NCBI GenBank assembly: GCA_026989655.1
Contig: JALSIX010000114.1
Span: 62,001 to 126,000 of the forward strand
Source of the DNA: Caldilineaceae bacterium
Lineage (GTDB): Bacteria; Chloroflexota; Anaerolineae; Caldilineales; Caldilineaceae
Length of the DNA: 64,000 nt
Direction: 5' to 3'
Position numbers and translations under genes: made by a program. The notes beneath the pieces were generated by a model. That model was given only the letters and a program-made list of their open reading frames with translations, was not told the DNA's origin and ran no database searches. Below are positions 1 through 64,000 of this stretch, piece after piece; position 1 is the stretch's first letter; each line of letters begins with the position of its first letter.

Positions 1-227
1 CGGATCACCGGCGTGGAGGGGTACAGCGGATCCTCGAAGAGCTCCGAGAGCAGGAAGGCCTCGATGCCACACTGATCTCCCATCAGGAGACGATCCAGGG
101 GCACCCTGCGGGTCTGCAGCCGCTGCAGCGAGTATCGAGCCCCCGTGTAGAGGGGCCGCAGCCGGACCTGCACCCTCCGGGGCAGTCGCTGCCACATCCA
201 CGCCAGTCCACGATACGTCCACGCCAT
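1..227 (-). CDS. Unidentified protein, N-terminal part only (runs off the window)
   Basis: An open frame of about 75 codons starts at an ATG on the minus strand (positions 227-225) and continues past the window edge. A purine-rich AGGCGGG lies just upstream. The visible N terminus is rich in Arg, Leu and Trp, with no signal peptide or recognisable domain. It follows the flippase gene on the same strand after a 72-bp gap, so it is probably another member of the polysaccharide locus, for example a methyltransferase or transferase. That role rests on context alone. Confidence 0.5.
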   Translation of the reverse strand, partial: MAWTYRGLAWMWQRLPRRVQVRLRPLYTGARYSLQRLQTRRVPLDRLLMGDQCGIEAFLLSELFEDPLYPSTPVI

Positions 228-299
228 GGTTCGCCCGCCTGGGAGAGAGGGATGGAGAGAGCGAGCAGTCCACATCTGGGCCCGGATGGTCTCGCCCCG

Positions 300-1856
300 C
301 TACGGGCCCTGCCGGGCCACCAGTCGCCACACGTGGCCCAACCGTTCCCGGGTGCTCCTGGGCTCCAGGAGGAGGACCAAGCCCCAGAAGCCGCCCATCG
401 CGTAGAGCCCCTTCACCCCCACCCGCAGGGCCAGGGGGAGCTGGGTCAACCCCGTGTGCCGGTTGATCCACCAGTAGCCCGCCAGCAGGATCCCCCCGGC
501 CAGGGCGGGGATGAACAGGAAACGCAACAGGTTCACGCCGATCTCCTGGGCCATGCGCCGGTAGCTCAGGACCACGCCCACCGCCAACATGAGCCCCACG
601 GCCAGGGACATGCCCAGGGCGCCCCAACGGACGGTCAAGGGGTAGCCGGCCAGGGCCAGAACGGCCAACTGGACCAGGTTGTAGCGCATGGTCCAGCCGG
701 GCTGGCCGATGGCGATGAAGAAGGTGTTCGCGTTCATCATCAACGGCCGGGCCAGCGCGAAGAGCACCAGGATCCGCAGGAACACCGTGCTGGGCAGCCA
801 CCGGGCCGTGTAGAGCAGGGTCAACAGGTCCGGCGCGGCGATGACCAGGGCCAGGAAGACGGGCATGGAGACCGCGATCACCAGCCAGAGGACCATCTCC
901 ACGGTACGCCGCAGCCGGGCCGGGTCGTCCTGCAGCCGGGCATACGTGAAGAAAGCGGCCCGGGCCAGGAGCGCGTTCACCAACAGGGCCGGCCACTGGA
1001 CCAGCCGATAGGCCCGGTCGTAGAAGCCCAGCTCCCGGGCATCCACCAGGGTGCCGATGTAGAAGCTGTCCAACTGGGTCAACAGCATGCCCAGGAACGT
1101 CACCGCTCCCACGGTGACGCCAAACCCCAGATACCTTCGAGCCAGGGCCCGATCGAAACGCCAGGTGAAGGGCCGGGGCATCTCCGGCCTGCGGGCCAAC
1201 ACCCACCAGACCCCCAGCGCGGACAGGCCGTTGAAGGTCAGCGACTGGGCCACCAGGCTCCAGGGGCCGGCCCCCTCCAGGGCCAGCCAGAAGGCCGGCA
1301 CGTAGGAGAGGGGAAACGCGATCCCCTGGACCAGGCTGGACTGGGCAAAGCGCAGCTCCTTGTCCAGCACGGTGCTGCCCACCCCGGCGAAGCTCTCCAG
1401 GATCCCGCTGACCACCAGGGCCAGGCTCACCCAGGCCACCGCCTGCCCGTAGTTGAGCCAGAGGAGCACCGGCACGGCCAGCACCCCCAGGGCCAGGCTG
1501 AGCCCGGCGGCTGCCCCCTCCAGGGCCAGGTAGGTGCCCAGGCTGCGGCCATCCGTCTCCCGGTGCTGGGCAAAGGCCCGACCCAGGCCCAGCCGCGGTT
1601 GAAGACGGAGCAGTTGGGCAAAGAAGGCAGCCAGGGCCACCGAGCCGAAGGCCTCGGGAAAGAGGACCCGGGTCAGGAAGATGTTGGCCCCGAAGCCCAC
1701 GGCCATCTGCCAGTAGGAGGTGGCCGCGACCCACAGCCCCCCGCGCACCGCCCGGTAGGCCAGGGGCGTCTCCACGTCTGGAGCCGACCCCGGCTCCGGA
1801 GGCCCTCCCCGTGGACGATGGCCCTGCCCCCTGTCGTGCCCAGACCCCACGGCCAC
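300..1856 (-). CDS. Oligosaccharide flippase family protein (Wzx-like, MOP superfamily)
   Basis: A 518-residue polytopic inner-membrane protein of the polysaccharide-flippase type, expected to move lipid-linked sugar repeat units across the cytoplasmic membrane. After a basic tail of about 30 residues, the family-typical start appears with conserved GGLW near residue 39 and the first membrane span near 45-65. About 12-14 hydrophobic segments follow, including central spans with the family-like LGFYDRAYRLVQWP stretch near 270-285 and the C-terminal synthase-like half. Length is normal for the family. The start codon is GTG and directly abuts the stop codon of the upstream NusG-like gene, so the two are surely co-transcribed. 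The substrate cannot be read from the sequence. Lipid II or teichoic flippases are less likely because the best resemblance is to O-antigen/exopolysaccharide exporters. Confidence 0.85.
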   Translation of the reverse strand: MAVGSGHDRGQGHRPRGGPPEPGSAPDVETPLAYRAVRGGLWVAATSYWQMAVGFGANIFLTRVLFPEAFGSVALAAFFAQLLRLQPRLGLGRAFAQHRETDGRSLGTYLALEGAAAGLSLALGVLAVPVLLWLNYGQAVAWVSLALVVSGILESFAGVGSTVLDKELRFAQSSLVQGIAFPLSYVPAFWLALEGAGPWSLVAQSLTFNGLSALGVWWVLARRPEMPRPFTWRFDRALARRYLGFGVTVGAVTFLGMLLTQLDSFYIGTLVDARELGFYDRAYRLVQWPALLVNALLARAAFFTYARLQDDPARLRRTVEMVLWLVIAVSMPVFLALVIAAPDLLTLLYTARWLPSTVFLRILVLFALARPLMMNANTFFIAIGQPGWTMRYNLVQLAVLALAGYPLTVRWGALGMSLAVGLMLAVGVVLSYRRMAQEIGVNLLRFLFIPALAGGILLAGYWWINRHTGLTQLPLALRVGVKGLYAMGGFWGLVLLLEPRSTRERLGHVWRLVARQGP

Positions 1857-2432
1857 CTACTTGCGCCGGATCCGCCGGCCCCGTCCCCGGGTGCTGCGTC
1901 GGTTGCGACGTGGCCTTCGGGATGCCGAGGGCTCGGAGAGGGGTTCCAACGCCGCCACCGGAACCACGAGCCGGTTCGGGCGCCCCAGCAGCTCCAACAG
2001 GACCTCCACCCGATCGGCCGGAGAGAGGTGGCGCAGCACCTGCACCGGCCGGTCTCGCAGGGGCCCCGAGAGCAGTCGGGCCCACTCCCCCGGTCGGTAA
2101 CGCCGGGGCGGCAGCCCCCCAGCCGCCTCGATGGCCTCCACCTCCTCCCGGATGGCCTGGACAATGGCCTCGTCCACCGTCGCGGGCACCCCGCCAAAGC
2201 GCACCAACCGGTGGACGCCAGGCGTCCAGTGGATCCGGTGGAGCTGGGCCGGCCGCTCCTCGGGCAGGGCCACGAAGAGGTAGCGGGGGAAGAAGGGGCG
2301 GAGCTCCATCCGCCCCCGGAAGGGCTGCCGGAGCTGGGGCAGATAGACCACCGCGTCCTCCAGCCGTTCCTCCAGCATGGTGGCGGCCAGGAATTCCTTC
2401 AGGGGTTTGGTGTGGACCAGATACCAGGGCAT
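1857..2432 (-). CDS. NusG-family specialised transcription elongation factor (RfaH/UpxY/LoaP-like)
   Basis: A 191-residue protein opening with the NusG N-terminal (NGN) signature: WYLVHTKP at residues 3-10 followed by the conserved FFPRYLFVAL stretch near 47-56. A KOW-like C-terminal part follows around residues 118-165, then a very basic tail of about 25 residues (Arg/Lys-rich). NusG proteins bind RNA polymerase beta' and control pausing and termination. Specialised paralogs such as RfaH, UpxY and LoaP are encoded inside the long polysaccharide operons they switch on. This copy lies immediately before the flippase gene and is not next to secE/rplK, which argues for a specialised paralog and not housekeeping NusG. 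The basic tail is unusual and may contact nucleic acid. The regulatory role is inferred from family and location. Confidence 0.85.
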   Translation of the reverse strand: MPWYLVHTKPLKEFLAATMLEERLEDAVVYLPQLRQPFRGRMELRPFFPRYLFVALPEERPAQLHRIHWTPGVHRLVRFGGVPATVDEAIVQAIREEVEAIEAAGGLPPRRYRPGEWARLLSGPLRDRPVQVLRHLSPADRVEVLLELLGRPNRLVVPVAALEPLSEPSASRRPRRNRRSTRGRGRRIRRK

Positions 2433-2489
2433 GGGTCTCCTCGGGCCTCCTGGGCGGGACAGAGGCGGCGGGGCGTGCTTCCGCTGGGG

Positions 2490-4775
2490 CTACCCCACGG
2501 CCTCCCCACGTCGACACCCGTATCCGTGCAGGGCCTGGAAGGCCAGGGCCGGCCCCTGGGCCCTGGGGCCGGTGTGGCGGCCGGTGTTGTAGAGGACGAT
2601 GAGATCCCGCCGAGCCCGGGTGATGCCCACGTAGAGCAGGCGCAGGCGCTCCGCGGCCACGGCTCTCCGGGCCTCCCGGGTGGCCTCGCCCTCCACGTAG
2701 TCGTCCAGGGTGCCCATGTGGAGCTGCTCCACCTGGGCGATGGCCTCGGCCACCAGGTTCAGTCGGTCCCGGACATACCACCGCTCGCCCCGGTACTCGT
2801 CCCCGTCGGCGCCGCTGGGAAAGCTGTACGCGTTCACCGAGAGGAGGTAGACCCGATCCCATTCCAACCCCTTGGCCGCGTGCATGGTGGCCACCGTCAC
2901 CCGACCCGGGGTGGGCTCGAACCCCCCCTCCTCGTCGTGGAAGCCCAGGACCCGACGGCGGTTCTGCGCGATGGCCCGGAGCTCCTGGGCCAGATCGGGA
3001 AGGCGCAGATGGGGCTGCTCCCGGGCCCGTTTGGCCAGGAGCACCGCGATGCTGTGGGCCAGGGCCAGGTCTGCCGAGCGCCGGAACAGGTCGTTCCCCA
3101 CCGTGAGGATCAGCTCGTCCACCGGCAGCACCGTGGCCTGGGTCCAGCGACGCAGGTCCCTGCGGAAGCGCTCCACCGTCTCGCGAAAGCCAGGAAACTC
3201 GTCGAGCCACGCCAGGCCATCCAGCCAGTCGCCGTGCAGCCCGGGGTAGAGAAAGGCCTCGGGGCCACGCAGTTGTCCCAGGGCCTTGCCCAGGCGCTCC
3301 ACAGGCTCGGGGAGGCTCTCCACCGGGGCCGACTCCGGGGCTTCCTCCGGCGCCGGCCCACGCCGGGGCCACCAGACCTCCAGCCACAGCCGGCGGAGAT
3401 GGGTGGAGGCCTCGGGGCGGCTGAGGTAGAGGAGCACCGTGGCCAGCGCGGCCGCGGTGCTCCGGGTCTCGGCGTCCGTGCGGAGCAGGGAGTCGTCGAA
3501 GGGGATACGCGCCCGGCTCAGGGCCTCCACCAGGGCAAAGCCCCGTTGGTTGTCCGGCACCAGCGCGGCCACGGTCCAGTCCGGGTGGTCGGGAAGCCAC
3601 CGCCGCAGGCTGGTGACCACGGCCTGGAGCTCCTCCTGGGGGGAGAAGGGGTGGGGGTGCAGGTGCACGCCCACAGGGCCGGGCTCCGGGTTGGGCTGGG
3701 GATCCCCGGGGTCGGTGGGCTGGATCTCCGGTGGGGAGAGGGCGAGCTCCTCAGGCAGGACCGGGTGCTCCTCCCGGCTCCAGCGGGCCAGGAAGTTGGC
3801 CAGCTCGAGGATCGTCCGGGCGCTCCGGCCGGAGTTGGGCAGGGGGAGCGCCACCACGTCGCGCCGCTCCACGAAGCGGCGCAGGAACCGGGGATCCGCG
3901 GAGGTGAAGGTGGTGTGGATGGCCTGGTTGGGGTCGCCCACCCGCACCCAGTTGCCATGGGCCCCGGTGAGGAGGGAGAGCATGCGCTCCTGGAGGGCGC
4001 TGCTGTCCTGGGCCTCGTCCTCCAACACGTAGGGCCAACGTCGCTGCAGGCGGGCCAGGAAGTGCTCGTCCGTCTCCAGGGCCTGGAGGGCCAGGGCGAT
4101 GAGATCGTCGAAGTCCAGGCTGCCCCGCATGTGGAGGCTGCGCTGGTAGTCCGCGTAGACCTGGAGCCCGAACTCCAGCAGGGGCCAGGAGCCGGCCTGC
4201 TGGGCCAGGCGGGCCCACAGGGTGGCCGGGTCTGCCCGGAGCTCCTTGGCCGTCCGGATCACCGCGCCGGCGATCTCGTCCGCGTCCTGGAGCCAGGCAC
4301 GATCCCGGCGAATATTGCCTATCTGTTCGGGTTTCAGGTAGAATTCAAAGGTATCGGGATGGGCCCGGAGATAGTGGACCACGGCCTCCCAACGGATCTC
4401 CGCCTGGGTCCGCTCGTCCACGATGTCGAACTCCTCCGAGAGGCCCACCAGGGCCGGGCGCTCCCGCACAATGTCGTGGGCCAGGCCGTGGAGGGTCCGC
4501 ACCCGGTAGCCCACGCCGGGCAACAGGCCCCGGGACCGGATGAACTGGTCGATCCGGGCCCGGAAGTTCTCCACCGCGCTGTTGGTGAGGGTCACCACCA
4601 GCACCTCCCGGTCGTCCAGGCTGCCGGTGGCCGCCAGCCGTTCCACCAGCCGGGCCGCCAGGAGGCTGAGGATGAAGGTCTTCCCGCTGCCCGGAACCGC
4701 GCTGACACCCAGCCGGCCACCGGTGTACTCCAGGATGCGGGCCTGGGCCGGACGCAGGGCAAGGGAATCGGCCAT
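2490..4775 (-). CDS. UvrD/Rep/PcrA-family superfamily 1 DNA helicase
   Basis: A 761-residue ATP-dependent 3'-5' DNA helicase. Visible motifs in order: Walker A VPGSGKT at residues 27-33, motif Ia LTNSAVENF, the DFDDLI element, Walker B with EDEAQD, motif III VGDPNQAIHTTF, and near the C terminus ATMHAAKGLEWDRV (motif V) and YVGITRARRDLIV (motif VI). All catalytic motifs are intact. The start at the ATG at 4775 is chosen because it places the Q-like motif at residue 8 and avoids overlap with the upstream gene; an in-frame ATG at 4832 would overlap that gene. Between Walker B and motif V the 2B-like region is poorly conserved, as usual. A general repair/recombination role is likely. It sits 57 bp upstream of the NusG-like gene and may share its transcript. 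Confidence 0.92.
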   Translation of the reverse strand: MADSLALRPAQARILEYTGGRLGVSAVPGSGKTFILSLLAARLVERLAATGSLDDREVLVVTLTNSAVENFRARIDQFIRSRGLLPGVGYRVRTLHGLAHDIVRERPALVGLSEEFDIVDERTQAEIRWEAVVHYLRAHPDTFEFYLKPEQIGNIRRDRAWLQDADEIAGAVIRTAKELRADPATLWARLAQQAGSWPLLEFGLQVYADYQRSLHMRGSLDFDDLIALALQALETDEHFLARLQRRWPYVLEDEAQDSSALQERMLSLLTGAHGNWVRVGDPNQAIHTTFTSADPRFLRRFVERRDVVALPLPNSGRSARTILELANFLARWSREEHPVLPEELALSPPEIQPTDPGDPQPNPEPGPVGVHLHPHPFSPQEELQAVVTSLRRWLPDHPDWTVAALVPDNQRGFALVEALSRARIPFDDSLLRTDAETRSTAAALATVLLYLSRPEASTHLRRLWLEVWWPRRGPAPEEAPESAPVESLPEPVERLGKALGQLRGPEAFLYPGLHGDWLDGLAWLDEFPGFRETVERFRRDLRRWTQATVLPVDELILTVGNDLFRRSADLALAHSIAVLLAKRAREQPHLRLPDLAQELRAIAQNRRRVLGFHDEEGGFEPTPGRVTVATMHAAKGLEWDRVYLLSVNAYSFPSGADGDEYRGERWYVRDRLNLVAEAIAQVEQLHMGTLDDYVEGEATREARRAVAAERLRLLYVGITRARRDLIVLYNTGRHTGPRAQGPALAFQALHGYGCRRGEAVG

Positions 4776-4800
4776 GGGGCTGGACAGGGAACGGCCCCCG

Positions 4801-5091
4801 TCAGCGCAGCTCCCCCAGGACCCGGAGGACACCGACGAAGTGGCCCTCCATGTCCAGGCTGTTGTGGGTCAGGAGCACCTGGGCCGTCCGACCGTCGTCC
4901 AGCCGCAGGGTCAGCTTCCGGTCCCGGTGGAGCTCGACAAAGGTCTTCCCCGCGTTCAGGTGACGGGTCCTGTAGTAGACCCGCAGGCGGCTGTGCTGGG
5001 GATGGTTCTCGGTGCCCATCTCCACGATCCGGACCTCGTCCAGGATCGACACGGGCTTGTCCACCCCGTCGAGATAGAGTTCGGCCTTCAT
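4801..5091 (-). CDS. Small hypothetical protein (96 aa)
   Basis: A 96-residue soluble, charged protein with alternating hydrophobic residues suggesting an all-beta fold; no signal peptide, membrane span or known motif is visible. It starts at the ATG at 5091 and stops 25 bp before the helicase start, in the same direction, so the two are probably co-transcribed. Codon use matches its neighbours. I do not recognise the family. A possible PilZ-like or sheet-rich binding domain was considered, but no RxxxR motif supports it. Confidence 0.65.
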   Translation of the reverse strand: MKAELYLDGVDKPVSILDEVRIVEMGTENHPQHSRLRVYYRTRHLNAGKTFVELHRDRKLTLRLDDGRTAQVLLTHNSLDMEGHFVGVLRVLGELR

Positions 5092-5505
5092 GGCGGTTCG
5101 GATCTCCTGGTGTCCGTGATGGCTGGGTGCTGTGATGGTTGCCTGTCCGTGACGGTCGCCGGGGAGCCCGGGAAACGGGGCAACAGCCCGGTCCCGCTCT
5201 CCAGCGTCAGCTCTTCCCGGCAAACTGAGACGAATATACGACTTTTGGAGTACGCGATCGGATCCGACAATAGAGACAGTCCCGAAGGGCTCCCAGGAAC
5301 CGGTGGCAACCTGGGAGCCGCCCGTGCCGCAATGGCCCGTTCGCCCCAGACCGGATGGACGACACTTCCCGGTATCCCCCCACGTTCCGACCGACCGTTC
5401 CCGATTGCACCATTGTAACAAAGGCGGGAAGTGCATGGCAAACAAGGGGCCCCATCTCTTCCCTGTCACCTGGGCTGTAATCTAGCCGAAGTATCCTGTC
5501 CTGTG
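5092..5505. other. Divergent intergenic region (414 bp)
   Basis: This region separates the minus-strand helicase operon from the plus-strand cyclase/AAA gene and must hold both promoters. A TATATT element on the minus strand (plus positions 5233-5238) and a TGTAAT element on the plus strand (5476-5481) are possible -10 boxes, but neither has a convincing -35 at the right distance. The centre is noticeably more AT-rich than the genes (about 5220-5280). A clear hairpin at 5288-5319 is listed separately. Confidence 0.5.
5288..5319. other. Perfect 10-bp inverted repeat in divergent promoter region
   Basis: GGCTCCCAGG at 5288-5297 pairs with CCTGGGAGCC at 5310-5319 around a 12-base loop. It lies between the two divergent transcription units, so it cannot be a terminator of either one. 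It could be an operator or a leader hairpin. Confidence 0.55.
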
Positions 5506-8500
5506 ATGACGTCGACCGGCATGCCCTGCCCCAGCTGCAACCACATCAACGCCCCGGAGATGCGCTTCTGTGTGGCCTGCGGCACAGCCCTTCCCCGGCT
5601 GTGCCCGAGCTGTGGCCACCCCGTGCCCGAGGCCCATCGCTTCTGCGGCCACTGTGGCGCCTCCCTGGAGCCCCCTCTCGCGTGCTCCCAGTGTGGGCAG
5701 CCGGTGCCCCTGGGCCACCGTTTCTGCGGCCATTGCGGCGCGCCGGTGGCCCCAGAGCCCCCGGCACCGAGCGGCACCTCCACCCCGGCTCCCTCCCCGC
5801 CCGAGGCGGTGGAGCCGGTCCCGGCCTCGGAGCTCCCAGCCTCCTCCCCGGGGAACGGCCATTTCCTGACCCTGTCCGAACGGCACGAGGAGATGCTGCG
5901 GGGGTTGCGAGGGCTCATGCCGCCCACCCTGGCGGAGAAGATCCGGGAGTCGGCCGGGGAGATCCGGGGACAACGCCGAGAGGTCACGGTGCTCTTCCTC
6001 CAGCTCAGCGAACATCCCGTGGAGGAGGCCACCTCCCTGGACCTGGACCAGGAGACCGTCTACTGGATCCTGGACCAGGCCATGCGGCGGCTGGTAGAGG
6101 TGATCTACAAATACGAGGGCACCGTGGACAAGTTCATGGGCAACGGCCTCATGGCCCTCTTCGGCGCGCCGGTCACCCACGAGGACGATCCCCAGCGGGC
6201 CGTGCGGACGGCCCAGGAGATCCACCAGACCCTGGAGCTCCTCTCGGACCAGTTGGCCCCGGAACACGGCCTGCGGCTGAAGGCCCGGATCGGCATCAAC
6301 ACCGGAGAGGTGGTGGCCGGCCGGGTGGGGAACTCCCTGCACATGGAGTACACGGTCATCGGGGACACGGTCAACCTGGCGGCCCGGCTCCAGGACGCGG
6401 CCCAGCCAGGCACCACCCTGGTGAGCCTGGTCACCTACCGCTACACCCGGCGCACCTTCCACTTCGCCGCGCTGGCCCCCATCCAGGTGAAAGGCAAGCC
6501 CGAGCCGGTCCGGACCTTCCGGGTGCTGGCCGTCCGGGAAGGCCCGGGGCAGGTCCGAGGCCTGCCCGGCCTGGAGATCCCCATGGTGGGGCGCCGGGAC
6601 AAGCTGGCCCTGCTGGAGGCCGCGCTGGAGAACACCCTCCGCACCGGCCGGAGCCACTACGCCCTGATCAGCGGCGAGGCCGGCCTGGGCAAGAGCCGCC
6701 TGGTCCAGGAGTTCCTGGCCCAGATCCAGGGCAGGCCGATCAACGTGCACGTGGCCGCCTGCCTGGCCTATGCCCGCTCCACCCCCTACTTCGTCCTGGG
6801 GGCCCTCATCCGCCAGCTGGCCCAGATCGCGGAGGGCGAGCCGGCCCACGTGCAGCAGCGCCAGGTGGAGAAGTACCTGGACGAGGTGGGCCTGCCCTCT
6901 GCGGAGCTCATGCCCTACCTGCTGGTGACCATGGGCCAGGAGGGGCCCCACGGCGACATCGCAGAGCGGATGGCCAACCTGACCGCGGAGGTGCTCCAGC
7001 GCCAGATCTTCCGCGCGGTGGCCCAGGTCCTGCGCGCGGAGGCCCAGGTGGCCCCCACCGTCCTGGTCCTGGAGGACATCCACTGGCTCGACCCGGCCTC
7101 CCGGGCCTTCTTCACCGAGTTCCTGGAGATCAGCTCGGATCTCCCCATGCTCACCATCCTGGTCTCCCGGGAGTACGAGCGCTCCACCGTGGCCCGGCCC
7201 CTGCTCGCGGTCCTGGTGGACCGGGACGAACGCTTCACCGACATCCGCCTGGACGCGCTGAGCGAGGAGGAGGCCCGCCAACTGGTCATCTGTCTGCTGG
7301 AACGGGCCGGTCTGGAACGGCCGGGACTGGCCGACCGGATCGTGCAGCGGGCCGAGGGCAACCCCTTCTACATCGAAGAGATCGTCCGCATGTTGCTGGA
7401 GAAGGCGGAATTCGGCCCCGCCGAGGAGCGGACGAACGGCCTCCAGGGGGCGGTCGTCGACCCGGGCACCCAGGTGGAGGAGACCCTGCGCGCGGTCCCG
7501 GGCAACCTCCGGGGGCTGATCCTGGCCCGCTTCGACGCCCTGCCCGAGGCCAGCAAGGCCATCGTCCAGCGGGCCGCGGTCCTGGGGCGCTCCTTCCCCG
7601 TGGAGCTCCTGCAGCGGCTGACGTCCCTGAGCCTGGAGGAGCTGACCCAACACCTGGACGAGCTGGTCCAGCGCCAGTTCCTGGTCCGAGAGCCCTTCAG
7701 CAATGGCCTGGGCTACGCGTTCCGCCATATCCTGATCCTGGAGGCCATCTACGGCACCCTGCTGAAACGGGACCGCCGGGAGCTCCACTACCAGGTGGCC
7801 CTGGTGCTGGAGCACGAGCCGTTCCTGCCCAAGGACAACCAGATCGAGGCCCTGGCCTACCACTACCTCCAGAGCCACCACCCAGAGCGGGCCCGCCCCT
7901 ACCTGCTCCAGGCCGCCCAGCGCTCCATGCAGCGGAGCGCCTACGAGAGCGCGGTCCAGCTCTTCGAGCAGCTCTTCATGTTCTACGAGCAGGAACCGGA
8001 GGACTTCGACCCGGTCTACGTGCAGACCCTGGTGGGCATGGGGCAGGCCCTGAAGCTCTCGGGCAGCTACGAGGAGGCCCTGGTCCATCTGTCCACGGTC
8101 TCCGCGTACCTGGACCGCTACCCCATCGGGCCCGAGACCGCATCGGAACAGGTGGACCTCTACCTGGAAGCCCGCTGCGAGCTCGGCGACGTCCTCCAGC
8201 GGCGGGGGGACTTCCTCACGGCCACCGAACACCTGGACGAGGCCCTGGCCGTGGCCCAGAAGCACCGGCGCACCGGCTCCCCCATCTGGTTCACCCTGGT
8301 GGAGCGGAAGGCCTGGGTGGATTTCCGACGGGGCAACCTGGACAGCGCCACCCGCCTGGCCCGGGAGGCCATCCAGGCCCTGGAGGCCATGGAGAGGCCC
8401 GGGCTGCCCCCCATCGTCCTGGCCAACCTCTACAACACCCTGGGCGGCGCGGCCTGGCAACAGGGCAACCTCCACGAGGCCATCTCCTACGTCCGGGGCA

Positions 8501-11500
8501 GCCTCCACATCCACGAACAGGCAGGCTACGCCTGGGGAATGAGCGTCGCCTACACGAACCTGGGCAACCTCTACTGGAGCATGGGCCAGTGGACCGCAGC
8601 CACCGAGGCCTACGCCCGGGCCGCCCAGATCCAGGCGGACAACGGCTTCATGGCCGAACAGACCATCAGCCTGCGCAACCTGGGCCACATCCTGATCTTC
8701 CAGGGCAAGTACGACGAGGCCCGCCAGGCCCTCCTGCAGACCCTGACCCTGTGCGAGGCCCAGGACAACCGCTACGGCCTGCTGTTGAGCCACCTGGCCC
8801 TGGCCGCCCTGGCCGCGGAGCAGGACGACCGGGAGGAACTGGCCTACCAGTTGGAGCAGGCCCGGAAGTACGCGGACCTGGCCGACCTCCAGCACCAGGT
8901 GGAGATGACCATGTACACCGGCCGCCTCTGCCAGCTGGACGGCCGCTACGCCGAGGCAGAGCCCCTGCTGCTGGAGGCCCGCCAGAAGGCCGAGGAGGCC
9001 AACCTCCAGGAGGTCCTCATCGAGGGCGAGTACGCCCTGGGCCTCCTCTATGGGGCCCAAGGTCGCCTGGCCACCGCGGAGTACTGCCTCCAGCGGAGCG
9101 CGGAGCTGGCCGGAGAACGGGGCAACACCGAACGGCAGGCCAAGGCCCTGATGGAGCTGGCCCACCTCCTCTTCCGCCACAGCCGCTCCGGAGACCAGGA
9201 TCCCCAGATCCTGTTGGAGAAGGCCACCGTGCTGCTGGACAAGGCCACCCACCTCTTCCAGGAGGCCCGCATCGAACACCGGCTGGCCCAGTGTCAGGAG
9301 CTCCGAGGGGCCATCCAGCGGGCCTCCCAACGCCTGGCCCAGCTCTCCGAAGGAGGGCCGACCTACCCCCTGGACCTGATGGACGGCCACGGGCTGGCCG
9401 AGAGCCGACGGGTGCCGGTCACCGTGGCCTGGCTGGACCTGCGGGTGGCCGCGGAGGAGCCCGACGAGGAGTGGGCCTTCGAGGAGCTCACCACCCTCCT
9501 CTCCCTGGCCCACACCGTCATCCAGGAGCTGGGCGGGCACCTGGTCCGCCAGACCCAGGGGGTGCTGCTGGTCTTCGGCGTCCCCGCGGTCCGGGAGGAC
9601 GACGTGCCCCAGGCCGCAGAGGCCGCGCTCCGGATCCTGGAGGAGCTGGCCCAGCCGGAACGGTTCCGGGTCTACCAGGTGGCGGCCGGGCTCAGCAGCG
9701 GCCCGGCCATCTGTACCACCTGGGAACCGGACCACCACGAACGGCTGGTGGTCAGCGGCCCCTCGGTGGACCAGGCCCGGGAGCTGGCCCAACAGGCCCC
9801 GGCAGGCCAGCTCTGGGTCACCCAGGCCGCGGCAGACCGCATGCGCCATGCCTTTGTCCTGGCGCCCATCGCGGCGAAGGCAGAGGACCGGGACACCCGG
9901 ATCTACCGGGTGAGCGCCCGACAGGCCCGGCCCGGAAGCCCCCGAGGGCTGGAACGGGGCGTGCGCATGGTGGGCCGGGAGGAACTCCTGGAGGCCATGC
10001 TGGAGTTCACCCGGACCGTCCGCCAGGGCCGAGGCGGTGTCCTCTGGGTGGAAGGGGACGCGGGCATCGGCAAGAGCCGCCTGCTCCGGGAGTACGCAGC
10101 CCGACTGGCCCAGGAGGGCACCGTCTTCTGGACCGGCGCGTGCAGCGCGCGCAGCCGTTCCCAGGCCTTCTTCCTCTTCACCCAGATCTTCGCCTCCGCC
10201 TTCGACTTCACCCCGGGAGACAGCCTGGAGACCCGACGGGCCAAGCTCCACAGCCGAGTGGAGGCCCTGGGGCTGGACGTGGGCTCCATGCGCCCCTACC
10301 TGGACCTGCTGTGTGGGCTCCCCCTGGGGATGGAGGAGATCCGGCGGCTGGAACGGTTGGCACCGGAGCAGCTCCGCCAGCAGATCTTCACCGCGGCCCG
10401 GGCCGCCCTGGGCGGCCAGGTGGCCCAGGGGCCCCTGGTCCTCCTCATCGACGACCTCCACTGGGTGGACCCGGTGTCCGCCAACCTCCTCCTCTCCCTG
10501 GCCTCCCTGATCCTCTCGGCCCCGGTCCTGTTCGTCCTGGCGACCCGGCCGGGCATCGACGAGGACGGCCCGGAGGAGGTCCAACTCCTGCGCCAGCGTT
10601 TTGCGGACTTCAGCCTCTTCCTGGACGTGACCCAGCTCTCCCCCGAGGAGTCCCTGGATCTCCTGCAGGCCCTGCTGGGGGAGGAGCCTGTGGACACCGA
10701 GCTGGCCCAGTTCGTGCTGGCCCGCAGCCAGGGCAACCCCTACTTCGTGGAGGAGTTCGTCCGCTTCCTCATGGAACGGGATCTCCTCCACCGCACCGAG
10801 CAGGGCTGGGCCCTGGCCACCCCGCCCGAGCAGGTGATGGACACCTGGCCCACCAGCCTGGAGGCCCTCATCCGCTCCCGGCTGGACGTCCTGCCCGCGG
10901 TCCAGCGCCAGCTCGTCCAATACGCCGCGGTCCTGGCCCGCCCCTTCAAGGCCACCCTGATGACCCGGCTGCTCCAACGCCCCCAGATCGAGGAGGTCCT
11001 GGCCAGCCTGGTCCGGCGCAAGGTGCTGCGCTACCAGGTGGAGGGCCGACACTGGTACTTCGGCCACCACCTGACCCAGATGGTCGTCTACAGTGGGCTG
11101 CTGCGGGTCCACCGCCAGGCCCTCCACCTGGACATCGCCCAGACCCTGGAGGAGATGGCCCAGGAGGGGAACACGCCCCCTGTGCTGGAGGAACTGGCCC
11201 ACCACTTCCAGGAGGCCGGCTACATGGCCAAGGCCCTGGACTACTGGGTCCAGGCCGGGGAAGAGGCCATGGGCCAGTACGCGGTGGAGGCCGCCCTGGA
11301 CCACTTCGAACGGGCCTACGCCATCATCCAGCAGGAGATCCTCCAGGTCTCCACCGATCTCCGGCGGCGGGTGGCCATGGGCCTGGCCGAGGCCTATCGC
11401 TACCGGGGCAAGCTGGAGAAAGCGGCCCAGATCCTCCAACAGGCCCTGGAGGTCCTGCCCGCCGCAGAGCTCAGCCCGGCCCAGCGGGCCGGGCTCTACC

Positions 11501-12609
11501 GGCTGCTGGGCGACATCGTGCGCCGCCAGGGGCAGCCCGAGAAGGCCTACGACGCCTTTCGCCAGGCCCTGGTGCTCCTGGAGGAGCCCGAGACCCAGGA
11601 AGGCCAGGCCGAGGCGGCCCGGGCCCTCCAGGGTTTGGCCTTCACCCACTTCCAGCGGGGCCAGTTGGACAAGGCCTTCCAGGTGGCACAGCTGGGGCTG
11701 GAATATGCCCGTCGGGCCCAGGAACCCATCATCGAGGCCGGGAGCGAGAACCTGTTGGGCGGCATCGCCTACGCGCAGGGGAACTGGCAGGAGACCATTG
11801 CCCACGTGGACCGGGCCTACCAGCTCTACGAGGCCGAGAACGACCTCAACGGCATGGCCGCGGCCCTCAGCAACCTGGCCATCCTGATGGCCGAACAGGG
11901 CGACCGGGACCGGGCTCGGCTCTACTTCCGCCACAGCCTGGAGCTGCGGGAGAAGATCGGCGACCTGGAGGGGGTGGCCCTCACCCACAACAACCTGGGC
12001 TGGCTGGAGCGGCTCAGCGGCCACTTCGAGCGGGCCCGCTTCCACTTCGAACGGGGGCGCAGCCTCAGCGAGTCCCTGCGCTTTCCCTTCCACCTGGCCA
12101 CCGCCCTGCTGGCCCTGGGCGAGCTCCACCTGGCCCAGGGCCAGCAGGCCGAGGCCCAGGCCTTCCTGGACCAGGCCACCCGGTGGGCCCAGGAGGCGGA
12201 TGCCCAGGCCCTGTTGGCGGAGATCCACCAGATCCAGGCCCAGGCCGCCCTGGCCCTGGACGACCCGTCCCAGGCCGAACAGTCGGCCCGCTGGGCCATC
12301 CTGCTGGCCGCGGAGACGGGGAACTCCAACCTGGAGGCCGGCGCCTGGCGGATCCTCAGCCAGATCCAGCTCCACCAGGGGAAGCTGGAGGCCGCGGAGC
12401 GCTCCCTGAACATGGCCCAGCAACGGCTGACCGAGCCCCGAGGCCTGGAGGCCGGCCGTATCCTGGTCCAGTCGGCCCGCCTGCACATGGCCCGTCAGGA
12501 GGCAGCCGAGGCTCGCCAGATGCTGGAACGGGCCCGAGAGCTGTTCCAACACCTGGGCACCCGGCCCGACCTGGAGGATGTGGAGGCACTGCTTGTCCAA
12601 CTGGCCTAG
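5506..12609 (+). CDS. Giant zinc-ribbon / cyclase homology / AAA ATPase / TPR protein with duplicated architecture
   Basis: A 2367-residue cytoplasmic signalling protein. Domains in order: three zinc ribbons in the first 85 residues (repeated CxxC pairs, the later two followed by CGHCGA); class III cyclase homology domain 1 (about 155-330); an AAA/STAND ATPase with Walker A GEAGLGKS near 389 and Walker B LVLEDIHW near 521; TPR repeats to about 1280; a second, eroded cyclase-like domain (about 1305-1455); a second ATPase with Walker A GDAGIGKS (about 1517-1524) and Walker B LLIDDLHW (about 1646); and a second TPR array to the end. Cyclase domain 1 has Gln166 and Asn213 where the two metal-binding Asp belong, but keeps Lys209, Asn290 and Arg294 (Thr283 suggests subclass IIIb). 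Domain 2 keeps one Asp (1311) but has Gln1351, Asp1422 and Glu1426 elsewhere. Alone, neither should be a normal cyclase. The start is ATG 5506; ATG 5521 is an alternative. The next gene, 40 bp downstream, encodes a close relative. Confidence 0.9.
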   Translation: MTSTGMPCPSCNHINAPEMRFCVACGTALPRLCPSCGHPVPEAHRFCGHCGASLEPPLACSQCGQPVPLGHRFCGHCGAPVAPEPPAPSGTSTPAPSPPEAVEPVPASELPASSPGNGHFLTLSERHEEMLRGLRGLMPPTLAEKIRESAGEIRGQRREVTVLFLQLSEHPVEEATSLDLDQETVYWILDQAMRRLVEVIYKYEGTVDKFMGNGLMALFGAPVTHEDDPQRAVRTAQEIHQTLELLSDQLAPEHGLRLKARIGINTGEVVAGRVGNSLHMEYTVIGDTVNLAARLQDAAQPGTTLVSLVTYRYTRRTFHFAALAPIQVKGKPEPVRTFRVLAVREGPGQVRGLPGLEIPMVGRRDKLALLEAALENTLRTGRSHYALISGEAGLGKSRLVQEFLAQIQGRPINVHVAACLAYARSTPYFVLGALIRQLAQIAEGEPAHVQQRQVEKYLDEVGLPSAELMPYLLVTMGQEGPHGDIAERMANLTAEVLQRQIFRAVAQVLRAEAQVAPTVLVLEDIHWLDPASRAFFTEFLEISSDLPMLTILVSREYERSTVARPLLAVLVDRDERFTDIRLDALSEEEARQLVICLLERAGLERPGLADRIVQRAEGNPFYIEEIVRMLLEKAEFGPAEERTNGLQGAVVDPGTQVEETLRAVPGNLRGLILARFDALPEASKAIVQRAAVLGRSFPVELLQRLTSLSLEELTQHLDELVQRQFLVREPFSNGLGYAFRHILILEAIYGTLLKRDRRELHYQVALVLEHEPFLPKDNQIEALAYHYLQSHHPERARPYLLQAAQRSMQRSAYESAVQLFEQLFMFYEQEPEDFDPVYVQTLVGMGQALKLSGSYEEALVHLSTVSAYLDRYPIGPETASEQVDLYLEARCELGDVLQRRGDFLTATEHLDEALAVAQKHRRTGSPIWFTLVERKAWVDFRRGNLDSATRLAREAIQALEAMERPGLPPIVLANLYNTLGGAAWQQGNLHEAISYVRGSLHIHEQAGYAWGMSVAYTNLGNLYWSMGQWTAATEAYARAAQIQADNGFMAEQTISLRNLGHILIFQGKYDEARQALLQTLTLCEAQDNRYGLLLSHLALAALAAEQDDREELAYQLEQARKYADLADLQHQVEMTMYTGRLCQLDGRYAEAEPLLLEARQKAEEANLQEVLIEGEYALGLLYGAQGRLATAEYCLQRSAELAGERGNTERQAKALMELAHLLFRHSRSGDQDPQILLEKATVLLDKATHLFQEARIEHRLAQCQELRGAIQRASQRLAQLSEGGPTYPLDLMDGHGLAESRRVPVTVAWLDLRVAAEEPDEEWAFEELTTLLSLAHTVIQELGGHLVRQTQGVLLVFGVPAVREDDVPQAAEAALRILEELAQPERFRVYQVAAGLSSGPAICTTWEPDHHERLVVSGPSVDQARELAQQAPAGQLWVTQAAADRMRHAFVLAPIAAKAEDRDTRIYRVSARQARPGSPRGLERGVRMVGREELLEAMLEFTRTVRQGRGGVLWVEGDAGIGKSRLLREYAARLAQEGTVFWTGACSARSRSQAFFLFTQIFASAFDFTPGDSLETRRAKLHSRVEALGLDVGSMRPYLDLLCGLPLGMEEIRRLERLAPEQLRQQIFTAARAALGGQVAQGPLVLLIDDLHWVDPVSANLLLSLASLILSAPVLFVLATRPGIDEDGPEEVQLLRQRFADFSLFLDVTQLSPEESLDLLQALLGEEPVDTELAQFVLARSQGNPYFVEEFVRFLMERDLLHRTEQGWALATPPEQVMDTWPTSLEALIRSRLDVLPAVQRQLVQYAAVLARPFKATLMTRLLQRPQIEEVLASLVRRKVLRYQVEGRHWYFGHHLTQMVVYSGLLRVHRQALHLDIAQTLEEMAQEGNTPPVLEELAHHFQEAGYMAKALDYWVQAGEEAMGQYAVEAALDHFERAYAIIQQEILQVSTDLRRRVAMGLAEAYRYRGKLEKAAQILQQALEVLPAAELSPAQRAGLYRLLGDIVRRQGQPEKAYDAFRQALVLLEEPETQEGQAEAARALQGLAFTHFQRGQLDKAFQVAQLGLEYARRAQEPIIEAGSENLLGGIAYAQGNWQETIAHVDRAYQLYEAENDLNGMAAALSNLAILMAEQGDRDRARLYFRHSLELREKIGDLEGVALTHNNLGWLERLSGHFERARFHFERGRSLSESLRFPFHLATALLALGELHLAQGQQAEAQAFLDQATRWAQEADAQALLAEIHQIQAQAALALDDPSQAEQSARWAILLAAETGNSNLEAGAWRILSQIQLHQGKLEAAERSLNMAQQRLTEPRGLEAGRILVQSARLHMARQEAAEARQMLERARELFQHLGTRPDLEDVEALLVQLA

Positions 12610-12649
12610 ATGTGATATCTTCTGCCCACCGAGGTGACGAGGCCTGCCC

Positions 12650-14773
12650 ATGTCGAACCCTGGCCCGCAGAGCCCGAACGGAAGCCCCATGCCCCAGAAC
12701 GCCACCACCTGCCCCCAATGCGGCACCGTGGCCCCGCCCGGCGCCCGTTTCTGCGGCCACTGTGGCACCCGCCTGCCCACCCGGGCCCTCCTCCCCTCCG
12801 GCCCCCGCCCGGGCCCCACCGGCCTGGAGGAGCTCTCCCCTCCGGGCCCCATCCCCCCGACCTCGGACGGATCCCTGGCCATCCAGGGCGAACGCCGGGA
12901 GATCACGGTGCTGGTGGCCGACGTCTCCAACTTCACCGCGGCCAGCCACCGGATGGACCACGAGGACATCTACATCCTGATCAACGAGGCCATCCGCACC
13001 ATGGTGGACATCGTGTTCCGCTACGAGGGGAGCGTGGAACACTTCACCGGGGACGGGCTCATCGCCCTCTTCGGCGCGCCGGTGGGCCACGAGAACGATC
13101 CGGAGCGGGCAGTCCGGGCTGCGCTGGAGATCCAACAGGCCCTGGAGCTGCTGCGGCTGCGGGCCCTGCAGCGGTACAACTTCGACCTGCGGGTGCGCAT
13201 CGGGATCCACACGGGCTGGGCCATCGTGGGCAAGGTGGGCAACGAGCTCCACACAGAGTACACCGTGGTGGGCGAGAGCATCCAACTGGCCTCCTATCTG
13301 GAGAGCCAGACCGACCCTGGGACGGTGCTGGCCAGCTTCACCACCTATCAGCGCACCCGGCCCATCTTCCACTACCAGCGAGTTCGGCTCTTCGGCCCAC
13401 CGAATGGGCTCCAGGAGCTGGAGACGGCCTTCCGCCCCCTGCGGGTCCGGGAGAAGCCCAGCAACATCCGCGGCCTGCCCGGCATGCAGGTGCCCCTGAT
13501 CGGGCGCGAGGAGGAGCTGGACGAGCTCCGGGCCGGGCTGCAGGAGGTGCTGCGCCACCCCCGACGTACCCGGCTCCTCGCGGTGATCGGCGAGGCAGGC
13601 CTGGGCAAGAGCCGCCTGGTCAACGAGTTCGGCCGATGGGCCGAGCAGCGAGGCGTGCCGGTCTTCGAGGGCGCGTGTCTGGCCTACGGCCGCTCCAGCC
13701 CCTACTGGATGGTCCGAGACCTGGTCCGCCGGCTGGCCGGCCTCGACGAGGGCCTGACCGGCGATGCCCAGGTGCGGGAGCTGGGGGACTGGCTCCACAG
13801 CCTGCCCATCGACCACGACGCGGACGTGGTGCTGCCCTACCTGTTGATGGCCATGGGGCTGGAGGCCTACGCCCCCCAGCTCTGCCGGCCCCTGAACCTG
13901 CTGGAGAGGGGGATGCTCCAGCAACGGATCCACGTGATGCTGCGCCACGTGCTCTGGGCCATCCTGCGAGAGCCCGCGGTCCTGGTGTTGGAGGACCTCC
14001 ACTGGATCGACGCGCCCTCCCTCCGCTTCCTGGAGTACTTCCTGCGCACCACCCAGAACCTGCCCCTCCTGATCATCCTGGTCACCCGGGACTACGAACC
14101 CCACACCCAGGTAGGGCAGCTCCTGACCGTGGCCGAGACCCTGCCCGGCTGGCTGCCCCCCATCCACCTCCAGGCCCTCTCCGAGGAACAGAGCCACCAC
14201 TTCCTCCAGCAGCTCGTCCCCGGCCAGAGCCCCCTGCTCCAGAAGGTGCGGGAGGAGATCGCGGCCCAGGCCGAGGGGAACCCCTTCTACATCGAGGAGA
14301 TCGTGCGCATGCTGCTCGACCAGGAAGGCCTGGTCTTCCGGGAAGAGGGGCTGGACGCGGTGGAACAGGCCCTCACCCTGATCCACGAGGTCCCCGGCAC
14401 CCTGGCCGGGCTGATCCTGGCCCGCTTCGACCGGCTGCCCCCGGCCCTGCGGCGCACCCTCCAGCAGGCGGCCGTGCTGGGCCGCTCCTTCCCCCTGCGG
14501 CTGTTCCAAGCCCTGCGCCCCGGCGAGGCCGAGAAGGTGCGCCAGGAGCTGGACGCCCTGGTGGAACGCCACTTCCTGCAGCAGGAGTCCTTCGGCCCCG
14601 AGCCCGGCTACGCGTTCCGCCACACCCTGATCCAGAGCGCCATCTACCACACGCTCCTCCGCCGAGATCAACAGCGCCTGCACCAGATGGTGGCCCAGGC
14701 CATCGAGACCATCGCGCCCGAGGAACGACAGAGCTGGCAGGCCCTCCTGGCCCACCACCGTCAGAAGCTCTGA
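12650..14773 (+). CDS. Zinc-ribbon / cyclase homology / AAA ATPase protein (no TPR), paralog of the upstream gene
   Basis: A 707-residue protein that repeats the first half of its upstream neighbour: one zinc ribbon (CPQCG...CGHCG, residues 21-44), a class III cyclase domain (about 80-255) and an AAA/STAND ATPase with Walker A GEAGLGKS near 313-320 and Walker B LVLEDLHW near 445. It ends just where the TPR array begins in the neighbour. The cyclase domain retains both metal-binding Asp (Asp91 in VLVADVSNF, Asp135 in FTGDGL) but has His131 for the substrate Lys, Gln212 for the catalytic Asn and Tyr216 for the transition-state Arg. This is the reverse of the losses in domain 1 of the upstream protein. 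The sequence after the TGA is AT-rich non-coding DNA with no TPR remnant, so the short C terminus looks like a stable form and not a recent nonsense mutation. The start ATG 12650 lies 40 bp after the upstream stop; ATG 12689 is an alternative. Confidence 0.88.
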   Translation: MSNPGPQSPNGSPMPQNATTCPQCGTVAPPGARFCGHCGTRLPTRALLPSGPRPGPTGLEELSPPGPIPPTSDGSLAIQGERREITVLVADVSNFTAASHRMDHEDIYILINEAIRTMVDIVFRYEGSVEHFTGDGLIALFGAPVGHENDPERAVRAALEIQQALELLRLRALQRYNFDLRVRIGIHTGWAIVGKVGNELHTEYTVVGESIQLASYLESQTDPGTVLASFTTYQRTRPIFHYQRVRLFGPPNGLQELETAFRPLRVREKPSNIRGLPGMQVPLIGREEELDELRAGLQEVLRHPRRTRLLAVIGEAGLGKSRLVNEFGRWAEQRGVPVFEGACLAYGRSSPYWMVRDLVRRLAGLDEGLTGDAQVRELGDWLHSLPIDHDADVVLPYLLMAMGLEAYAPQLCRPLNLLERGMLQQRIHVMLRHVLWAILREPAVLVLEDLHWIDAPSLRFLEYFLRTTQNLPLLIILVTRDYEPHTQVGQLLTVAETLPGWLPPIHLQALSEEQSHHFLQQLVPGQSPLLQKVREEIAAQAEGNPFYIEEIVRMLLDQEGLVFREEGLDAVEQALTLIHEVPGTLAGLILARFDRLPPALRRTLQQAAVLGRSFPLRLFQALRPGEAEKVRQELDALVERHFLQQESFGPEPGYAFRHTLIQSAIYHTLLRRDQQRLHQMVAQAIETIAPEERQSWQALLAHHRQKL

Positions 14774-14789
14774 TGTAGGCCTTACCCAA

Positions 14790-14846
14790 CCTTACGTAAG
14801 GGCCAAATATACGCCATTTGGCGTAGGAATTTGGTACTTTTGGCGT
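14790..14846. promoter_or_regulatory. Cluster of palindromes and TTTGGCGT direct repeats (candidate operator)
   Basis: This AT-rich stretch lies between the AAA protein and the secreted-peptide gene. It contains a 12-bp perfect palindrome CCTTACGTAAGG (14790-14801), an inverted repeat GCCAAAT/ATTTGGC (14802-14808 and 14816-14822), a second nested one TACGCCA/TGGCGTA (14810-14816 and 14819-14825), and TTTGGCGT twice exactly 22 bp apart (14817-14824 and 14839-14846), with a variant TTTGGTAC between. Two-turn spacing on one DNA face suggests binding of a multimeric regulator. No clear -35/-10 pair was found, although TGATAA at 14867-14872 may be a -10. Confidence 0.5.
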
Positions 14847-14987
14847 TCCCCAACTCCTCCACTTTCTGATAAAGTAACAGCCACAAGTGGACACCCGACA
14901 AAACCGTAATCTCTTGTCGGTTCGGTGCTCCGCTTGTCCTACCCACCATCTTCTCTCAACCGTTCCAACCTACTCAGGAGGTCCAAG

Positions 14988-15185
14988 ATGAACCTGTCTC
15001 GTCTCGTGGTGATCGTCTCGCTGGTGTTGCTGCTGGTGGTGGCTCCGGCCCTGGCCGTGGGCTTCGGCGTCTCGCTCCCCGAGCTGGGCGCGGACAACGC
15101 CATCGCGGGCATCCTCTGGGCCGGTGACTGCGGCAGCAACCCCCTCGGCGGCAACTGCGTCGACGGCATCCTCTGGGCCGGGTAA
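14988..15185 (+). CDS. Small secreted peptide with duplicated GILWAG motif
   Basis: A 65-residue protein with a strong AGGAGG ribosome site ending 6 bases before its ATG. Residues 1-23 form a classical signal peptide (basic Arg5, a hydrophobic core from 6 to 18, cleavage after ALA at 21-23). The predicted mature peptide has 42 residues, carries GILWAG at 41-46 and again at the very C terminus (60-65), and has two cysteines, Cys48 and Cys57, between them that could form a disulfide. The motif is also duplicated in DNA as a 17-bp perfect repeat 57 bp apart. It resembles the ILWGD-type tandem motifs I recall from tails of some secreted bacterial proteases, but no family is identified. It stands alone between a structured upstream region and a strong hairpin, just after the cyclase/AAA genes. 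A secreted signal or structural peptide is possible; the function is unknown. Confidence 0.72.
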   Translation: MNLSRLVVIVSLVLLLVVAPALAVGFGVSLPELGADNAIAGILWAGDCGSNPLGGNCVDGILWAG

Positions 15186-15301
15186 GCTGGCCTTCGGGCA
15201 CGCCTCCCCAGATCTCCGAGCCACCAGGAGGGAGCATGTCGAAGGTACCGGCCTGTCGAGTCAACTGGAATAGCTGAAGCCGGCCACAGTGCTTCAGAGC
15301 C

Positions 15302-15350
15302 CAGAAAGGGGAAGGCCCGGCGGTTTGTCCACCGGGCCTTCCCCTTTCTG
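15302..15350. terminator. 19-bp perfect hairpin between convergent units
   Basis: The left arm CAGAAAGGGGAAGGCCCGG (15302-15320) pairs perfectly with 15332-15350 around an 11-base loop. It lies between the stop of the peptide gene (plus) and the stop of cheR (minus), the expected place for a bidirectional terminator. Neither side has a proper U-tract, so it may act as an mRNA-end stabiliser or need Rho. Confidence 0.75.
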
Positions 15351-15380
15351 CCGCCCTCTCCTTCCCCCGTTCCAAACCGG

Positions 15381-16922
15381 TCACCCGGGTCCCCCAGCCG
15401 GAGCCCCTGCCCACCCCCGCAGAGGGTGCCGCTGCATGGCCACCAGCTCCCGCAGGACACCCACCGTGAGCTCGGGCTCGTCCTGGGGCGCAACCACCTG
15501 GTGAAGGGGCCGCCCCCGCAGCAGACGCTCCACGTTGTCCAACGAACGAGCGGCCTGGATCGGATCGCCCAATCCATGCCACACCGTGGCCAGGGCCATG
15601 TGGACCAGGGGAGCCTCGGGATCCAGGTACCGGGCCCGGCGCAGAGCCGCCAGCGCTCCCGGCAGATCGTCCATCCCCTGGGCCACCATCCCCCGCCAGT
15701 AGTGGACCCGGGCCAGGTCCGGGGCCAGGGCCTCGGCCCGGTCCAGCCAATGGCTGGCCTCCTGCCATCGGCACTGGGATGCCAGGTCTCGGGCCCTGTC
15801 ACAGGCCCGGTGGGGGTCGTCCACCGGCTCGGGGCATCCCGCCGCCTCCAGCCGGCCGGGCCCCGGCTCCGACCGAGGGACCTCCGCCGGAGGGGATCCT
15901 CCCCGGGGCAGGACCTTTCCGAGGCCCGTCTGCCCCCACGACCGCCCAGGCGGGGCATGGCCGAACGCCCCCACGCCCGGCCACCCCCCTGGAGAGGTCG
16001 GCTGTTCCCCGGTCCAGGGTGCCCTGCCCCCTGTCGAACGTTCCCAGGGGGTGGCGATCCCCGCCGGGGGCGACGGCCCTTCCCCCGGCCCGGGCCGCCG
16101 GTAGACCGTGGCCCCTCCCAGGCGGATCCGCTGGAAACGGTGGTAGTATCCGGGCATGGCCTCCACCGCGCTCACCAGGAGCCACCCGCCCTCGGCCAGA
16201 CAGTCGTAGAGCCGTTGGACCACCCGGTGGGCCGTCTCCGGGTCGAAGTAGATCAGGACGTTGCGACAGAGGATCAGGTCGAAATCGGCCAGGCCGCGCC
16301 CGGGATCCGGATATCGATCGGCAGCCAGGTTCAGGTGTTGGAACGTCACCCAGCCGCGCACCGGTTCCCGCAGCCGGTAGATGTTCTCCTGGACATCGAA
16401 GTAGGCCCGCACCACCTCCGGGGGCGTCTGCCGCAGGGACCAGGGCCGATATCGGCCCTCCCGGGCCTGGGCCAGGGCCTGTCGGTCCACATCGGTTCCC
16501 AACAGCCGCCACGTCCACCGGTCGGCCTCGGGCAGGAGCTGGTGGAGGAGAATGGCCAGGGAGTAGGGTTCCTCGCCGGTGGCGCAGGCCGCGCTCCACA
16601 TCCGCAAGGTCCGCTGTTCCCGACGGCGCCACAGGATCTCCGGCAACAGCTCGTGGCGGAGGAGGTCGAAATGGACGGGATCCCGGAAGAAGTAGGACTC
16701 CCCCACGGTCATGGCCTCGGCCAGCCGTTGGAGCAGGGCGTGGCTGCCCGGGCCATCGAGCCGCTCCAGCAGGGCATCCACGTCCCCACCGGTGTGCTCC
16801 CGGGCCAGGAGAGAGGCCGCCCGCAGCAGCTCCGGGTGTCGGTAGGCGGGAAGACGCAGACCGCTGAACCGCTGGAGCCGCTCGGCCAGGGCGACCACCT
16901 GTGGTGCTGGAACCCCGTCCAT
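15381..16922 (-). CDS. cheR: CheR-type chemoreceptor methyltransferase with C-terminal TPR
   Basis: A 513-residue protein. The first about 280 residues are CheR: an N-terminal helical domain, MTVGESYFFRDP near 70-80, the SAM-binding WSAACATGEEPYS stretch near 108-120, and LILCRNVLIYF near 218-228. CheR transfers methyl groups from S-adenosylmethionine to glutamates of chemoreceptors. A Pro/Gly-rich linker of about 90 residues follows, then a TPR-like region (about 375-460), as in FrzF-like or CheR-TPR fusions where the repeats recruit a receptor or partner. It is the last gene of the chemosensory operon, starting 5 bp after the cheW stop. ATG 16922 was chosen because upstream in-frame codons lie inside cheW. 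Confidence 0.92.
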   Translation of the reverse strand: MDGVPAPQVVALAERLQRFSGLRLPAYRHPELLRAASLLAREHTGGDVDALLERLDGPGSHALLQRLAEAMTVGESYFFRDPVHFDLLRHELLPEILWRRREQRTLRMWSAACATGEEPYSLAILLHQLLPEADRWTWRLLGTDVDRQALAQAREGRYRPWSLRQTPPEVVRAYFDVQENIYRLREPVRGWVTFQHLNLAADRYPDPGRGLADFDLILCRNVLIYFDPETAHRVVQRLYDCLAEGGWLLVSAVEAMPGYYHRFQRIRLGGATVYRRPGPGEGPSPPAGIATPWERSTGGRAPWTGEQPTSPGGWPGVGAFGHAPPGRSWGQTGLGKVLPRGGSPPAEVPRSEPGPGRLEAAGCPEPVDDPHRACDRARDLASQCRWQEASHWLDRAEALAPDLARVHYWRGMVAQGMDDLPGALAALRRARYLDPEAPLVHMALATVWHGLGDPIQAARSLDNVERLLRGRPLHQVVAPQDEPELTVGVLRELVAMQRHPLRGWAGAPAGGPG

Positions 16923-16927
16923 GTGGC

Positions 16928-17389
16928 TCACGGGAACGCAGCCCGGGAATGGGGATCGGCCCAGGAGGCCGCACCAGCTCGGGGGCGCTCGAGCCAGGCG
17001 TAGCTCTCGGCCACCAGGGGCGCAGGATCCAGGAGAAGCACCAGTTGCTCGTCCTGGTGGGTCACCCAACGGCCCTCCTCGGGTTCCGGCAGGGCCGCCA
17101 CGTCGCACACCGAGGTCACCACCAGGCCCACGGAACGCCCCTCCACACCCACCACGATCACCGGGGTGTCCAGGTGGATGGGCACCCCGGGCAGGCCCAG
17201 CCGGCGGGCCAGGTCCAGGACCGGCAGCACCTGGCCCCGGAGGTTGAGACAGCCCAGGAGCCAGGCCGGTGCGTGGGGCAGGGAGAGCAGAGCGGCCATG
17301 CGCAGGACCTCCACCACATGTTCGATGGCCAGGCCGTAGAGCGGCTCCCCCAGCCGGAAGAGCAGGTACAGGGAGCGTCCTTCCCTCAT
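16928..17389 (-). CDS. cheW: CheW-like coupling protein
   Basis: A 153-residue protein made of a single CheW domain that links chemoreceptors to the CheA kinase. Typical features are LYLLFRLGEPLYGLAI near residues 7-22, the LGCLNLRGQVLPVLDLA stretch near 48-64 and IVVGVEGRSVGLVV near 80-93. Its ATG overlaps the stop of the preceding REC-histidine kinase gene by 4 bp (ATGA), so translation is probably coupled. It is the second CheW in the operon and lacks the long N-terminal extension of the first. Confidence 0.92.
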   Translation of the reverse strand: MREGRSLYLLFRLGEPLYGLAIEHVVEVLRMAALLSLPHAPAWLLGCLNLRGQVLPVLDLARRLGLPGVPIHLDTPVIVVGVEGRSVGLVVTSVCDVAALPEPEEGRWVTHQDEQLVLLLDPAPLVAESYAWLERPRAGAASWADPHSRAAFP

Positions 17390-18558
17390 GGGGACACCTC
17401 CAGGGTCGCGGGAGAGGAGAGGGTGCCCTCGGAGTGGATGGGCACCGCGACGGTGAAGGTGCTGCCCTGCCCCGGCCCCGGAGATTCCGCCCACACCGTG
17501 CCCCCATGGGCCTCCACGATCTCCCGCACGATGAACAGGCCCAGGCCCGTTCCCTGGATCTCCCGGACCGCGGGGTTGTCGGCCCGGCGGAACTTGTCGA
17601 AAAGGTGGGGGAGGAGATCGGGATCCAGCCCAATGCCCGTGTCCTGAACCTGGAAGAACATCCGGCCCCCCTCCTGCCAGAGGCGGATCCAGATGCTCCC
17701 CTCCCGAGGCGTGTACTTCAACGCGTTCACGATCAGGTTGTCGAACACCTGCTTCAGACGACGGCCATCGGCCCAGATCTGGGCCGGCGCCCGGTCGGTC
17801 TCCACCCGAACCTGCTGGCCGTTCAGCCGGGCCCGGATCTGGGCCATGCGAACGCTCTCCTCCAACAGGGCCCGGGGATCCACCCAGGCGAACTCCAACT
17901 GCAGTTTCCCCGACTCCAGGCCGATGAAGTCCAGGTAGTCGTTGATCAGCTCGTGGAGCCGGTGGCTGGCCTGGAGCAAGGTATGGACCAGCTCCCGCTG
18001 GGTCTCGTTGAGGGGCCCGGTGGCCGGGTCGGACAGGAGATCCAGGGCCAGTTGGATGGTGTTGGTCGGGCTGCGCAGGTCGTGGGCCACGATGGCGAAC
18101 AGCTCGGCCTTCACCGCCTCCAACTGGCGGGCTGCCAGGATGCCGGCCCGCCGCTCCATGGCCTGCTCCAGCCAGTAGAGGAAGGCCTCGTGATCCCCGC
18201 CCACGGACACATCCTCCTTCTGGATGTAGCCGTCGGCTCCCTCCCGGACCGAGGCGATGGCCGAGCGGACACCGCCCATCCCGGTGATCACCACCACGGT
18301 GGGTTCCTCGGTCTGGCTGCGGATCGCCCGCAACACCTGGATCCCATCGGTGTCGGGCAGGAGAAGGTCCAGGAGGATCAGGTCATAGCAGGTCGGGTCC
18401 ATCCCCAGCCGGTCCAGACACTCCCGGCCCGTGGCCACCCCCTCCACCTGGATCCGGTGCTCCCGCAGGAGGGCGGCGATGAAGGTGCGGACCGTGGCCG
18501 AATCGTCCACGATCAGCACGCGCTTCCCAGCAAGCGATTCAGCGGCCATGTGGCTCAT
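17386..18558 (-). CDS. Response-regulator receiver / histidine kinase hybrid
   Basis: A 390-residue cytoplasmic protein with a receiver domain first (VLIVDDS at 14-20, phospho-acceptor Asp64 in LLDLLLPDTDG), then a HisKA dimerisation domain with His159 in IVAHDLRSPTN, and a HATPase_c domain with the N box FDNLIVNALKY and G boxes DTGIGLD and GTGLGLF. Receiver-first kinases of this kind take a phosphoryl signal (here presumably from CheA) and pass it on, so this may be the operon's output in place of a separate CheY. There are no membrane spans. ATG 18558 overlaps the cheB stop by 4 bp; ATG 18549 is an alternative. Confidence 0.9.
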   Translation of the reverse strand: MSHMAAESLAGKRVLIVDDSATVRTFIAALLREHRIQVEGVATGRECLDRLGMDPTCYDLILLDLLLPDTDGIQVLRAIRSQTEEPTVVVITGMGGVRSAIASVREGADGYIQKEDVSVGGDHEAFLYWLEQAMERRAGILAARQLEAVKAELFAIVAHDLRSPTNTIQLALDLLSDPATGPLNETQRELVHTLLQASHRLHELINDYLDFIGLESGKLQLEFAWVDPRALLEESVRMAQIRARLNGQQVRVETDRAPAQIWADGRRLKQVFDNLIVNALKYTPREGSIWIRLWQEGGRMFFQVQDTGIGLDPDLLPHLFDKFRRADNPAVREIQGTGLGLFIVREIVEAHGGTVWAESPGPGQGSTFTVAVPIHSEGTLSSPATLEVSP

Positions 18559-19616
18559 CTCCTGTCTGGCACTTCCGCGACCCGGCCCACCAGCTCCAAC
18601 AGCTTGGGGCCGATCGCCTCCAGGGGAAGCACGTAGTCCGCCGCCCCCATCTCCACCGCGGCCCGGGGCATCCCCCACACGGCCGCGGTGGCCTCGTCCT
18701 GGACAATGCCGATGCCCCCATGGTGGTGCACGGCCCGGAGCCCCTCCGCGCCGTCGGATCCCATGCCCGTCAGCACCACGCCCAGACTCTGCTTCCCCCA
18801 CAGACGGGCCATGGACTCCAGCAGGACCGTGCCCGAGGGGCGGACGTAGTGGACCGGTGGCCCCTCCTCCAGGCGAAATCGCCCCGGCCGGACGAGGACC
18901 AGGTGGCGGTCGTCCGGGGCGAAGTAGACGGTCCCGGCCTGGGGCCACTCCCCGTCCTGGGCCACCCGGCACCGCAGGGCAGTGTGGCCCTGGAGCCAAT
19001 CCACCAGCCCCTTCAGAAACCCAGGCGCCATGTGTTGGACCACCACGATGGGCACCGGGAAATGGGCCGGCAGGCCCCTCAACAGGGTGTTCAGGGCCAT
19101 GGGCCCACCCGTGGAGGCCACCACACCGATGCATCGAGGCCGGGAGCCAGGCGTGGCCCCATGGGCCCGGAGGCCTGGGGACCCCGCGGCGCGGGCGGGG
19201 TCGGGCTGGCGCAGCACCCGGACCGAGGCCATCAGCTTCACCGTGGCCACCAGGCGCCGCCGCGCGTACTCCGAAGCCCGCCCTGGGTCCACGCCGGGCT
19301 TCTGGAGCACGTCCAGGGCACCGGCCTGGATGGCCCGAAAGGCCACCCGCAGCTCGGGCTTGTCCACCCCGCCGCTGACCACCACGATGGGGACCGGATG
19401 CTCCTGCATGATCCGCCGGGTGGCCTCGTAGCCGTCCATCCCCGGCATGAACACATCCATGGTGACCACGTCCGGGTTCCGTTGTCTCACCTGCTCCAGA
19501 GCCTCCTGGCCGGTGGCGGCTGTCCCAACCACCTGGATCTCCGGATCGGCCCCCAGGATCTGGCGCAACACCAGCCTGGCGGTGGGGGAATCGTCCACGA
19601 TCAGAACCCGTACCAT
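18555..19616 (-). CDS. cheB: Chemotaxis protein-glutamate methylesterase CheB
   Basis: A 353-residue protein with an N-terminal receiver domain (VLIVDDS at 4-10, Asp54 in TMDVFMPGMDG) and a C-terminal methylesterase domain with the catalytic triad visible: Ser168 in VASTGGP, His195 in VVQHM and Asp288 in TGMGSDGA. When phosphorylated by CheA it removes receptor methyl groups and resets adaptation against CheR. The ATG at 19616 is preceded by AGGAG; a more distal ATG at 19652 lacks such a site. It overlaps the downstream REC-kinase gene by 4 bp and follows cheA after 129 bp. Confidence 0.95.
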   Translation of the reverse strand: MVRVLIVDDSPTARLVLRQILGADPEIQVVGTAATGQEALEQVRQRNPDVVTMDVFMPGMDGYEATRRIMQEHPVPIVVVSGGVDKPELRVAFRAIQAGALDVLQKPGVDPGRASEYARRRLVATVKLMASVRVLRQPDPARAAGSPGLRAHGATPGSRPRCIGVVASTGGPMALNTLLRGLPAHFPVPIVVVQHMAPGFLKGLVDWLQGHTALRCRVAQDGEWPQAGTVYFAPDDRHLVLVRPGRFRLEEGPPVHYVRPSGTVLLESMARLWGKQSLGVVLTGMGSDGAEGLRAVHHHGGIGIVQDEATAAVWGMPRAAVEMGAADYVLPLEAIGPKLLELVGRVAEVPDRR

Positions 19617-19745
19617 AGATGGCTCTCCTGAAGGGTGGTGCCCCTGGGGCACGTCGACAAGGCTGGCTCCACTATACGGGGCCCCGGGGGCCCGGCCAAT
19701 GGGACCAACCGCCCGGCCTCGGATCTCGGCCCCGGGGACGGAGCC

Positions 19746-22130
19746 TCACACGAACCGTCGGATGGTGTCCAGAAGATGTTGCTGATCGAAGGCCCCCTTC
19801 ACGATGTAGGCGTCCGCGCCGGCCTCGATCCCCCGCCGCCGATCCTGTTCCGAGCCCAAAGAGGTGACCAGGACGACCGGCAGACGTTCCAGGCGGGGGT
19901 CCTGGCGGATCCGGGCGGTCAACTCCAGGCCGTCCATCCGGGGCATGTCCACATCCGAGACCACCAGGTCCACCTGGAGTTCGGCCAGCCGTGCCCAGGC
20001 ATCGTGCCCATCCGTCGCCACCTCCACCGCATATCCCGCGCTCCGCAGGATGCTGCGCAACAGGGTACGGGTGGTGGTGGAGTCGTCCACCACCAGGATG
20101 CGGGGCGCGCCGGGCCGGGCTGCCGGCCTTGCCGGCCCGTCCGCCGCGGCCAAGGCCACCGGCGCGGTGGACCCCACGGCCCGCAGCAGGTCGCCCACGT
20201 GGAGCACCAGGATGGGCTCCCCGGAACCCCGGAGCGCGACCCCGGCCACATGGACCACCGAGTACAGGGGATCGGGCAGGGGCTTCACCACCAGCTCCTC
20301 CATCCCCTCCAACCCATCCACCCAGCAGGCCGCCATCCGAGGACCGCATTCCAGGGCCACCAGGATGGGCTCCGGCCCTGAAGCCCCGGGCCCCAGACCC
20401 AAGAGCCCGGCCAGATGGGCCACCGGGATCGCGCGGCCGCCCACCTGGACGGCCGGCCCCCCCTCCACCGAGACCACTCCAGAGCCCTCCACCGGCAGGA
20501 GACGATGGACGTGGTGGACCGGCAGGGCAAAACGCTGCCCTCCGGCCCGGACCACCAAGCAGAGGGTGGCCGCCACCGTGAGGGGCATGGTCAGGGTGAA
20601 GGTGGTGCCCTGCCCCACCCGGCTCTCCACATCCACAGTGCCCTGCAGCCGCTCCACCTGGTCCCGGACCACATCCAGGCCCACGCCCCGGCCCGAGATG
20701 GTGGAGACCGCGGACCGGGTGGAGAAGCCCGGCCGGAAGATCAGCCACAGGGCCTGGCCCGCATCGTACTTCTGCCGCTCCTCCGGCCCGATGATCCCCC
20801 GCTCCACCGCCCGACGGAGCACCATGGCCGGATCGATGCCCCGACCATCGTCCTGCACCCGGATGCGGAGGCCGTCCCCCTGCTGGGTGGCCTCCAGGAC
20901 CAGGGACGCCTGCCTGGGCTTGCCCGCGGCCACCCGTTCCTCCGGCCCCTCGATGCCGTGGTCCACCGCGTTGCGGAGCAGGTGGATCAGAGGCGCCTTG
21001 AGCTGCTCCACGATGGCCCGATCTACCTCCACCTCGTCGCCCAGGATCTGGAACCGGATCTCCTTGCCCTGTTCGCGGGCCAGATCCCGCACCATCCGGG
21101 GAAAGGTCTCCAGGAGCCCCGACAGCGGAACCAGCCGGGTCTGTTGGACGTCGTCCTGGACCCCGGCAATGGCCTGGCCCATCCGATGGTTCAACCGATG
21201 GACGAACTGGACCAGGCGGCCCATCTCCCGGCGCATGTGGGCCAGATGCGCCTCCTGCTCCTCCAGGTGTTCCTGCCACAGGCGGACCCCGTGCCAGGCC
21301 TCCAGGGCCCCCGGGGCCCGGTGGGCTCCCTCCATCCACCCCCGGCTCTGGGCCCGAAGCCGCTGCCAACGCCGCTCCCAGGTCCCCAACCGACGATGGA
21401 GCTCCTGGATCTGGTCCACCAGCCGGTGGAACCCGTTCCGCAACACCTGGAGCTCCCCCACCTGGCCCATCAACGCGTCCAGCTTGGCCGTGGAGAGCCG
21501 GACGGTCTCCTCGGCCCGGGCCCTGTCCTCGGACCCGAGGGAGCGGCCCCTGTGGCCGACGGTTTCCGGCCCCGAAGAGGCCGGGGACTCCCATGGCGAG
21601 GGGGAAACGGGCGCGGCCTTCTCCGGGCCCGACACCGCCGACGGCCCGGGTGGCTCGCCCCGGGGGGGTGTCGCCGGCCTGGGGGACGGGGCGGGCGGCT
21701 CGATGCCCGGGGCCGAGGGCGCGGGCTCCCCAGGCCCCTCCTGGGCAGCTCGCTCCAGCTCCTGGCAGAGGGCATCCACCGAGACGGACTCCGGGTCGGG
21801 GGCCTCCGCCGCCTCCTGGATCGCGTCCAGGGTGCGGTAGAGCAGGTCGAACAGACCGGGCCGGAGGGGCTGCACCCCCTCCTGGACCTGGTCCAAGAGG
21901 GTCTCCATCCGGTGGGCCAGGTCGCCCACCGGGCTCAGGCCGATGGCCCGGGCCGATCCCTTCAGGCTGTGGGCCAGGCGGAAGAGCTCCTGGAGGAGGG
22001 GGGCCTGGTCCTGGGGGTCCACGCCCTCCTCCAGGCGCAGCAGACACCGGTTGGCCTGTTGCACGTACTCCCCGGCCTCGGCCCGAAAGGCCCGGCGCAG
22101 CTCCTGCAGCAGTTCCTCGTCCAGGTTCAT
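19746..22130 (-). CDS. cheA: Hybrid chemotaxis histidine kinase CheA with C-terminal receiver
   Basis: A 794-residue CheA. An HPt domain with His54 in [11 protein letters not shown] is followed by a Pro/Gly-rich linker of about 80 residues, the dimerisation helices, the HATPase_c domain with [19 protein letters not shown] (N box) and later G boxes, a CheW-like regulatory domain, and a C-terminal receiver (ILVVDDS, Asp726 in [11 protein letters not shown]). There is no clear P2 CheY/CheB-docking domain. The fused receiver is typical of non-flagellar or gliding chemosensory systems, where it acts as phosphate sink or output. Its ATG overlaps the MCP stop by 4 bp. The 129-bp gap to cheB holds only GC-rich palindromic sequence and a TATAGT box on the minus strand. 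Confidence 0.95.
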
Positions 22131-23842
22131 GCCAGTTGGTATCCCTTGGTAGCCTCCACCAGTTGTCGGGCCAGCGTCTCCAGGTTCTGGGCCGAGCTCT
22201 GGGACTGCCGGGCGCTGGCGACGAACTGGTCTGTGGCCTGCTGGATGTCCCGGATGGCCTGGGCGATCTGGTCCATCCCCAGGTTCTGTTGCTGGGCCGA
22301 GGCCGCGATCTGCCGGGCCGCGAAGGTGGAGTACTCCACAGCCTGGCTGAGCTCCTGGATCACCTCCACTGTCCGGCGGGCCATCTCCATGCCCTCCTCC
22401 ACCCCCTTGGCCCCCTGCTCGGTGGCCATGACCGCGGCGTTGGTGGCCTTCTGGATCTCCCCCAGGATGTCCTGGATCTGGTGGGTGGCGGCCTTGGCCT
22501 GCTCGGCCAGGTTCCGCATCTCCGTGGCCACCACGGTGAAGCCCTTGCCCTGGTCGCCGGCCTTGGCGGCCTCGATGGCCGCGTTCAGGGCCAGCAGGTT
22601 GGACTGGTCCGCGATGTCGTTGGAGGTGGCCGTGATCTCGCCGATCTGTTGGGTCCGCTCCGAGAGGGCCAGGATGTCCTGGGCGATGACCTGCATCTTC
22701 GCGTAGATGTTCTGCATGCTCCGCTCCAGGGTCGCGGCCATCTCCTGGCCCTGTTGCGCGGCCTCCACAGACTGCTGGGCCCGTTCGGCCACCTCTCGGG
22801 CCAGGTTGGCCGTCTGCTCCGCGGTGGCCCGGACCTCTTCCACGGTGGCCGTCACCTGGGTGATGGCCGCGGACTGCTGGCTGGTGCCCGCGGTGTGCTC
22901 GTTCACCACCGAGAGCATCTCCGACGAGGTCATCCCCAGGCTGCGGGCGCTCTGCTGGATCTGGGACGAGAGCGCGGCCAGGTTGGCCACGGTCTTCTCA
23001 AAGGCGGTCTCCAGGTGGTCGAGCTGGGTGGCCACCTGGTTGTACGAACCCATCAGGGAGCCGAACTCGTCGTCCGCGTACACGGGCAGGCGAGGCGGCG
23101 CGGTGGAGAACCGGGCCGTCAGGTCTCCCTGGGCCAGCCGATCCAAGGCCTCCACGAACTGGCGCAGGTCCTGGCTCACCAGGGTGTCCAGGGCCTGGGC
23201 CACCGTGCGCAGCGGGCAGGCCACGGCCCGGGTCAGCAACCAGGCCAGGCCGCTGCCCAGGACCAGGTACAGGGCCAACAGCCCCCAGGCCAGGGCAAGG
23301 GCCGTGTTCGTCTGGCGTTCGATCTGTTGGTGGAGGGCCTCGGTCTCCGATCGGTAGCCCGCCAACTGCGCCCGGGCCGTCTCCTCGAACTGGGCCACCA
23401 GGGGAAGGAGCTCCCCGCGCCAGAGGGCATAGGGATCCGCTCCCTCGGCAACGGCAACGGCCATCTCCGCCCAGGCCTGGTCGTAGCGGGCCAGGATCCT
23501 CTGCAGTTGGGCCAGCCGGCGTCGCTCCTCGGGGTCCATGGCCTGTTCCACGAGCCTGCCCAGCTCCATGTCGAGCCGCGCCTCCACCTCCTGGATGGAG
23601 CGGGGCGGTTCCTGGCCGTCCAGGGCGGTGAACTGGAGCTGGCTGCGGAGGTTGAAGTCGGCCACCACCTGGGCCAGGAGCGCGGCCTGGGCGGTGAGGG
23701 TCGTCAGGGAGTCGTTCTCGCCGTGGACGATCCGGGTCTGCCGGATGTTCCACCCGATGACCCCCACGCCCAGGAGCATCAGGAGCCCGGCGAACAGATA
23801 GATCCGACGACGAAAAGGCATGCGCAGCATCCACTCTCTCAT
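22127..23842 (-). CDS. Methyl-accepting chemotaxis protein
   Basis: A 571-residue chemoreceptor: cytoplasmic start, first membrane span at about 14-34, an extracytoplasmic helical sensor domain of about 150 residues rich in Gln, Glu and Ala (four-helix-bundle type), second span at about 183-207, a HAMP-like segment, and a long cytoplasmic coiled coil whose tip has the conserved [20 protein letters not shown] stretch. There is no C-terminal pentapeptide tether for CheR/CheB. GGAGGGG precedes the ATG at 23842. Being encoded with its own cheA/W/B/R set, it is probably the dedicated sensor of this pathway. The ligand is unknown. Confidence 0.95.
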
Positions 23843-23950
23843 GGAAGTATCCCCTCCGTTCCAGACAGGCTTCCGGGCCCCTCCAGCCCCTCTTCAGGCG
23901 TGGGACGAGGGGGGTGGGTCCGGGTCATCGGATGGACATCTGCCGGGGCC

Positions 23951-24610
23951 TCACCCGCGTTCCGGGCCTGCCTCGGGCGGGCGAGGGCCCCACTCCCGAG
24001 GCTCCGAGGGGGCGTGGAGGCCATACCGGCCCCGGCGTTGGTCCACCTGCAGCCGCGCCGGGGGCAACAGGCGGTCCAGGTCGAGCACGGCGGCCAGGTC
24101 CGGTGTCAGCCCGCGGACGCTGCCCAGCAGGGCGGAACGCTGCCTCCCCAGCGGGGGTTGGAGCTCGTCCTCGAAGACCTCCCGGGAGCCCTCCACCGCG
24201 TCCACCCACAGGCCCACCGTCCAGCCCGGGGCCATGGCCACCAGGATCGCCGCTCCCTGGCGGGGACCATCGGGCTGGGGCAGCTCCAGCCAACGGGCCA
24301 GATGGAGGACCGGGATCACCTGGCTCTGCCGGTTGATGAGCCCCAGCCAGTGGGGCGGGGCTCCGGGCAGAGGCACCACAGTGGGTTCGGCCTCCACCCC
24401 CACCACCTGGCGGATGGGAAGCGCGTAGCGCTCTGTGCCCAGGGAGAAGAACAGCAGCGACAGGGAAGCGCCGGTGCGCTCCTCGGCCATCGGCCGGGCC
24501 AGGAGCTCGGCCCGGGCCTGGAGAACGGCCTGGACATGTGGGTCCATCCCGTTGCGCTCAGGGGGGGCAGTGGGGTCCTGTAGGTCGTCTGGGTGGGCCG
24601 ACATCCTCAT
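23951..24610 (-). CDS. CheW-domain protein with N- and C-terminal extensions
   Basis: A 219-residue protein whose central part (about 50-185) is a CheW fold: LLFFSLGTERYALPI, then WLGLINRQSQVIPVLHLARWL and VGLWVDAVEG. It has an N-terminal extension of about 45 residues and a charged, Pro/Arg-rich tail of about 25. It is the first gene of the chemosensory operon, 108 bp ahead of the MCP. AAGGACAGGG lies just upstream of the ATG at 24610; in-frame ATGs at 24604 and 24547 are alternatives. Two different CheW proteins in one operon suggest one couples receptor to kinase and the other joins array linkage or a second receptor. Confidence 0.85.
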   Translation of the reverse strand: MRMSAHPDDLQDPTAPPERNGMDPHVQAVLQARAELLARPMAEERTGASLSLLFFSLGTERYALPIRQVVGVEAEPTVVPLPGAPPHWLGLINRQSQVIPVLHLARWLELPQPDGPRQGAAILVAMAPGWTVGLWVDAVEGSREVFEDELQPPLGRQRSALLGSVRGLTPDLAAVLDLDRLLPPARLQVDQRRGRYGLHAPSEPREWGPRPPEAGPERG

Positions 24611-25073
24611 GGCAGTGGGTCCCTGTCCTTCCGCTTGTCCGGGGCAATGGGCAGCCGTGTAATGTATTATCGGCCTGAGCCCTTCGAACCATCCCTGCGC
24701 CAAATGCGGGAAACCTCACCCACCCGCCTGTCCATATCATGAAAACAAATGGATCCTTTCTTTCGATTTCAGGATCCTTGGCCCGAGACCTCAGATACTC
24801 CCATCGGGTCGCCCCAGGCCTTCGTGGAAATCCGCCAGAGGGAAAGACGGGACATCCGGACCGAGGGCCCGCCTAGAGGCGGAGTTCCCACCTCACGAAC
24901 CTGGGCCACTGGACCGATGCGCAGCCTGTGGGCAGCGACGATCTGAGAGCTGACGTGGCCTTTTGGGTCGGGTCCACCCACTCGCCTCCAAATTTCGCGG
25001 ATCCGAGGACCGATCGGCGGTAGACAATTCCTCCATCCTGTGGAATAATAGGAACCCACAGGAGGACAGCGCC
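24611..25073. other. Divergent intergenic region (463 bp) ahead of the chemosensory operon
   Basis: This region carries the promoter of the chemosensory operon (minus) and that of the winged-helix gene (plus). On the minus strand a GATAAT box lies at plus positions 24666-24671 without a good -35. CATTTGGCGCAGG (minus strand, 24694-24706) matches 12 of 13 bases of the element at 14815-14827. GGATCCTT occurs twice 21 bp apart (24751-24758, 24772-24779) in an AT-rich patch. The rest holds nothing recognisable. Confidence 0.45.
25021..25049 (+). promoter_or_regulatory. Sigma70-type promoter of the winged-helix gene
   Basis: TAGACA (25021-25026) and AATAAT (25044-25049) each match the consensus at five of six bases, with exactly 17 bp between. 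Transcription would start near 25056, leaving a leader of about 18 bases that contains the CAGGAGG ribosome site. Confidence 0.7.
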
Positions 25074-26408
25074 ATGAGCACAACCCGATCCTATCCCAGC
25101 TACGTTGCCTGTGTCGCGGAGATCCTCAGCTCCTCGCCCGAGCCGCTGGACATCCAGACCCTGATCCAGCGGGTACAGGAACGCCGCCCGGTAGGCAAGG
25201 CCGTCAAGACCTCGGTCTACAATGCCCTGCGCCAGCTCTTCCAGGCCGTTCCTGTATCCCCCGGACGATATGGCTGGCTTTCCTCCTTGCTCCAGGGGCA
25301 GTGGTTCCGCCACCACCTGACAGACCAGGAGATCCAGCGGGGCCTCCTCTTCCTGGACGAGCTGGAACACATGGTCTTCTTCCCCGACTTCTTTCCAGAC
25401 CAGGAAGACGACGGCCGCCGGTTGACCCTGGAGCTCATGGGCGGGCCCACCCTCCAGGCCTGGGCCACCGTCAGCGACGACACCTGGGCCCTCCAGCTGG
25501 GGTCCCAGTTCTCCGCGTGGGTGGACGATCTCGGGGGGCGGGCCCAGGACGACCTGCTCATCTGGGCCATCGACGTCCAGGGGGGGAGATACGGCTTCCG
25601 GCTCCAGCCCCGGGAGTCGCGGCAGGAAGAGGAGATCGCTCGGCGCAACCTCCTGCTCGCGCGCACCGCCGAGGAGATCGTGGCCCTGGATCGGCGCAGG
25701 CAGCGGAAGGAGAAGGGCGTGCGGCCCTGGGAGCTGGCCGCGGCCCTCATCGCCCGGAAGGTCTACGGGGAACCCATCCCCCCCGACGAACTGCACGAGG
25801 TCCTGCAACACCACAGCCGCCTGACGCTGGTCAAGGTCCAGACCTCGCCGAAGCTGGACGAGGAGAGCCGGATGCAGGGGGGAAGGGCCGACACAGAAGA
25901 GACCGGGTTCGAGATGTTCTACGTGCTGGACTCCGAGGCCCATGCCGCTCCTCCCCGAACCGGCTCCTCCCCGTCCATGCCCTCGACGCCGGAACCCCAC
26001 CCGGGCTTCGTGGACCTGAGCCTGGACCCCTTCTACAGCAGCCGTTTCTCCAGCGACGTCTTCGAGATCTTCGGCGAGGAAGAGCTGTACGAGTGGCTCG
26101 CCTCGGAGGCCGACGCCCCGCCCGAGACATGCCCCAGCTACGAGGTCTACCTCACCGAGTTCTACAGCCGCACCCCGGAGGAGGATCCCCTGAGCCACGG
26201 GGACTTCCACCTGTTGGAGGCAGAGCTGGAGAACCTGATCGCCCTGGAGGAGGAGTTCGGCTACCTGCTCCCGGAACAGGAGGCCCGCAAGAAGGCCCTG
26301 GCCGATCTCCTCTTCATCGATCCCGACGTCTTCTACCGAGACCGGGACTGGGGCGATCTGTCCGACTTCGAGGACCCCTACGGCCCCTTTGGTGGGGCCG
26401 ACTTCTGA
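25074..26408 (+). CDS. Hypothetical protein with N-terminal HARE-like winged helix
   Basis: A 444-residue cytoplasmic protein. The first about 75 residues look like a winged helix of the HARE-HTH type found in the RNA polymerase delta subunit and some restriction-linked proteins: an AEIL helix, a LIQRVQERR helix, a VYNALRQLF helix and a wing ending GRYGWLSSL. The middle (about 85-290) is an unrecognised globular region. The last about 150 residues are very acidic with many aromatic residues and DPFY/DPYGPF-type segments, probably flexible. CAGGAGG sits 8 bases before ATG 25074. It is monocistronic, ending before a strong terminator. A role in transcription or DNA binding is plausible from the N terminus only. 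Confidence 0.72.
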   Translation: MSTTRSYPSYVACVAEILSSSPEPLDIQTLIQRVQERRPVGKAVKTSVYNALRQLFQAVPVSPGRYGWLSSLLQGQWFRHHLTDQEIQRGLLFLDELEHMVFFPDFFPDQEDDGRRLTLELMGGPTLQAWATVSDDTWALQLGSQFSAWVDDLGGRAQDDLLIWAIDVQGGRYGFRLQPRESRQEEEIARRNLLLARTAEEIVALDRRRQRKEKGVRPWELAAALIARKVYGEPIPPDELHEVLQHHSRLTLVKVQTSPKLDEESRMQGGRADTEETGFEMFYVLDSEAHAAPPRTGSSPSMPSTPEPHPGFVDLSLDPFYSSRFSSDVFEIFGEEELYEWLASEADAPPETCPSYEVYLTEFYSRTPEEDPLSHGDFHLLEAELENLIALEEEFGYLLPEQEARKKALADLLFIDPDVFYRDRDWGDLSDFEDPYGPFGGADF

Positions 26409-26521
26409 GCGAGGAGACGCTCCGCACCGGTGAGCCGCCCCCGGGCCCCAGGGACCGGTGGGCTGCTCCCAGAGAGAGGGCCGTTCCGGCCGACACGGAG
26501 TGTGACAGCCTGAGACGCGAC

Positions 26522-26553
26522 AAGGCGGGGGCTCCGGGTCGACCCCCGCCTTT
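26522..26553 (+). terminator. Intrinsic terminator-like hairpin
   Basis: AAGGCGGGGG (26522-26531) pairs perfectly with CCCCCGCCTT (26543-26552), followed by TTTG. It lies 114 bp after the stop of the winged-helix gene and ahead of the small cysteine-rich gene. Confidence 0.75.
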
Positions 26554-26588
26554 GTACGTTGCCCAGCCTATGGACCGATCGGGCTCCC

Positions 26589-26894
26589 ATGTCCAAACCG
26601 GTTGACTGCCCCTACTTCTACGGCGACTACTTCCGCGGCAACCATCGGGAGGCCTGCCGCCTGTTGGAGGCCAACCCGGAGAACCCGCGCCCCTGGCGGC
26701 GGGCCCTGTGCCGTACCTGTCCGGTGCCCCAGGTCCTCCGCACCACCAACTGCCGGGACCTCCGCCTGGAGGCCACGGTGGTGCGGCGGCTCCTACGGGA
26801 CCGGGTGGAGATCACCTTTGCCGTCTGCGGCGAACACTTGGAGGAGCTGGCAGACCCCCGCCACTGCCCCCACTGCACCTCCCCCTCGGCATGA
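26589..26894 (+). CDS. Eight-cysteine small protein, probable metal binder
   Basis: A 101-residue protein with Cys at 7, 23, 41, 44, 55, 80, 93 and 96 plus histidines at 83, 92 and 95. The C terminus has a zinc-ribbon-like CxxC (HCPHC), and the middle has CRTC. Eight spaced cysteines could hold two zinc ions or an iron-sulfur cluster. It has no signal peptide or membrane span and is rich in Arg. It starts at ATG 26589, a few bases upstream of which there is only a weak ribosome site. It lies alone between a terminator and the convergent patatin gene. I do not recognise the family. Confidence 0.68.
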   Translation: MSKPVDCPYFYGDYFRGNHREACRLLEANPENPRPWRRALCRTCPVPQVLRTTNCRDLRLEATVVRRLLRDRVEITFAVCGEHLEELADPRHCPHCTSPSA

Positions 26895-26909
26895 GCGCTC
26901 CCGGTGCCG

Positions 26910-27884
26910 TCATCCCCGGGAACCCTGCTGGCGGATCTCCGCCTCCACCGAAACAGGCGCCAGCGCCGCCTTCCGGAAGGGGGACATGGCCCGGAGGAAC
27001 CGCTGGGAGAGCCACCGGAGGGGAGAGCGCCGGGTCCCGGGAGCCGGGCTCCCCATCCCCTGGTGCTCCAGGTAGTGGATGGCCTGCTCGTAGCCGGCCT
27101 GCACCAGTCGATCGGTCTGGTTCCAGTCGTGGATGCCGGGAGGGTCGTCCACCTCCAGGCGGATCCGGTGCAGCCGGACCCGACGGCGGTTCTCCAGGAG
27201 CAGCAGGTCGTGTTCGGCCTGGCGCCGCAGCATGGTGCTGATGCTCCGATCCACGATGGCGGCCAGGCCCCGGTGCAGCGGGCCCAGAGGCGTGGGCTCG
27301 TTCCAGATGTGGAGGGCGTAGACCTCGTCCGCGCCCCGTTCCAGGGCCACCCGCAGGGGCAGGGGCGTGACGGTGCCGCCGTCGATGAAGCGCCGGCCGT
27401 CCACCGTCCAGGGTGGGTGCAGGGGCGGGAGCGCGGTACTGGCCATCAGCGCGTCCAACACCCGATGGCCGGGATGGTCGCCGAAGACATGGAGCGTCTC
27501 GGTATCCAGGTCCGTCGCGGTGATGTAGAGCCGCACATGGCGGACCAGGGCGCCGAAGGTGAGGGCCGGGCTGATGCCGTGGCGTTGGAGGAAGGCGTAG
27601 AAGTTCCGGTTGTCGTAGAGGCTCTCCTGGCCGGAGAGCAGGCGCCACAGGACCCGAAGCCGTCCACCGGGATAGACGTCCTCCTTCCGGGTGCTGGCCC
27701 ACACCTGGTGGAGGGCATCCACCTGTGCCAGGCTCAGCTCCTGGGCCAGGAAGGCCGCGTTCAGGGCACCGGCCGAACAGCCCACCAACATCTCGGGGTA
27801 GATCTCCCGCTCCAGCAGGGCCCGCAGGGCCCCCACCTGGAGCGCACCTCGGTTGCCGCCGCCGCTCAACACGAAGGCTCGCAT
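26910..27884 (-). CDS. Patatin-like phospholipase family protein
   Basis: A 324-residue serine hydrolase of the patatin/RssA type. Visible are the oxyanion-hole motif SGGGNRG (7-13), the nucleophile elbow GCSAG with Ser37, and the catalytic Asp168 in FIDGG, forming the Ser-Asp dyad that hydrolyses acyl ester bonds in lipids. It has no signal peptide, so it should act in the cytoplasm or on the inner leaflet. Length is typical. The last about 80 residues are basic and may bind membranes. It is a single gene, ending 15 bp from the convergent cysteine-rich gene. Confidence 0.93.
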   Translation of the reverse strand: MRAFVLSGGGNRGALQVGALRALLEREIYPEMLVGCSAGALNAAFLAQELSLAQVDALHQVWASTRKEDVYPGGRLRVLWRLLSGQESLYDNRNFYAFLQRHGISPALTFGALVRHVRLYITATDLDTETLHVFGDHPGHRVLDALMASTALPPLHPPWTVDGRRFIDGGTVTPLPLRVALERGADEVYALHIWNEPTPLGPLHRGLAAIVDRSISTMLRRQAEHDLLLLENRRRVRLHRIRLEVDDPPGIHDWNQTDRLVQAGYEQAIHYLEHQGMGSPAPGTRRSPLRWLSQRFLRAMSPFRKAALAPVSVEAEIRQQGSRG

Positions 27885-28222
27885 GGACGCCTCCTGTCGT
27901 CCAGGGCCCTGGGCCTGGGAACCAGGCGGGCCGGGCCCTACCGCCTCTGCTCTGCCTCCACCCTATCCCACCTCGGGCTTCCGGGCAATAGGACACCCGA
28001 TCAACCAGAGGGTATCCGTAATTCACGATTTGAGCCAAACGGAGGAGTGAGCATCCTCCGGTGCGGCATCGCCCCTCTGGGATCGGCATCCGAGGATGCC
28101 GACTCCGCTACGCATTCGTGAACTGCTGCGTATAAGTATACCCTGATGTCTACGAGGCAGGGATCGTTCTCGCGGAGCGGTCGAACCGGGGGCCTGGTCG
28201 GCTCCGGGCGGCGAGGCCCGAT
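27885..28222. other. Intergenic region (338 bp) with a 9-bp perfect inverted repeat
   Basis: TCGGCATCC (28083-28091) and GGATGCCGA (28094-28102) form a perfect inverted repeat with a 2-bp centre, the geometry of a dimeric-repressor operator. A GTATA/TATAC pair follows at 28130-28141 and includes a TATACT that could be a -10 for the patatin gene on the minus strand, though no -35 fits. The remainder shows nothing recognisable. Confidence 0.45.
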
Positions 28223-29155
28223 TCAGGTCCGCTGGCGGGGGTCCAGGGCGTCTCGCAGGCCGTCTCCCATGAAGTTGATGCTCAGGATGGTGAGGGAGAT
28301 GAAGAGGCCGGGCCAGATCACCACCCAGGGGGTGAAGGTCAGGAAGTCCTTGCCGTCGTAGAGGAGGCGCCCCCAGGTGGGCACGTCGGGGGGGAAACCC
28401 AGGCCCAGGAAGGAGAGCGCGGACTCGTTGAGGATGGCGCTGGCCACGCTCAGGGTGGCGGAGACGATGATGGGGCTGAGGACATTGGGCAGGATGTGCC
28501 GGCGCAGGATCCCGGTCTGGTGGACGCCGATGTTGACGGCGGCCTCCACGAACTCCTTCTCCTTGACCGAGAGGACCGATCCCCGCACCACCCGGGCCGT
28601 GGGCATCCAGCCCAGGATGCCGATGACGGAGACGATGAGGAGGAAGATGCCCAGCTCCGGGCCCAGGAGCTTGCGCAGGGTGTCCCGGAAGAGCATGATG
28701 ATCACCAGCAACAGGGGAAGCTGGGGCAGGGCCAGCATCATGTCGGTGAAACGCATGAGGGGGTTGTCCAACGCGGGGAAGTAGCCGGAGAGGAGCCCCA
28801 CCAAGGTGCCGAAGAAGATCGCGATGGCCATGGCCACCACGCCCACGGCCAGGGAGATGCGGCCGCCGTAGAGGTTGCGGGCCAGCAGATCCCGGCCCAG
28901 GTCGTCGGTCCCAAAGGGGTGCTCCCAGCTCGGCCCCAGGTTGGCCTGGGTGATGTCGATGTACTCCGGATCCACCCGGTAGAAGAGGGGGCCGATGAGG
29001 ATGCCCAGGACCAGGAGGGCCAGCACCACCAGGCCGATCATGGCCAGGCGGTTGCGTCGGAACTGCACCCAGGCATCGCCCCAGAGGGTGCGGTGGGTGC
29101 GGCGGACATCCTGGGCCAGCTGTGGCGGTGGGGCGGTCTGGGTTCGTACGGCCAT
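28223..29155 (-). CDS. Oligopeptide/dipeptide-type ABC transporter permease (DppC/OppC-like)
   Basis: A 310-residue inner-membrane permease. After an N-terminal cytoplasmic segment and a first span near 38-58, it has the family-typical HPFGTDDLGRDLLARNLYGGRISL stretch in split form (HPFGTDDLGRD, near 89-100) and a cluster of spans with the coupling-helix EAA-like region. It pairs with the OppB-like permease to form the pore of a peptide-type importer. It begins 19 bp after its partner's stop codon. No ATPase gene (oppD/oppF-like) follows; the next gene on this strand is the unrelated patatin. Confidence 0.92.
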   Translation of the reverse strand: MAVRTQTAPPPQLAQDVRRTHRTLWGDAWVQFRRNRLAMIGLVVLALLVLGILIGPLFYRVDPEYIDITQANLGPSWEHPFGTDDLGRDLLARNLYGGRISLAVGVVAMAIAIFFGTLVGLLSGYFPALDNPLMRFTDMMLALPQLPLLLVIIMLFRDTLRKLLGPELGIFLLIVSVIGILGWMPTARVVRGSVLSVKEKEFVEAAVNIGVHQTGILRRHILPNVLSPIIVSATLSVASAILNESALSFLGLGFPPDVPTWGRLLYDGKDFLTFTPWVVIWPGLFISLTILSINFMGDGLRDALDPRQRT

Positions 29156-29174
29156 GGACCGAGGGCTCCGTGGG

Positions 29175-30191
29175 CTATTGGTAGGTGATCCGGGGATCCA
29201 GGACGGCGTAGATCATGTCCGCGATGAGGTTGAAGGCCACGATGAGGACCGCGAAGATGAAGGTCACCGTCTGGACCGTAGGGATGTCGAAGCTCTGGAT
29301 GGAGAGGATGAGGAGGGCTCCCAGGCCGTTCACCCGGAAGATCTGCTCGGTGATGATGGCCCCCGCGAAGATCTGGGGGATGCCCAGGGCCACCAGGGTG
29401 ACCACCGGGATCAGGCTGTTGCGCAGCACGTGGCGAAAGACCACGTAGCGCTCCCGAAAGCCCTTGGCATAGGCCGTGCGCACGTAGTCCTGCTTCAGGT
29501 TGTCCAGGACGGAGGAACGGGTGTAGCGGCTCAGCGCGGCGGTCTGGAAGAAGGCCAAGACCCCGACCGGCATGGCCATCTGCTTGATCTGGGCCACGAA
29601 GCTGGCCCAGTCTGTGACCTCCAGGGTGGTGTTGTAGACCGAGGGGAACCACTTCAGGTTCACGCTGAAGACCACGATGGCCAGCAGCCCGGTGAAGAAG
29701 GTGGGCATGGAGTAGCCGATGACGGCCAGGACCGTGCTGATCTGGTCGAAGATGGAGTTCTGACGGATGGCCCCGATGACCCCCAGGGGGACCGCGATGA
29801 GGACGGCCAGCAGGTACGCAAAGCCCACCACCCACAGGGTCTGGGGCACCCGTTCCACGATCAGGTCGATGACCGGCTTGCCCCGACTGCTCCAGGAGGT
29901 GATGCGCAGGCGGTCCTCCGAGCCCGGGAAGGTGATGCCCGTGGTCTCCTCCAGGATGTTCAAGGGCTCGTTGATGAAGAACTGCTTCATCCACAGCAGA
30001 TAGCGGACGTGGAAGGGCTCGTCCAGCCCTAGGGCCTCCCGGATCTGGGCCCGGACCTCGGGCTTGATCTGGGGGGGCAGGGTGCCGGTGGGGTCGCCAG
30101 GGGCCAGGTCTAGGACGGCGAAGATGACGAAGCTGATGGCCAACAGCGTGGGGATGGCGGTCAGGATGCGTCGGATGAAGTAGTTGCCCAT
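29175..30191 (-). CDS. Oligopeptide/dipeptide-type ABC transporter permease (DppB/OppB-like)
   Basis: A 338-residue inner-membrane permease that begins with the hallmark YFIRRILTAIPTLLAISFVIF and DLAPGDP loop (residues 4-34). Six spans are expected, with the coupling region near residues 225-260 (RYTRSSVLDNLKQDYVRTAY in type). The partner is the OppC-like gene downstream; the binding protein is encoded upstream. ATG 30191 is the only reasonable start, and the intergenic stretch upstream holds three hairpins. Confidence 0.93.
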   Translation of the reverse strand: MGNYFIRRILTAIPTLLAISFVIFAVLDLAPGDPTGTLPPQIKPEVRAQIREALGLDEPFHVRYLLWMKQFFINEPLNILEETTGITFPGSEDRLRITSWSSRGKPVIDLIVERVPQTLWVVGFAYLLAVLIAVPLGVIGAIRQNSIFDQISTVLAVIGYSMPTFFTGLLAIVVFSVNLKWFPSVYNTTLEVTDWASFVAQIKQMAMPVGVLAFFQTAALSRYTRSSVLDNLKQDYVRTAYAKGFRERYVVFRHVLRNSLIPVVTLVALGIPQIFAGAIITEQIFRVNGLGALLILSIQSFDIPTVQTVTFIFAVLIVAFNLIADMIYAVLDPRITYQ

Positions 30192-30214
30192 CGCGCGTGC
30201 TCCACGGGGGCGAT

Positions 30215-30328
30215 GCCGGGTGCGGCCCTGGCGGCCGCACCCGGCTCGTGGGCTCTTGGGGCCGGCCTCTTGGATGCCGGCCCGGTCCTCCCGGGGTCGG
30301 TGGGCTCTGGGGGCCTACCGACCCCGGG
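30215..30328 (-). other. Three consecutive perfect hairpins between binding-protein and permease genes
   Basis: A 13-bp stem with a 5-base loop (GCCGGGTGCGGCC at 30215-30227 with 30233-30245), an 8-bp stem (GGGCCGGC 30259-30266 with 30276-30283) and a 12-bp stem (CCCGGGGTCGGT 30290-30301 with 30317-30328) fill almost the whole gap. Such structures commonly stabilise the upstream mRNA part and lower expression of downstream permeases. No U-tract is present, so full termination is unlikely. Confidence 0.7.
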
Positions 30329-30348
30329 GGAAAGAGAGGGCCTGGGGC

Positions 30349-32247
30349 CTACTCCTCACGATACCAGTCGGCGATGTTCCACATCTCCGAATCCCAGGCG
30401 TTCATGCGGACGCCCTTCAGGGTGTTGCTGTACGCGGACACGGAGCCCCGGTGGACCAGAGGCACCATCACCCCCTCCTGGATCAGCATGTCGTTGAGCG
30501 CGATGACGATCTCCGCCCGCTGATCCAGGTCCGCGGTCCGGGTCAGCTCCTTGTACAGCGCGTCGTACTCCGGGTTGCACCAGCGAGGCACGTTGTTGCC
30601 CAGCCAGTTGTTCCAGGGCCCGGAGACGTTCTCGCACAGCCAGTTGGACATGTAGAGCTGCGGGTCCACGCCGGTGGAGCCGTTGGTGTACATCTCCACG
30701 TCGGAGTAGAACTTGCCGTAGGTGTCCGGGCTGTTGGGGTCGCCGCCGAAGAAGACCGCCGCGTCGATGTTGCGCAGCTCGGTCTCCACGCCGATCTGGG
30801 ACCACCACTGCTTGATCAGGGCCTGGGTCTTCTGGCGCACCGAGTTGGTGGAGGTCTGGTAGAGGATCCGCATGGGCACGCCGTTGTACTCCCGGATGCC
30901 GTCGCCGTCCGTGTCCACCGCGCCGATCTCATCCAGCAACGCGTTGGCCCCATCGATGTCCTGGGTCAGACACCAGTCGTTGTTCGTGGAGGCGTAGCGC
31001 TCCGGCGCGGGGAGGACGTTGCAGGTCAGGCGGCCGGCCGGGCCGTAGAGCTGCTCCACGATGACGCTGCGGTCGATGGCCATGGACAGCGCCTGGACCA
31101 CCTGGGGATCGGTCAGGAAGGGGTGGGGGTTGACGTTGCAGTACTCCTGCAGGTCCTCCGGCAGCTCGCTGCAGTACTCGGGATCCGAGACGTAGACGTT
31201 CACCGAGCGCATGTCGCCCAGGCCCGGGTCCGGGTTGGCCTTGTTGATCATCAGCCGCTCCACGTTGGTGGCAAAGGCGGCCACCACCGTGCCCAGGCCC
31301 GCGGCCTCCATGGACTGGAGGATCTGGGGCTCCACCTGGAGGTTCCAGGCGTAGTCCGCCTCGCCAGTCTCCAGGACAGCCCGGGCCGCGGCCGCCGCGT
31401 CGCCGCCACCCTTGAAGATGACCTGGGAGAAGTAGGGCTTGTCCGGCTCCCGGTAGTACTCGTTGGGCTCGTAGATCACCACGTCGTTGACCTTGAAGTC
31501 CACGATCTTGTAGGGGCCGGTGCCGTGGGGCATCAGGTTCTGCTCGGTGCAGGTCTGGGCCGCGGCGCCCACGCAGTTCTCGAACTGGGCCTTGTGGAGG
31601 ATGGGGGTCAACGCGCCCACGAACGCGTTGTAGGGGTAGGGCATGGGCCCCTCGAAGGTGATCTTCACCGTCAGATCGTCCAGGGCCTCCACGTTGGCGA
31701 TGCCCTCGAACTGGCTGATCTGGGCGCAGCCGGTGTCCGGCGCGGTGCAGTACTGCCAGGTGAAGACCACGTCCTCCGCGGTCAGGGGCGCCCCGTTGGA
31801 CCACTTCACATCCGGCCGCAGCTTCCAGGTGATGGAGGTCAGGTCCTCGGAGAAGCCGCCGTTCTCCAGGGTGGGGACCTCCACGGCCAACCGGGGCACG
31901 ATCTCGCCGTTCTCGTCGTAGTTGGCCAGGGGCTCCAGGGTGATGGCGCTGGCGTCGATGTCCTTGGTGCCGCCGGACAGGTAGGGATTGGCCAGGGAGG
32001 CGGCCTGCCAGTAGAGGATGGTCAGGGTGCCGCCGGCTCCACGACCTGTGGCCGGCATCGCCTCCTCCTCGGCCGGCGCGGCCTCCTCCGCGGGCGCGGC
32101 CTCCTCGGCCGGCGCGGCCTCCTCCGCGGGCGCGGCCTCCTCGGCCGGCGCGGCCTGCTGCCCACCCGGGCAGGCCGCCAGGACGAAGGCCAGGGCGATC
32201 AACAGAATCGCCAGGCGCATGGGGGTAAACAGTCGGGTGACCTTCAT
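30349..32247 (-). CDS. Peptide-type ABC transporter substrate-binding lipoprotein
   Basis: A 632-residue extracytoplasmic solute-binding protein of family 5 (DppA/OppA-like). It has a lipoprotein signal peptide with lipobox LAAC (Cys26), so it should be anchored to the membrane. A flexible linker of repeated PAEEA units follows (about 34-60), then the binding domain, with the typical SITWKLRPDVKWSNGAPLTAEDVVF region in two parts near 133-160. AAAGGAG precedes ATG 32247. As the promoter-proximal gene of the operon it is made in excess over the permeases, helped by the downstream hairpins. The ligand could be peptides, but family 5 also takes sugars and other solutes. Confidence 0.93.
   Translation of the reverse strand: MKVTRLFTPMRLAILLIALAFVLAACPGGQQAAPAEEAAPAEEAAPAEEAAPAEEAAPAEEEAMPATGRGAGGTLTILYWQAASLANPYLSGGTKDIDASAITLEPLANYDENGEIVPRLAVEVPTLENGGFSEDLTSITWKLRPDVKWSNGAPLTAEDVVFTWQYCTAPDTGCAQISQFEGIANVEALDDLTVKITFEGPMPYPYNAFVGALTPILHKAQFENCVGAAAQTCTEQNLMPHGTGPYKIVDFKVNDVVIYEPNEYYREPDKPYFSQVIFKGGGDAAAAARAVLETGEADYAWNLQVEPQILQSMEAAGLGTVVAAFATNVERLMINKANPDPGLGDMRSVNVYVSDPEYCSELPEDLQEYCNVNPHPFLTDPQVVQALSMAIDRSVIVEQLYGPAGRLTCNVLPAPERYASTNNDWCLTQDIDGANALLDEIGAVDTDGDGIREYNGVPMRILYQTSTNSVRQKTQALIKQWWSQIGVETELRNIDAAVFFGGDPNSPDTYGKFYSDVEMYTNGSTGVDPQLYMSNWLCENVSGPWNNWLGNNVPRWCNPEYDALYKELTRTADLDQRAEIVIALNDMLIQEGVMVPLVHRGSVSAYSNTLKGVRMNAWDSEMWNIADWYREE
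32062..32155 (-). repeat. In-frame 15-bp tandem repeat coding PAEEA
   Basis: About six copies of a 15-bp unit encode PAEEA in the linker after the lipobox of the binding protein. The DNA alternates two versions (GGCCGGC and CGCGGGC), giving a 30-bp higher-order period that points to expansion by duplication of a two-unit block. Confidence 0.8.
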
Positions 32248-32414
32248 ACGCGGCTCTCCTTTGATGTGGTGGATGGACGAAACACCCTCGAGGTTGTTCC
32301 TTGGGCACTCCACGGACCCAGGGGAGGTGCTGTGGAGCAGCCAGTCCGACCGTGCTCAAGGTTGTGTTCGGGGGATGTCCTTGCGGCCAGATCTCGCCTG
32401 GAGCTCCTGCCCAG

Positions 32415-32462
32415 ATAGTACACCGATTCAGGCCATCTGTCAAAGTAGTTTTCGTAGTTTTC
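32415..32462 (-). promoter_or_regulatory. Near-consensus promoter of the peptide ABC operon with upstream tandem repeat
   Basis: On the minus strand TTGACA (plus 32438-32443) and TACTAT (32415-32420) are separated by exactly 17 bp. Directly upstream of the -35, the 9-bp sequence GAAAACTAC is repeated twice in tandem (plus 32445-32453 and 32454-32462). The repeat may be an activator or repressor site, or an UP-like element. The start should lie near 32408, giving a leader of about 160 bases. Confidence 0.82.
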
Positions 32463-32531
32463 GCTCCGGACGGGCCGCAGCGGCTCCGGTCCAGGCGGCC
32501 CCGCCGCCAGGCCCCTCCGGCGTTCGGGCGC

Positions 32532-34106
32532 TCAGGGCCGGGCTGCCCTGCGGGGGCTCCGGTCTTCGAACCGTTCCAGGGCCCGGACCACCCGAGGGGG
32601 CAGGGTCCGGGCTCGGCGGCGCAGGAAGGCCAGGACCCGACGGGGGGGAATGCCCTCTTCCAGGGCTCGCCTCAGGCTGCGCTGGGTGATCCGGTAGACG
32701 TACTCGGGGTAGCTGGCCTGCCAGAGGGCAAATCGCTCCACCCGGAACCGATCGATCAACCTGGTGGAGAGGGGCACCCGGACCGTGAAGTCCTCCTCCA
32801 CCACCAGGGGGCGGCGGGGGGGCTCGCCCGGCGGCTCCGCGTCCAGGCCCAGCCATCGGGCTCCCCATCCGCTCAAGGAGACAAGCCGGTCATCCCCCGC
32901 GGAGGGCTCGGCCAGGTCCACGGCCTCCAACCAGTAGAGGGGGCCCGCGAAGAGGAAACGCAACAGCGCCCCCTCCACCCGGTCCCAGTGCTCGAAGCCC
33001 CGGAGGAACTCCTGGGTGGCGGTGTCCCGCACATACCAGCTGGTGTATCCATCCGGGGGACGCTGGAAGTCCGGGGCCGTCTCGCGGACGGCCTGGATGA
33101 GCTCGGCCTGGCTGTACCAGCATCCGGGCTGGAGGCCACGCAACAGCTCCAAGATGGCCTGTCGGGCCTGGAGAGGATCGTTGCGCCAGTTGCCCTGGGT
33201 GCAGTCCAGCCCCGGCACCCGACACAGGTCGTTCCATTCGGGGGAATGGCACCAGGCCTCCCACAGGGTGCGCCGCTGTTCGGCCCGGGTCTGGTCCAGA
33301 AACGCGTAGACCCGGTTTCCCGTGAGCCGGACCCGACCTGCCGGATCCCGGCGCAGCCAGCCCAGCCGCCTGGCCAGGTGGAGGAGCAGGGCCAGGCGGA
33401 CCCGGGCCATCTCCGCCTCCACGGTGGCCGGATCCCCCGCCTCCTGGGGCACGACCCCGGGCCCTGGCTGCAGGCGCTCCTGGAGGCGGGCCAGGTCCTC
33501 GGGTTCCGGCTCCCCGGCCTCGGTCAGGGCCATCCCCTGGGTATGCAGGAAGCCCAGCAGGGTCCCCATGTCCTCCAGGAAGGCGCTCTCCGTGGGGATC
33601 ATCCGGGAGGGGGGAGGAGGCGGGACCGGATGGAGGGGCAGGGTGGACGCCTCCTCGGCCCGGGGTTTGGGCAGCCAGGGGATCACGTCGCTGGGCAGGT
33701 AGACCACCGTCTGGGCCCGGGAGCCGGCGCCCTGAAACCCCCGGCCCAGGAAGCCGTAGTAGTAGAGGAGCTCGGCCACCCCCTCCGGGGCATGCCAGGG
33801 GGTCTCCCGGGCCAGCCGGGCCGGCCCCATCTGGCGGATGCTGCCGAACTCCCGGCTGAACTGGGCCTCGGCCACCTGGCCCCCTTCGGCCAACAGGTGG
33901 TCCAAGGCCTCCTGGGCCCGGGGGTGGTAGTCCACCAGCTCCTGGTAGGCCATGAGGATGGAGGTGGGGTCCGTGATCTGGGCGGCCAGGAGCTCCACGG
34001 CCTGCTGGTGGTTCTCCGCCGCGTCCAAGAGCGCGCCCCGCAGCTCCGCGATGACCTGGAGCAGGATGTCCGGGTAGTCGGCGAGCATCTGGGCCGTGGT
34101 GGGCAT
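32532..34106 (-). CDS. Helicase-associated (XPB/Ssl2-like N-terminal) domain protein
   Basis: A 524-residue soluble protein resembling the stand-alone helicase-associated/XPB N-terminal domain proteins found in Chloroflexota and Actinobacteria. There are no helicase motifs. The N-terminal part (1-150) is helical with several winged-helix-like segments, a Pro-rich loop lies near 165-180, and the C-terminal part contains LIDRFRVERFALWQ followed by a YRITQRSLRRALEEGI helix typical of this domain group. A DNA-binding or repair accessory role is possible but unproven. ATG 34106 is chosen over an upstream ATG because the N terminus then matches a normal start. It is divergent from the DUF1232 gene. 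Confidence 0.65.
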   Translation of the reverse strand: MPTTAQMLADYPDILLQVIAELRGALLDAAENHQQAVELLAAQITDPTSILMAYQELVDYHPRAQEALDHLLAEGGQVAEAQFSREFGSIRQMGPARLARETPWHAPEGVAELLYYYGFLGRGFQGAGSRAQTVVYLPSDVIPWLPKPRAEEASTLPLHPVPPPPPSRMIPTESAFLEDMGTLLGFLHTQGMALTEAGEPEPEDLARLQERLQPGPGVVPQEAGDPATVEAEMARVRLALLLHLARRLGWLRRDPAGRVRLTGNRVYAFLDQTRAEQRRTLWEAWCHSPEWNDLCRVPGLDCTQGNWRNDPLQARQAILELLRGLQPGCWYSQAELIQAVRETAPDFQRPPDGYTSWYVRDTATQEFLRGFEHWDRVEGALLRFLFAGPLYWLEAVDLAEPSAGDDRLVSLSGWGARWLGLDAEPPGEPPRRPLVVEEDFTVRVPLSTRLIDRFRVERFALWQASYPEYVYRITQRSLRRALEEGIPPRRVLAFLRRRARTLPPRVVRALERFEDRSPRRAARP

Positions 34107-34123
34107 GGGTGGCCGTTCCCGTG

Positions 34124-34152
34124 TTGGCGCCCGGCGGATTTTCCGGTATACT
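34124..34152 (+). promoter_or_regulatory. Promoter of the DUF1232/MerR pair
   Basis: TTGGCG (34124-34129) and TATACT (34147-34152) are 17 bp apart, and the -10 matches consensus at five of six bases. Transcription would begin near 34159, 40 bases before the ATG at 34199. Confidence 0.65.
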
Positions 34153-34198
34153 CTAGGGCAGTTCGGCAAGCCTTCCCTTGGGTACAGGAGACCTCGCC

Positions 34199-34603
34199 AT
34201 GAGAAGCCGTCGCCCCTCCGATCGCTCCGTTGCCGGTGGGTGGACCCTCGCGGACATTTTAAGGGACGTGGCGGTAGCCTGGCAACTTCTCCGCGATCCC
34301 GCGGTGCCGGGCCTCCTGAAGCTCACCGTGCCGGCGGCGGGCCTGTTGTACTGGCTCTCGCCCATCGACCTCCTCACCGGCATGCCCTTCGACGACCTGG
34401 CGGTGCTGGTGCTGGCCGCGCGCCTCTTCGTCCAGATGGCCCCTCGCGAGGCCGTGGAGCGGGCCCTGCGTCGCGTTTACGGCATGCCCGCGAACCGGCC
34501 GGACCCAGAGATCTGGGACATCTGGAACCGCCCCTCCCAGGGAGGCGCCCGGGGCCAGACCATCGACGGCCAGTGGCGTGTGGTGGACGAGTCGTCCGAA
34601 TGA
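34199..34603 (+). CDS. DUF1232 (YkvA-like) membrane protein
   Basis: A 134-residue protein with the DUF1232 hallmark: a hydrophobic helix running into YWLSPIDLLTG followed by PFDDLAVLVLAARLFV (about residues 48-82), which makes one or two membrane helices. The function of this family is unknown; members are often linked to envelope stress. ACAGGAG precedes ATG 34199. It is followed 31 bp later by a MerR-like regulator on the same strand, so the pair is probably one transcript. The C-terminal tail of about 40 residues is polar. Confidence 0.85.
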   Translation: MRSRRPSDRSVAGGWTLADILRDVAVAWQLLRDPAVPGLLKLTVPAAGLLYWLSPIDLLTGMPFDDLAVLVLAARLFVQMAPREAVERALRRVYGMPANRPDPEIWDIWNRPSQGGARGQTIDGQWRVVDESSE

Positions 34604-34634
34604 GCCGTTCCCGATCCCCCAGGAGCCCCCGACC

Positions 34635-35297
34635 ATGACCGAGCCCCAGGAACCCATCGCGGCCCCGGAGAGGCCGACCCCTCCCGCCACCGAACTGGAT
34701 TTCGGAGCGGTCACGGAGATGTTGGACGTGGCGCCCAGCACCTTGCGGCGTTGGGTCCAGCGGTTCGCCGACTACCTGGAAACGGCCACGGCCGCGCGGG
34801 ACAGCCGCTTCAGCGCCCGGGATGTGGAGACCCTGAGCATCGTGCGGGGGCTGCTGGCCGAGGGCCTCTCCTTCCAACAGGTGGAGGCCCGCCTCCGCAC
34901 CCTGCACGGCATGGGGCGGGACAGGGGGGATGCCGAGGAGGGGGCCACTTCGTCGGGGCAGGCCCATCTGGCCCTGCCCCAGGCCACGGTACGCCAGGCC
35001 GTACAGGGGATCCTGGAGACCCAACAGGCCATCCTGAACAACCAGGCCACCATCCGGGAGCTGCTGGGCGTGGTGGTGCAGGACAACTTCAACCTGAAGG
35101 AGGAGAACCGGCGGCTCCGGGAGCGGATGGTGGAGCTGGAGCGGTCCCTGGCCGAGTACCAACGCCGGGAGGAGACCCGTAAGGAGCGCCTGGAAAGCCG
35201 CCTGCGGGGGGTAGAGACCACCCTGGGGGCGCTCCAACAGCAGTTGGCGGCCTGGGTGCAACGTCAGCGGGAGCGACGTCGTCACTGGCTCTGGTGA
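34635..35297 (+). CDS. MerR-like helix-turn-helix regulator with long coiled coil
   Basis: A 220-residue protein. Residues about 22-92 form a MerR-type winged helix (VTEMLDVAPSTLRRWVQRF, then FSARDVETLSIVRGLLAEGLSFQQVEARL). From about 120 to the end runs a long, charged coiled coil rich in Gln, Glu and Arg. There is no Cys-rich or drug-binding domain, so the signal may be protein-protein contact. Similar MerR-like/coiled-coil proteins occur in genes for chromosome or membrane organisation. AGGAG lies upstream of ATG 34635. Its last 16 bp overlap, tail to tail, the end of rimO. Confidence 0.8.
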   Translation: MTEPQEPIAAPERPTPPATELDFGAVTEMLDVAPSTLRRWVQRFADYLETATAARDSRFSARDVETLSIVRGLLAEGLSFQQVEARLRTLHGMGRDRGDAEEGATSSGQAHLALPQATVRQAVQGILETQQAILNNQATIRELLGVVVQDNFNLKEENRRLRERMVELERSLAEYQRREETRKERLESRLRGVETTLGALQQQLAAWVQRQRERRRHWLW

Positions 35298-36703
35298 ACC
35301 GAGGCCGGCTCCAGCCGGATCCCATCCCCGCGACTGGTGAAGGTCTGGGGCTGAAGCAGGCAGCCCACCAGGTCGTACTCCATGGCCCCCTGGATGTGGA
35401 CCGGCACCATCTCGCCCGGGGCAACGCCCGTGCCGCCGGGGACCAGGACCAACCCGTCGATCTCCGGAGCATCTCGGTAGCTTCGGCCCAACAACAGGGG
35501 CTCTCCGCTCCCCTGGATCGTCCCCTCGCCCTCGACCAGGACCTCCAACACCCGGCCCACCTGGGCCTGGTTGCGGCGCAGGCTGATGGCCTGTTGCACC
35601 TCCATGAGGCGGGCATAGCGTTCGGCCTTCACCTCCTCCGGCACCGGGTCCGGCAGGGTGGCGGCCGGCGTGCCGGGCTCCGGGCTGAAGGTGAACGCGC
35701 CCACCTTGTCGAACTCCACCTCCTGGAGGAACGCCAGCAGACGCTGGAACTCCGCCTCGGTCTCCCCGGGGAAGCCCACGATGAAGGTGGTGCGCAGGGC
35801 CAGATCCGGCATGGCCGCGCGCAGCTTCTCGATGTGGTCGTACACCCGCTCCAGCCGGCTGGGCCGGCGCATCCGGCGGAGGACCCGGGGGTCCGCGTGC
35901 TGGAGGGGCATGTCCAGGTAGGGGACGATCTTCTCCTCCTGGGCCATCACCTGGATGAGGGTGTCGCTCACATGGCCCGGGTACGCGTACATGAGCCGCA
36001 CCCAGCGCAGTCGGTCATCCGTGCGGTGGCAGATGGCCTGGAGGAGCCGGGGCAGGCTATCGGGCTCACCCCAGTCCCGGCCGTAGTCCGTGGTGTCCTG
36101 GGCCACGATGACCAGCTCCCGGGCCCCGCCCCGGACCAGGTTCAGGGCTTCCTCCACCACGGCCTCCAGGGGGCGGCTGCGGAGCCTGCCCTTGAAGCTG
36201 GGGATGGAGCAGAAGGTGCAGGGCGCGTTGCAGCCGTCCGCGATCTTCAGGTACGCACTGCCCGCCACCACGGGGGGACGGGGTACCGGGGCCTGGAAGG
36301 GCTGCTCGGGATCGCCCAACAGGGCGTAGCGCTGCAGCCGACGGCCTCGGGGGCCCTCCGCCCGGATGCGTCGGATCAGGGCCACGATCTCCATCCAGCG
36401 GCGGGTGCCCAGCAGACCGTCCACCTGGGGCACCTGTGCCAGGATCCGGTCCCCGTTGCGCTGGGCCAGACAGCCCGCGGCCACCAGGATCTGGCCCCGG
36501 CGCTTGCGTCGGGCCAGCTCCTGGAGGACACCGATGGACTCCTCCTGCGCGGCCTCCAGGAAGCCGCAGGTGTTGACGATGAGCACATCGGCCTGGTCCG
36601 GGTCGTCCGTCGGGGTGTAGGACGCGCCCTGGAGCAGCATCTCCATGCCCTGGCTGTCCACCTGGTTCTTGGGGCAGCCCAGGGTGATCAGATGGTATCG
36701 CAT
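35282..36703 (-). CDS. rimO: Ribosomal protein uS12 methylthiotransferase RimO
   Basis: A 473-residue radical-SAM enzyme that adds a methylthio group to the conserved Asp of ribosomal protein S12. Features: an N-terminal UPF0004 domain with three cluster cysteines (Cys10 in [12 protein letters not shown], then VNTCGF and AAGCLAQR), the radical-SAM CNAPCTFCSIP motif, the DTTDYGRDWG stretch, and a C-terminal TRAM domain. [13 protein letters not shown]-type wording and the TTDYGRD element favour RimO over MiaB or MtaB. Its start overlaps the end of the HD-hydrolase gene by 16 bp, so they are co-transcribed. The C terminus overlaps the convergent MerR-like gene. Confidence 0.95.
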   Translation of the reverse strand: MRYHLITLGCPKNQVDSQGMEMLLQGASYTPTDDPDQADVLIVNTCGFLEAAQEESIGVLQELARRKRRGQILVAAGCLAQRNGDRILAQVPQVDGLLGTRRWMEIVALIRRIRAEGPRGRRLQRYALLGDPEQPFQAPVPRPPVVAGSAYLKIADGCNAPCTFCSIPSFKGRLRSRPLEAVVEEALNLVRGGARELVIVAQDTTDYGRDWGEPDSLPRLLQAICHRTDDRLRWVRLMYAYPGHVSDTLIQVMAQEEKIVPYLDMPLQHADPRVLRRMRRPSRLERVYDHIEKLRAAMPDLALRTTFIVGFPGETEAEFQRLLAFLQEVEFDKVGAFTFSPEPGTPAATLPDPVPEEVKAERYARLMEVQQAISLRRNQAQVGRVLEVLVEGEGTIQGSGEPLLLGRSYRDAPEIDGLVLVPGGTGVAPGEMVPVHIQGAMEYDLVGCLLQPQTFTSRGDGIRLEPASVHQSQ

Positions 36704-37347
36704 GGGGTTCCCTCGATCCGCTCCTCTGCCTCCCAGGCGGCCAGGGCGGCCATCATGGCCCGGTACCGCCGGGAGGCCAGCTCCTGGGCCGGGGAGGTGT
36801 TCATGCTCTGCACGGTCCGGCTGAGCACCTGCCGGGCAAAGGCGGCCAGGTGTCCCCGCCGCTCCGACAGGCCCTGGCCCCAGGCGTAGGGCGCGCTGAG
36901 GGCATAGGCCAGGGCCTGCACCCCCAGCTTGGAGAGCTTGTCCGCGTCCCACAGAATGGCCGCCTCCAGGGGCTCCAGAGGCGGAGCATCGTCGGGCCGA
37001 TAGAGCCCCTCGTGGAGGCGGATGGCCGTGGCCACCCGGGCCACCTTCCCGGCGGGGAAATCCGTGCCCCGGAGGATGGTCGCCGCGGCCTGGGCGCCGG
37101 CCTGGGCGTGGTCCGGCTCCAGCTTGCGGACATCGTGGAGCCAGGCCGCGGCCTCCACCACCTCCCGGTCGGCTGCCAGCACCTGGGCCAGGTGGAGGGC
37201 CAGGGCCACCACGGTGCAGACGTGCTCCCAGCGGTGCTCGAAGGGCACCGCGCCGGGTCCGTCCGTCTCCAGCCGCCACAGCCGGCGGGCCTCCGCGGCG
37301 GCCGCTTCCCGGGCGGCGCGCCGCACGGCCTCCCGCCAGGGCATCAT
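36688..37347 (-). CDS. HD-domain phosphohydrolase
   Basis: A 219-residue protein of the HD superfamily: first His in EHRWEHV (His42), the HD doublet at His71-Asp72 (WLHDVRK), a further His near 113 in IRLHEG, and the last Asp in ILWDADKL, which together bind two metal ions. It probably hydrolyses a phosphoester such as a nucleotide; the substrate is unknown. It begins with ATGATG overlapping the phosphoesterase stop, so translation is coupled. The neighbouring metallophosphoesterase and RimO share the transcript. Confidence 0.88.
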
Positions 37348-38051
37348 GGCCGGGCCTCCTGGAACCGGGCGGACCTGCCCACCCGGGCCCGCTCCAGCTC
37401 CAGGATGCGGAAGGGGTAGACGTTGACCACCTCCGTCTCCCGGTAGCGGGTGCGGGTGACCGTGTCGTGCCGATAGACGTGGATGTGGCCGTGGAGCAGG
37501 TACCGGGGCTTGAACCAGTCCATGAAGGTCCGGAAACACCGGAAGCCCTGGTGGGCCCGGTCGGGCTGGTCGTGGATGCCCGCCGGGGGCGCGTGGGTCA
37601 CCAGCACGTCCAGCCAGCGGCCGTGCCGCAGACGGTTGGCCAACAGCCCCGGAAAGAGGTGGTAGATGTTCCACCACATCTGGGTCTCGGTGTACTGGAA
37701 CCGGGGCGCCGGGCTGTAGCGGAGGGAGCCCTCCAGACCGGCCAGCAGCAGGCCCGCCTCGCTGAAGGTCCGTCGGTGCAGGTCCACAGCCCCGCTGGGG
37801 CCGTGGACGGTCCGGTGGTTGGACCAGTACTCCACCTCCCGGCCGTGGTTGCCGTGGACAAAGACGCAGGGTCGGTCCAACATGCTGACCACGAAATCGA
37901 TGTAGTAGTAGGGCAGGTCCCCGCAGCCCACGATCAGGTCCACCCCCCCGACTCGCTCCCGGATGCCTGCGCTGTAGAGGATGGGGACAACCTTGTCGCT
38001 GATGGCCAGGACACGCATGCTCGAGGATCCGGCAGAACGGGACATCGCCAT
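37344..38051 (-). CDS. Metallophosphoesterase (calcineurin-like)
   Basis: A 235-residue protein with the metallophosphoesterase motif series: ISDKV (first motif, with Lys where the usual His stands), [22 protein letters not shown] and LHGHIHVYR. The missing first His may mean altered metal binding in one site. AGGGAG precedes ATG 38051. An ATG at 38018 would give a 224-residue protein starting exactly at the first motif and is a real alternative. A TACAAT box at 38072-38077 (minus) suggests a promoter with a very short leader. First gene of an operon with the HD hydrolase and rimO. Confidence 0.85.
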
Positions 38052-38123
38052 GGCACTCTCCCTGGCTGTCCATTGTAGCATCCCTGGAGACAGGCCCGAA
38101 ATCGTGTCCCGATCGGCCTCCGG

Positions 38124-38159
38124 CGGATCTTTCCATGACCCGGATCTTTCCATTACAAT
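38124..38159 (+). promoter_or_regulatory. 13-bp direct repeat abutting a -10 box ahead of the B12-binding gene
   Basis: CGGATCTTTCCAT occurs at 38124-38136 and 38141-38153 (period 17 bp). The second copy ends at TACAAT (38154-38159), a good -10. The -35 would fall in the first copy (TTCCAT), so a protein binding these repeats could directly control the promoter. Confidence 0.55.
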
Positions 38160-38240
38160 GACACCCGTGACCTCCACGCCCCATGCAGGCCCCCGGACCG
38201 GGGCCCACGGACCGAGGTCTCCATCCTGCGAGGTGAACTC

Positions 38241-38690
38241 ATGGCTGAGGAGAAGATCCGCGTGCTGATCGCCAAGCCCGGCCTGGATGGCCACGATCGG
38301 GGGGCCAAGGTGGTGGCCCGAGCCCTCCGGGACGCGGGGTTCGAGGTCATCTACACCGGCATCCGCCAGACGCCCCAGATGATCGCAGAGGCCGCCCTCC
38401 AGGAGGACGTGGACGTGGTGGGGCTCTCCATCCTGAGCGGCGCCCACATGGCCCTGATCCCCAAGGTGGTGGAGCTGCTGCGGGCCCAGGGCCAGGAGGA
38501 CGTGCTGGTGCTGGTGGGCGGCATCATCCCCGACGAGGATGTGGCGAAGCTCCGGGCGGCCGGGGTCCACCGGGTCTTCGGCCCGGGCACCTCCACCCGG
38601 GAGATCGCGGCCTACATCCGCCGGGCCGTGGCCGAACGGGAACAGGCCAGCCACGCCCAGCAACCCGACGACCCCGGGCAGGAGGGGTGA
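38241..38690 (+). CDS. Methylmalonyl-CoA mutase C-terminal/B12-binding subunit
   Basis: A 149-residue cobalamin-binding protein. The signature [10 protein letters not shown] (12-21) supplies the cobalt-ligating His18, followed by [15 protein letters not shown], the LSILSGAH loop and LVGGIIP, as in the small or C-terminal half of methylmalonyl-CoA and related acyl-CoA mutases. The catalytic large subunit is not in the window. MeaB follows with overlapping stop and start codons, the normal pairing, since MeaB protects and loads the mutase. It probably takes part in propionate or branched-chain catabolism. A related mutase (ethylmalonyl- or isobutyryl-CoA) cannot be excluded. Confidence 0.92.
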
Positions 38691-38692
38691 CG

Positions 38693-39733
38693 GTGGCCCG
38701 TGGCATGGAGCTGGACCCCTTGCTCCAAGGAGTGCTCCGGGGCGATCGGCGGGCCCTGGCCCGGGCCATCACCCTGGTGGAGAACGGCGCTCCCCTGGCC
38801 ACTCCGCTGCTCCGAGCCCTCTTCCCCCGCACGGGACGCGCCCACCTGATCGGGATCACCGGCCCCCCGGGCACGGGCAAGTCCACCCTGGTCAGCGGGC
38901 TGGCCCGGGCCTATCGGGGCCAGGGTCTTCCGGTGGCCGTGGTGGCCGTGGACCCCACCAGCCCCTTCAGCGGCGGCGCGCTGTTGGGAGATCGGGTGCG
39001 GATGGGCAAGCTCAGCGGCGATCCCGGGATCTTCATCCGCAGCATGGCCAGCCGGGGCTCCCTGGGAGGGCTGGCCGCGGCCACCTCGGACGTGATCCTG
39101 GTGTTGGAGGCCGCGGGCTTCCCCCGGATCCTGGTGGAGACGGTGGGGGTCGGCCAGGCCGAGGTGGAGATCGCGCGCACGGCCCACACCACCGTGGTGG
39201 TGGAGGCACCGGGCCTGGGGGACGAGGTCCAGGCCATCAAGGCCGGAGTCCTGGAGATCGCGGACATCCTGGTGGTGAACAAGGCCGACCGGCCCAGCGC
39301 CTCTCGGGCCGTGGCCGCGCTGGAGACGATGCTCCACATGGGCCAGGGGAGGGCTCATCCCGTCTGGCACCACGGCCAGCTCATGTCCCTGGAGGCTCCG
39401 GCCCCCTCGGAGACAGACCCCGCCTGGGAGGTGCCGGTGCTCAGGACCATTGCCACCGCGGGAGAGGGGGTGGAGGCGCTCCATCGGGCCCTGGAGCGGC
39501 ATCGAGAGTGGCTGTGGGAGACAGGCCACCGGGAGCGCCGTGAACAGGCCCGCATGGCCCGGGCCGTGGAGAGCCGGGTGCTGGCCGTGCTGGGCCGCCA
39601 GCTTCGGCAGCGTCTGCCGGGCGGGGATCTGGCCGCGCTGGTGGCCCGGGTCTCCCGACGAGAGCTGGATCCCCACACGGCCGCGGAGACCCTCCTGCAG
39701 GGTCTGACCCGAGAGCCGCCCCCCGGGGCATGA
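38693..39733 (+). CDS. meaB: Methylmalonyl-CoA mutase-associated GTPase MeaB
   Basis: A 346-residue G3E-family GTPase chaperone of B12-dependent mutases (ArgK/MeaB). It shows the P-loop GPPGTGKST (57-65), [18 protein letters not shown] (switch I), VETVGVGQ (switch II) and NKAD for guanine binding. Length and C-terminal dimerisation arm are typical. AGGAGG at 38680-38685 best suits GTG 38693; a GTG at 38687, overlapping the previous stop, would leave no spacing, and ATG 38705 lies too far. It acts on the mutase encoded just upstream. Confidence 0.95.
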
Positions 39734-39787
39734 CGTCCGCCCGGGGCGGCGGGCCAACGGGCCTCTCCTGGATCCGCCCTGCACCCC

Positions 39788-39819
39788 ATCGATCGCGCCC
39801 GCCTATCGATCGCGCCCGC
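39788..39819. repeat. 15-bp perfect direct repeat ahead of cobU
   Basis: ATCGATCGCGCCCGC occurs at 39788-39802 and 39805-39819 with a 2-bp gap, in the 112-bp space between meaB and cobU. It could be a regulator site or a slippage duplication. No cobalamin riboswitch elements were seen nearby. Confidence 0.6.
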
Positions 39820-39845
39820 ATTCGTTAGGGTTTCACGAGGCAAAG

Positions 39846-40397
39846 ATGGCGTCCATCACCCTGTTGTTGGGCGGTGCCCGGAGCGGCAAGAGCCGCCACG
39901 CGGAGGAGATGGCCCGATCCCTGGGCGGGGATCGGGTGCTTTTTGTGGCCACGGCCCAGGTGCTGGATGAGGAGATGGCCGCCCGGATCCGGCGACACCG
40001 GGCCTCTCGCCCCCCGGCGTGGCACACCCTGGAGGCGCCTCTGGGGGTGGGCCAGGCCCTGGCCGAGCTCCCCGACACCTTCCCGGTGACGGTGGTGGAC
40101 TGCCTGACCCTGCTGGTCTCCAACGTGGTGGGGCAGTTCCCAGAGCCCAGGGAGGACCGGGTGCGAGCTGCGGTGATGGCAGAGATCCGGGCCCTGGTGG
40201 CCGCGCTCCAGGCCCGTTCGGGACAGGCGATCCTGATCTCCAACGAGGTGGGCATGGGACTGGTGCCACCCTATCCGTTGGGGCGGGTGTACCGGGACCT
40301 GCTGGGGGAGGCGAACCAGGAGGTGGCCCGGGTCGCGGATCGGGTCTACCTGCTGGTGGCGGGCATCCCCATGAGGGTGAAGGGAGATCCGGGGTGA
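39846..40397 (+). CDS. cobU: Bifunctional adenosylcobinamide kinase / guanylyltransferase CobU
   Basis: A 183-residue enzyme that phosphorylates adenosylcobinamide and then adds GMP, in the nucleotide-loop assembly steps of cobalamin synthesis. The P-loop LLGGARSGKSRHAE (7-20), the RIRRHRASRP stretch with the guanylylated His, VVDCLTLLVSN (Walker-B-like) and the ISNEVGMGLVPPYPLGR signature are all intact. Length is typical. CobS follows with a GTGA overlap. With the B12-dependent mutase subunit upstream, this forms a cofactor-and-user block; earlier corrin-ring genes are absent, so salvage is possible. Confidence 0.96.
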   Translation: MASITLLLGGARSGKSRHAEEMARSLGGDRVLFVATAQVLDEEMAARIRRHRASRPPAWHTLEAPLGVGQALAELPDTFPVTVVDCLTLLVSNVVGQFPEPREDRVRAAVMAEIRALVAALQARSGQAILISNEVGMGLVPPYPLGRVYRDLLGEANQEVARVADRVYLLVAGIPMRVKGDPG

Positions 40398-41146
40398 GCG
40401 GATTTCGGGTGGCGTTCCAGTTCCTCACGCTGTTCCCGGGGGGCATGCGCCGGCCGCCCACGGCCCAGGAGCTGGGCCACGCGGTGGGCTTCTTCCCCCT
40501 GGTGGGCGGGCTGGTGGGCGGGCTGTTGGCCCTGGTGGCCCTGGCAGCCGTGCGGATCGCTCCCCCTTCGGTGGCGGCCGGGGGGGTGTTGGCCTGTTGG
40601 GTGGCCGTCACCGGCGCCCTGCACCTGGACGGCCTCCTGGATGCCTGTGACGGCCTGTTCGGGGCCCGAACCCGGGAGGAACGCCTGCGCATCATGCGGG
40701 ACGAGGCCATCGGGGCATATGCTCTGGCCGGCGGCGTGCTCCTGTTGCTGCTGAAGTTCGCGGCCCTGGAGAGCCTCCTGGCAGGCCCGGGGGGACCGGT
40801 AGGGGGGCAGGCCCTGATCGCGGCGGCCGTGCTGGGGCGGTGGGCCATGGCCCTGGCGGTGGTCCGCTTCCCCTATGCCCGGCCCCAGGGGCTGGGGCGG
40901 GCCATGGTGGATGCCGCAGGCCCTCGGGAGCTGGCCCTGGCCGGCCTGGTGGCCCTGGGGACGAGCCTGGGACTCTTCGGCGGAGGAGGCCTGGCCCTGT
41001 TCCTGGGCACGGTGCTGCTGGTGGAGGCCCTGGGACGATGGATCCAGGACCGGCTCTCCGGCCTCACCGGGGACGTCTACGGCGCCCTGTGCGAGCTGGT
41101 CGAGCTGGGCGTGCTGCTGGGGGTCCTGGCCGGCCCAGCAGGATGA
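40394..41146 (+). CDS. cobS: Adenosylcobinamide-GDP ribazoletransferase CobS
   Basis: A 250-residue polytopic membrane enzyme that joins alpha-ribazole (phosphate) to adenosylcobinamide-GDP to finish the cobalamin lower loop. The signature HLDGLLDACDGLFGAR with acidic metal-binding residues and RLRIMRDEAIGAYA is intact, and about six hydrophobic spans are visible. It begins at GTG 40394, which overlaps the cobU stop (GTGA), so the pair is translationally coupled. It ends 30 bp before the convergent PfkB-family gene. Confidence 0.95.
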   Translation: MSGFRVAFQFLTLFPGGMRRPPTAQELGHAVGFFPLVGGLVGGLLALVALAAVRIAPPSVAAGGVLACWVAVTGALHLDGLLDACDGLFGARTREERLRIMRDEAIGAYALAGGVLLLLLKFAALESLLAGPGGPVGGQALIAAAVLGRWAMALAVVRFPYARPQGLGRAMVDAAGPRELALAGLVALGTSLGLFGGGGLALFLGTVLLVEALGRWIQDRLSGLTGDVYGALCELVELGVLLGVLAGPAG

Positions 41147-41176
41147 GCAGACCAAGGGGACTGCCCCATGGCCTGG

Positions 41177-42115
41177 CTACAAGGAGATCGGGCGCACCCG
41201 GAGGGCCTGGGCCCGACGTCGCAGCTCCTCGGAGATGGTGGGGCCGAAGACCGGCGGCGCCACGCTCTCCACCAGGAAGGAGGCCGCGGCCGCCCCGTAC
41301 ACCCCTGCAGTGGCCAGGTCCCCGGTGTGCAGCCAGCCGGCCAGGAACGCGCCGCAGTAGGCGTTCCCCGCGCCGATGGGATGGGCCACGGCCACCGGCA
41401 CCGCAGGGATATGGAGCAGCCGTCCGCTGGCCCGTTCCCCCACCAGGGAGCCCTCCTGCCCCAGCCGGAGGACCACCACCGACGCGCCCAGATCCAGAAA
41501 GCTACGTGCCAGGGCCGGTGGCTCCAGGGGGCCCAGGAGGGAGACGGCCTCCAGCTCGTTGGCCGAGAAGAGATGGACGACCTGGAACAGGGCCTCCAGC
41601 CGCGCCCGGGGAACGGGGCTTTCCGCAGGGCAGAAGGTCTCCACGCTGACCACGCCGCCGGCCTGGCCCAACCAGCCCAGGAAATCCAGGTCGAAGTCGT
41701 GGGGATGGATGCCCAGATGGAAACCCCGGGCCCGACGATAGGAGGGGGGCACCCGCTCCGGGACCAGGGCCAGATGGGTGCGGACAGCCTCTGGCGGGAC
41801 CCGCCACACCTGGGTCCTGCGCTCGTCCTCCTCCAGGAGCTGCCAGGCCCGGGGCGTGGGCTCAGGCCGCACCTGGACCCCTCGGGCGTCCACGCCGCTG
41901 GCCGCGAGCCACGCGTACACCGGGTCGGCCCAGTCGGTGCCCACGCTGGCCACCAACCCCACCCGATCGGACCCGGCCCGCATGCCGAAGACGGTCTGGA
42001 TGCCGCCCCCGCCCAGGACGCCCATATGGGTGGTGCCGTCCGGCAACACGATGTCGTCCACCAGGACGCCGAAGCCGACGACCTCGGGGACACCCTCCGG
42101 TGGCCCTGGGTTCAT
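41177..42115 (-). CDS. PfkB-family sugar/nucleoside kinase homolog lacking the catalytic Asp
   Basis: A 312-residue ribokinase-fold protein with the N-terminal glycine-rich motif (GVLGGGGIQTVFGMRAG, 32-48) and the C-terminal second signature. In that signature, the invariant GAGD catalytic base is replaced by Asn251 (GAGNAYCGAF). The codon is AAC. The loss of this Asp normally abolishes phosphoryl transfer in ribokinase/fructokinase enzymes. It could be a sugar sensor, a regulatory subunit or a kinase with an altered mechanism. Its ATG overlaps the nucleoside hydrolase stop by 4 bp and it is the last gene of the salvage operon. Confidence 0.85.
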   Translation of the reverse strand: MNPGPPEGVPEVVGFGVLVDDIVLPDGTTHMGVLGGGGIQTVFGMRAGSDRVGLVASVGTDWADPVYAWLAASGVDARGVQVRPEPTPRAWQLLEEDERRTQVWRVPPEAVRTHLALVPERVPPSYRRARGFHLGIHPHDFDLDFLGWLGQAGGVVSVETFCPAESPVPRARLEALFQVVHLFSANELEAVSLLGPLEPPALARSFLDLGASVVVLRLGQEGSLVGERASGRLLHIPAVPVAVAHPIGAGNAYCGAFLAGWLHTGDLATAGVYGAAAASFLVESVAPPVFGPTISEELRRRAQALRVRPISL

Positions 42116-43062
42116 GGGGCTGGAGCGCTCCCGGCCAGCCGCTCCCAGTAGAGGGCCAGCACGCCATCCACCTCCACGTCCACACACACATGGACCGGCC
42201 GGCAGTCCGGCCAGCGCCCCTGGGGATCCACCACCGTCTGCCCCCGACAGCGTCCCTCCGTCTCCACCCAGACCCCGACCTCCTCTGTGCGGAACAGTTC
42301 CGGGGCCAGCAGATAGGCGATGGCCGAGGGATCGTGGGTGTGGATGTCCCCGTCCATGCCGTACTGGCGGCGGTGGAAGGCCTGGTAGCAGGGCAGGATC
42401 CGGCGGAGCTGGTCGGTGGCGGGATTCCCCACCTGCCCCAGGCGCTCCAGGTAGTCCCGGGTCATCACCACCCGGGTGGTCACATCCAACCCCACCATGA
42501 CCAGGGGCCAGTCTGCGGCGAACACGAGCCGAGCGGCGTGGGGGTCGTTGATGATATTGGCCTCGGCCACGGGGGTCACGTTGCCGGGCACCCGGGCCGC
42601 GCCGCCCATGACGACCACCTGGGCCACCCATTCGGGGAGCCGGGGCTCCAGGTGGAGGGCCAGGGCCAGGTTGGTCAGGGGGCCGATGGCGACCAGGGTG
42701 ATCTCGCCTGGATGGGCGGCCACCGTCTCCACGATGAAACGGGCCCCGGGCATGGCCAGCGGTCGCCCCCGCGGTGGAGGCGGATCCGTGTTGCCAAAGC
42801 CGTCCTGGCCGTGGACGAAGGTGCCCAAGGGCCCCCTGGGGACCACCAGAGGCGCGTCCGCGCCGGGGGCCACCGGGATGGCGTCGTGGCCCTCCAGCTC
42901 CACCAGGCGCAGGGCGTTCTGGGTCACGGTGGCCACCTCCGCGTTGCCGAAGACGGTGGTCAGGCCCACCACCTCCAGCTCGGGTGAACGCAGGGCAAAG
43001 AGGATGGCCATGGCGTCGTCCACGCCGGGATCGGTGTCGATGAGAATACGACGGGAGCCCAT
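42112..43062 (-). CDS. Inosine-uridine preferring nucleoside hydrolase family protein
   Basis: A 316-residue enzyme that splits the N-glycosidic bond of (deoxy)ribonucleosides to base and ribose. The calcium-binding DTDPGVDDAMAI motif sits at 9-20, TTVFGN and VVMGGA follow, and the late HTHDPSAIAYL motif supplies the catalytic His and last Asp. Length is typical. GGGAGAG precedes ATG 43062. The flanking kinase-family genes and nucleoside-type permeases form one salvage operon. Which nucleoside is used cannot be read. Confidence 0.93.
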   Translation of the reverse strand: MGSRRILIDTDPGVDDAMAILFALRSPELEVVGLTTVFGNAEVATVTQNALRLVELEGHDAIPVAPGADAPLVVPRGPLGTFVHGQDGFGNTDPPPPRGRPLAMPGARFIVETVAAHPGEITLVAIGPLTNLALALHLEPRLPEWVAQVVVMGGAARVPGNVTPVAEANIINDPHAARLVFAADWPLVMVGLDVTTRVVMTRDYLERLGQVGNPATDQLRRILPCYQAFHRRQYGMDGDIHTHDPSAIAYLLAPELFRTEEVGVWVETEGRCRGQTVVDPQGRWPDCRPVHVCVDVEVDGVLALYWERLAGSAPAP

Positions 43063-43105
43063 GGGATGCTCTCCCGAGACAGGTGGATGGAGTATGGAGA
43101 CCGAT

Positions 43106-44053
43106 TCAGAACGGCAGCGGCACGTGGAAACGGGCCAACACAGCCCGGATCTCGGCCGCGGTGGGCACCTGGCGGCCGGAGCCCAGCTTCTGCACCTTGG
43201 CCGCGCCGGCCGCGTTGGCGAACGCCAGGATGGCAGCCGGCTCCCATCCTTGGAGATACCCGTGGACAAAGGCCGCGGCAAAGGTGTCCCCCGCCGCGGT
43301 GGGGTCCCGGACCGGGACCGGAAAGCCTGGGTGCTCCAGGGTCTCGTCCCCCGTGAAGAGGACAGCGCCCTGGGCGCCCCGCTTCACACACACCCAGCCG
43401 GGTCCCTGGGAGCGGAGGGCCGCGGCCGCCTCCAGCCGAGTGTCCCCGTCCGCGAAGGCCCCCACCTCCTCCTGGGTCAGGATCAGGACCTGGCAGGAAC
43501 GGAGCAGGGTCTCCCGCTCGGACCGGTCCACCCGGGCCAGGTCTGGCCCGGGATCGAAGAAAACCGGGGCCCGGAGTTCGGGCTGGGCCAACAGGGCCAG
43601 CGCGGCCTGGGTCAGGCGACGTTCGCTGAGGACAAAGCCGGAGACGAACAGGGCATCCGCGCCGGCGACCTCGGCCCGCCAGTGGGCCGGCAGGTCCAGC
43701 TCCGGGCCGGTGCCGAAGGTGCCCAGGTAGACATGGCGGGCCTGGGGGTCCACCAGCACGATGACCGCGGTGGTGGACCCCTCCGCCTGGACCACCATGG
43801 TGTCCACCCGGATCCCTTCCTGGGCCAAGATCTCCAGGACCGGGGGGCCGAAGAGGTCGTCGCCCACGCAGCCCAGGGCCACCATCTGCATGCCCAGGCG
43901 GGCCCCTGCGATGAGGAAATTGCCCGCGCCGCCGGGCTCCAGCCGAAGGGGGGCCAGGAGGGCCTGGTGGGCATCGGGCTCCACGGGCAGGCGCTGGATG
44001 GGGGCCACCAGATCGGCGACCACGTCCCCGAGGGAGACAACGGTGTGGGCCAT
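43106..44053 (-). CDS. PfkB-family carbohydrate/nucleoside kinase
   Basis: A 315-residue ribokinase-fold kinase with an intact catalytic site: the sugar-binding LEPGGAGNFLIAGARLG stretch near 38-54 and DPTAAGDTFAAAF with the base Asp256. The anion hole is written AAGD and not GAGD, which is tolerated in the family. It probably phosphorylates ribose released by the nucleoside hydrolase downstream, or a nucleoside. ATG 44053 was chosen; an upstream ATG would add 31 Arg/Pro-rich residues with no homology. Its paralog two genes on lacks the catalytic Asp. Confidence 0.9.
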   Translation of the reverse strand: MAHTVVSLGDVVADLVAPIQRLPVEPDAHQALLAPLRLEPGGAGNFLIAGARLGMQMVALGCVGDDLFGPPVLEILAQEGIRVDTMVVQAEGSTTAVIVLVDPQARHVYLGTFGTGPELDLPAHWRAEVAGADALFVSGFVLSERRLTQAALALLAQPELRAPVFFDPGPDLARVDRSERETLLRSCQVLILTQEEVGAFADGDTRLEAAAALRSQGPGWVCVKRGAQGAVLFTGDETLEHPGFPVPVRDPTAAGDTFAAAFVHGYLQGWEPAAILAFANAAGAAKVQKLGSGRQVPTAAEIRAVLARFHVPLPF

Positions 44054-44165
44054 GGTGTTCCGGCGGGTGCTGCGGTGGAATGGGACGGAGCGCTGCGCCG
44101 CTGGACGTGTCACCGCCTCGGGGCTCTCCGGTGGGCGGAGGGGCACGGGGCGAGCGGGCTTGCGG

Positions 44166-45098
44166 TCATTCTCCTCGCTCGTAGGGCTTGGCCAGGGCCG
44201 CGGGCTGGTGGATCTGGCGGGCGGTCAGGGCCAGGACCAGGATGGTGAGCAGGTAGGGCAACATCACCGCGAGGTCCGACGGGATGGGGATGTCCAGCAC
44301 CTGGACCCAGAGCTGGAGGGCGTTGACCATGCTGAAGAGGAGCGCGCCGGCCAGCACCCCCACGGCCCGCCAGCTTCCGAAGTAGACCAGGGCCACCGCG
44401 ATGAAGCCCAGGCCGTTGGTCATGTTCTCCTGGAAGACGTTGAGCAGCCCAATGCTCAGAGAGGCCCCGGCCACACCGGCCAGCGCCCCGCCGACCATCA
44501 GGGTGAGGTAGCGGATCCCGTCCACGCTGACGCCCAGGGAGTCCGCGGCCTCTGGATTGTGGCCCACGGCCCGGACCTTCAGGCCGAAGGTGGTCTTGTT
44601 GATGGTGAACCAGGTCAGGGGCACCATCAGGTAGGCCAGGTAGACCAGGACGTTGTGGTCGAAGAAGATGGGCCCCACCACCGGCAGGTCGCTGAGGCCG
44701 GGGATGTGCAGGCGGGGGAAGCCGCTCACCCCCTCCACCGAGCCGATGAGGGTCTTGAAGAGCAGGCTGCTCAGGCCCAGGCCGAAGAGGTAGAGGCCTA
44801 TGCCGCTGATCCCCTGCTCGGCCTGCATGGTCACGCTGACCACGGCCATGAGCAGCCCCATGAGGATCCCCACCCCCAGGGCCGCCAGGACGCCCCACCA
44901 CAGAGGGTGGCCCCGAAAGACCACGTAGAAGCCGGTGAACGCGCCCATGAGCATGATCCCGTCCACGCCCAGGTTGAGCACCCCGGAACGCTGGACGAAG
45001 GTCTCGCCCAGGGATGCGAAGAGGTACGGGGTGGCCAGACGCACCCCGCTGTGCAGGATGCCCACGATGGTGGCCAGGGAGAAGAGCTGTTCCAGCAT
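44166..45098 (-). CDS. Nucleoside/simple-sugar ABC transporter permease (NupQ/YufQ-like)
   Basis: A 310-residue permease with about eight to nine hydrophobic spans and the family signatures GETFVQRSGVLNLGVDGIML (19-38) and TTFGLKVRAVGHNPEAA. These are typical of the BPD_transp_2 permeases in nucleoside (Bmp-linked) importers. It pairs with the larger permease directly upstream (10-bp gap). The matching binding protein and ATPase are absent from the operon. The start at ATG 45098 removes an Arg/Pro-rich false extension. Confidence 0.92.
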   Translation of the reverse strand: MLEQLFSLATIVGILHSGVRLATPYLFASLGETFVQRSGVLNLGVDGIMLMGAFTGFYVVFRGHPLWWGVLAALGVGILMGLLMAVVSVTMQAEQGISGIGLYLFGLGLSSLLFKTLIGSVEGVSGFPRLHIPGLSDLPVVGPIFFDHNVLVYLAYLMVPLTWFTINKTTFGLKVRAVGHNPEAADSLGVSVDGIRYLTLMVGGALAGVAGASLSIGLLNVFQENMTNGLGFIAVALVYFGSWRAVGVLAGALLFSMVNALQLWVQVLDIPIPSDLAVMLPYLLTILVLALTARQIHQPAALAKPYERGE

Positions 45099-45108
45099 GG
45101 CCGGTGTC

Positions 45109-46254
45109 TCACTCCTGGGGCAACACGGTGACCGAGGGCGAGGCCGCGGAGCGGGGGGGTGCCTCCGGCGTGGGCTCCGGGGTGCCACCGCCCACCCGGC
45201 GACGGGTCCGGCGGCGGACGTAGAGCTCGCTGGCCACCACGAAGAGCACCACCAGGCCCTGCAGGGAGACGATCAGGGAGCTGGGCACCTGGACCGCCCG
45301 CTGCATCTTGTCCGCGCCCACCAACAGGGCGCCGAAGAGGACCGACGCGGGCACGGTGCCCAGGGGATGGAGCTTGCCGAAGAGCGCGGCCACGATGCCG
45401 CTGAAGCCATAGCCGCCGCTGATGCCCTCCATCATCCGATGGTGGACCCCGGTCACCTCCACCGCGCCGGCCAGGCCCGAGAGCGCGCCGGAGAGGGCCA
45501 GGGCCAACACCGCGTAGCGGGGAACCGGGATCCCGGCGTAGCGGGACGCGGAGGGGTTCAGCCCCACCGCCCGAATCCGGTAGCCGATGGTGGTCCGCCA
45601 CAGGAGGACATAGACCACCCCCGCCAGCACCAGGGCCAGGATCGCGCCGCTGTGGAAGAGGGTCCGGGGGACCAGACGAGCCAGCCAGACGGTCTGGGGG
45701 AGGGCCGCGCTCTGGGGGATGTTGGTGCCGGCCGCGATCTGCTCCGGGTCCAACATGGGGCCTCGGAGGAGGAAGTTCATGATCTGGAGGGCGATCTGGT
45801 TGAGCATCACCGTGCTCAGGATCTCGTTCACGCCCATCCGGGCCTTGAGCCAACCCGCGATGCCGCCCCAGAACATGCCCGTCAGCGCGCCGATGAGCAG
45901 GGTGGCCGGGAGCAGCAGCCAGCGGGGCCAGGTGGGGAAGGCCAGGGCAAAGGCGGTGGCCGCCAGGGCACCGACGATGATCTGCCCCTCGCCGCCGATG
46001 TTGATGACGCCGCCCCGGAACGCGATGCAGATGCCCAGGCCCACCAGCAGCAGGGGGGTGGCCTTGGTCAAGGTCTGGGTGATGCCGCTGGTGTTGCCCA
46101 ACGCGCCCTTGACCATGGCCCCGTAGGCCATCAGGGGGCTCACCCCCAGCCCCAGGAGGAAGCCCGCCCCCACCAGAAGGGCCAGGGCCACGGCGGCCAC
46201 GGGAAGCAGGAGGTCGATCAGCTGGGCCAAGGGCAGGGAGGGCCGGCGGATCAT
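45109..46254 (-). CDS. Nucleoside/simple-sugar ABC transporter permease (NupP/YufP-like)
   Basis: A 381-residue permease with ten or so hydrophobic segments and the signatures IAFRGGVINIGGEGQIIVGA and RMGVNEILSTVMLNQIA of the larger BPD_transp_2 nucleoside permease. The last about 35 residues are a Pro/Arg-rich tail. It leads the salvage operon, with the promoter at 46312-46340. Usually a Bmp-type lipoprotein and a duplicated ATPase precede it; here the upstream neighbour is a glycosyltransferase, so those parts must be elsewhere. Confidence 0.93.
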   Translation of the reverse strand: MIRRPSLPLAQLIDLLLPVAAVALALLVGAGFLLGLGVSPLMAYGAMVKGALGNTSGITQTLTKATPLLLVGLGICIAFRGGVINIGGEGQIIVGALAATAFALAFPTWPRWLLLPATLLIGALTGMFWGGIAGWLKARMGVNEILSTVMLNQIALQIMNFLLRGPMLDPEQIAAGTNIPQSAALPQTVWLARLVPRTLFHSGAILALVLAGVVYVLLWRTTIGYRIRAVGLNPSASRYAGIPVPRYAVLALALSGALSGLAGAVEVTGVHHRMMEGISGGYGFSGIVAALFGKLHPLGTVPASVLFGALLVGADKMQRAVQVPSSLIVSLQGLVVLFVVASELYVRRRTRRRVGGGTPEPTPEAPPRSAASPSVTVLPQE

Positions 46255-46311
46255 GGGCGTCTGGGACCTGCGGACGGCGCTCGATCGGCGGAGGGACGGA
46301 ACACACCCCCA

Positions 46312-46340
46312 AGTATACCGGGGAGTGGGCTTCCACGCAA
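46312..46340 (-). promoter_or_regulatory. Promoter of the nucleoside salvage operon
   Basis: On the minus strand TATACT (plus 46312-46317) lies 17 bp after TTGCGT (46335-46340). The -10 is strong and the -35 weak. It sits in the 91-bp gap between the glycosyltransferase stop and the first permease. Confidence 0.6.
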
Positions 46341-46345
46341 GAGGG

Positions 46346-47356
46346 CTACGGCGGGCCCTCGGGCGGGAGGGCGGTCTGGCCCTGGGGCTGGGGCCCGGCC
46401 TCCAGCTCCTGCTTGCGCTGCCGGTAGAGGATCTCCTCCACCAACATGCGCTGGGTGGACGAGATGTCGGCCAACACGCCGAAGATGAAGATGAGGAAGC
46501 CCACGGTGAGGAGGGTGCCGCCGATGGTCACCGACTGGACGAAGCGGTCGGCGCCGCCCGGCAGCCCCAGGAAACGGGCCTGGGCATACACGAAGAGAAA
46601 GCGGAGGATGAGCAGGAGGCCGACCAGGAGAAAGGGCACGGCCAGGATGGAGAAGGTGCGCAGGGGCTCGTAGAACGCGTAGAGGCGCAGGATGGCCGCC
46701 GCGGCGTGCTTGAGATAGGTCCACGTGCTGGGGATGAGCCGGGAGCCCCGGGTAGGGGGGTTCACCTGCACCGGCACGTGGGCCACCCTCAACCCCTTCT
46801 TGCCGGCCTGGATGATGGTCTCCAGGGTGTAGGTGTAGCGGGTGAGGACCACCAGGCGGAGCGCGGCCTCCCGGGAGAAGGCGCGAAAGCCACTGGTGGC
46901 ATCCGGGACATCGGTGCCCGAGGCCAGGCGGACCACCCAGCTTCCCCATCGCTGGAGGAAGCGCTTGCCGGGGGAAAAGTGGTCGATGGTGTCGGTCTGG
47001 CGATTGCCGACCACCATCTCGGCCCATCCTTCCTGGATGGGCCGGATCAGGTCCGGGATGTAGCGGCCGGGATACTGGTGATCGCCGTCCGTGTTGACGA
47101 TGATGTCCGCGCCGGCCCGCAGGCAGTAGTCCAGCCCGGTCTGGAAGGCCACGGCCAGCCCCCGGTTGTGGGGCAGCCGGACCACATGGGGTACCCCCAG
47201 ACGGGCAGCCACGTCTCCGGTCCCGTCGGTGCTGCCATCGTCGACGACCACCACCTCGATCCGTTCGATGCCGGGCAGGGCCTGGGGCAGGTCCGCGAGG
47301 ACCTGGGGCAGGGTCTCCGCTTCGTTGTAGCAGGGGATCTGGATGAACAGGCGCAT
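46346..47356 (-). CDS. Family 2 glycosyltransferase, membrane-anchored (DPM/polyprenol-phosphate type)
   Basis: A 336-residue GT-A enzyme: the N-terminal IPCYNEAETLP (7-17), VVVVDDGSTDGTGD with the nucleotide-sugar Asp pair, NHRGL-like PHNRGLAVAF, and the NTDGDHQYPG metal motif. The ATSGFRAFSREAALR acceptor region is present too. Two membrane spans near 235-260 and 280-305 anchor it, as in dolichol/undecaprenyl-phosphate sugar transferases. It probably transfers a sugar to a polyprenyl carrier for envelope glycan or protein glycosylation. Single gene with its own promoter at 47399-47428. Confidence 0.92.
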   Translation of the reverse strand: MRLFIQIPCYNEAETLPQVLADLPQALPGIERIEVVVVDDGSTDGTGDVAARLGVPHVVRLPHNRGLAVAFQTGLDYCLRAGADIIVNTDGDHQYPGRYIPDLIRPIQEGWAEMVVGNRQTDTIDHFSPGKRFLQRWGSWVVRLASGTDVPDATSGFRAFSREAALRLVVLTRYTYTLETIIQAGKKGLRVAHVPVQVNPPTRGSRLIPSTWTYLKHAAAAILRLYAFYEPLRTFSILAVPFLLVGLLLILRFLFVYAQARFLGLPGGADRFVQSVTIGGTLLTVGFLIFIFGVLADISSTQRMLVEEILYRQRKQELEAGPQPQGQTALPPEGPP

Positions 47357-47398
47357 GGTCCCGGGCCCCGGTTCCGGTGGGTTCGGCCGTCGGCCCCC

Positions 47399-47428
47399 AT
47401 TCTAGCCCCGATCCAGGAGGCTCGCCAA
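47399..47428 (-). promoter_or_regulatory. Promoter of the glycosyltransferase gene
   Basis: On the minus strand TTGGCG (plus 47423-47428) and TAGAAT (47399-47404) are separated by 18 bp. The -10 has five of six consensus bases. It lies about 45 bp ahead of the ATG at 47356. Confidence 0.6.
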
Positions 47429-47516
47429 AAAACGGCGGAAACCCGGACCACCGCATCATCTGGGACACGGCCGAGCCCGAACCATTGGGAACCATACCCT
47501 GCCCCAGAAATCGTGG

Positions 47517-47564
47517 TTGACAAACCCCAGAGGAGTGCATATACTGGAGCTGAAATCGATTTCA
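47517..47564 (+). promoter_or_regulatory. Strong promoter with overlapping cre-like operator for the LacI-family gene
   Basis: TTGACA (47517-47522), a 17-bp spacer and TATACT (47540-47545) form a near-perfect promoter. TGAAATCGATTTCA at 47551-47564 is a 14-bp perfect palindrome with a central CG, sits at the expected start of transcription and fits the LacI/CcpA-type cre consensus TGWAANCGNTNWCA at every position. A further half-like GTCGATTTCC follows. Autorepression by the LacI-type protein encoded 186 bp downstream is the simplest reading. The remaining leader to 47750 shows nothing else. Confidence 0.85.
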
Positions 47565-47750
47565 GTCGATTTCCGCTCCAGCCTGTTTCCCCCGAACGGA
47601 GCCGTCGTCGAACCCGGCTCTCGAAGCCAGATCAGAACCCGGTCCGGTCTCGGAAGGTGGAGGGAACGGCCGTCTCCGTCCTTCCTCTCCCTGTCGGGCG
47701 CTGGCTGGGCCCTCAAGACCCCTCTTTTCCGCGGAGAACGGAGCTGAAGC

Positions 47751-48803
47751 GTGGGGCGTGTGCGTATCGTGGACGTGGCTCGACGGGCAGGTGTCTCCAG
47801 TGCCACGGTGTCCCGGGTGTTGGCCAACAAGCCCTATGTCCGGCCGGAGCTCCGACAGCGGGTGCTGGCCGCGGCCCAGGAACTGGGCTATCGGCCCAGC
47901 CGGGTGGCCCGTACCCTGCGCACCCAGCGGGCCCGGATCATCGGCCTGCTGATCTCGGACATCGAGAATCCCTTCTTCACCTCCCTGGTACGGGCCGTGG
48001 AGGATGTGGCCTATGCCCACGACTACGCGGTCTTCCTGTGCAACACCGACGAGAACCCGGAGAAGGAGCAGCTCTACCTGGACCTGATGGTGGCCGAGCG
48101 GGTGACCGGGGTGCTCATCTCGCCCACCCGAGAGCAGGGAGTGGACTGCCAGGGGCTCCAACAGGCCCAGATCCCCCTGGTGGCCGTGGACCGCCGGCTC
48201 CGGGATCGGCGGGTGGACACGGTGGTGGTGGACAACGTGGGCGGTGCCCGACGGCTGGTGGAACACCTGTTGGACGACGGCTATCGGGAGATCGGTGCCA
48301 TCCTGCCGCCGCCCACCATCACCAGTGGCCGGGAACGCTACCAGGGTCTCTGGGAGGCCCTGCACCACCGGGGATTGGAGCCCCGGTCGGCCTGGATACG
48401 CACGGGGCCGCCGGTCCAGGCCGAGGGCTACCGGCTGGCCCGGGAGATCCTGGGGCGGCATCCCCGGCCCCAGGCCCTCTTCGTGGGCAACAACCTGCTC
48501 ACCATGGGCGCCCTGCGGGCCATCCGGGATCTGGGGCTATCCATTCCCGGGGACGTGGCCCTGGTGGCCTTCGACGACATGGACTGGATGGCCCTGGTGA
48601 ATCCGGGCCTGACCGTGATGGCCCAGCCCACCTACGAGCTGGGGCGTGCGGCCGCGGAGCTGCTGCTGAGACGGCTGGAGGACCCGGACCGGCCGGTGGA
48701 GGAGGTGCTCCTCACCCCGGAGCTGCGGATCCGCCAGTCCTGCGCTCCCCACCTGGGAGCGGGCCGTCCCCGAGGCGAGGTCAGGGCCTCGGGGCAGGGG
48801 TGA
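47751..48803 (+). CDS. LacI-family transcriptional regulator
   Basis: A 350-residue repressor. The N-terminal LacI HTH IVDVARRAGVSSATVSRVLANK (residues 6-27, shown in parts: VDVARRAGVS, ATVSRVL) is followed by the hinge helix region RPSRVARTLRTQ and a periplasmic-binding-protein-like effector domain ending with LFVGNNLLTMGALRAI and IPGDVALVAFDDMDW. It starts at GTG 47751, with GGAG 9 bases upstream. It is directly followed by a sugar ABC importer and two sugar kinases, so its effector is probably the imported sugar or its phosphate. The palindrome at 47551-47564 is its likely operator. Confidence 0.95.
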   Translation: MGRVRIVDVARRAGVSSATVSRVLANKPYVRPELRQRVLAAAQELGYRPSRVARTLRTQRARIIGLLISDIENPFFTSLVRAVEDVAYAHDYAVFLCNTDENPEKEQLYLDLMVAERVTGVLISPTREQGVDCQGLQQAQIPLVAVDRRLRDRRVDTVVVDNVGGARRLVEHLLDDGYREIGAILPPPTITSGRERYQGLWEALHHRGLEPRSAWIRTGPPVQAEGYRLAREILGRHPRPQALFVGNNLLTMGALRAIRDLGLSIPGDVALVAFDDMDWMALVNPGLTVMAQPTYELGRAAAELLLRRLEDPDRPVEEVLLTPELRIRQSCAPHLGAGRPRGEVRASGQG

Positions 48804-48841
48804 GTGGCCCGGTCGGCCCCCCGATCGCCCTCCCGGATCTC

Positions 48842-48853
48842 GAGACCGGTCTC
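48842..48853. other. 12-bp perfect palindrome between LacI-type gene and ABC binding protein
   Basis: GAGACCGGTCTC lies in the 171-bp gap ahead of the solute-binding protein gene. It does not resemble the cre-like site, so it may be a site for another protein or chance in GC-rich DNA. No clear promoter boxes were found in this gap. Confidence 0.4.
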
Positions 48854-48974
48854 CGGGGCCCCCGGATGGGCCGGAGTCCTTAATGTCTGCCCAGAACCCG
48901 GGCGGCGGGGCCTGTTCCGTCGCCCTCGTCCGCTGTCCCGACTCCATCCATAGCAGCGTTCAAGGAGGCAGCCC

Positions 48975-50516
48975 ATGAACACCCTGCGCGTCGTCTTCCT
49001 CGTCACGGCCCTCCTGGCCCTGGTGCTCTCCGCGTGCGCCGCCCCGGCCCCGCCCACGGCCGGGGAACCGCCTGCGGCCGGCGCCGAGGAGGCCGCTCCC
49101 ATGGCCGAGGGCAAGCCCTTCGAAGGCGTGGAGGTGAACGTGATCACCTTCACCGGCCCCCAGATCGCAGAGCCCCTGCAGCGCCGAGCTCCGGACTTTC
49201 AGGAGCTCACCGGCGCCCAGATCAACGTGATCACCGTGCCCTTCAGCGACCTCTACCAGAAGATCCTCACGGACCTGGCCACGGGCACCAACAGCTACGA
49301 CGCCTTCGTCTTCGCCCCCCAGTGGATGGTGGACTACATCGTCCCCGGCTACCTGGAGGACCTGACCGACCGGGTGGCCAACGACGAGCAGATCCAGTGG
49401 GAGGACATCGCCCCCTTCTTCCGGGAGTTCAGCGCCACCTACAACGGCCGCATCTACACCATCCCCCTGGACGGGGACTTCCAGATGGCCTACTACCGCA
49501 TCGACGTGCTGGAGGCCAACGGCCTGGAGCCGCCTCGGACCTGGGAGGAGTACCTGGCGGTGGCCGAAGCGGTCAACGGCCAGGACATGAACGGGGACGG
49601 CGAGCCGGACTACGGCTCCTGCATCTCCAAGAAACGGGGCGCCCAGGCCTACTGGATGGCCTGGTCCTTCGCCGCGGCCTTCCTCCAGAGCCAGGGCACC
49701 TCCCAGGGCTCCTTCTTCACCCTGGACGACTTCAAGCCCCTGACCAACAACCCGGGCTTCGCGCGGGCCATGGAGCTCTACAAGGCCACCACCGAGTATG
49801 GTCCCCCGGATGAGCTGAACCTGGACGTGGGCGACACCCGGGGGCTCTTCACCGCGGGCCGCTGTGCCCTCTCGGTGGACTGGGGCGACATCGGCACCCT
49901 GGCCATCGACCCCGAGACCTCCGTGGTCCAGGACAAGGTGGGCGCGGTGATCCTGCCCGGCACCACCCAGGTCCTCAACCGGGAGACCATGGAGCTGGAG
50001 GAGTGCAGCCCCGAGCTGTGCCCCTACGCGGTGGACGGCGTGAACCATGCGCCCTTCGCGGCCTTCGGCGGCTGGTCCGGCGCCATCAACGCGGCCGCGG
50101 ATCCCGCGGTGAAGGACGCGGCCTACGCCTTCTTCTCCTACATGAGCGCGCCGGAACAGGCCAACGTGGACGTCACCATCGGCATCACCGGCTTCAACCC
50201 CTATCGCATCTCCCAGTTCGAGAACCTGGACCTGTGGATCGAGGCCGGCATGAGCGAGGAGGCGGCCCGGAACTACCTGGGCGCCATCAAGGCCAGCCTG
50301 AACAGCCCCAACATGGTGCTGGACCTGCGCATCCCCCAGAACCAGCGCTACCAGCAGGTGGTCCTGGACCAGGCCGTGGCCCAGTACCTGGCCGGCGAGC
50401 TGACCCTGGAGGAGATGATGCAGCAGGTCTACGACGGCTGGGAGGAGATCACCCAGGAGCTGGGCCGAGAGGAGCAGCGGGCCGCCTACCTGGCCACCCT
50501 GAGCATCGAGCCGTAG
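48975..50516 (+). CDS. Sugar ABC transporter substrate-binding lipoprotein (family 1)
   Basis: A 513-residue extracellular solute-binding protein: a lipoprotein signal with lipobox LSAC (Cys21), a Pro/Ala/Glu-rich linker to about 45, then the two-lobed family 1 fold with DLATGTNSYDAFVFAPQW, IPLDGDFQMAYYRIDVLEANGL and a central QSQG insertion. A calcium-like DMNGDGEPD loop is present. It is longer than the usual 420-450 residues. GGAGG precedes ATG 48975. Two MalF/MalG-type permeases follow; the ATPase is missing and is probably a shared MsmK/UgpC-type subunit encoded elsewhere. Confidence 0.93.
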   Translation: MNTLRVVFLVTALLALVLSACAAPAPPTAGEPPAAGAEEAAPMAEGKPFEGVEVNVITFTGPQIAEPLQRRAPDFQELTGAQINVITVPFSDLYQKILTDLATGTNSYDAFVFAPQWMVDYIVPGYLEDLTDRVANDEQIQWEDIAPFFREFSATYNGRIYTIPLDGDFQMAYYRIDVLEANGLEPPRTWEEYLAVAEAVNGQDMNGDGEPDYGSCISKKRGAQAYWMAWSFAAAFLQSQGTSQGSFFTLDDFKPLTNNPGFARAMELYKATTEYGPPDELNLDVGDTRGLFTAGRCALSVDWGDIGTLAIDPETSVVQDKVGAVILPGTTQVLNRETMELEECSPELCPYAVDGVNHAPFAAFGGWSGAINAAADPAVKDAAYAFFSYMSAPEQANVDVTIGITGFNPYRISQFENLDLWIEAGMSEEAARNYLGAIKASLNSPNMVLDLRIPQNQRYQQVVLDQAVAQYLAGELTLEEMMQQVYDGWEEITQELGREEQRAAYLATLSIEP

Positions 50517-50586
50517 CCACGTGTCCCCGGGAGCTGGAGGGGCGGGCAGGGCGCTCGCCCCTCCAGCCGCCCTCCAGAGCCTGACC

Positions 50587-51747
50587 ATGCACGATCCCAA
50601 GCCCACGGTGGCCCCGGCCACCTCCCCCGGTGTGGAGGCCTCTCCCCTGAGCTGGCTCTCGCGCGCCCGGGAACGGCTGGAGCGGGCCGCGGCCGGTGTC
50701 TTCCTGTGGCCCTCCATCCTGGTGGTCCTGCTCCTGGCCGTCTTCCCTCTCCTCCTGTCCCTCTACCTCTCCCTGGCCCGGGTGCGTTTCGTCCGGGGCG
50801 GGGTGGAGATCGCCTTCGTGGGGCTGGCCAACTACCGCAAACTCCTGGTGGGCAGCGAACAGGACCACTTCCTGGGGGTCTTCACCCGGCCCTCGCCCCT
50901 GGGCGGCCTCCTCTTCGGCCTGGTGGCCCTGGCCGTCCTGGTGGGGTGGGCCCGCTACCTGCGCAGTGGCCGGGTGGGCCCGGTGGGGCTTCTGGGCCGG
51001 GGGATCGCCAGCCTCCTCATCCTGGCCCTGGTGGGGCTCAGCGCGATCACCCTGGGCCCGGAGGGCCGCCCCGGCACGGTGGTGGTCACCCTCTTCTACG
51101 TCTACGTGGGGCTCTTCCTCCAGTACACCATCGGCCTGCTCCTGGCCGTGCTCACCGCCCAGCGCCTGCCGGGCCGACGCTTCTTCCGGGTGGTCTTCCT
51201 CCTGCCCATGATGATCACCCCCGTGGGGGTGGCCTACATGTTCCGCATGCTCACGGATACCTCCAAGGGGCCCTTCAAACCCATCTGGCTGGCCCTGGGC
51301 CTGGCGGACTTCTCCTGGGTGAACGATCCCTGGGGGGCCCGGATGGCGGTCCTCATCGGGGATGTGTGGCAGTGGACCCCCTTCATGTTCATCGTGCTCC
51401 TGGCCGCGCTGGAGGGCCAGTCCGTGGAGCAGATCGAGGCCGCCATGGTGGACGGGGCCAACCGCTGGCAGATCTTCCGCCACATCACCTTCCCCCAGCT
51501 CCTGCCCGTGAGCACCACCGTGGTCCTCATCCGCATGATCGAGGCCTTCAAGATCGTGGACCTCCCCAATGTGTTGACCAACGGCGGCCCGGGCACGGCC
51601 ACCGAATCCCTGACCCTCCAGGCCTTCATCGCCTGGCGCACCCTGGACCTGGGGGGCTCCGCGGCCGTGGCCTACAGCCTCCTGGTCCTGGTCACGGTGA
51701 TCTCCCTGACCTACGTGACCCTGCTGCGGGCCCGGGTGACGGAGTGA
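50587..51747 (+). CDS. Sugar ABC transporter permease (MalF/UgpA-like)
   Basis: A 386-residue inner-membrane permease with a first span near 38-58, additional spans near 105-160 that make it longer than the usual 290-300, and the conserved C-terminal half with the EAA loop (EQIEAAMVDGANRWQIFRHI, near 292-311, and LPQL-like PQLLPV). It pairs with the MalG-type permease encoded 4 bp later. ATG 50587 was chosen because the preceding in-frame stretch is Gly/Ala-rich without homology; its ribosome site is weak, so coupling to the upstream gene is possible. Confidence 0.9.
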   Translation: MHDPKPTVAPATSPGVEASPLSWLSRARERLERAAAGVFLWPSILVVLLLAVFPLLLSLYLSLARVRFVRGGVEIAFVGLANYRKLLVGSEQDHFLGVFTRPSPLGGLLFGLVALAVLVGWARYLRSGRVGPVGLLGRGIASLLILALVGLSAITLGPEGRPGTVVVTLFYVYVGLFLQYTIGLLLAVLTAQRLPGRRFFRVVFLLPMMITPVGVAYMFRMLTDTSKGPFKPIWLALGLADFSWVNDPWGARMAVLIGDVWQWTPFMFIVLLAALEGQSVEQIEAAMVDGANRWQIFRHITFPQLLPVSTTVVLIRMIEAFKIVDLPNVLTNGGPGTATESLTLQAFIAWRTLDLGGSAAVAYSLLVLVTVISLTYVTLLRARVTE

Positions 51748-51751
51748 CACC

Positions 51752-52780
51752 ATGTTCCGACGCCTCTTCACCAGCCGTTCCCCGCTGGAGCCTGCCCCCT
51801 TCTGGGCAGGGATCTCCTACCTGATCCTGGGCTTCTGGGCCTTCGTGGTCCTGTTCCCCCTCTACTGGCTGGTGGTGACCTCGGTGAAGCTGCCCGTCCA
51901 CGTGAACACCGGGCCGGTCTACCTGCCCTTCGTGGACTTCCAGCCCTCCCTCCACGCCTGGCGTTACATCTTCGTGGATCTGCGCAACGACACCCTCCGC
52001 CCCTACGTCAACACCACGGTCATCGCCCTCTCCAGCTCGGTGTTGGCCCTGGTCCTGGGCACGGCCGCGGCCTACGGCCTGACCCGGTTCACCTACCGAC
52101 CCAAGCTGGGGGCCGTGGGCCTGGTCATCGGCTGGATCGGCCTGGCCGTGGTGGCCGTGGTGCTGGGGGTCCCCTGGCCCCTGGCGGTGGCGGTGGCCAT
52201 GGCCCTGGCCGTGGTCAGCGTCTCGGCCCTGAACCACCGGTTCCGCCGCGCCCTGGGCAACCAGGACGTGGCCTTCTGGCTCATCTCCCAGCGCATCCTG
52301 CCGCCGGTGGCCGTGGTCATCCCCATCTACGTCCTCTTCCAACAGCTCCGTCTGTTGGACACCCGGACCGCGCTGGTGATCACCTACACCGCCACCAACC
52401 TGCCCATCGTGGTCTGGCTCATGCGGGACTACTTCCAGTCCGTGCCCGTGGAGCTGGAGGAGAGCGCGGCCATCGACGGCGCCGGACGCTACCAGATCTT
52501 CTGGCTCATCGTCCTGCCCCTGGCCCTGCCGGGCCTGGTGGCCACCTTCCTCTTCATCCTGGTCTTCGCCTGGAACGAGTACCTGCTGGCCCTCTTCCTC
52601 TCCGGCGCCAACTCCCAGACCATGCCCCTGCTGGTCGCGGCCCAGAACGCCACCCGGGGACCCCAGTGGTGGTACATGTCCGTCCTCATCCTGATCATGA
52701 TCCTGCCCGTCATCGTCATGGCCATCGTCCTGGAACGCTACATCGCCCGGGGCCTCCTGGTGGGCGCGATCAAGGGGTAA
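51752..52780 (+). CDS. Sugar ABC transporter permease (MalG/UgpE-like)
   Basis: A 342-residue inner-membrane permease: first span near 20-42 followed by LFPLYWLVVTSVK, a region of extra hydrophobic sequence near 120-160 (also seen in its MalF-type partner, so both are extended), and the C-terminal core with the EAA loop VELEESAAIDGAGRYQIFW. It forms the translocation pore with the preceding gene product. The FGGY kinase gene starts 4 bp after its stop. Confidence 0.92.
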   Translation: MFRRLFTSRSPLEPAPFWAGISYLILGFWAFVVLFPLYWLVVTSVKLPVHVNTGPVYLPFVDFQPSLHAWRYIFVDLRNDTLRPYVNTTVIALSSSVLALVLGTAAAYGLTRFTYRPKLGAVGLVIGWIGLAVVAVVLGVPWPLAVAVAMALAVVSVSALNHRFRRALGNQDVAFWLISQRILPPVAVVIPIYVLFQQLRLLDTRTALVITYTATNLPIVVWLMRDYFQSVPVELEESAAIDGAGRYQIFWLIVLPLALPGLVATFLFILVFAWNEYLLALFLSGANSQTMPLLVAAQNATRGPQWWYMSVLILIMILPVIVMAIVLERYIARGLLVGAIKG

Positions 52781-52784
52781 CCCC

Positions 52785-54344
52785 GTGGCGTCCTATGTCC
52801 TGGCCCACGATCTGGGCACCACCGGCAACAAGGCCACCCTCTACGATGCAGAGGGCCGCCTGGTGGGCCGTGCCTTCCACGGCTACGCCACCGCGTTTCC
52901 CCACCCCCGATGGGCCGAACAGGACCCGGAGGACTGGTGGCAGGCCGTGTGCGGCTCCACCCGCCGGCTGCTCCAGGAGACCCGGATCCCCCCCAAGGAG
53001 ATCGGCTGCATCGCCTTCAGCGGCCAGATGATGGGCTGTGTCCCCCTGGATCGGCAGGGCCGGCCCCTGCGCAGGGCCATCATCTGGGCCGACCAACGGG
53101 CCCTGGAGCAGACCCGCTGGCTCGCGGAGCGGATCGGCCCAGAGGAGATCTACCGCATCACCGGCCACCGGCTCAGCCCCTCCTACTCCCTGGAGAAGAT
53201 CCTCTGGCTGCGGGACCACGAGCCGGACGTCTTCCGGGAAACCCACAAGTTCGTCCACGCCAAGGACGCGATGGTGGCCCGCCTCACCGGCGCCTTCGTC
53301 ACAGACCCCTCGGATGCCTCGGGGATGAACCTGTTCGACCTGGACCGGTGGACGTGGTCGTCGGCCATCCTGGACGCGGCCGAGCTGCCCCCGGAACGGC
53401 TGCCCTCGGTGCAGCCGTCCGCCCAGGTGGTGGGGCATGTGACGCCCCAGGTGGCCCCGGAGGTGGGCGTGGCCCCGGGGACCCCGGTGGTCATCGGGGG
53501 CGGCGACGGCGCGTGCGCCTCCGCGGGCGCGGGCGCGGTGGCCGAGGGCATGACCTACAACTACGTGGGCTCCTCCGCCTGGATCGGCCTGGCATCTTCC
53601 ACCCCCCTGCGGGATCCGGAACAGCGGACCTTCACCTTCTGCCATGTGGTGCCCGGGATGTTCCTGCCCATGGGGACCATGCAGGCCGCGGGTGCCTCCT
53701 ACCAGTGGGCCCGGGATCACCTCTGTCCGCTGGAGGTGGAGGCCGGAGAACGGCTCCAGATCAGCCCCTACGAGCTGATGAACCTGGAGGCCGAACGCGT
53801 CCCACCCGGCGCGGGCCAGCTCCTCTTCCTCCCCTACCTGATGGGGGAACGGAGCCCCTGGTGGAACCCTCGGGCCCGGGGCGCGTTCGTGGGGCTGACC
53901 ATCCGCCACACCCGGGCGGAGCTGATTCGGGCCGTGTTGGAAGGCATCACCCTCAACCTCCGCCTGATCCTGGACACCCTTCGCAGCCAGCAGGCCGCCA
54001 TCCAGGCCATGCGCGTCATCGGCGGCGGCGGGGCCAGCCGTCTCTGGAACCAGCTCATGGCCGACATCTACGGGCTGCCCGTGCAACGGCTGGCCGTGTT
54101 GGAGGAGGCCACCTCCATGGGGGCAGCCCTGGTGGGCGGTGTGGCCGTGGGGCTCTACCCGGGCTTCGAGATGGCCGAGCAGATGAACCCCGTGGTCCAC
54201 ACCCTCCAGCCCGATCCAGAGGCCCGGGCCTGTTACGAACAGCTCTACCCGCTCTTCCAGGCCGCGTACCAGGCCCTGGAGCCGATCTTCGCCGAGCTGG
54301 GCGCGCTGGAGGAGCGCCACGCCCCGGAGAGAGCCCCCACATGA
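52785..54344 (+). CDS. FGGY-family carbohydrate kinase (xylulokinase-like)
   Basis: A 519-residue two-domain sugar kinase. Domain I opens with LAHDLGTTGNKATLYD (ATP-phosphate loop) and has the AFSGQMMGCVPLD and IIWADQRA stretches. The late GGGGASRLWNQLMADIYG motif and EEATSMGAALVG form the FGGY-2 nucleotide site. The catalytic Asp lies in the GGGDGACASAG segment. It would phosphorylate the sugar brought in by the preceding ABC importer; a pentulose such as xylulose is the closest guess, but other polyols are possible. It starts at GTG 52785, with an ATGA overlap to the ROK kinase gene. Confidence 0.9.
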   Translation: MASYVLAHDLGTTGNKATLYDAEGRLVGRAFHGYATAFPHPRWAEQDPEDWWQAVCGSTRRLLQETRIPPKEIGCIAFSGQMMGCVPLDRQGRPLRRAIIWADQRALEQTRWLAERIGPEEIYRITGHRLSPSYSLEKILWLRDHEPDVFRETHKFVHAKDAMVARLTGAFVTDPSDASGMNLFDLDRWTWSSAILDAAELPPERLPSVQPSAQVVGHVTPQVAPEVGVAPGTPVVIGGGDGACASAGAGAVAEGMTYNYVGSSAWIGLASSTPLRDPEQRTFTFCHVVPGMFLPMGTMQAAGASYQWARDHLCPLEVEAGERLQISPYELMNLEAERVPPGAGQLLFLPYLMGERSPWWNPRARGAFVGLTIRHTRAELIRAVLEGITLNLRLILDTLRSQQAAIQAMRVIGGGGASRLWNQLMADIYGLPVQRLAVLEEATSMGAALVGGVAVGLYPGFEMAEQMNPVVHTLQPDPEARACYEQLYPLFQAAYQALEPIFAELGALEERHAPERAPT

Positions 54345-55273
54345 GGGAACACCCCTTCCCCGCCCAACGCCCCCACGAGCCCAGGAGCAACGCCTCCCAC
54401 GCCCCGGAGATCATCGCCCTGGATGTGGGCGGCAGCTCGGTGAAAAGCGGCCGGGTGACCTCCGGTGGCCAGCTGCTGGGCCCGGTCCACGTGACCCCGG
54501 TGGACAGCCAGGCCGACGCCGACACCCTCCTGGCCACCTTCGTCCAGGCCGTCCAGAAGGCCTGGAACCGCCCGCCCCCCATCCGCCGGCTGTGGGGTCT
54601 GGCGCTGGCCTTCCCCGGCCCATTTGACTACCGGACCGGGATCAGCTACATTCAGGGCGTTGCCAAATACGAGGCCCTGTACGGCCTGGACGTGGGCCAG
54701 GCCCTGCGCGAGCGGCTAGGAGCCCCGGAGCTGGATATCCGCTTTCGGAACGACGCGGAGGCTGCCCTGGTGGGCGAGGCCCGCCACGGCGTGGGCCGCC
54801 CCTACGGCCGTATCCTCGGCATCACCCTGGGCACCGGCTGTGGCTCCGCCTTTCTGGTGGATGGCCGGCCGGTGACCCGTGGGCCAGGGGTTCCGCCCCA
54901 TGGATGGCTCTACCCGGTGCTCTTCCAAGGAGAGCCCGCGGACGCGGTCTTCTCCACCCGGGGGCTCGCGGCTCGACTGCAGGCCGCGGGGGTCGTCTCC
55001 GCCGACCTTCCGGCCGCGGCGGCCCAGGCCCGGGCCGGCGATCCCCGGCTCCGGCAGGTCTTCCAGGGCTTTGGGGAAGACCTGGCCGCCTTCCTGGCCC
55101 CTTTCGTGGCCGCATTTCAGGCCCAGGCCGTCCTGGTGATGGGCGGGATCGCCCGGGCCTTCGAGCTCTTTGGGCCTGCCCTGGCGACGGGCCTGCCCGT
55201 CCCTGTGTTGCAGGGCCACCTGGGCGCCCGGGCGGCCCTGTTGGGCGCAGCCGAGCTCTTCCTGGCCCCGTAG
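54341..55273 (+). CDS. ROK-family sugar kinase-like protein
   Basis: A 310-residue ASKHA-fold protein with IALDVGGSSVKSGRV near 25-39 (phosphate loop), FPGPFDY, the catalytic FRNDAEAALVGEARHG (Asn-Asp) and GITLGTGCGSAFLVDG. The CxCGxxGC zinc motif of many ROK proteins is not seen. There is no N-terminal HTH, so it is an enzyme, not a repressor; glucokinase-like or another hexose/ketose is possible. Its ATG overlaps the FGGY stop by 4 bp. Having both FGGY and ROK kinases suggests two sugar moieties from one imported substrate. Confidence 0.9.
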   Translation: MREHPFPAQRPHEPRSNASHAPEIIALDVGGSSVKSGRVTSGGQLLGPVHVTPVDSQADADTLLATFVQAVQKAWNRPPPIRRLWGLALAFPGPFDYRTGISYIQGVAKYEALYGLDVGQALRERLGAPELDIRFRNDAEAALVGEARHGVGRPYGRILGITLGTGCGSAFLVDGRPVTRGPGVPPHGWLYPVLFQGEPADAVFSTRGLAARLQAAGVVSADLPAAAAQARAGDPRLRQVFQGFGEDLAAFLAPFVAAFQAQAVLVMGGIARAFELFGPALATGLPVPVLQGHLGARAALLGAAELFLAP

Positions 55274-55350
55274 GCCGCCTGGGGCCGTCGGTCCTGTCCC
55301 TGCAACGTCGTCCCATGCGAGAACACGCGAGCACGTCTTCGGTGAGAAGC

Positions 55351-56652
55351 ATGTACACCTACCCCCTTCCCCTCCTGGCCACGGTCCAGGACCTGCGCGC
55401 GGATCGGCTGAGCCTGGTCCACCACATCCATGCGCTCTGCGACCGCATGCGGCAGGTGGAGCCGGTGATCCATGCCTTCCTGCCCGAGAACCGTCGACGG
55501 GAACGGCTGATCGAGGAGGCCGTGGAGCTCCTGAACAGCTATCCGGAGGCCGACGGCCGCCCCCCCCTCTTCGGGGCACTCCTGGGGGTCAAGGACATCT
55601 TCCGGGTGGACGGCTTTCCCACCCAGGCCGGCTCCCGGCTGCCCGCGGAGCTCTTCGACGGGCCGGAGGCCTGGGTGGTGACCCGGTTGAGGCAGGCGGG
55701 TTGTCTGGTCGCGGGCAAGACCGTGACCACCGAGTTCGCGTACTTCCACCCGGGCCCCACCCGGAACCCCCGCCACCCCGGCCACACCCCTGGCGGGTCC
55801 AGCAGCGGCTCCGCGGCCGCGGTGGCTGCGGGCCTCTGCCCCCTGGCCCTGGGGACCCAGACCATCGGCTCGGTGATCCGGCCCGCGGCCTACTGCGGCA
55901 TCGTGGGCTTCAAGCCCAGCTACGACCGCATCCCCACGGCCGGGCTCCTGCCCCTCTCGCCCTCCTTGGACCACGTGGGGCTCTTCACCCAGGACACCCC
56001 GGGCATGGCCCTGGCCGCCTCCGCGGTGTGTCGGGATTGGCGCCCCGACGCGGTCCAGTCCCGTTCCGCGGAGCTGCCGGTGTTGGCCATCCCGGTGGGC
56101 CCCTACCTGGAACGGGCCAGCGCCGAAGCCCTGGATCGCTTCCGCGGACAGATGGAGCGGCTGGCCCACCAGGGCGTCCAGGTGGTGGAGGCTCCCTTCC
56201 TGGAGGACTTCCCGGCCCTGGAGACACGACACCGCCGCCTCATGGCCGCGGAGGCCGCCCAGGTCCACGCGGGGTGGTTCGCCCGCTACGACGATCGCTA
56301 CAGCCAGGCCATGCAGGCGCTGATCCACCAGGGCCGCCAGGTACCCCCGGCCGAGGTGGAGGCCGCCCGGGCCGGTCGGCTGGCACTGCGGCAGGCCGTG
56401 GCCCAGGCCCTGGAAGCGGCGGGCGCCGACCTGTGGGCCTGTCCGGCAGCCACCGGCCCGGCCCCCCAGGGCATCGACTCCACCGGCGATCCCAGCATGA
56501 ACCTGCCCTGGACCCACGCGGGCGTGCCGGCCATCACCCTGCCCGCAGAGGAGCTGCCCGGCGGGCTCTCCCTGGGGCTGCAACTGGTGGCCCCCTTCGG
56601 CCGGGACGAGGAACTCCTGGGCTGGGCCACCCGACTGGAGTCCATGCTCTGA
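55351..56652 (+). CDS. Amidase-signature family hydrolase
   Basis: A 433-residue amidase. The Ser-cisSer-Lys triad is visible: Lys81 in LLGVKDIF, the cis-Ser in TPGGSSSGSAAAVAAG (about 150-151) and the nucleophile Ser174 in GTQTIGSVIRPA. The family hydrolyses a carboxamide; it could also be the GatA-like subunit of an amidotransferase, but gatB/gatC are not adjacent and the C-terminal half is shorter. GGTGAG precedes ATG 55351; an in-frame ATG at 55315 is an alternative without ribosome site. It follows the sugar-kinase genes after 77 bp and may be the end of that transcript. Confidence 0.9.
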   Translation: MYTYPLPLLATVQDLRADRLSLVHHIHALCDRMRQVEPVIHAFLPENRRRERLIEEAVELLNSYPEADGRPPLFGALLGVKDIFRVDGFPTQAGSRLPAELFDGPEAWVVTRLRQAGCLVAGKTVTTEFAYFHPGPTRNPRHPGHTPGGSSSGSAAAVAAGLCPLALGTQTIGSVIRPAAYCGIVGFKPSYDRIPTAGLLPLSPSLDHVGLFTQDTPGMALAASAVCRDWRPDAVQSRSAELPVLAIPVGPYLERASAEALDRFRGQMERLAHQGVQVVEAPFLEDFPALETRHRRLMAAEAAQVHAGWFARYDDRYSQAMQALIHQGRQVPPAEVEAARAGRLALRQAVAQALEAAGADLWACPAATGPAPQGIDSTGDPSMNLPWTHAGVPAITLPAEELPGGLSLGLQLVAPFGRDEELLGWATRLESML

Positions 56653-56713
56653 GGCCCTGGAGGGGGGCCACCGGCCGGGCCGAGCCCCTCCCGAGATCCC
56701 GCCCTGCCCCAAT

Positions 56714-56743
56714 TTGACGCGTCCCCGCCGGCTGTGTTATTCT
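56714..56743 (+). promoter_or_regulatory. Promoter of rpoBC
   Basis: TTGACG (56714-56719) and TATTCT (56738-56743) are separated by 18 bp. The start would be near 56750, about 370 bases ahead of the rpoB ATG. Confidence 0.65.
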
Positions 56744-56860
56744 TGGTCGTTGCGGACGCGGAGGCAGAACGCGCTCATCCCAACTGGATCGAGGCTCGAT
56801 TGGCGGCACGTCACCCCCTGGTCCGACAGAGACCGATAGCCGACCGCATGGACAAAAGAC

Positions 56861-56929
56861 GGCCACGAACGCATATGTAGCCCAACCCAGGTGCCGTGGA
56901 GTTGGGTTTTTTCTGTTCGTGGCCTTTTT
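56861..56929 (+). terminator. Nested intrinsic-terminator hairpins in the rpoB leader (candidate attenuator)
   Basis: An outer 10-bp stem GGCCACGAAC (56861-56870) / GTTCGTGGCC (56915-56924), followed by TTTTT, encloses an inner stem CCCAAC (56881-56886) / GTTGGG (56901-56906), followed by TTTTTT. Both have the form of intrinsic terminators. An upstream CCCAACT (56779-56785) can pair with AGTTGGG (56900-56906), one pair more than the inner stem offers, so mutually exclusive folds are possible. Confidence 0.7.
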
Positions 56930-57122
56930 GCGCGTCCAGGAACGGACCATGGACCGGCGGCGCCGGAACCGGGCCCCCAGCGGCCCAGGCCTCCTGCAGG
57001 GAGATGGCGCGTGGGCTGTCCCGCGGGCCGAGAGCCCAATGCGCCGGCAGATCCCCGTGCCCATCGAGCCACGGGGTGCCCAGTCCGGGCACACGACCGA
57101 CGGTACAAGGAGTTGAAGCCCC

Positions 57123-61019
<3,897 letters not shown>

Positions 61020-61034
61020 GGAGACAGAGATCCC

Positions 61035-64000
61035 ATGGAAGTCCAAGATTTCGACGCCATTCGCATCTCCCTGGCCTCTCCGGAACAGATCCGGGAGTGG
61101 AGCTACGGCGAGGTGACCAAGCCGGAGACCATCAACTACCGCACCCTGCGGCCGGAGCGGGATGGCCTCTTCTGCGAGCGGATCTTCGGGCCCACCAAGG
61201 ACTGGGAATGCGCCTGTGGCAAGTACAAGCGGGTGCGGTACAAGGGCATCGTCTGCGACAAGTGCGGCGTGGAGGTCGCGCCCAGCCGGGTGCGCCGAGA
61301 GCGCATGGGCCACATCGAGCTGGCCTCGCCCGTGAGCCACATCTGGTACGTGAAGGGCATCCCCAGCCGCCTGGGGCTCCTGCTCAACATCAGCCCCCGC
61401 CACCTGGAACGGGTCCTCTACTTCGCCCAGTACATCGTCACCGAGGTGAGCGAGGACGCCCGGGGCCGGGCCATCCAACGGCTGGAACGGGAGCTGGAAC
61501 AGCGGATGGCCAAGGTGGACAGCGACATCCAGGAGAAGATCGACCTGCTCCAGGCCCAGGCCCAGGAGCGGCTGGCCGAGCTGGACCAGGAGGAGGCCAA
61601 CCAGATCCAGGCCCTGGACGAGCGGATCAACCGGCGCTCCTCCGAGACCATCGGCCAGGCCCAGGAGCTGCAGATGTGGATCCAACGCCACCTGGGCAAG
61701 AAGGCCCCCGAGTCCCGAGGGCTGAGCTGGGTGGACACCCCCATCGTCCACCAGGGCGAGGTGGTCTCCGCGGAGCACGAGGCCCTGGTGAACGAGCACG
61801 TCCAGGAACAGTTGAACCGGCTCCAGGCCGAGTCCGACCAGGAGAAGGCCCGGATCCAGGAGGTGATCCAGGCCCAGCGGGACCACGTGCGCCAGGAGCT
61901 GGAGGCCCTGGTGGAGCGGCTGCGCAGCGAGCAGGCGGAACGGCGTCAACGGCTGCAGGAGGCCATCGAGCGGGACATCGAGGAGCTGAAGAGCCTCCGG
62001 GAGCAACAGCTCCTCACCGAGTCCCACTATCGGGAGCTCCAGGAGCGCTGGGGCACGGTCTTCAAGGCCAACATGGGCGCGGAGGCCATCCGGGACATCG
62101 TGGCCAAGCTGGACCTGGACAAGATGGCCAAGGAGCTGCGCCGGGAGATCCGCACCACCCGCAGCAAACAGCGACGCAAAAAGGCCGCCAAGCGGCTCCG
62201 GGTGGTGGAGAACTTCCGCAAGAGCGGGAACCGGCCGGAGTGGATGATCCTCACCGCGCTGCCGGTCATCCCGCCGGACCTGCGGCCCATGGTCCAGTTG
62301 GACGGCGGCCGCTTCGCCACCAGCGACCTGAACGACCTGTACCGTCGGGTGATCAACCGCAACAACCGCCTGAAGCGGCTGTTGGAGCTGGGCGCGCCGG
62401 ACGTCATCGTGCGCAACGAGAAGCGCATGCTCCAGGAAGCGGTGGACAGCCTCATCGACAACGGCCGCCGGGGCCGGGCCGTCAGCCGCAGCGGCAAGCG
62501 CAAGCTCAAGAGCCTGAGCGACATGCTCAAGGGCAAACAGGGCCGCTTCCGCCGCAACCTGCTGGGCAAGCGGGTGGACTACTCGGGCCGCTCGGTGATC
62601 GTGGTGGGGCCCACCCTGAAGCTCCACCAGTGCGGTCTGCCCAAGAAGATGGCCCTGGAGCTCTTCAAGCCCTTTGTCATGCGGCGCCTGGTGGAGTACA
62701 ACTACGCGCACAACATCAAGAGCGCCAAGCGCATGGTGGACCGCCAGGCCTCGGAGGTGTGGGACGTGCTGGAGGAGATCTGCCGGGAGCGGCCGGTGCT
62801 GCTCAACCGGGCCCCCACCCTCCATCGCCTGGGCATCCAGGCCTTCGAGGTGGTCCTGGTGGAGGGCAGCGCCATCCACCTCCACCCCCTGGTCTGCGCC
62901 GCGTTCAACGCGGACTTCGACGGCGACCAGATGGCCGTCCACGTGCCCCTGAGCAACCAGGCGGTGGAGGAGGCCCGCACCCTGATGCTCTCCAGCCAGA
63001 ACCTGCTGAAGCCCAGCAGCGGCGAGCCCATTGTGGGGCCCTCCAAGGACATGGTCATGGGGGTCTACTACCTGACCATCGAGGAGGACCCGGACAAGCC
63101 CGACCAGGAGCTCCCCCTGCTCAGCAGCATGGAGGAGGCCGAATACCTCCACCAGATCGGCAAGCTCCGCCTGCGGGAGCCCATCCGGGTGCGCTTCACC
63201 AGCAAGTTCGACCGGATGCCCCTGGAGGAGCTGGAGCTGAGCGACCGGGTACGGAACGCGCTGCAGCAACACGGCCTGGCCACGGTGGGCGAGCTCATGG
63301 ACATCTACGCCCAGGGCGAGCGCCACATGATCCAGGCCATCACCGGCTTCGGCCGGGCCGCCATGGACGAGGTCCTGGAGGCGCTCCGCCGGAAACACCT
63401 GCTGGGCGCGAGCTGGCCCCAGGAGCGCATCATCCGCACCACCGTGGGCCGCATCCTCTTCAACCGGATCCTGCCGGAGGAGATGTGGTTCGTCAACGAG
63501 CTCCTGGACAAGAAGGGCGTGAACCAGGTGGTGGAGCGCTGCTACAAACACCTGGGCCGCGAGGTGACCACGGTCACCGTGGACAACATCAAGGACATCG
63601 GCTTCGAATACGCCACCCGCTCCGGGATCACCATCGCGGTGAGCGACATCCAGGTGCCCGAGGAGAAGGAGGAGATCCTGGCCCGGACCAGCGAGGAGGT
63701 GGCCCGGGTGGAGGAACAGTTCCGCCGGGGCCGGCTCACCGAGGAGGAGATGTACAACAAGGTGGTGGAGCTGTGGACCCGGGCCACGGACGAGGTCACC
63801 GAGGCCGTGCGCAAGCGCCTGAACCCCTACGTGGGCCTGGGGGCCATGGCCCAGTCCGGCTCCACCAAGGGCGGGGTGAACACCGTCCGCCAGCTGGCGG
63901 GCATGCGGGGCCTCATGGCCGATCCCAACGGCCGCATCATCCCCCTGCCCATCCGCTCCAACTTCCGGGAAGGCCTGACCGCGCTGGAGTACTTCCTGAG
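61035..64000 (+). CDS. rpoC: DNA-directed RNA polymerase subunit beta' (truncated at window end)
   Basis: The first about 988 residues of beta'. The N-terminal zinc finger is complete (Cys59, Cys61, Cys74, Cys77), the rudder and clamp regions follow, and the catalytic [12 protein letters not shown] supplies Asp627, Asp629 and Asp631 for the active-site magnesium. Between [12 protein letters not shown] (about 126-138) and [15 protein letters not shown] (about 326-340) there is a charged, Gln/Glu/Arg-rich coiled coil of about 185 residues that short beta' subunits lack. It lies where Thermus and some other lineages carry a non-conserved beta' insertion. ATG 61035 follows the rpoB stop by 15 bp, with AAGGAG upstream. 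Confidence 0.98.

Follow-up and report, generated by a model that had tools for sequence, protein, structure and literature searches.

Two adjacent genes in the window (the whole analyzed stretch of 64,000 nucleotides, whose positions are used throughout; residue numbers are those of the respective protein) code for proteins, here called P1 and P2, whose class III cyclase domains (CHDs) hold reciprocal and jointly complete residue sets at 8 of 8 active-site columns. We consider it probable that the two form an obligate heterodimer in trans, with one ATP site, that makes cAMP, a reading in which the pairing, the activity, the product and the gating by the ATPase domains are all predicted.

Domain architecture and active-site residues of P1 and P2

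Both genes lie on the forward strand, separated by 40 bp. P1 (5506..12609, 2367 aa) begins with zinc ribbons (DZR, residues ~8-77, 5527..5736), which are followed by a first CHD (CHD1, residues 152-345, 5959..6540), an AAA/STAND ATPase core of approximate borders (6601..7185) with the Walker A motif GEAGLGKS and the Walker B motif LVLEDIHWLD, and a TPR region. The C-terminal half repeats this arrangement with a degenerate second CHD (CHD2, residues ~1302-1461, 9409..9888), which was delineated with a profile built here and whose catalytic positions read D/q and r/d/e, a second ATPase core (AAA_16, residues 1488-1677, 9967..10536) and further TPRs. P2 (12650..14773, 707 aa) is composed of a zinc ribbon, a CHD (residues 78-268, 12881..13453) and an AAA_16 ATPase core (residues 282-476, 13493..14077), without TPRs. 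As read from the sequence, each of the three ATPase cores has intact Walker A and B motifs. The Guanylate_cyc family (PF00211) is matched by residues 158-338 of P1 and 83-237 of P2 with 69.5 and 53.2 bits, above the curated cut-off of 21.9. The GC content by codon position (0.75/0.43/0.93 and 0.74/0.43/0.93) indicates a strong coding bias in the two ORFs, and the long antisense ORFs at this locus are a by-product of the high G+C. With 44% identity between P2 and the N-terminal half of P1, the two are paralogues. Convergent to them, on the reverse strand (15381-23842), lies a chemotaxis-like cluster coding for a CheR with TPRs, CheW, a receiver-histidine kinase, CheB, a CheA with a receiver and an MCP.

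In CHD1 of P1, both metal-binding Asp are replaced, the first by Gln166 (codon CAG, 6001..6003), after which the P-loop has decayed too, and the second by Asn213 (AAC, 6142..6144). The same domain keeps the base-recognizing Lys209 (AAG, 6130..6132), the transition-state residues Asn290 (AAC) and Arg294 (CGG; 6373..6387 for both) and the triphosphate Lys, Lys329 of a VKGK motif (6490..6492). The CHD of P2 presents the converse: Asp91 (GAC, 12920..12922) with an intact DVSNFT P-loop, Asp135 (GAC, 13052..13054) and the GDG are kept, His131 (CAC, 13040..13042) replaces the Lys, Gln212 (CAA) and Tyr216 (TAT; 13283..13297 for both) replace the Asn and Arg, and the triphosphate Lys is absent. In a D1-D2/Lys-Asn-Arg notation, the two domains read q-n/K-N-R and D-D/h-q-y. 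Thus, neither chain by itself contains the two Asp together with Lys, Asn and Arg that mark an active homodimer; further, the P-loop for metal binding is intact in P2 only and the triphosphate Lys (K329) is found in P1 only. Alignment and codons bear out both ORFs and all ten residues named in the initial annotation, to which we add the second, degenerate cyclase domain of P1 and the reciprocity of the P-loop and triphosphate Lys. Sequencing error as the source of the substitutions was rejected on the codons: four of the five substitutions lie at least two bases from any codon for the canonical residue, or are otherwise beyond one error in the family's usual codons, and N213 is the only one that is a single base from an Asp codon.

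The bias of these losses can be gauged against 64 complete relatives, in which 43 columns are conserved at 80% or above. Among these, we define four metal-face columns (both Asp and the P-loop Phe and Thr) and four nucleotide-face columns (Lys, Asn, Arg and the triphosphate Lys), whose roles we take to follow those in animal adenylyl cyclase. Six of the 43 columns are broken in the P1 of the window, including all four of the metal face and none of the nucleotide face; in P2, 12 of the 43 are broken, including all four of the nucleotide face and none of the metal face. Under random placement of the breaks, the odds of these patterns are ~1e-4 and 1.5e-3, figures in which the P-loop and triphosphate-Lys roles were assigned after the alignment had been seen.

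Unsupervised searches against all PDB sequences separate the two domains along the same line. For the P2 CHD, the best alignments are to human sAC (its C1 half), AC5/AC8 (C1) and sGC alpha, and for the P1 CHD1 to sAC (its C2 half), AC2/AC5/AC8/AC9 (C2) and sGC beta. As controls, two complete relatives (the P1 of the family genome G369 and the P2 of another, G374) match both C1 and C2 kinds, and the P1 of G374, which lacks both metal Asp, leans toward C2/beta. The split therefore reaches beyond the residues picked in the initial annotation, though those residues contribute to it. A class III CHD fold is predicted for both domains (AF2 pLDDT 89.3 each, pTM 0.87), with best VIA Z values of 26.9 and 28.4 for the two CHDs, to CyaB (3r5g) over 189 residues; the models are weakest at P2 171-180 and P1 21-30 (model numbering), which correspond to the decayed faces. 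Comparison of the predicted folds did not tell the C1-like and C2-like types apart.

The genome, which is 99% complete, codes for three Guanylate_cyc proteins: P1, P2 and a protein on contig C9 (G000:C9:9129-14426; L062:4130-9427). In the latter, an sAC-like tandem cyclase-AAA-TPR protein that matches human ADCY10 best among PDB sequences (E 6e-23), C1 has the Asp pair and C2 has Asn/Arg and an sAC-type Lys; tandems of this type are present in several family genomes (L114-L122). The C9 protein has both of its halves in one chain, which leaves P1 and P2 as the genome's only unpaired halves. Contig C9 additionally codes for a CRP-like protein bearing the canonical cAMP-binding motif FGELAALDGQPRSA (G000:C9:18586-18840; L176), ~4 kb from the gene for the tandem; cAMP signaling is hence plausible.

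Relatives and the probable order of the losses

The family of the window was sampled with 46 genomes and is the only family of its order in our sample. In two of the other genomes, G374 and G336, the P1-P2 pair recurs in the same order and on the same strand, and in these, as in the window, P2 follows a P1 lacking both metal Asp. A fourth such P1 occurs in G347, where no P2 was detected behind it in a MAG that is 86% complete, is spread over 970 contigs and has P1 cut at a contig end. The residues at the two metal positions are different in each of the four (QN in the window, HH in G374, SR in G336 and NS in G347), and the P-loop Thr has been lost in four different ways. Summed over the four proteins, the metal-face columns carry at least 14 changes, and the four nucleotide-face columns carry none. 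Lys, Asn and Arg are retained to no greater degree than other conserved structural columns; because those columns are also kept and the four P1s are phylogenetically non-independent, we treat this retention as support and not as proof. P1 occurs without P2 in two further relatives and is complete in both: in G369, a subtilase gene is next to it and no P2 was found, and in G329 (C409; L052:3297-10298), the orthologue has a complete CHD1 and is interrupted, between the ATPase and TPR regions, by a single in-frame stop.

The initial annotation had predicted that both residue patterns would co-occur in relatives. This was not found: the half seen in P1 recurs alone, and the P2 proteins of G374 and G336 have the complete residue set. 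Hence, the strictly reciprocal pair is present in one genome only (one assembly, 150 contigs). As for relatives in which one gene stands alone with the same losses, G347 has an Asp-less P1 with no P2 detected, but in a fragmented MAG, and the solitary P1 proteins of G369 and G329 are complete.

Elsewhere in the class, the dead CHD1s of P1-type proteins have lost both faces (as/Kdq, gD/Kak, gD/qda and tq/haa). Likewise, two separate gene pairs of G325 (L049, L050) each combine a complete cyclase with a paralogue decayed on both faces (rD/KNa and tn/Kqe). One-sided loss is therefore an exception and not the usual course of decay. The relatives of G166 and G325 yielded no second reciprocal pair, and a scan of genome contigs recovered distant cyclases only, almost all of which have the full set of five residues.

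Several further CHDs in these genomes merit description. On contig C90 of G347 (L111:2484-7952), a complete cyclase gene is followed by a gene for a 590-aa paralogue with the pattern Dn/KNR and a lost P-loop, another case of one-sided loss. G166, with 48 Guanylate_cyc matches, codes on contig C23 (L054:1-3342) for a P2-like CHD with the pattern DD/rrt, in a gene cut at the contig end; this domain leans toward C1 halves in the PDB search and is an independent C1-like half. CHD2 is degenerate in every P1-type protein seen, with both Asp still kept in some (DD/rqy in G302 and DD/rdR in G166:C234).

The P1 clade is supported at 99/93 and includes the complete P1 of G369. An origin of P2 as a recent duplicate of the window's own P1 is disfavored (p-AU 0.027); a grouping of the window's P2 with those of G374 and G336 is not rejected (p-AU 0.229), though the tree does not single it out. 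Upstream of P1, two genes are shared by the window and G336, which is from another genus: one for a UvrD helicase (65% identity) and a small one without a Pfam family (54% identity; 4801-5469 of the window, reverse strand). Hence, the two loci are the same.

These relatives suggest a stepwise history of loss. The likely order would begin with an ancestral P1 whose CHD1 was complete and which was active as a homodimer, followed by duplication of the N-terminal half of P1 to give rise to P2 alongside it. Thereafter, P1 would have lost its metal face. In a P1:P2 dimer, this loss would make the nucleotide face of P2 redundant, so that it could in turn be lost, as probably happened in the lineage of the window only.

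Alternative explanations and known two-part cyclases

One alternative, which we regard as unlikely though deserving of attention, is that both CHDs are pseudo-cyclases which dimerize, mutually or with themselves, as scaffolds or ligand switches for the STAND ATPases, the reciprocity being a coincidence of relaxed decay. Degenerate CHDs are indeed common in the STAND/TPR proteins of the class (beside complete genes in G325, and in G302, G312, G343 and G368), the CHD2 of P1 itself is always of this kind, and the retention of Lys, Asn and Arg that equals the other structural columns would also fit such a role. However, the decayed domains elsewhere lose both faces, whereas P1 and P2 have lost exactly one each; the Asp were replaced in four different ways, yet Lys, Asn, Arg and the triphosphate Lys are all intact; and P2 has kept its Asp, P-loop and GDG. 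Unusual residues are known among class III homodimers, including some bacterial ones, and P2 (or P1) could be an active homodimer with non-canonical residues and a regulatory partner. Related CHDs often have Arg or Gln for the Lys while keeping the Asn and Arg (DD/rNR and DD/qNR), indicating that the Lys is replaceable. Against this, all four nucleotide-face residues are missing from P2 at once, and P1 is without both the metal Asp and the P-loop, which leaves such a homodimer very improbable.

The unpaired faces might also be completed by other partners, with CHD1 pairing with CHD2 inside P1, or P1 or P2 with the sAC-like C9 protein. The P1 chain does carry two CHDs, and in G302 a CHD2 of the pattern DD/rqy accompanies a CHD1 of the pattern as/Kdq. 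Yet the CHD2 of the window has one Asp only and none of the Lys, Asn and Arg, and the C9 protein is diverged and has both halves in cis; we hold either arrangement improbable. The obligate P1:P2 heterodimer, as the initial annotation had proposed, is the best-supported explanation, by virtue of the one-sided losses in P1, the C1/C2 split in the PDB searches, the lack of other unpaired halves in the genome and the synteny. Its weaker side is that the two patterns were not found together in relatives and that G347 has no detected P2; full reciprocity is known from one genome, and the complete P2 of G374 and G336 could be a homodimer.

Division of one cyclase site between two gene products is known from eukaryotes. 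In the animal sGC alpha/beta, each product holds half of the residues, alpha being akin to C1 and beta to C2, and homodimers cannot rebuild the site (PMC3591389). In the NeoR/RGC enzymes of chytrid fungi, again two genes for one site, the metal Asp come from one partner and the base residues from the other, and the RGC2 and NeoR domains are inactive alone and active together (PMC12264004). P2 and P1 resemble sGC in the two-gene split and in their respective PDB matches to alpha and beta. However, sGC combines H-NOX, PAS and coiled-coil regions and is an animal enzyme making cGMP, whereas P1 and P2 are bacterial, with an ATP-type Lys/Thr pair and zinc ribbon, STAND ATPase and TPR regions; in the Pfam matches (for P1, in 25 of 46 families listed), no H-NOX or PAS precedes the CHD, and zinc ribbon, AAA_16 and TPR are found instead. 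NeoR/RGC differs in being rhodopsin-gated, GTP-specific and eukaryotic, and its RGC1 partner retains a metal Asp, D379 (PMC12264004). Hence, while P1 and P2 would work like both of these systems, they belong to neither by domain make-up. The transmembrane adenylyl cyclases of animals show the same reciprocity as P1 and P2, P-loop and triphosphate Lys included, but have C1 and C2 fused in one membrane protein (PMC9552081), whereas P1 and P2 are separate proteins.

In ADCY10 and the bacterial sAC-like tandems, a C1 with the Asp pair and a C2 with Lys/Asn/Arg precede the ATPase and TPR regions. In these, however, the halves are in one chain, whereas those of P1 and P2 are in trans and derive from another duplication; the tandem C1-C2 arrangement is present in the C9 protein and absent from P2, which has a single CHD, and from P1, whose CHDs are ~1000 residues apart with CHD2 degenerate. 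The CHD and AAA/TPR regions align with the TOMM_kin_cyc model (TIGR03903; E 1e-134 and 1e-70). Membership in that family was rejected: the scores of 450.9 and 238.6 fall below the curated cut-off of 705.75, and the match starts after ~263 of the 1267 model positions, the N-terminal part being absent. PycC models are also matched by the CHDs (E 1e-19 and 3e-17), a similarity that might be shared by any CHD; in a PADLOC scan of neighbors, the helicase alone matched, and the matches listed (the best 25 of 44) are mainly to GajB-type models, with no Pycsar effector among them.

Predicted mechanism and its implications

We predict that P1 is the C2-like and P2 the C1-like subunit of a heterodimeric class III adenylyl cyclase. 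P2 would supply the P-loop and the metal-binding D91 and D135, and CHD1 of P1 the base-recognizing K209, the Thr of the substrate-selecting site (T283), N290/R294 and the triphosphate Lys K329, so that a single ATP site would lie between the two domains. The Lys/Thr pair K209/T283 points to ATP and to a class IIIb type. The pseudo-symmetric second site would lack both sets and be at most regulatory, as second pseudo-sites are in tmAC and fungal NeoR/RGC (PMC12264004). Neither P1 nor P2 would be active as a homodimer. In P1, the STAND ATPase and TPR regions would detect a ligand and thereby control when the CHDs meet.

Bacterial class III cyclases have been described as homodimers (PMC9552081), and in the open-access literature we found no bacterial heterodimeric class III cyclase encoded by two genes, the two-gene cases being from animals and fungi. 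If P1 and P2 are active only together, they would exemplify trans complementation in a bacterium. The broader proposition, that this is a STAND-gated, obligate heterodimeric cyclase of two bacterial genes whose relatives record the passage from homodimer through one-sided to reciprocal forms, and hence an unfused parallel to the origin of the animal C1/C2 halves, is in our estimation evenly poised. Were it true, the complete homodimer, one-sided and reciprocal types among the relatives would make the evolution of C1/C2 asymmetry testable with a few purified domains, and P1 and P2 would offer a two-input (AND-type) cAMP switch based on STAND ATPases.

Follow-up and report, generated by a model that had tools for sequence, protein, structure and literature searches.

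A candidate two-peptide unit with tryptophan modules beside a cyclase/AAA/TPR gene pair in a Caldilineaceae genome

Downstream of a pair of large cyclase/ATPase genes, the window (the whole stretch of 64,000 nucleotides that was analysed) holds a 65-aa open reading frame (ORF) with a signal-peptide-like start and two GILWAG units, the second of which forms its C terminus; the gene order and a related C-terminal Trp motif recur in two further Caldilineaceae genomes, where the counterparts are under purifying selection. Our leading, still tentative interpretation is that this ORF and a 13-codon ORF behind it form a two-peptide unit with Trp modules of the type found on subtilase tails, i.e., a ligand module for export that is tied to the cyclase/AAA/TPR pair. 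Here, the 65-aa precursor would be exported via its signal peptide, and signal peptidase, following the AxA rule for its cleavage sites, would cut after Ala-Leu-Ala (residues 21-23). The C-terminal module could act as a short ligand of a partner which may also bind subtilase tails, the adjacent TPR/AAA cyclase might represent the linked sensor or regulator, and the leaderless 13-residue peptide ending in VNWNS would be a companion within the same unit. Such an arrangement would connect a class of large, unassigned cyclase/ATPase genes to concrete peptides of 8-65 residues which can be synthesised as candidates for their ligands or outputs, and hints at an unrecognised peptide-ligand system.

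The small ORFs and their surroundings in the window

The 65-aa ORF (Table 1) looks like a real gene. Its GC content by codon position (0.71/0.46/0.94) resembles that of the surrounding long genes (0.74/0.43/0.93 in the upstream 711-codon frame), and it is the sole case with a 6/6 AGGAGG among the hydrophobic-start ORFs of 30-150 aa in the window. The good ribosome site, the signal-peptide-like start and the 17-bp DNA repeat encoding GILWAG at a 19-residue interval, one copy being C-terminal, had been named in the initial annotation and can all be read directly from the DNA. The two units occupy residues 41-46 and 60-65, giving the C terminus DGILWAG. The 17-bp repeat is above chance, as none of 2000 codon-shuffled versions had an exact repeat of more than 14 bp (longest shuffled repeat, 14 bp). 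Two matches to the general module in the mature region were reached by 5 of 200,000 shuffles, with a pattern composed after the subtilase tails had been seen. AlphaFold2 placed a confident helix solely over the signal peptide (remainder at pLDDT ~50), and the product matched no Pfam family at E ≤ 0.1, hence it lacks a Peptidase_S8 domain. Cys48 and Cys57, for which a disulfide had been proposed, are both present; such a bond is however not a family trait, as the other members found all lack these two cysteines.

Table 1. Features of the candidate unit and the adjoining gene pair (window positions).
Feature	Position	Strand	Basis or remark
2392-aa cyclase/AAA/TPR protein, gene 1 of pair	5431..12609	+	NCBIfam and PADLOC
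707-aa zinc-ribbon/guanylate cyclase/AAA_16 protein, gene 2 of pair	12650..14773	+	Pfam
AACCTTAC element	14788..14795	+	overlaps palindrome TTACGTAA at 14792-14799
Palindrome TACGCCATTTGGCGTA	14810..14825	.	leader of 65-aa ORF
AGGAGG ribosome-binding site	14976..14981	+	6 nt 5' of ATG 14988
65-aa signal-peptide-like ORF, two GILWAG units, second = C terminus	14988..15185	+	MNLSRLVVIVSLVLLLVVAPALAVGFGVSLPELGADNAIAGILWAGDCGSNPLGGNCVDGILWAG
17-bp repeat GGCATCCTCTGGGCCGG, copy 1	15108..15124	+
17-bp repeat GGCATCCTCTGGGCCGG, copy 2	15165..15181	+	spacing 57 bp = 19 codons
13-codon ORF MSKVPACRVNWNS, Trp at position 11, ends VNWNS	15236..15277	+	own AGGAGG at 15226-15231
Hairpin closing the unit, 22-nt arms 95% complementary	15302..15350	.	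folding

The 13-codon ORF, absent from the initial annotation, is a probable second peptide. As had been noted earlier, a complex upstream region and a strong hairpin flank the 65-aa ORF: palindromes lie in its leader, which is AT-richer (GC 0.50) than the window (0.70), and the downstream hairpin folds with -46 kcal/mol over 15286-15352 (z -7), lacks a T-run and matches Rfam only below gathering scores. Simple promoter and terminator scans at the locus found nothing.

Upstream of the ORF, palindrome TTACGTAA occurs once in the 64 kb (mean in shuffles, 0.01) and element AACCTTAC once, at 14788, in the 672,931 bases examined of the same genome (in slightly overlapping stretches). The equivalent loci of G027, G008 (two copies), G018 and G004 carry the latter as well, though ahead of different genes, in G018 and G004 ahead of a different gene of the cyclase pair; it further occurs once in L424 and within the subtilase gene of L230. 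TTACGTAA stands 5' of the signal-peptide ORF at three loci (the window, G018 C43 and G027 C254) and is absent at the other module ORFs. The window lacks TACGT-N5-TACG, which is found 5' of the module gene of G018, G027 and G051 and in one other case in the control loci. The shared upstream elements AACCTTAC and TACGT-N5-TACG are correlations.

As for the gene pair, the 2392-aa protein resembles TIGR03903 in two stretches, below the NCBIfam cut-off, and matches the PycC-type cyclase and TPR models of PADLOC. Pfam assigns AAA_16 (5e-21), Guanylate_cyc (4e-14) and Zn_Ribbon_1 to the 707-aa protein and gives no HTH or other DNA-binding domain. The proposal of a dedicated, regulated peptide beside large ATPases is upheld with regard to an exported-type peptide gene next to cyclase/ATPase genes, while regulation and export are only probable from the sequence. 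Further downstream, a chemotaxis cluster lies on the opposite strand (CheR, ORF 15381-17633; CheW, CheB, a CheA-type protein and an MCP). A Trp-attenuator leader peptide was considered and rejected, as no biosynthetic gene follows in the same direction, the next gene, cheR, being convergent. The window also contains a candidate peptide importer at 28226-32250 (OppC, OppB and a family 5 solute-binding protein, SBP_bac_5).

Counterparts by gene order and further module ORFs

Relatives of the locus were located with the 707-aa neighbour as query (46 genomes, E ≤ 1e-80), which matched in 12 of these, including the genome under study. The Caldilineaceae genome G018 has both genes of the pair and, behind them, a signal-peptide ORF of 44 aa, MAKRFSMAIVMALLVAAMSISMASAGSNGAGNQPTPDGVPTWSG, ending in DGVPTWSG, then a 13-codon ORF with GTG start, MNNPIRRGFTWGG, and an inverted repeat. 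A second Caldilineaceae genome, G027, has a homologue of the 44-aa ORF, MMKRISMAIVAALLVAAMSISIAAADGSGSGNGNGGITPNGLPTWSG, ending in NGLPTWSG, then a 13-codon ORF with Shine-Dalgarno sequence (SD), MNQPNRRGFTWGG, and a hairpin. Synteny crosses a contig break here: the G027 cyclase pair ends one contig, with which the end of the peptide-unit contig overlaps in a dispersed element, and the two contigs probably adjoin. This element of ~110 bp, bounded by GTAACTG/CAGTTAC (end of L222, end of L329, upstream in L363), appears to interrupt the assembly. In G027, the peptide unit faces a convergent gene for a large secreted DUF11/GEVED-type protein (L329:9117-14102), and a similar-sized frame of 1692 codons occupies the same place in G018 (L223).

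All three 13-codon ORFs carry Trp at position 11. The counterparts in G018 and G027 are under purifying selection, with pN/pS of 0.22/0.51, 0.29/0.66 and 0.14/0.52 in three ORF pairs (the signal-peptide ORFs at the cyclase locus, the 13-codon ORFs and the ORFs of contigs C39/C254; pooled Fisher p 8e-8). Small homologous ORFs in relatives, whose absence would have refuted the initial annotation, thus have an equivalent in two Caldilineaceae genomes, namely ORFs in the matching position that end in a related Trp motif. The spelling GILWAG is confined to the genome under study. The label "orphan" fails, since gene order and motif reveal a diverged motif family that includes subtilase tails.

The module can be approximated as [G/S]-aliphatic or aromatic-(x)-[T/L/N]-W-[S/A/N/G]-[G/S/D/N], spelled GILWAG in the window and GFTWSG, GLPTWSG, GIATWSG or VNWNS elsewhere. 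It also terminates further small ORFs, each with the stop directly behind the ending given. Signal-peptide ORFs ending in GFTWSG stand at the orthologous place G018 C39/G027 C254, and one ending in NGFTWGG in G018 C43, where a 99-codon ORF that contains AGLPTWSG immediately precedes it. In the genome under study, contig C15 has two related tandem signal-peptide ORFs ending in SGWTWSGP and SGWTWSVVDMP (L083:5878-6045 and 6398-6556); each of these has its own leader and hairpin, and they lie downstream of a TPR gene. Leaderless versions comprise the 16-codon ORF MKSANWNSRRGFTWGG (L362:9426-9476; SD 6/6), which ends in RGFTWGG and is located near serine recombinases and a phage-type helicase and primase, and the 8-codon ORF MRGFTWGG (L364:479-505), likewise near serine recombinases; these loci belong to G018 C45 and G027 C417. 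As background, no signal-peptide ORF ending in the module was counted in 596 kb of the genome under study or in 397 kb of G018, and SD-preceded micro-ORFs ending in it amounted to one unconvincing case each in these two genomes. A TWSG-stop pattern gave 73 matches in 7 genomes, and 3 of the 30 loci read were real (G018 C27, G018 C39, G027 C138). The pattern G[F/W/L/C]TW[S/A/G]G-stop was found at 42 places in 35 of 396 genomes of the class, and among the 34 places read, only six, half of them in G018 and half in G027, were signal-peptide or SD-preceded ORFs.

Sequence searches gave a different picture. Against 100 genomes, the 65-aa ORF matched only itself at E ≤ 0.001; 15 places including itself reached E ≤ 0.1, and none was a counterpart (all motif-scanned, 6 of the 14 others translated). 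No relative was confirmed among 593 pattern stretches from a genome contig collection, and none was found on plasmids. A profile of the C15 pair yielded no credible new member among 17 places inspected in 61 genomes, and pairwise comparison of the 65-aa ORF with the C15 peptide of the same genome returned only a 28-residue match that runs through GILWAG of the latter's signal peptide. Loose DNA patterns for the module were too noisy in GC-rich genomes. The family link of the 65-aa ORF is therefore one of position and short motif, without significant sequence similarity; genes this short escape similarity searches, and the relatives were recovered here only by gene order and motif.

Subtilase tails and competing readings

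Comparable Trp units form the tails of secreted S8 subtilases in Chloroflexota. GGFTWS-type repeat tails were found in G018 C43, G027 C84, G027 C10 and contig C138 of the genome under study, where the subtilase carries eight units (GGFTWS/GGYTWS). The tail in G018 C70 consists of GLPTWS/GMPLWS and that in G018 C2 (L393) of SVNWNS repeats with GFTWS, so that the VNWNS of the 13-codon ORF lies letter by letter within a subtilase repeat unit; GINWAG is also among the units on such tails. A 468-aa subtilase of the genome under study (L395, contig C17) has a hydrophobic stretch and GRLWGGG at its C terminus.

Several such proteases neighbour cyclase genes. In G008 and G004, a subtilase (Pfam S8) follows the cyclase/AAA/TPR genes, with tails of nine GxATWSG units (GIATWSG) and four GYTWAD units, respectively. 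On four Oscillochloris-related contigs (L230-L233), a Trp-rich-tailed subtilase is the convergent neighbour of the cyclase homologue, the tails showing Trp units only in part (e.g., QIIWAG, INWNG) and no clean tandem repeats; AlphaFold2 on three of these subtilases, aligned, was uninformative (mean pLDDT 32). Among 11 more distant cyclase-gene places in 8 genomes, one has a Trp-tailed S8 subtilase (G051 C145, 536 bp from the cyclase homologue, ten GYATWSG units), one an S8 protein without clear units (G005) and nine have none, some of these nine with less than 1.5 kb of sequence on one side; no convincing small module ORF was seen at the 11 places. Trp-tailed subtilases were absent from the distant Chloroflexota contigs L238 and L252 (L227-L229 end too early to be counted) and from the cyclase genes of 12 loci examined outside Chloroflexota, a count which excludes L239, L242, L245, L249 and loci whose match is confined to the zinc ribbon. 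As G008, G004, G051 and the Oscillochloris-related contigs keep a Trp-tailed subtilase by the cyclase gene, the 65-aa ORF looks like a protease-tail module that stands on its own.

The subtilases that G008 and G004 have in this position could also mean that the 65-aa ORF is a relic, in which an ancestral Trp-tailed subtilase lost its catalytic part and left the signal peptide and tail. This is very improbable, given the clean SD, the stop right after the module, the typical codon usage, the purifying selection on the counterparts and the co-located 13-codon ORF. Still harder to credit is a small toxin acting on membranes, or an ORF that arose by chance: the product is small, hydrophobic and without relatives in sequence searches, yet the same SD, codon usage, selection and companion ORF speak against this, as do the background of 0 such ORFs in 596 kb and the lack of an RNA family at gathering score.

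Other readings accept the module as functional. TPR proteins are the partners of tiny peptides in RRNPP systems, and a pheromone read inside the cell in this or a leaderless style would leave the cell as a precursor and undergo processing; an oligopeptide ABC transporter would then take it up again, and the TPR region of the cyclase/ATPase would bind it, with leaderless versions skipping Sec export. The common C-terminal code of signal-peptide and leaderless forms, the TPR/AAA gene adjoining the peptide gene, the leaderless forms near serine recombinases and the Opp operon of the window would fit. We nevertheless regard this alternative as doubtful: elsewhere the neighbour slot is taken by subtilases whose tails repeat the unit up to ten times, which would be strange if this were the place of a pheromone gene, Pfam shows no DNA-binding domain in the 707-aa protein, and Opp operons are common and not diagnostic, the one here lying 13 kb off on the other strand. 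An extracellular structural or inhibitory role of the free module, as a cap, competitor or docking partner for the Trp tails on the cell's own subtilases (e.g., C138) and without any signalling, is in our estimate unlikely. The eight-unit subtilase of the same genome and the two small signal-peptide ORFs that come right after a (GGFTWS)n subtilase in G018 C43 are in line with it, but the leaderless versions of 8-16 residues would be left unexplained and GILWAG differs from the genome's own subtilase unit GFTWS.

Extending the preferred reading of an exported ligand tied to the cyclase/AAA/TPR pair, one may speculate on a Trp code that serves Chloroflexota as a ligand language, written in subtilase tails, exported minipeptides and leaderless peptides of 8-16 residues, some on mobile elements, and read by cyclase/AAA/TPR proteins. 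Such a general code is rather improbable at present; if true, copies on mobile elements would imitate or report on a host signal.

Relation to known systems

Text searches of the open-access literature with the motif strings returned no paper on such peptides or tails; two papers retrieved by one of them concern snake venom. With the IetAS/Pycsar defence systems (PADLOC), the loci share the composition of ATPase and subtilase in relatives and a cyclase domain resembling PycC; the subtilase here, however, has a signal peptide, and the matches cover partial domains only. Tiny signal-peptide or leaderless peptides likewise occur in RRNPP and related systems of Firmicutes; leaderless communication peptides are the subject of PMC10518010. 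The locus combines short exported-type and leaderless peptide genes with TPRs in the 2392-aa protein, but belongs to another phylum, and a candidate cyclase/AAA/TPR partner would take the place of an HTH-TPR regulator, with no HTH found by Pfam in the 707-aa protein.

In actinobacteria, FxSxx-COOH precursors are coupled to TPR ATPases, and the authors of PMC7159879 suggest a peptide toxin or signal. Small, fast-diverging precursors, a conserved C-terminal aromatic motif and a TPR ATPase gene are common to both cases, whereas the actinobacterial systems feature metallopeptidase cleavage and a radical-SAM gene (PMC7159879). The motif differs as well, FxSxx being absent from the C terminus DGILWAG, and no vWA/MoxR/VMAP, radical-SAM/SPASM or metallopeptidase gene was found among the window genes annotated or scanned with Pfam. 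Finally, the Chloroflexota S8 subtilase tails present the same kind of short Trp units on secreted proteins and, in G008 and G004, from the same neighbour position, while the window ORF has two units only, spelled GILWAG, and no protease domain. This comparison offers a first lead on a possible purpose of the Trp repeats on these tails.
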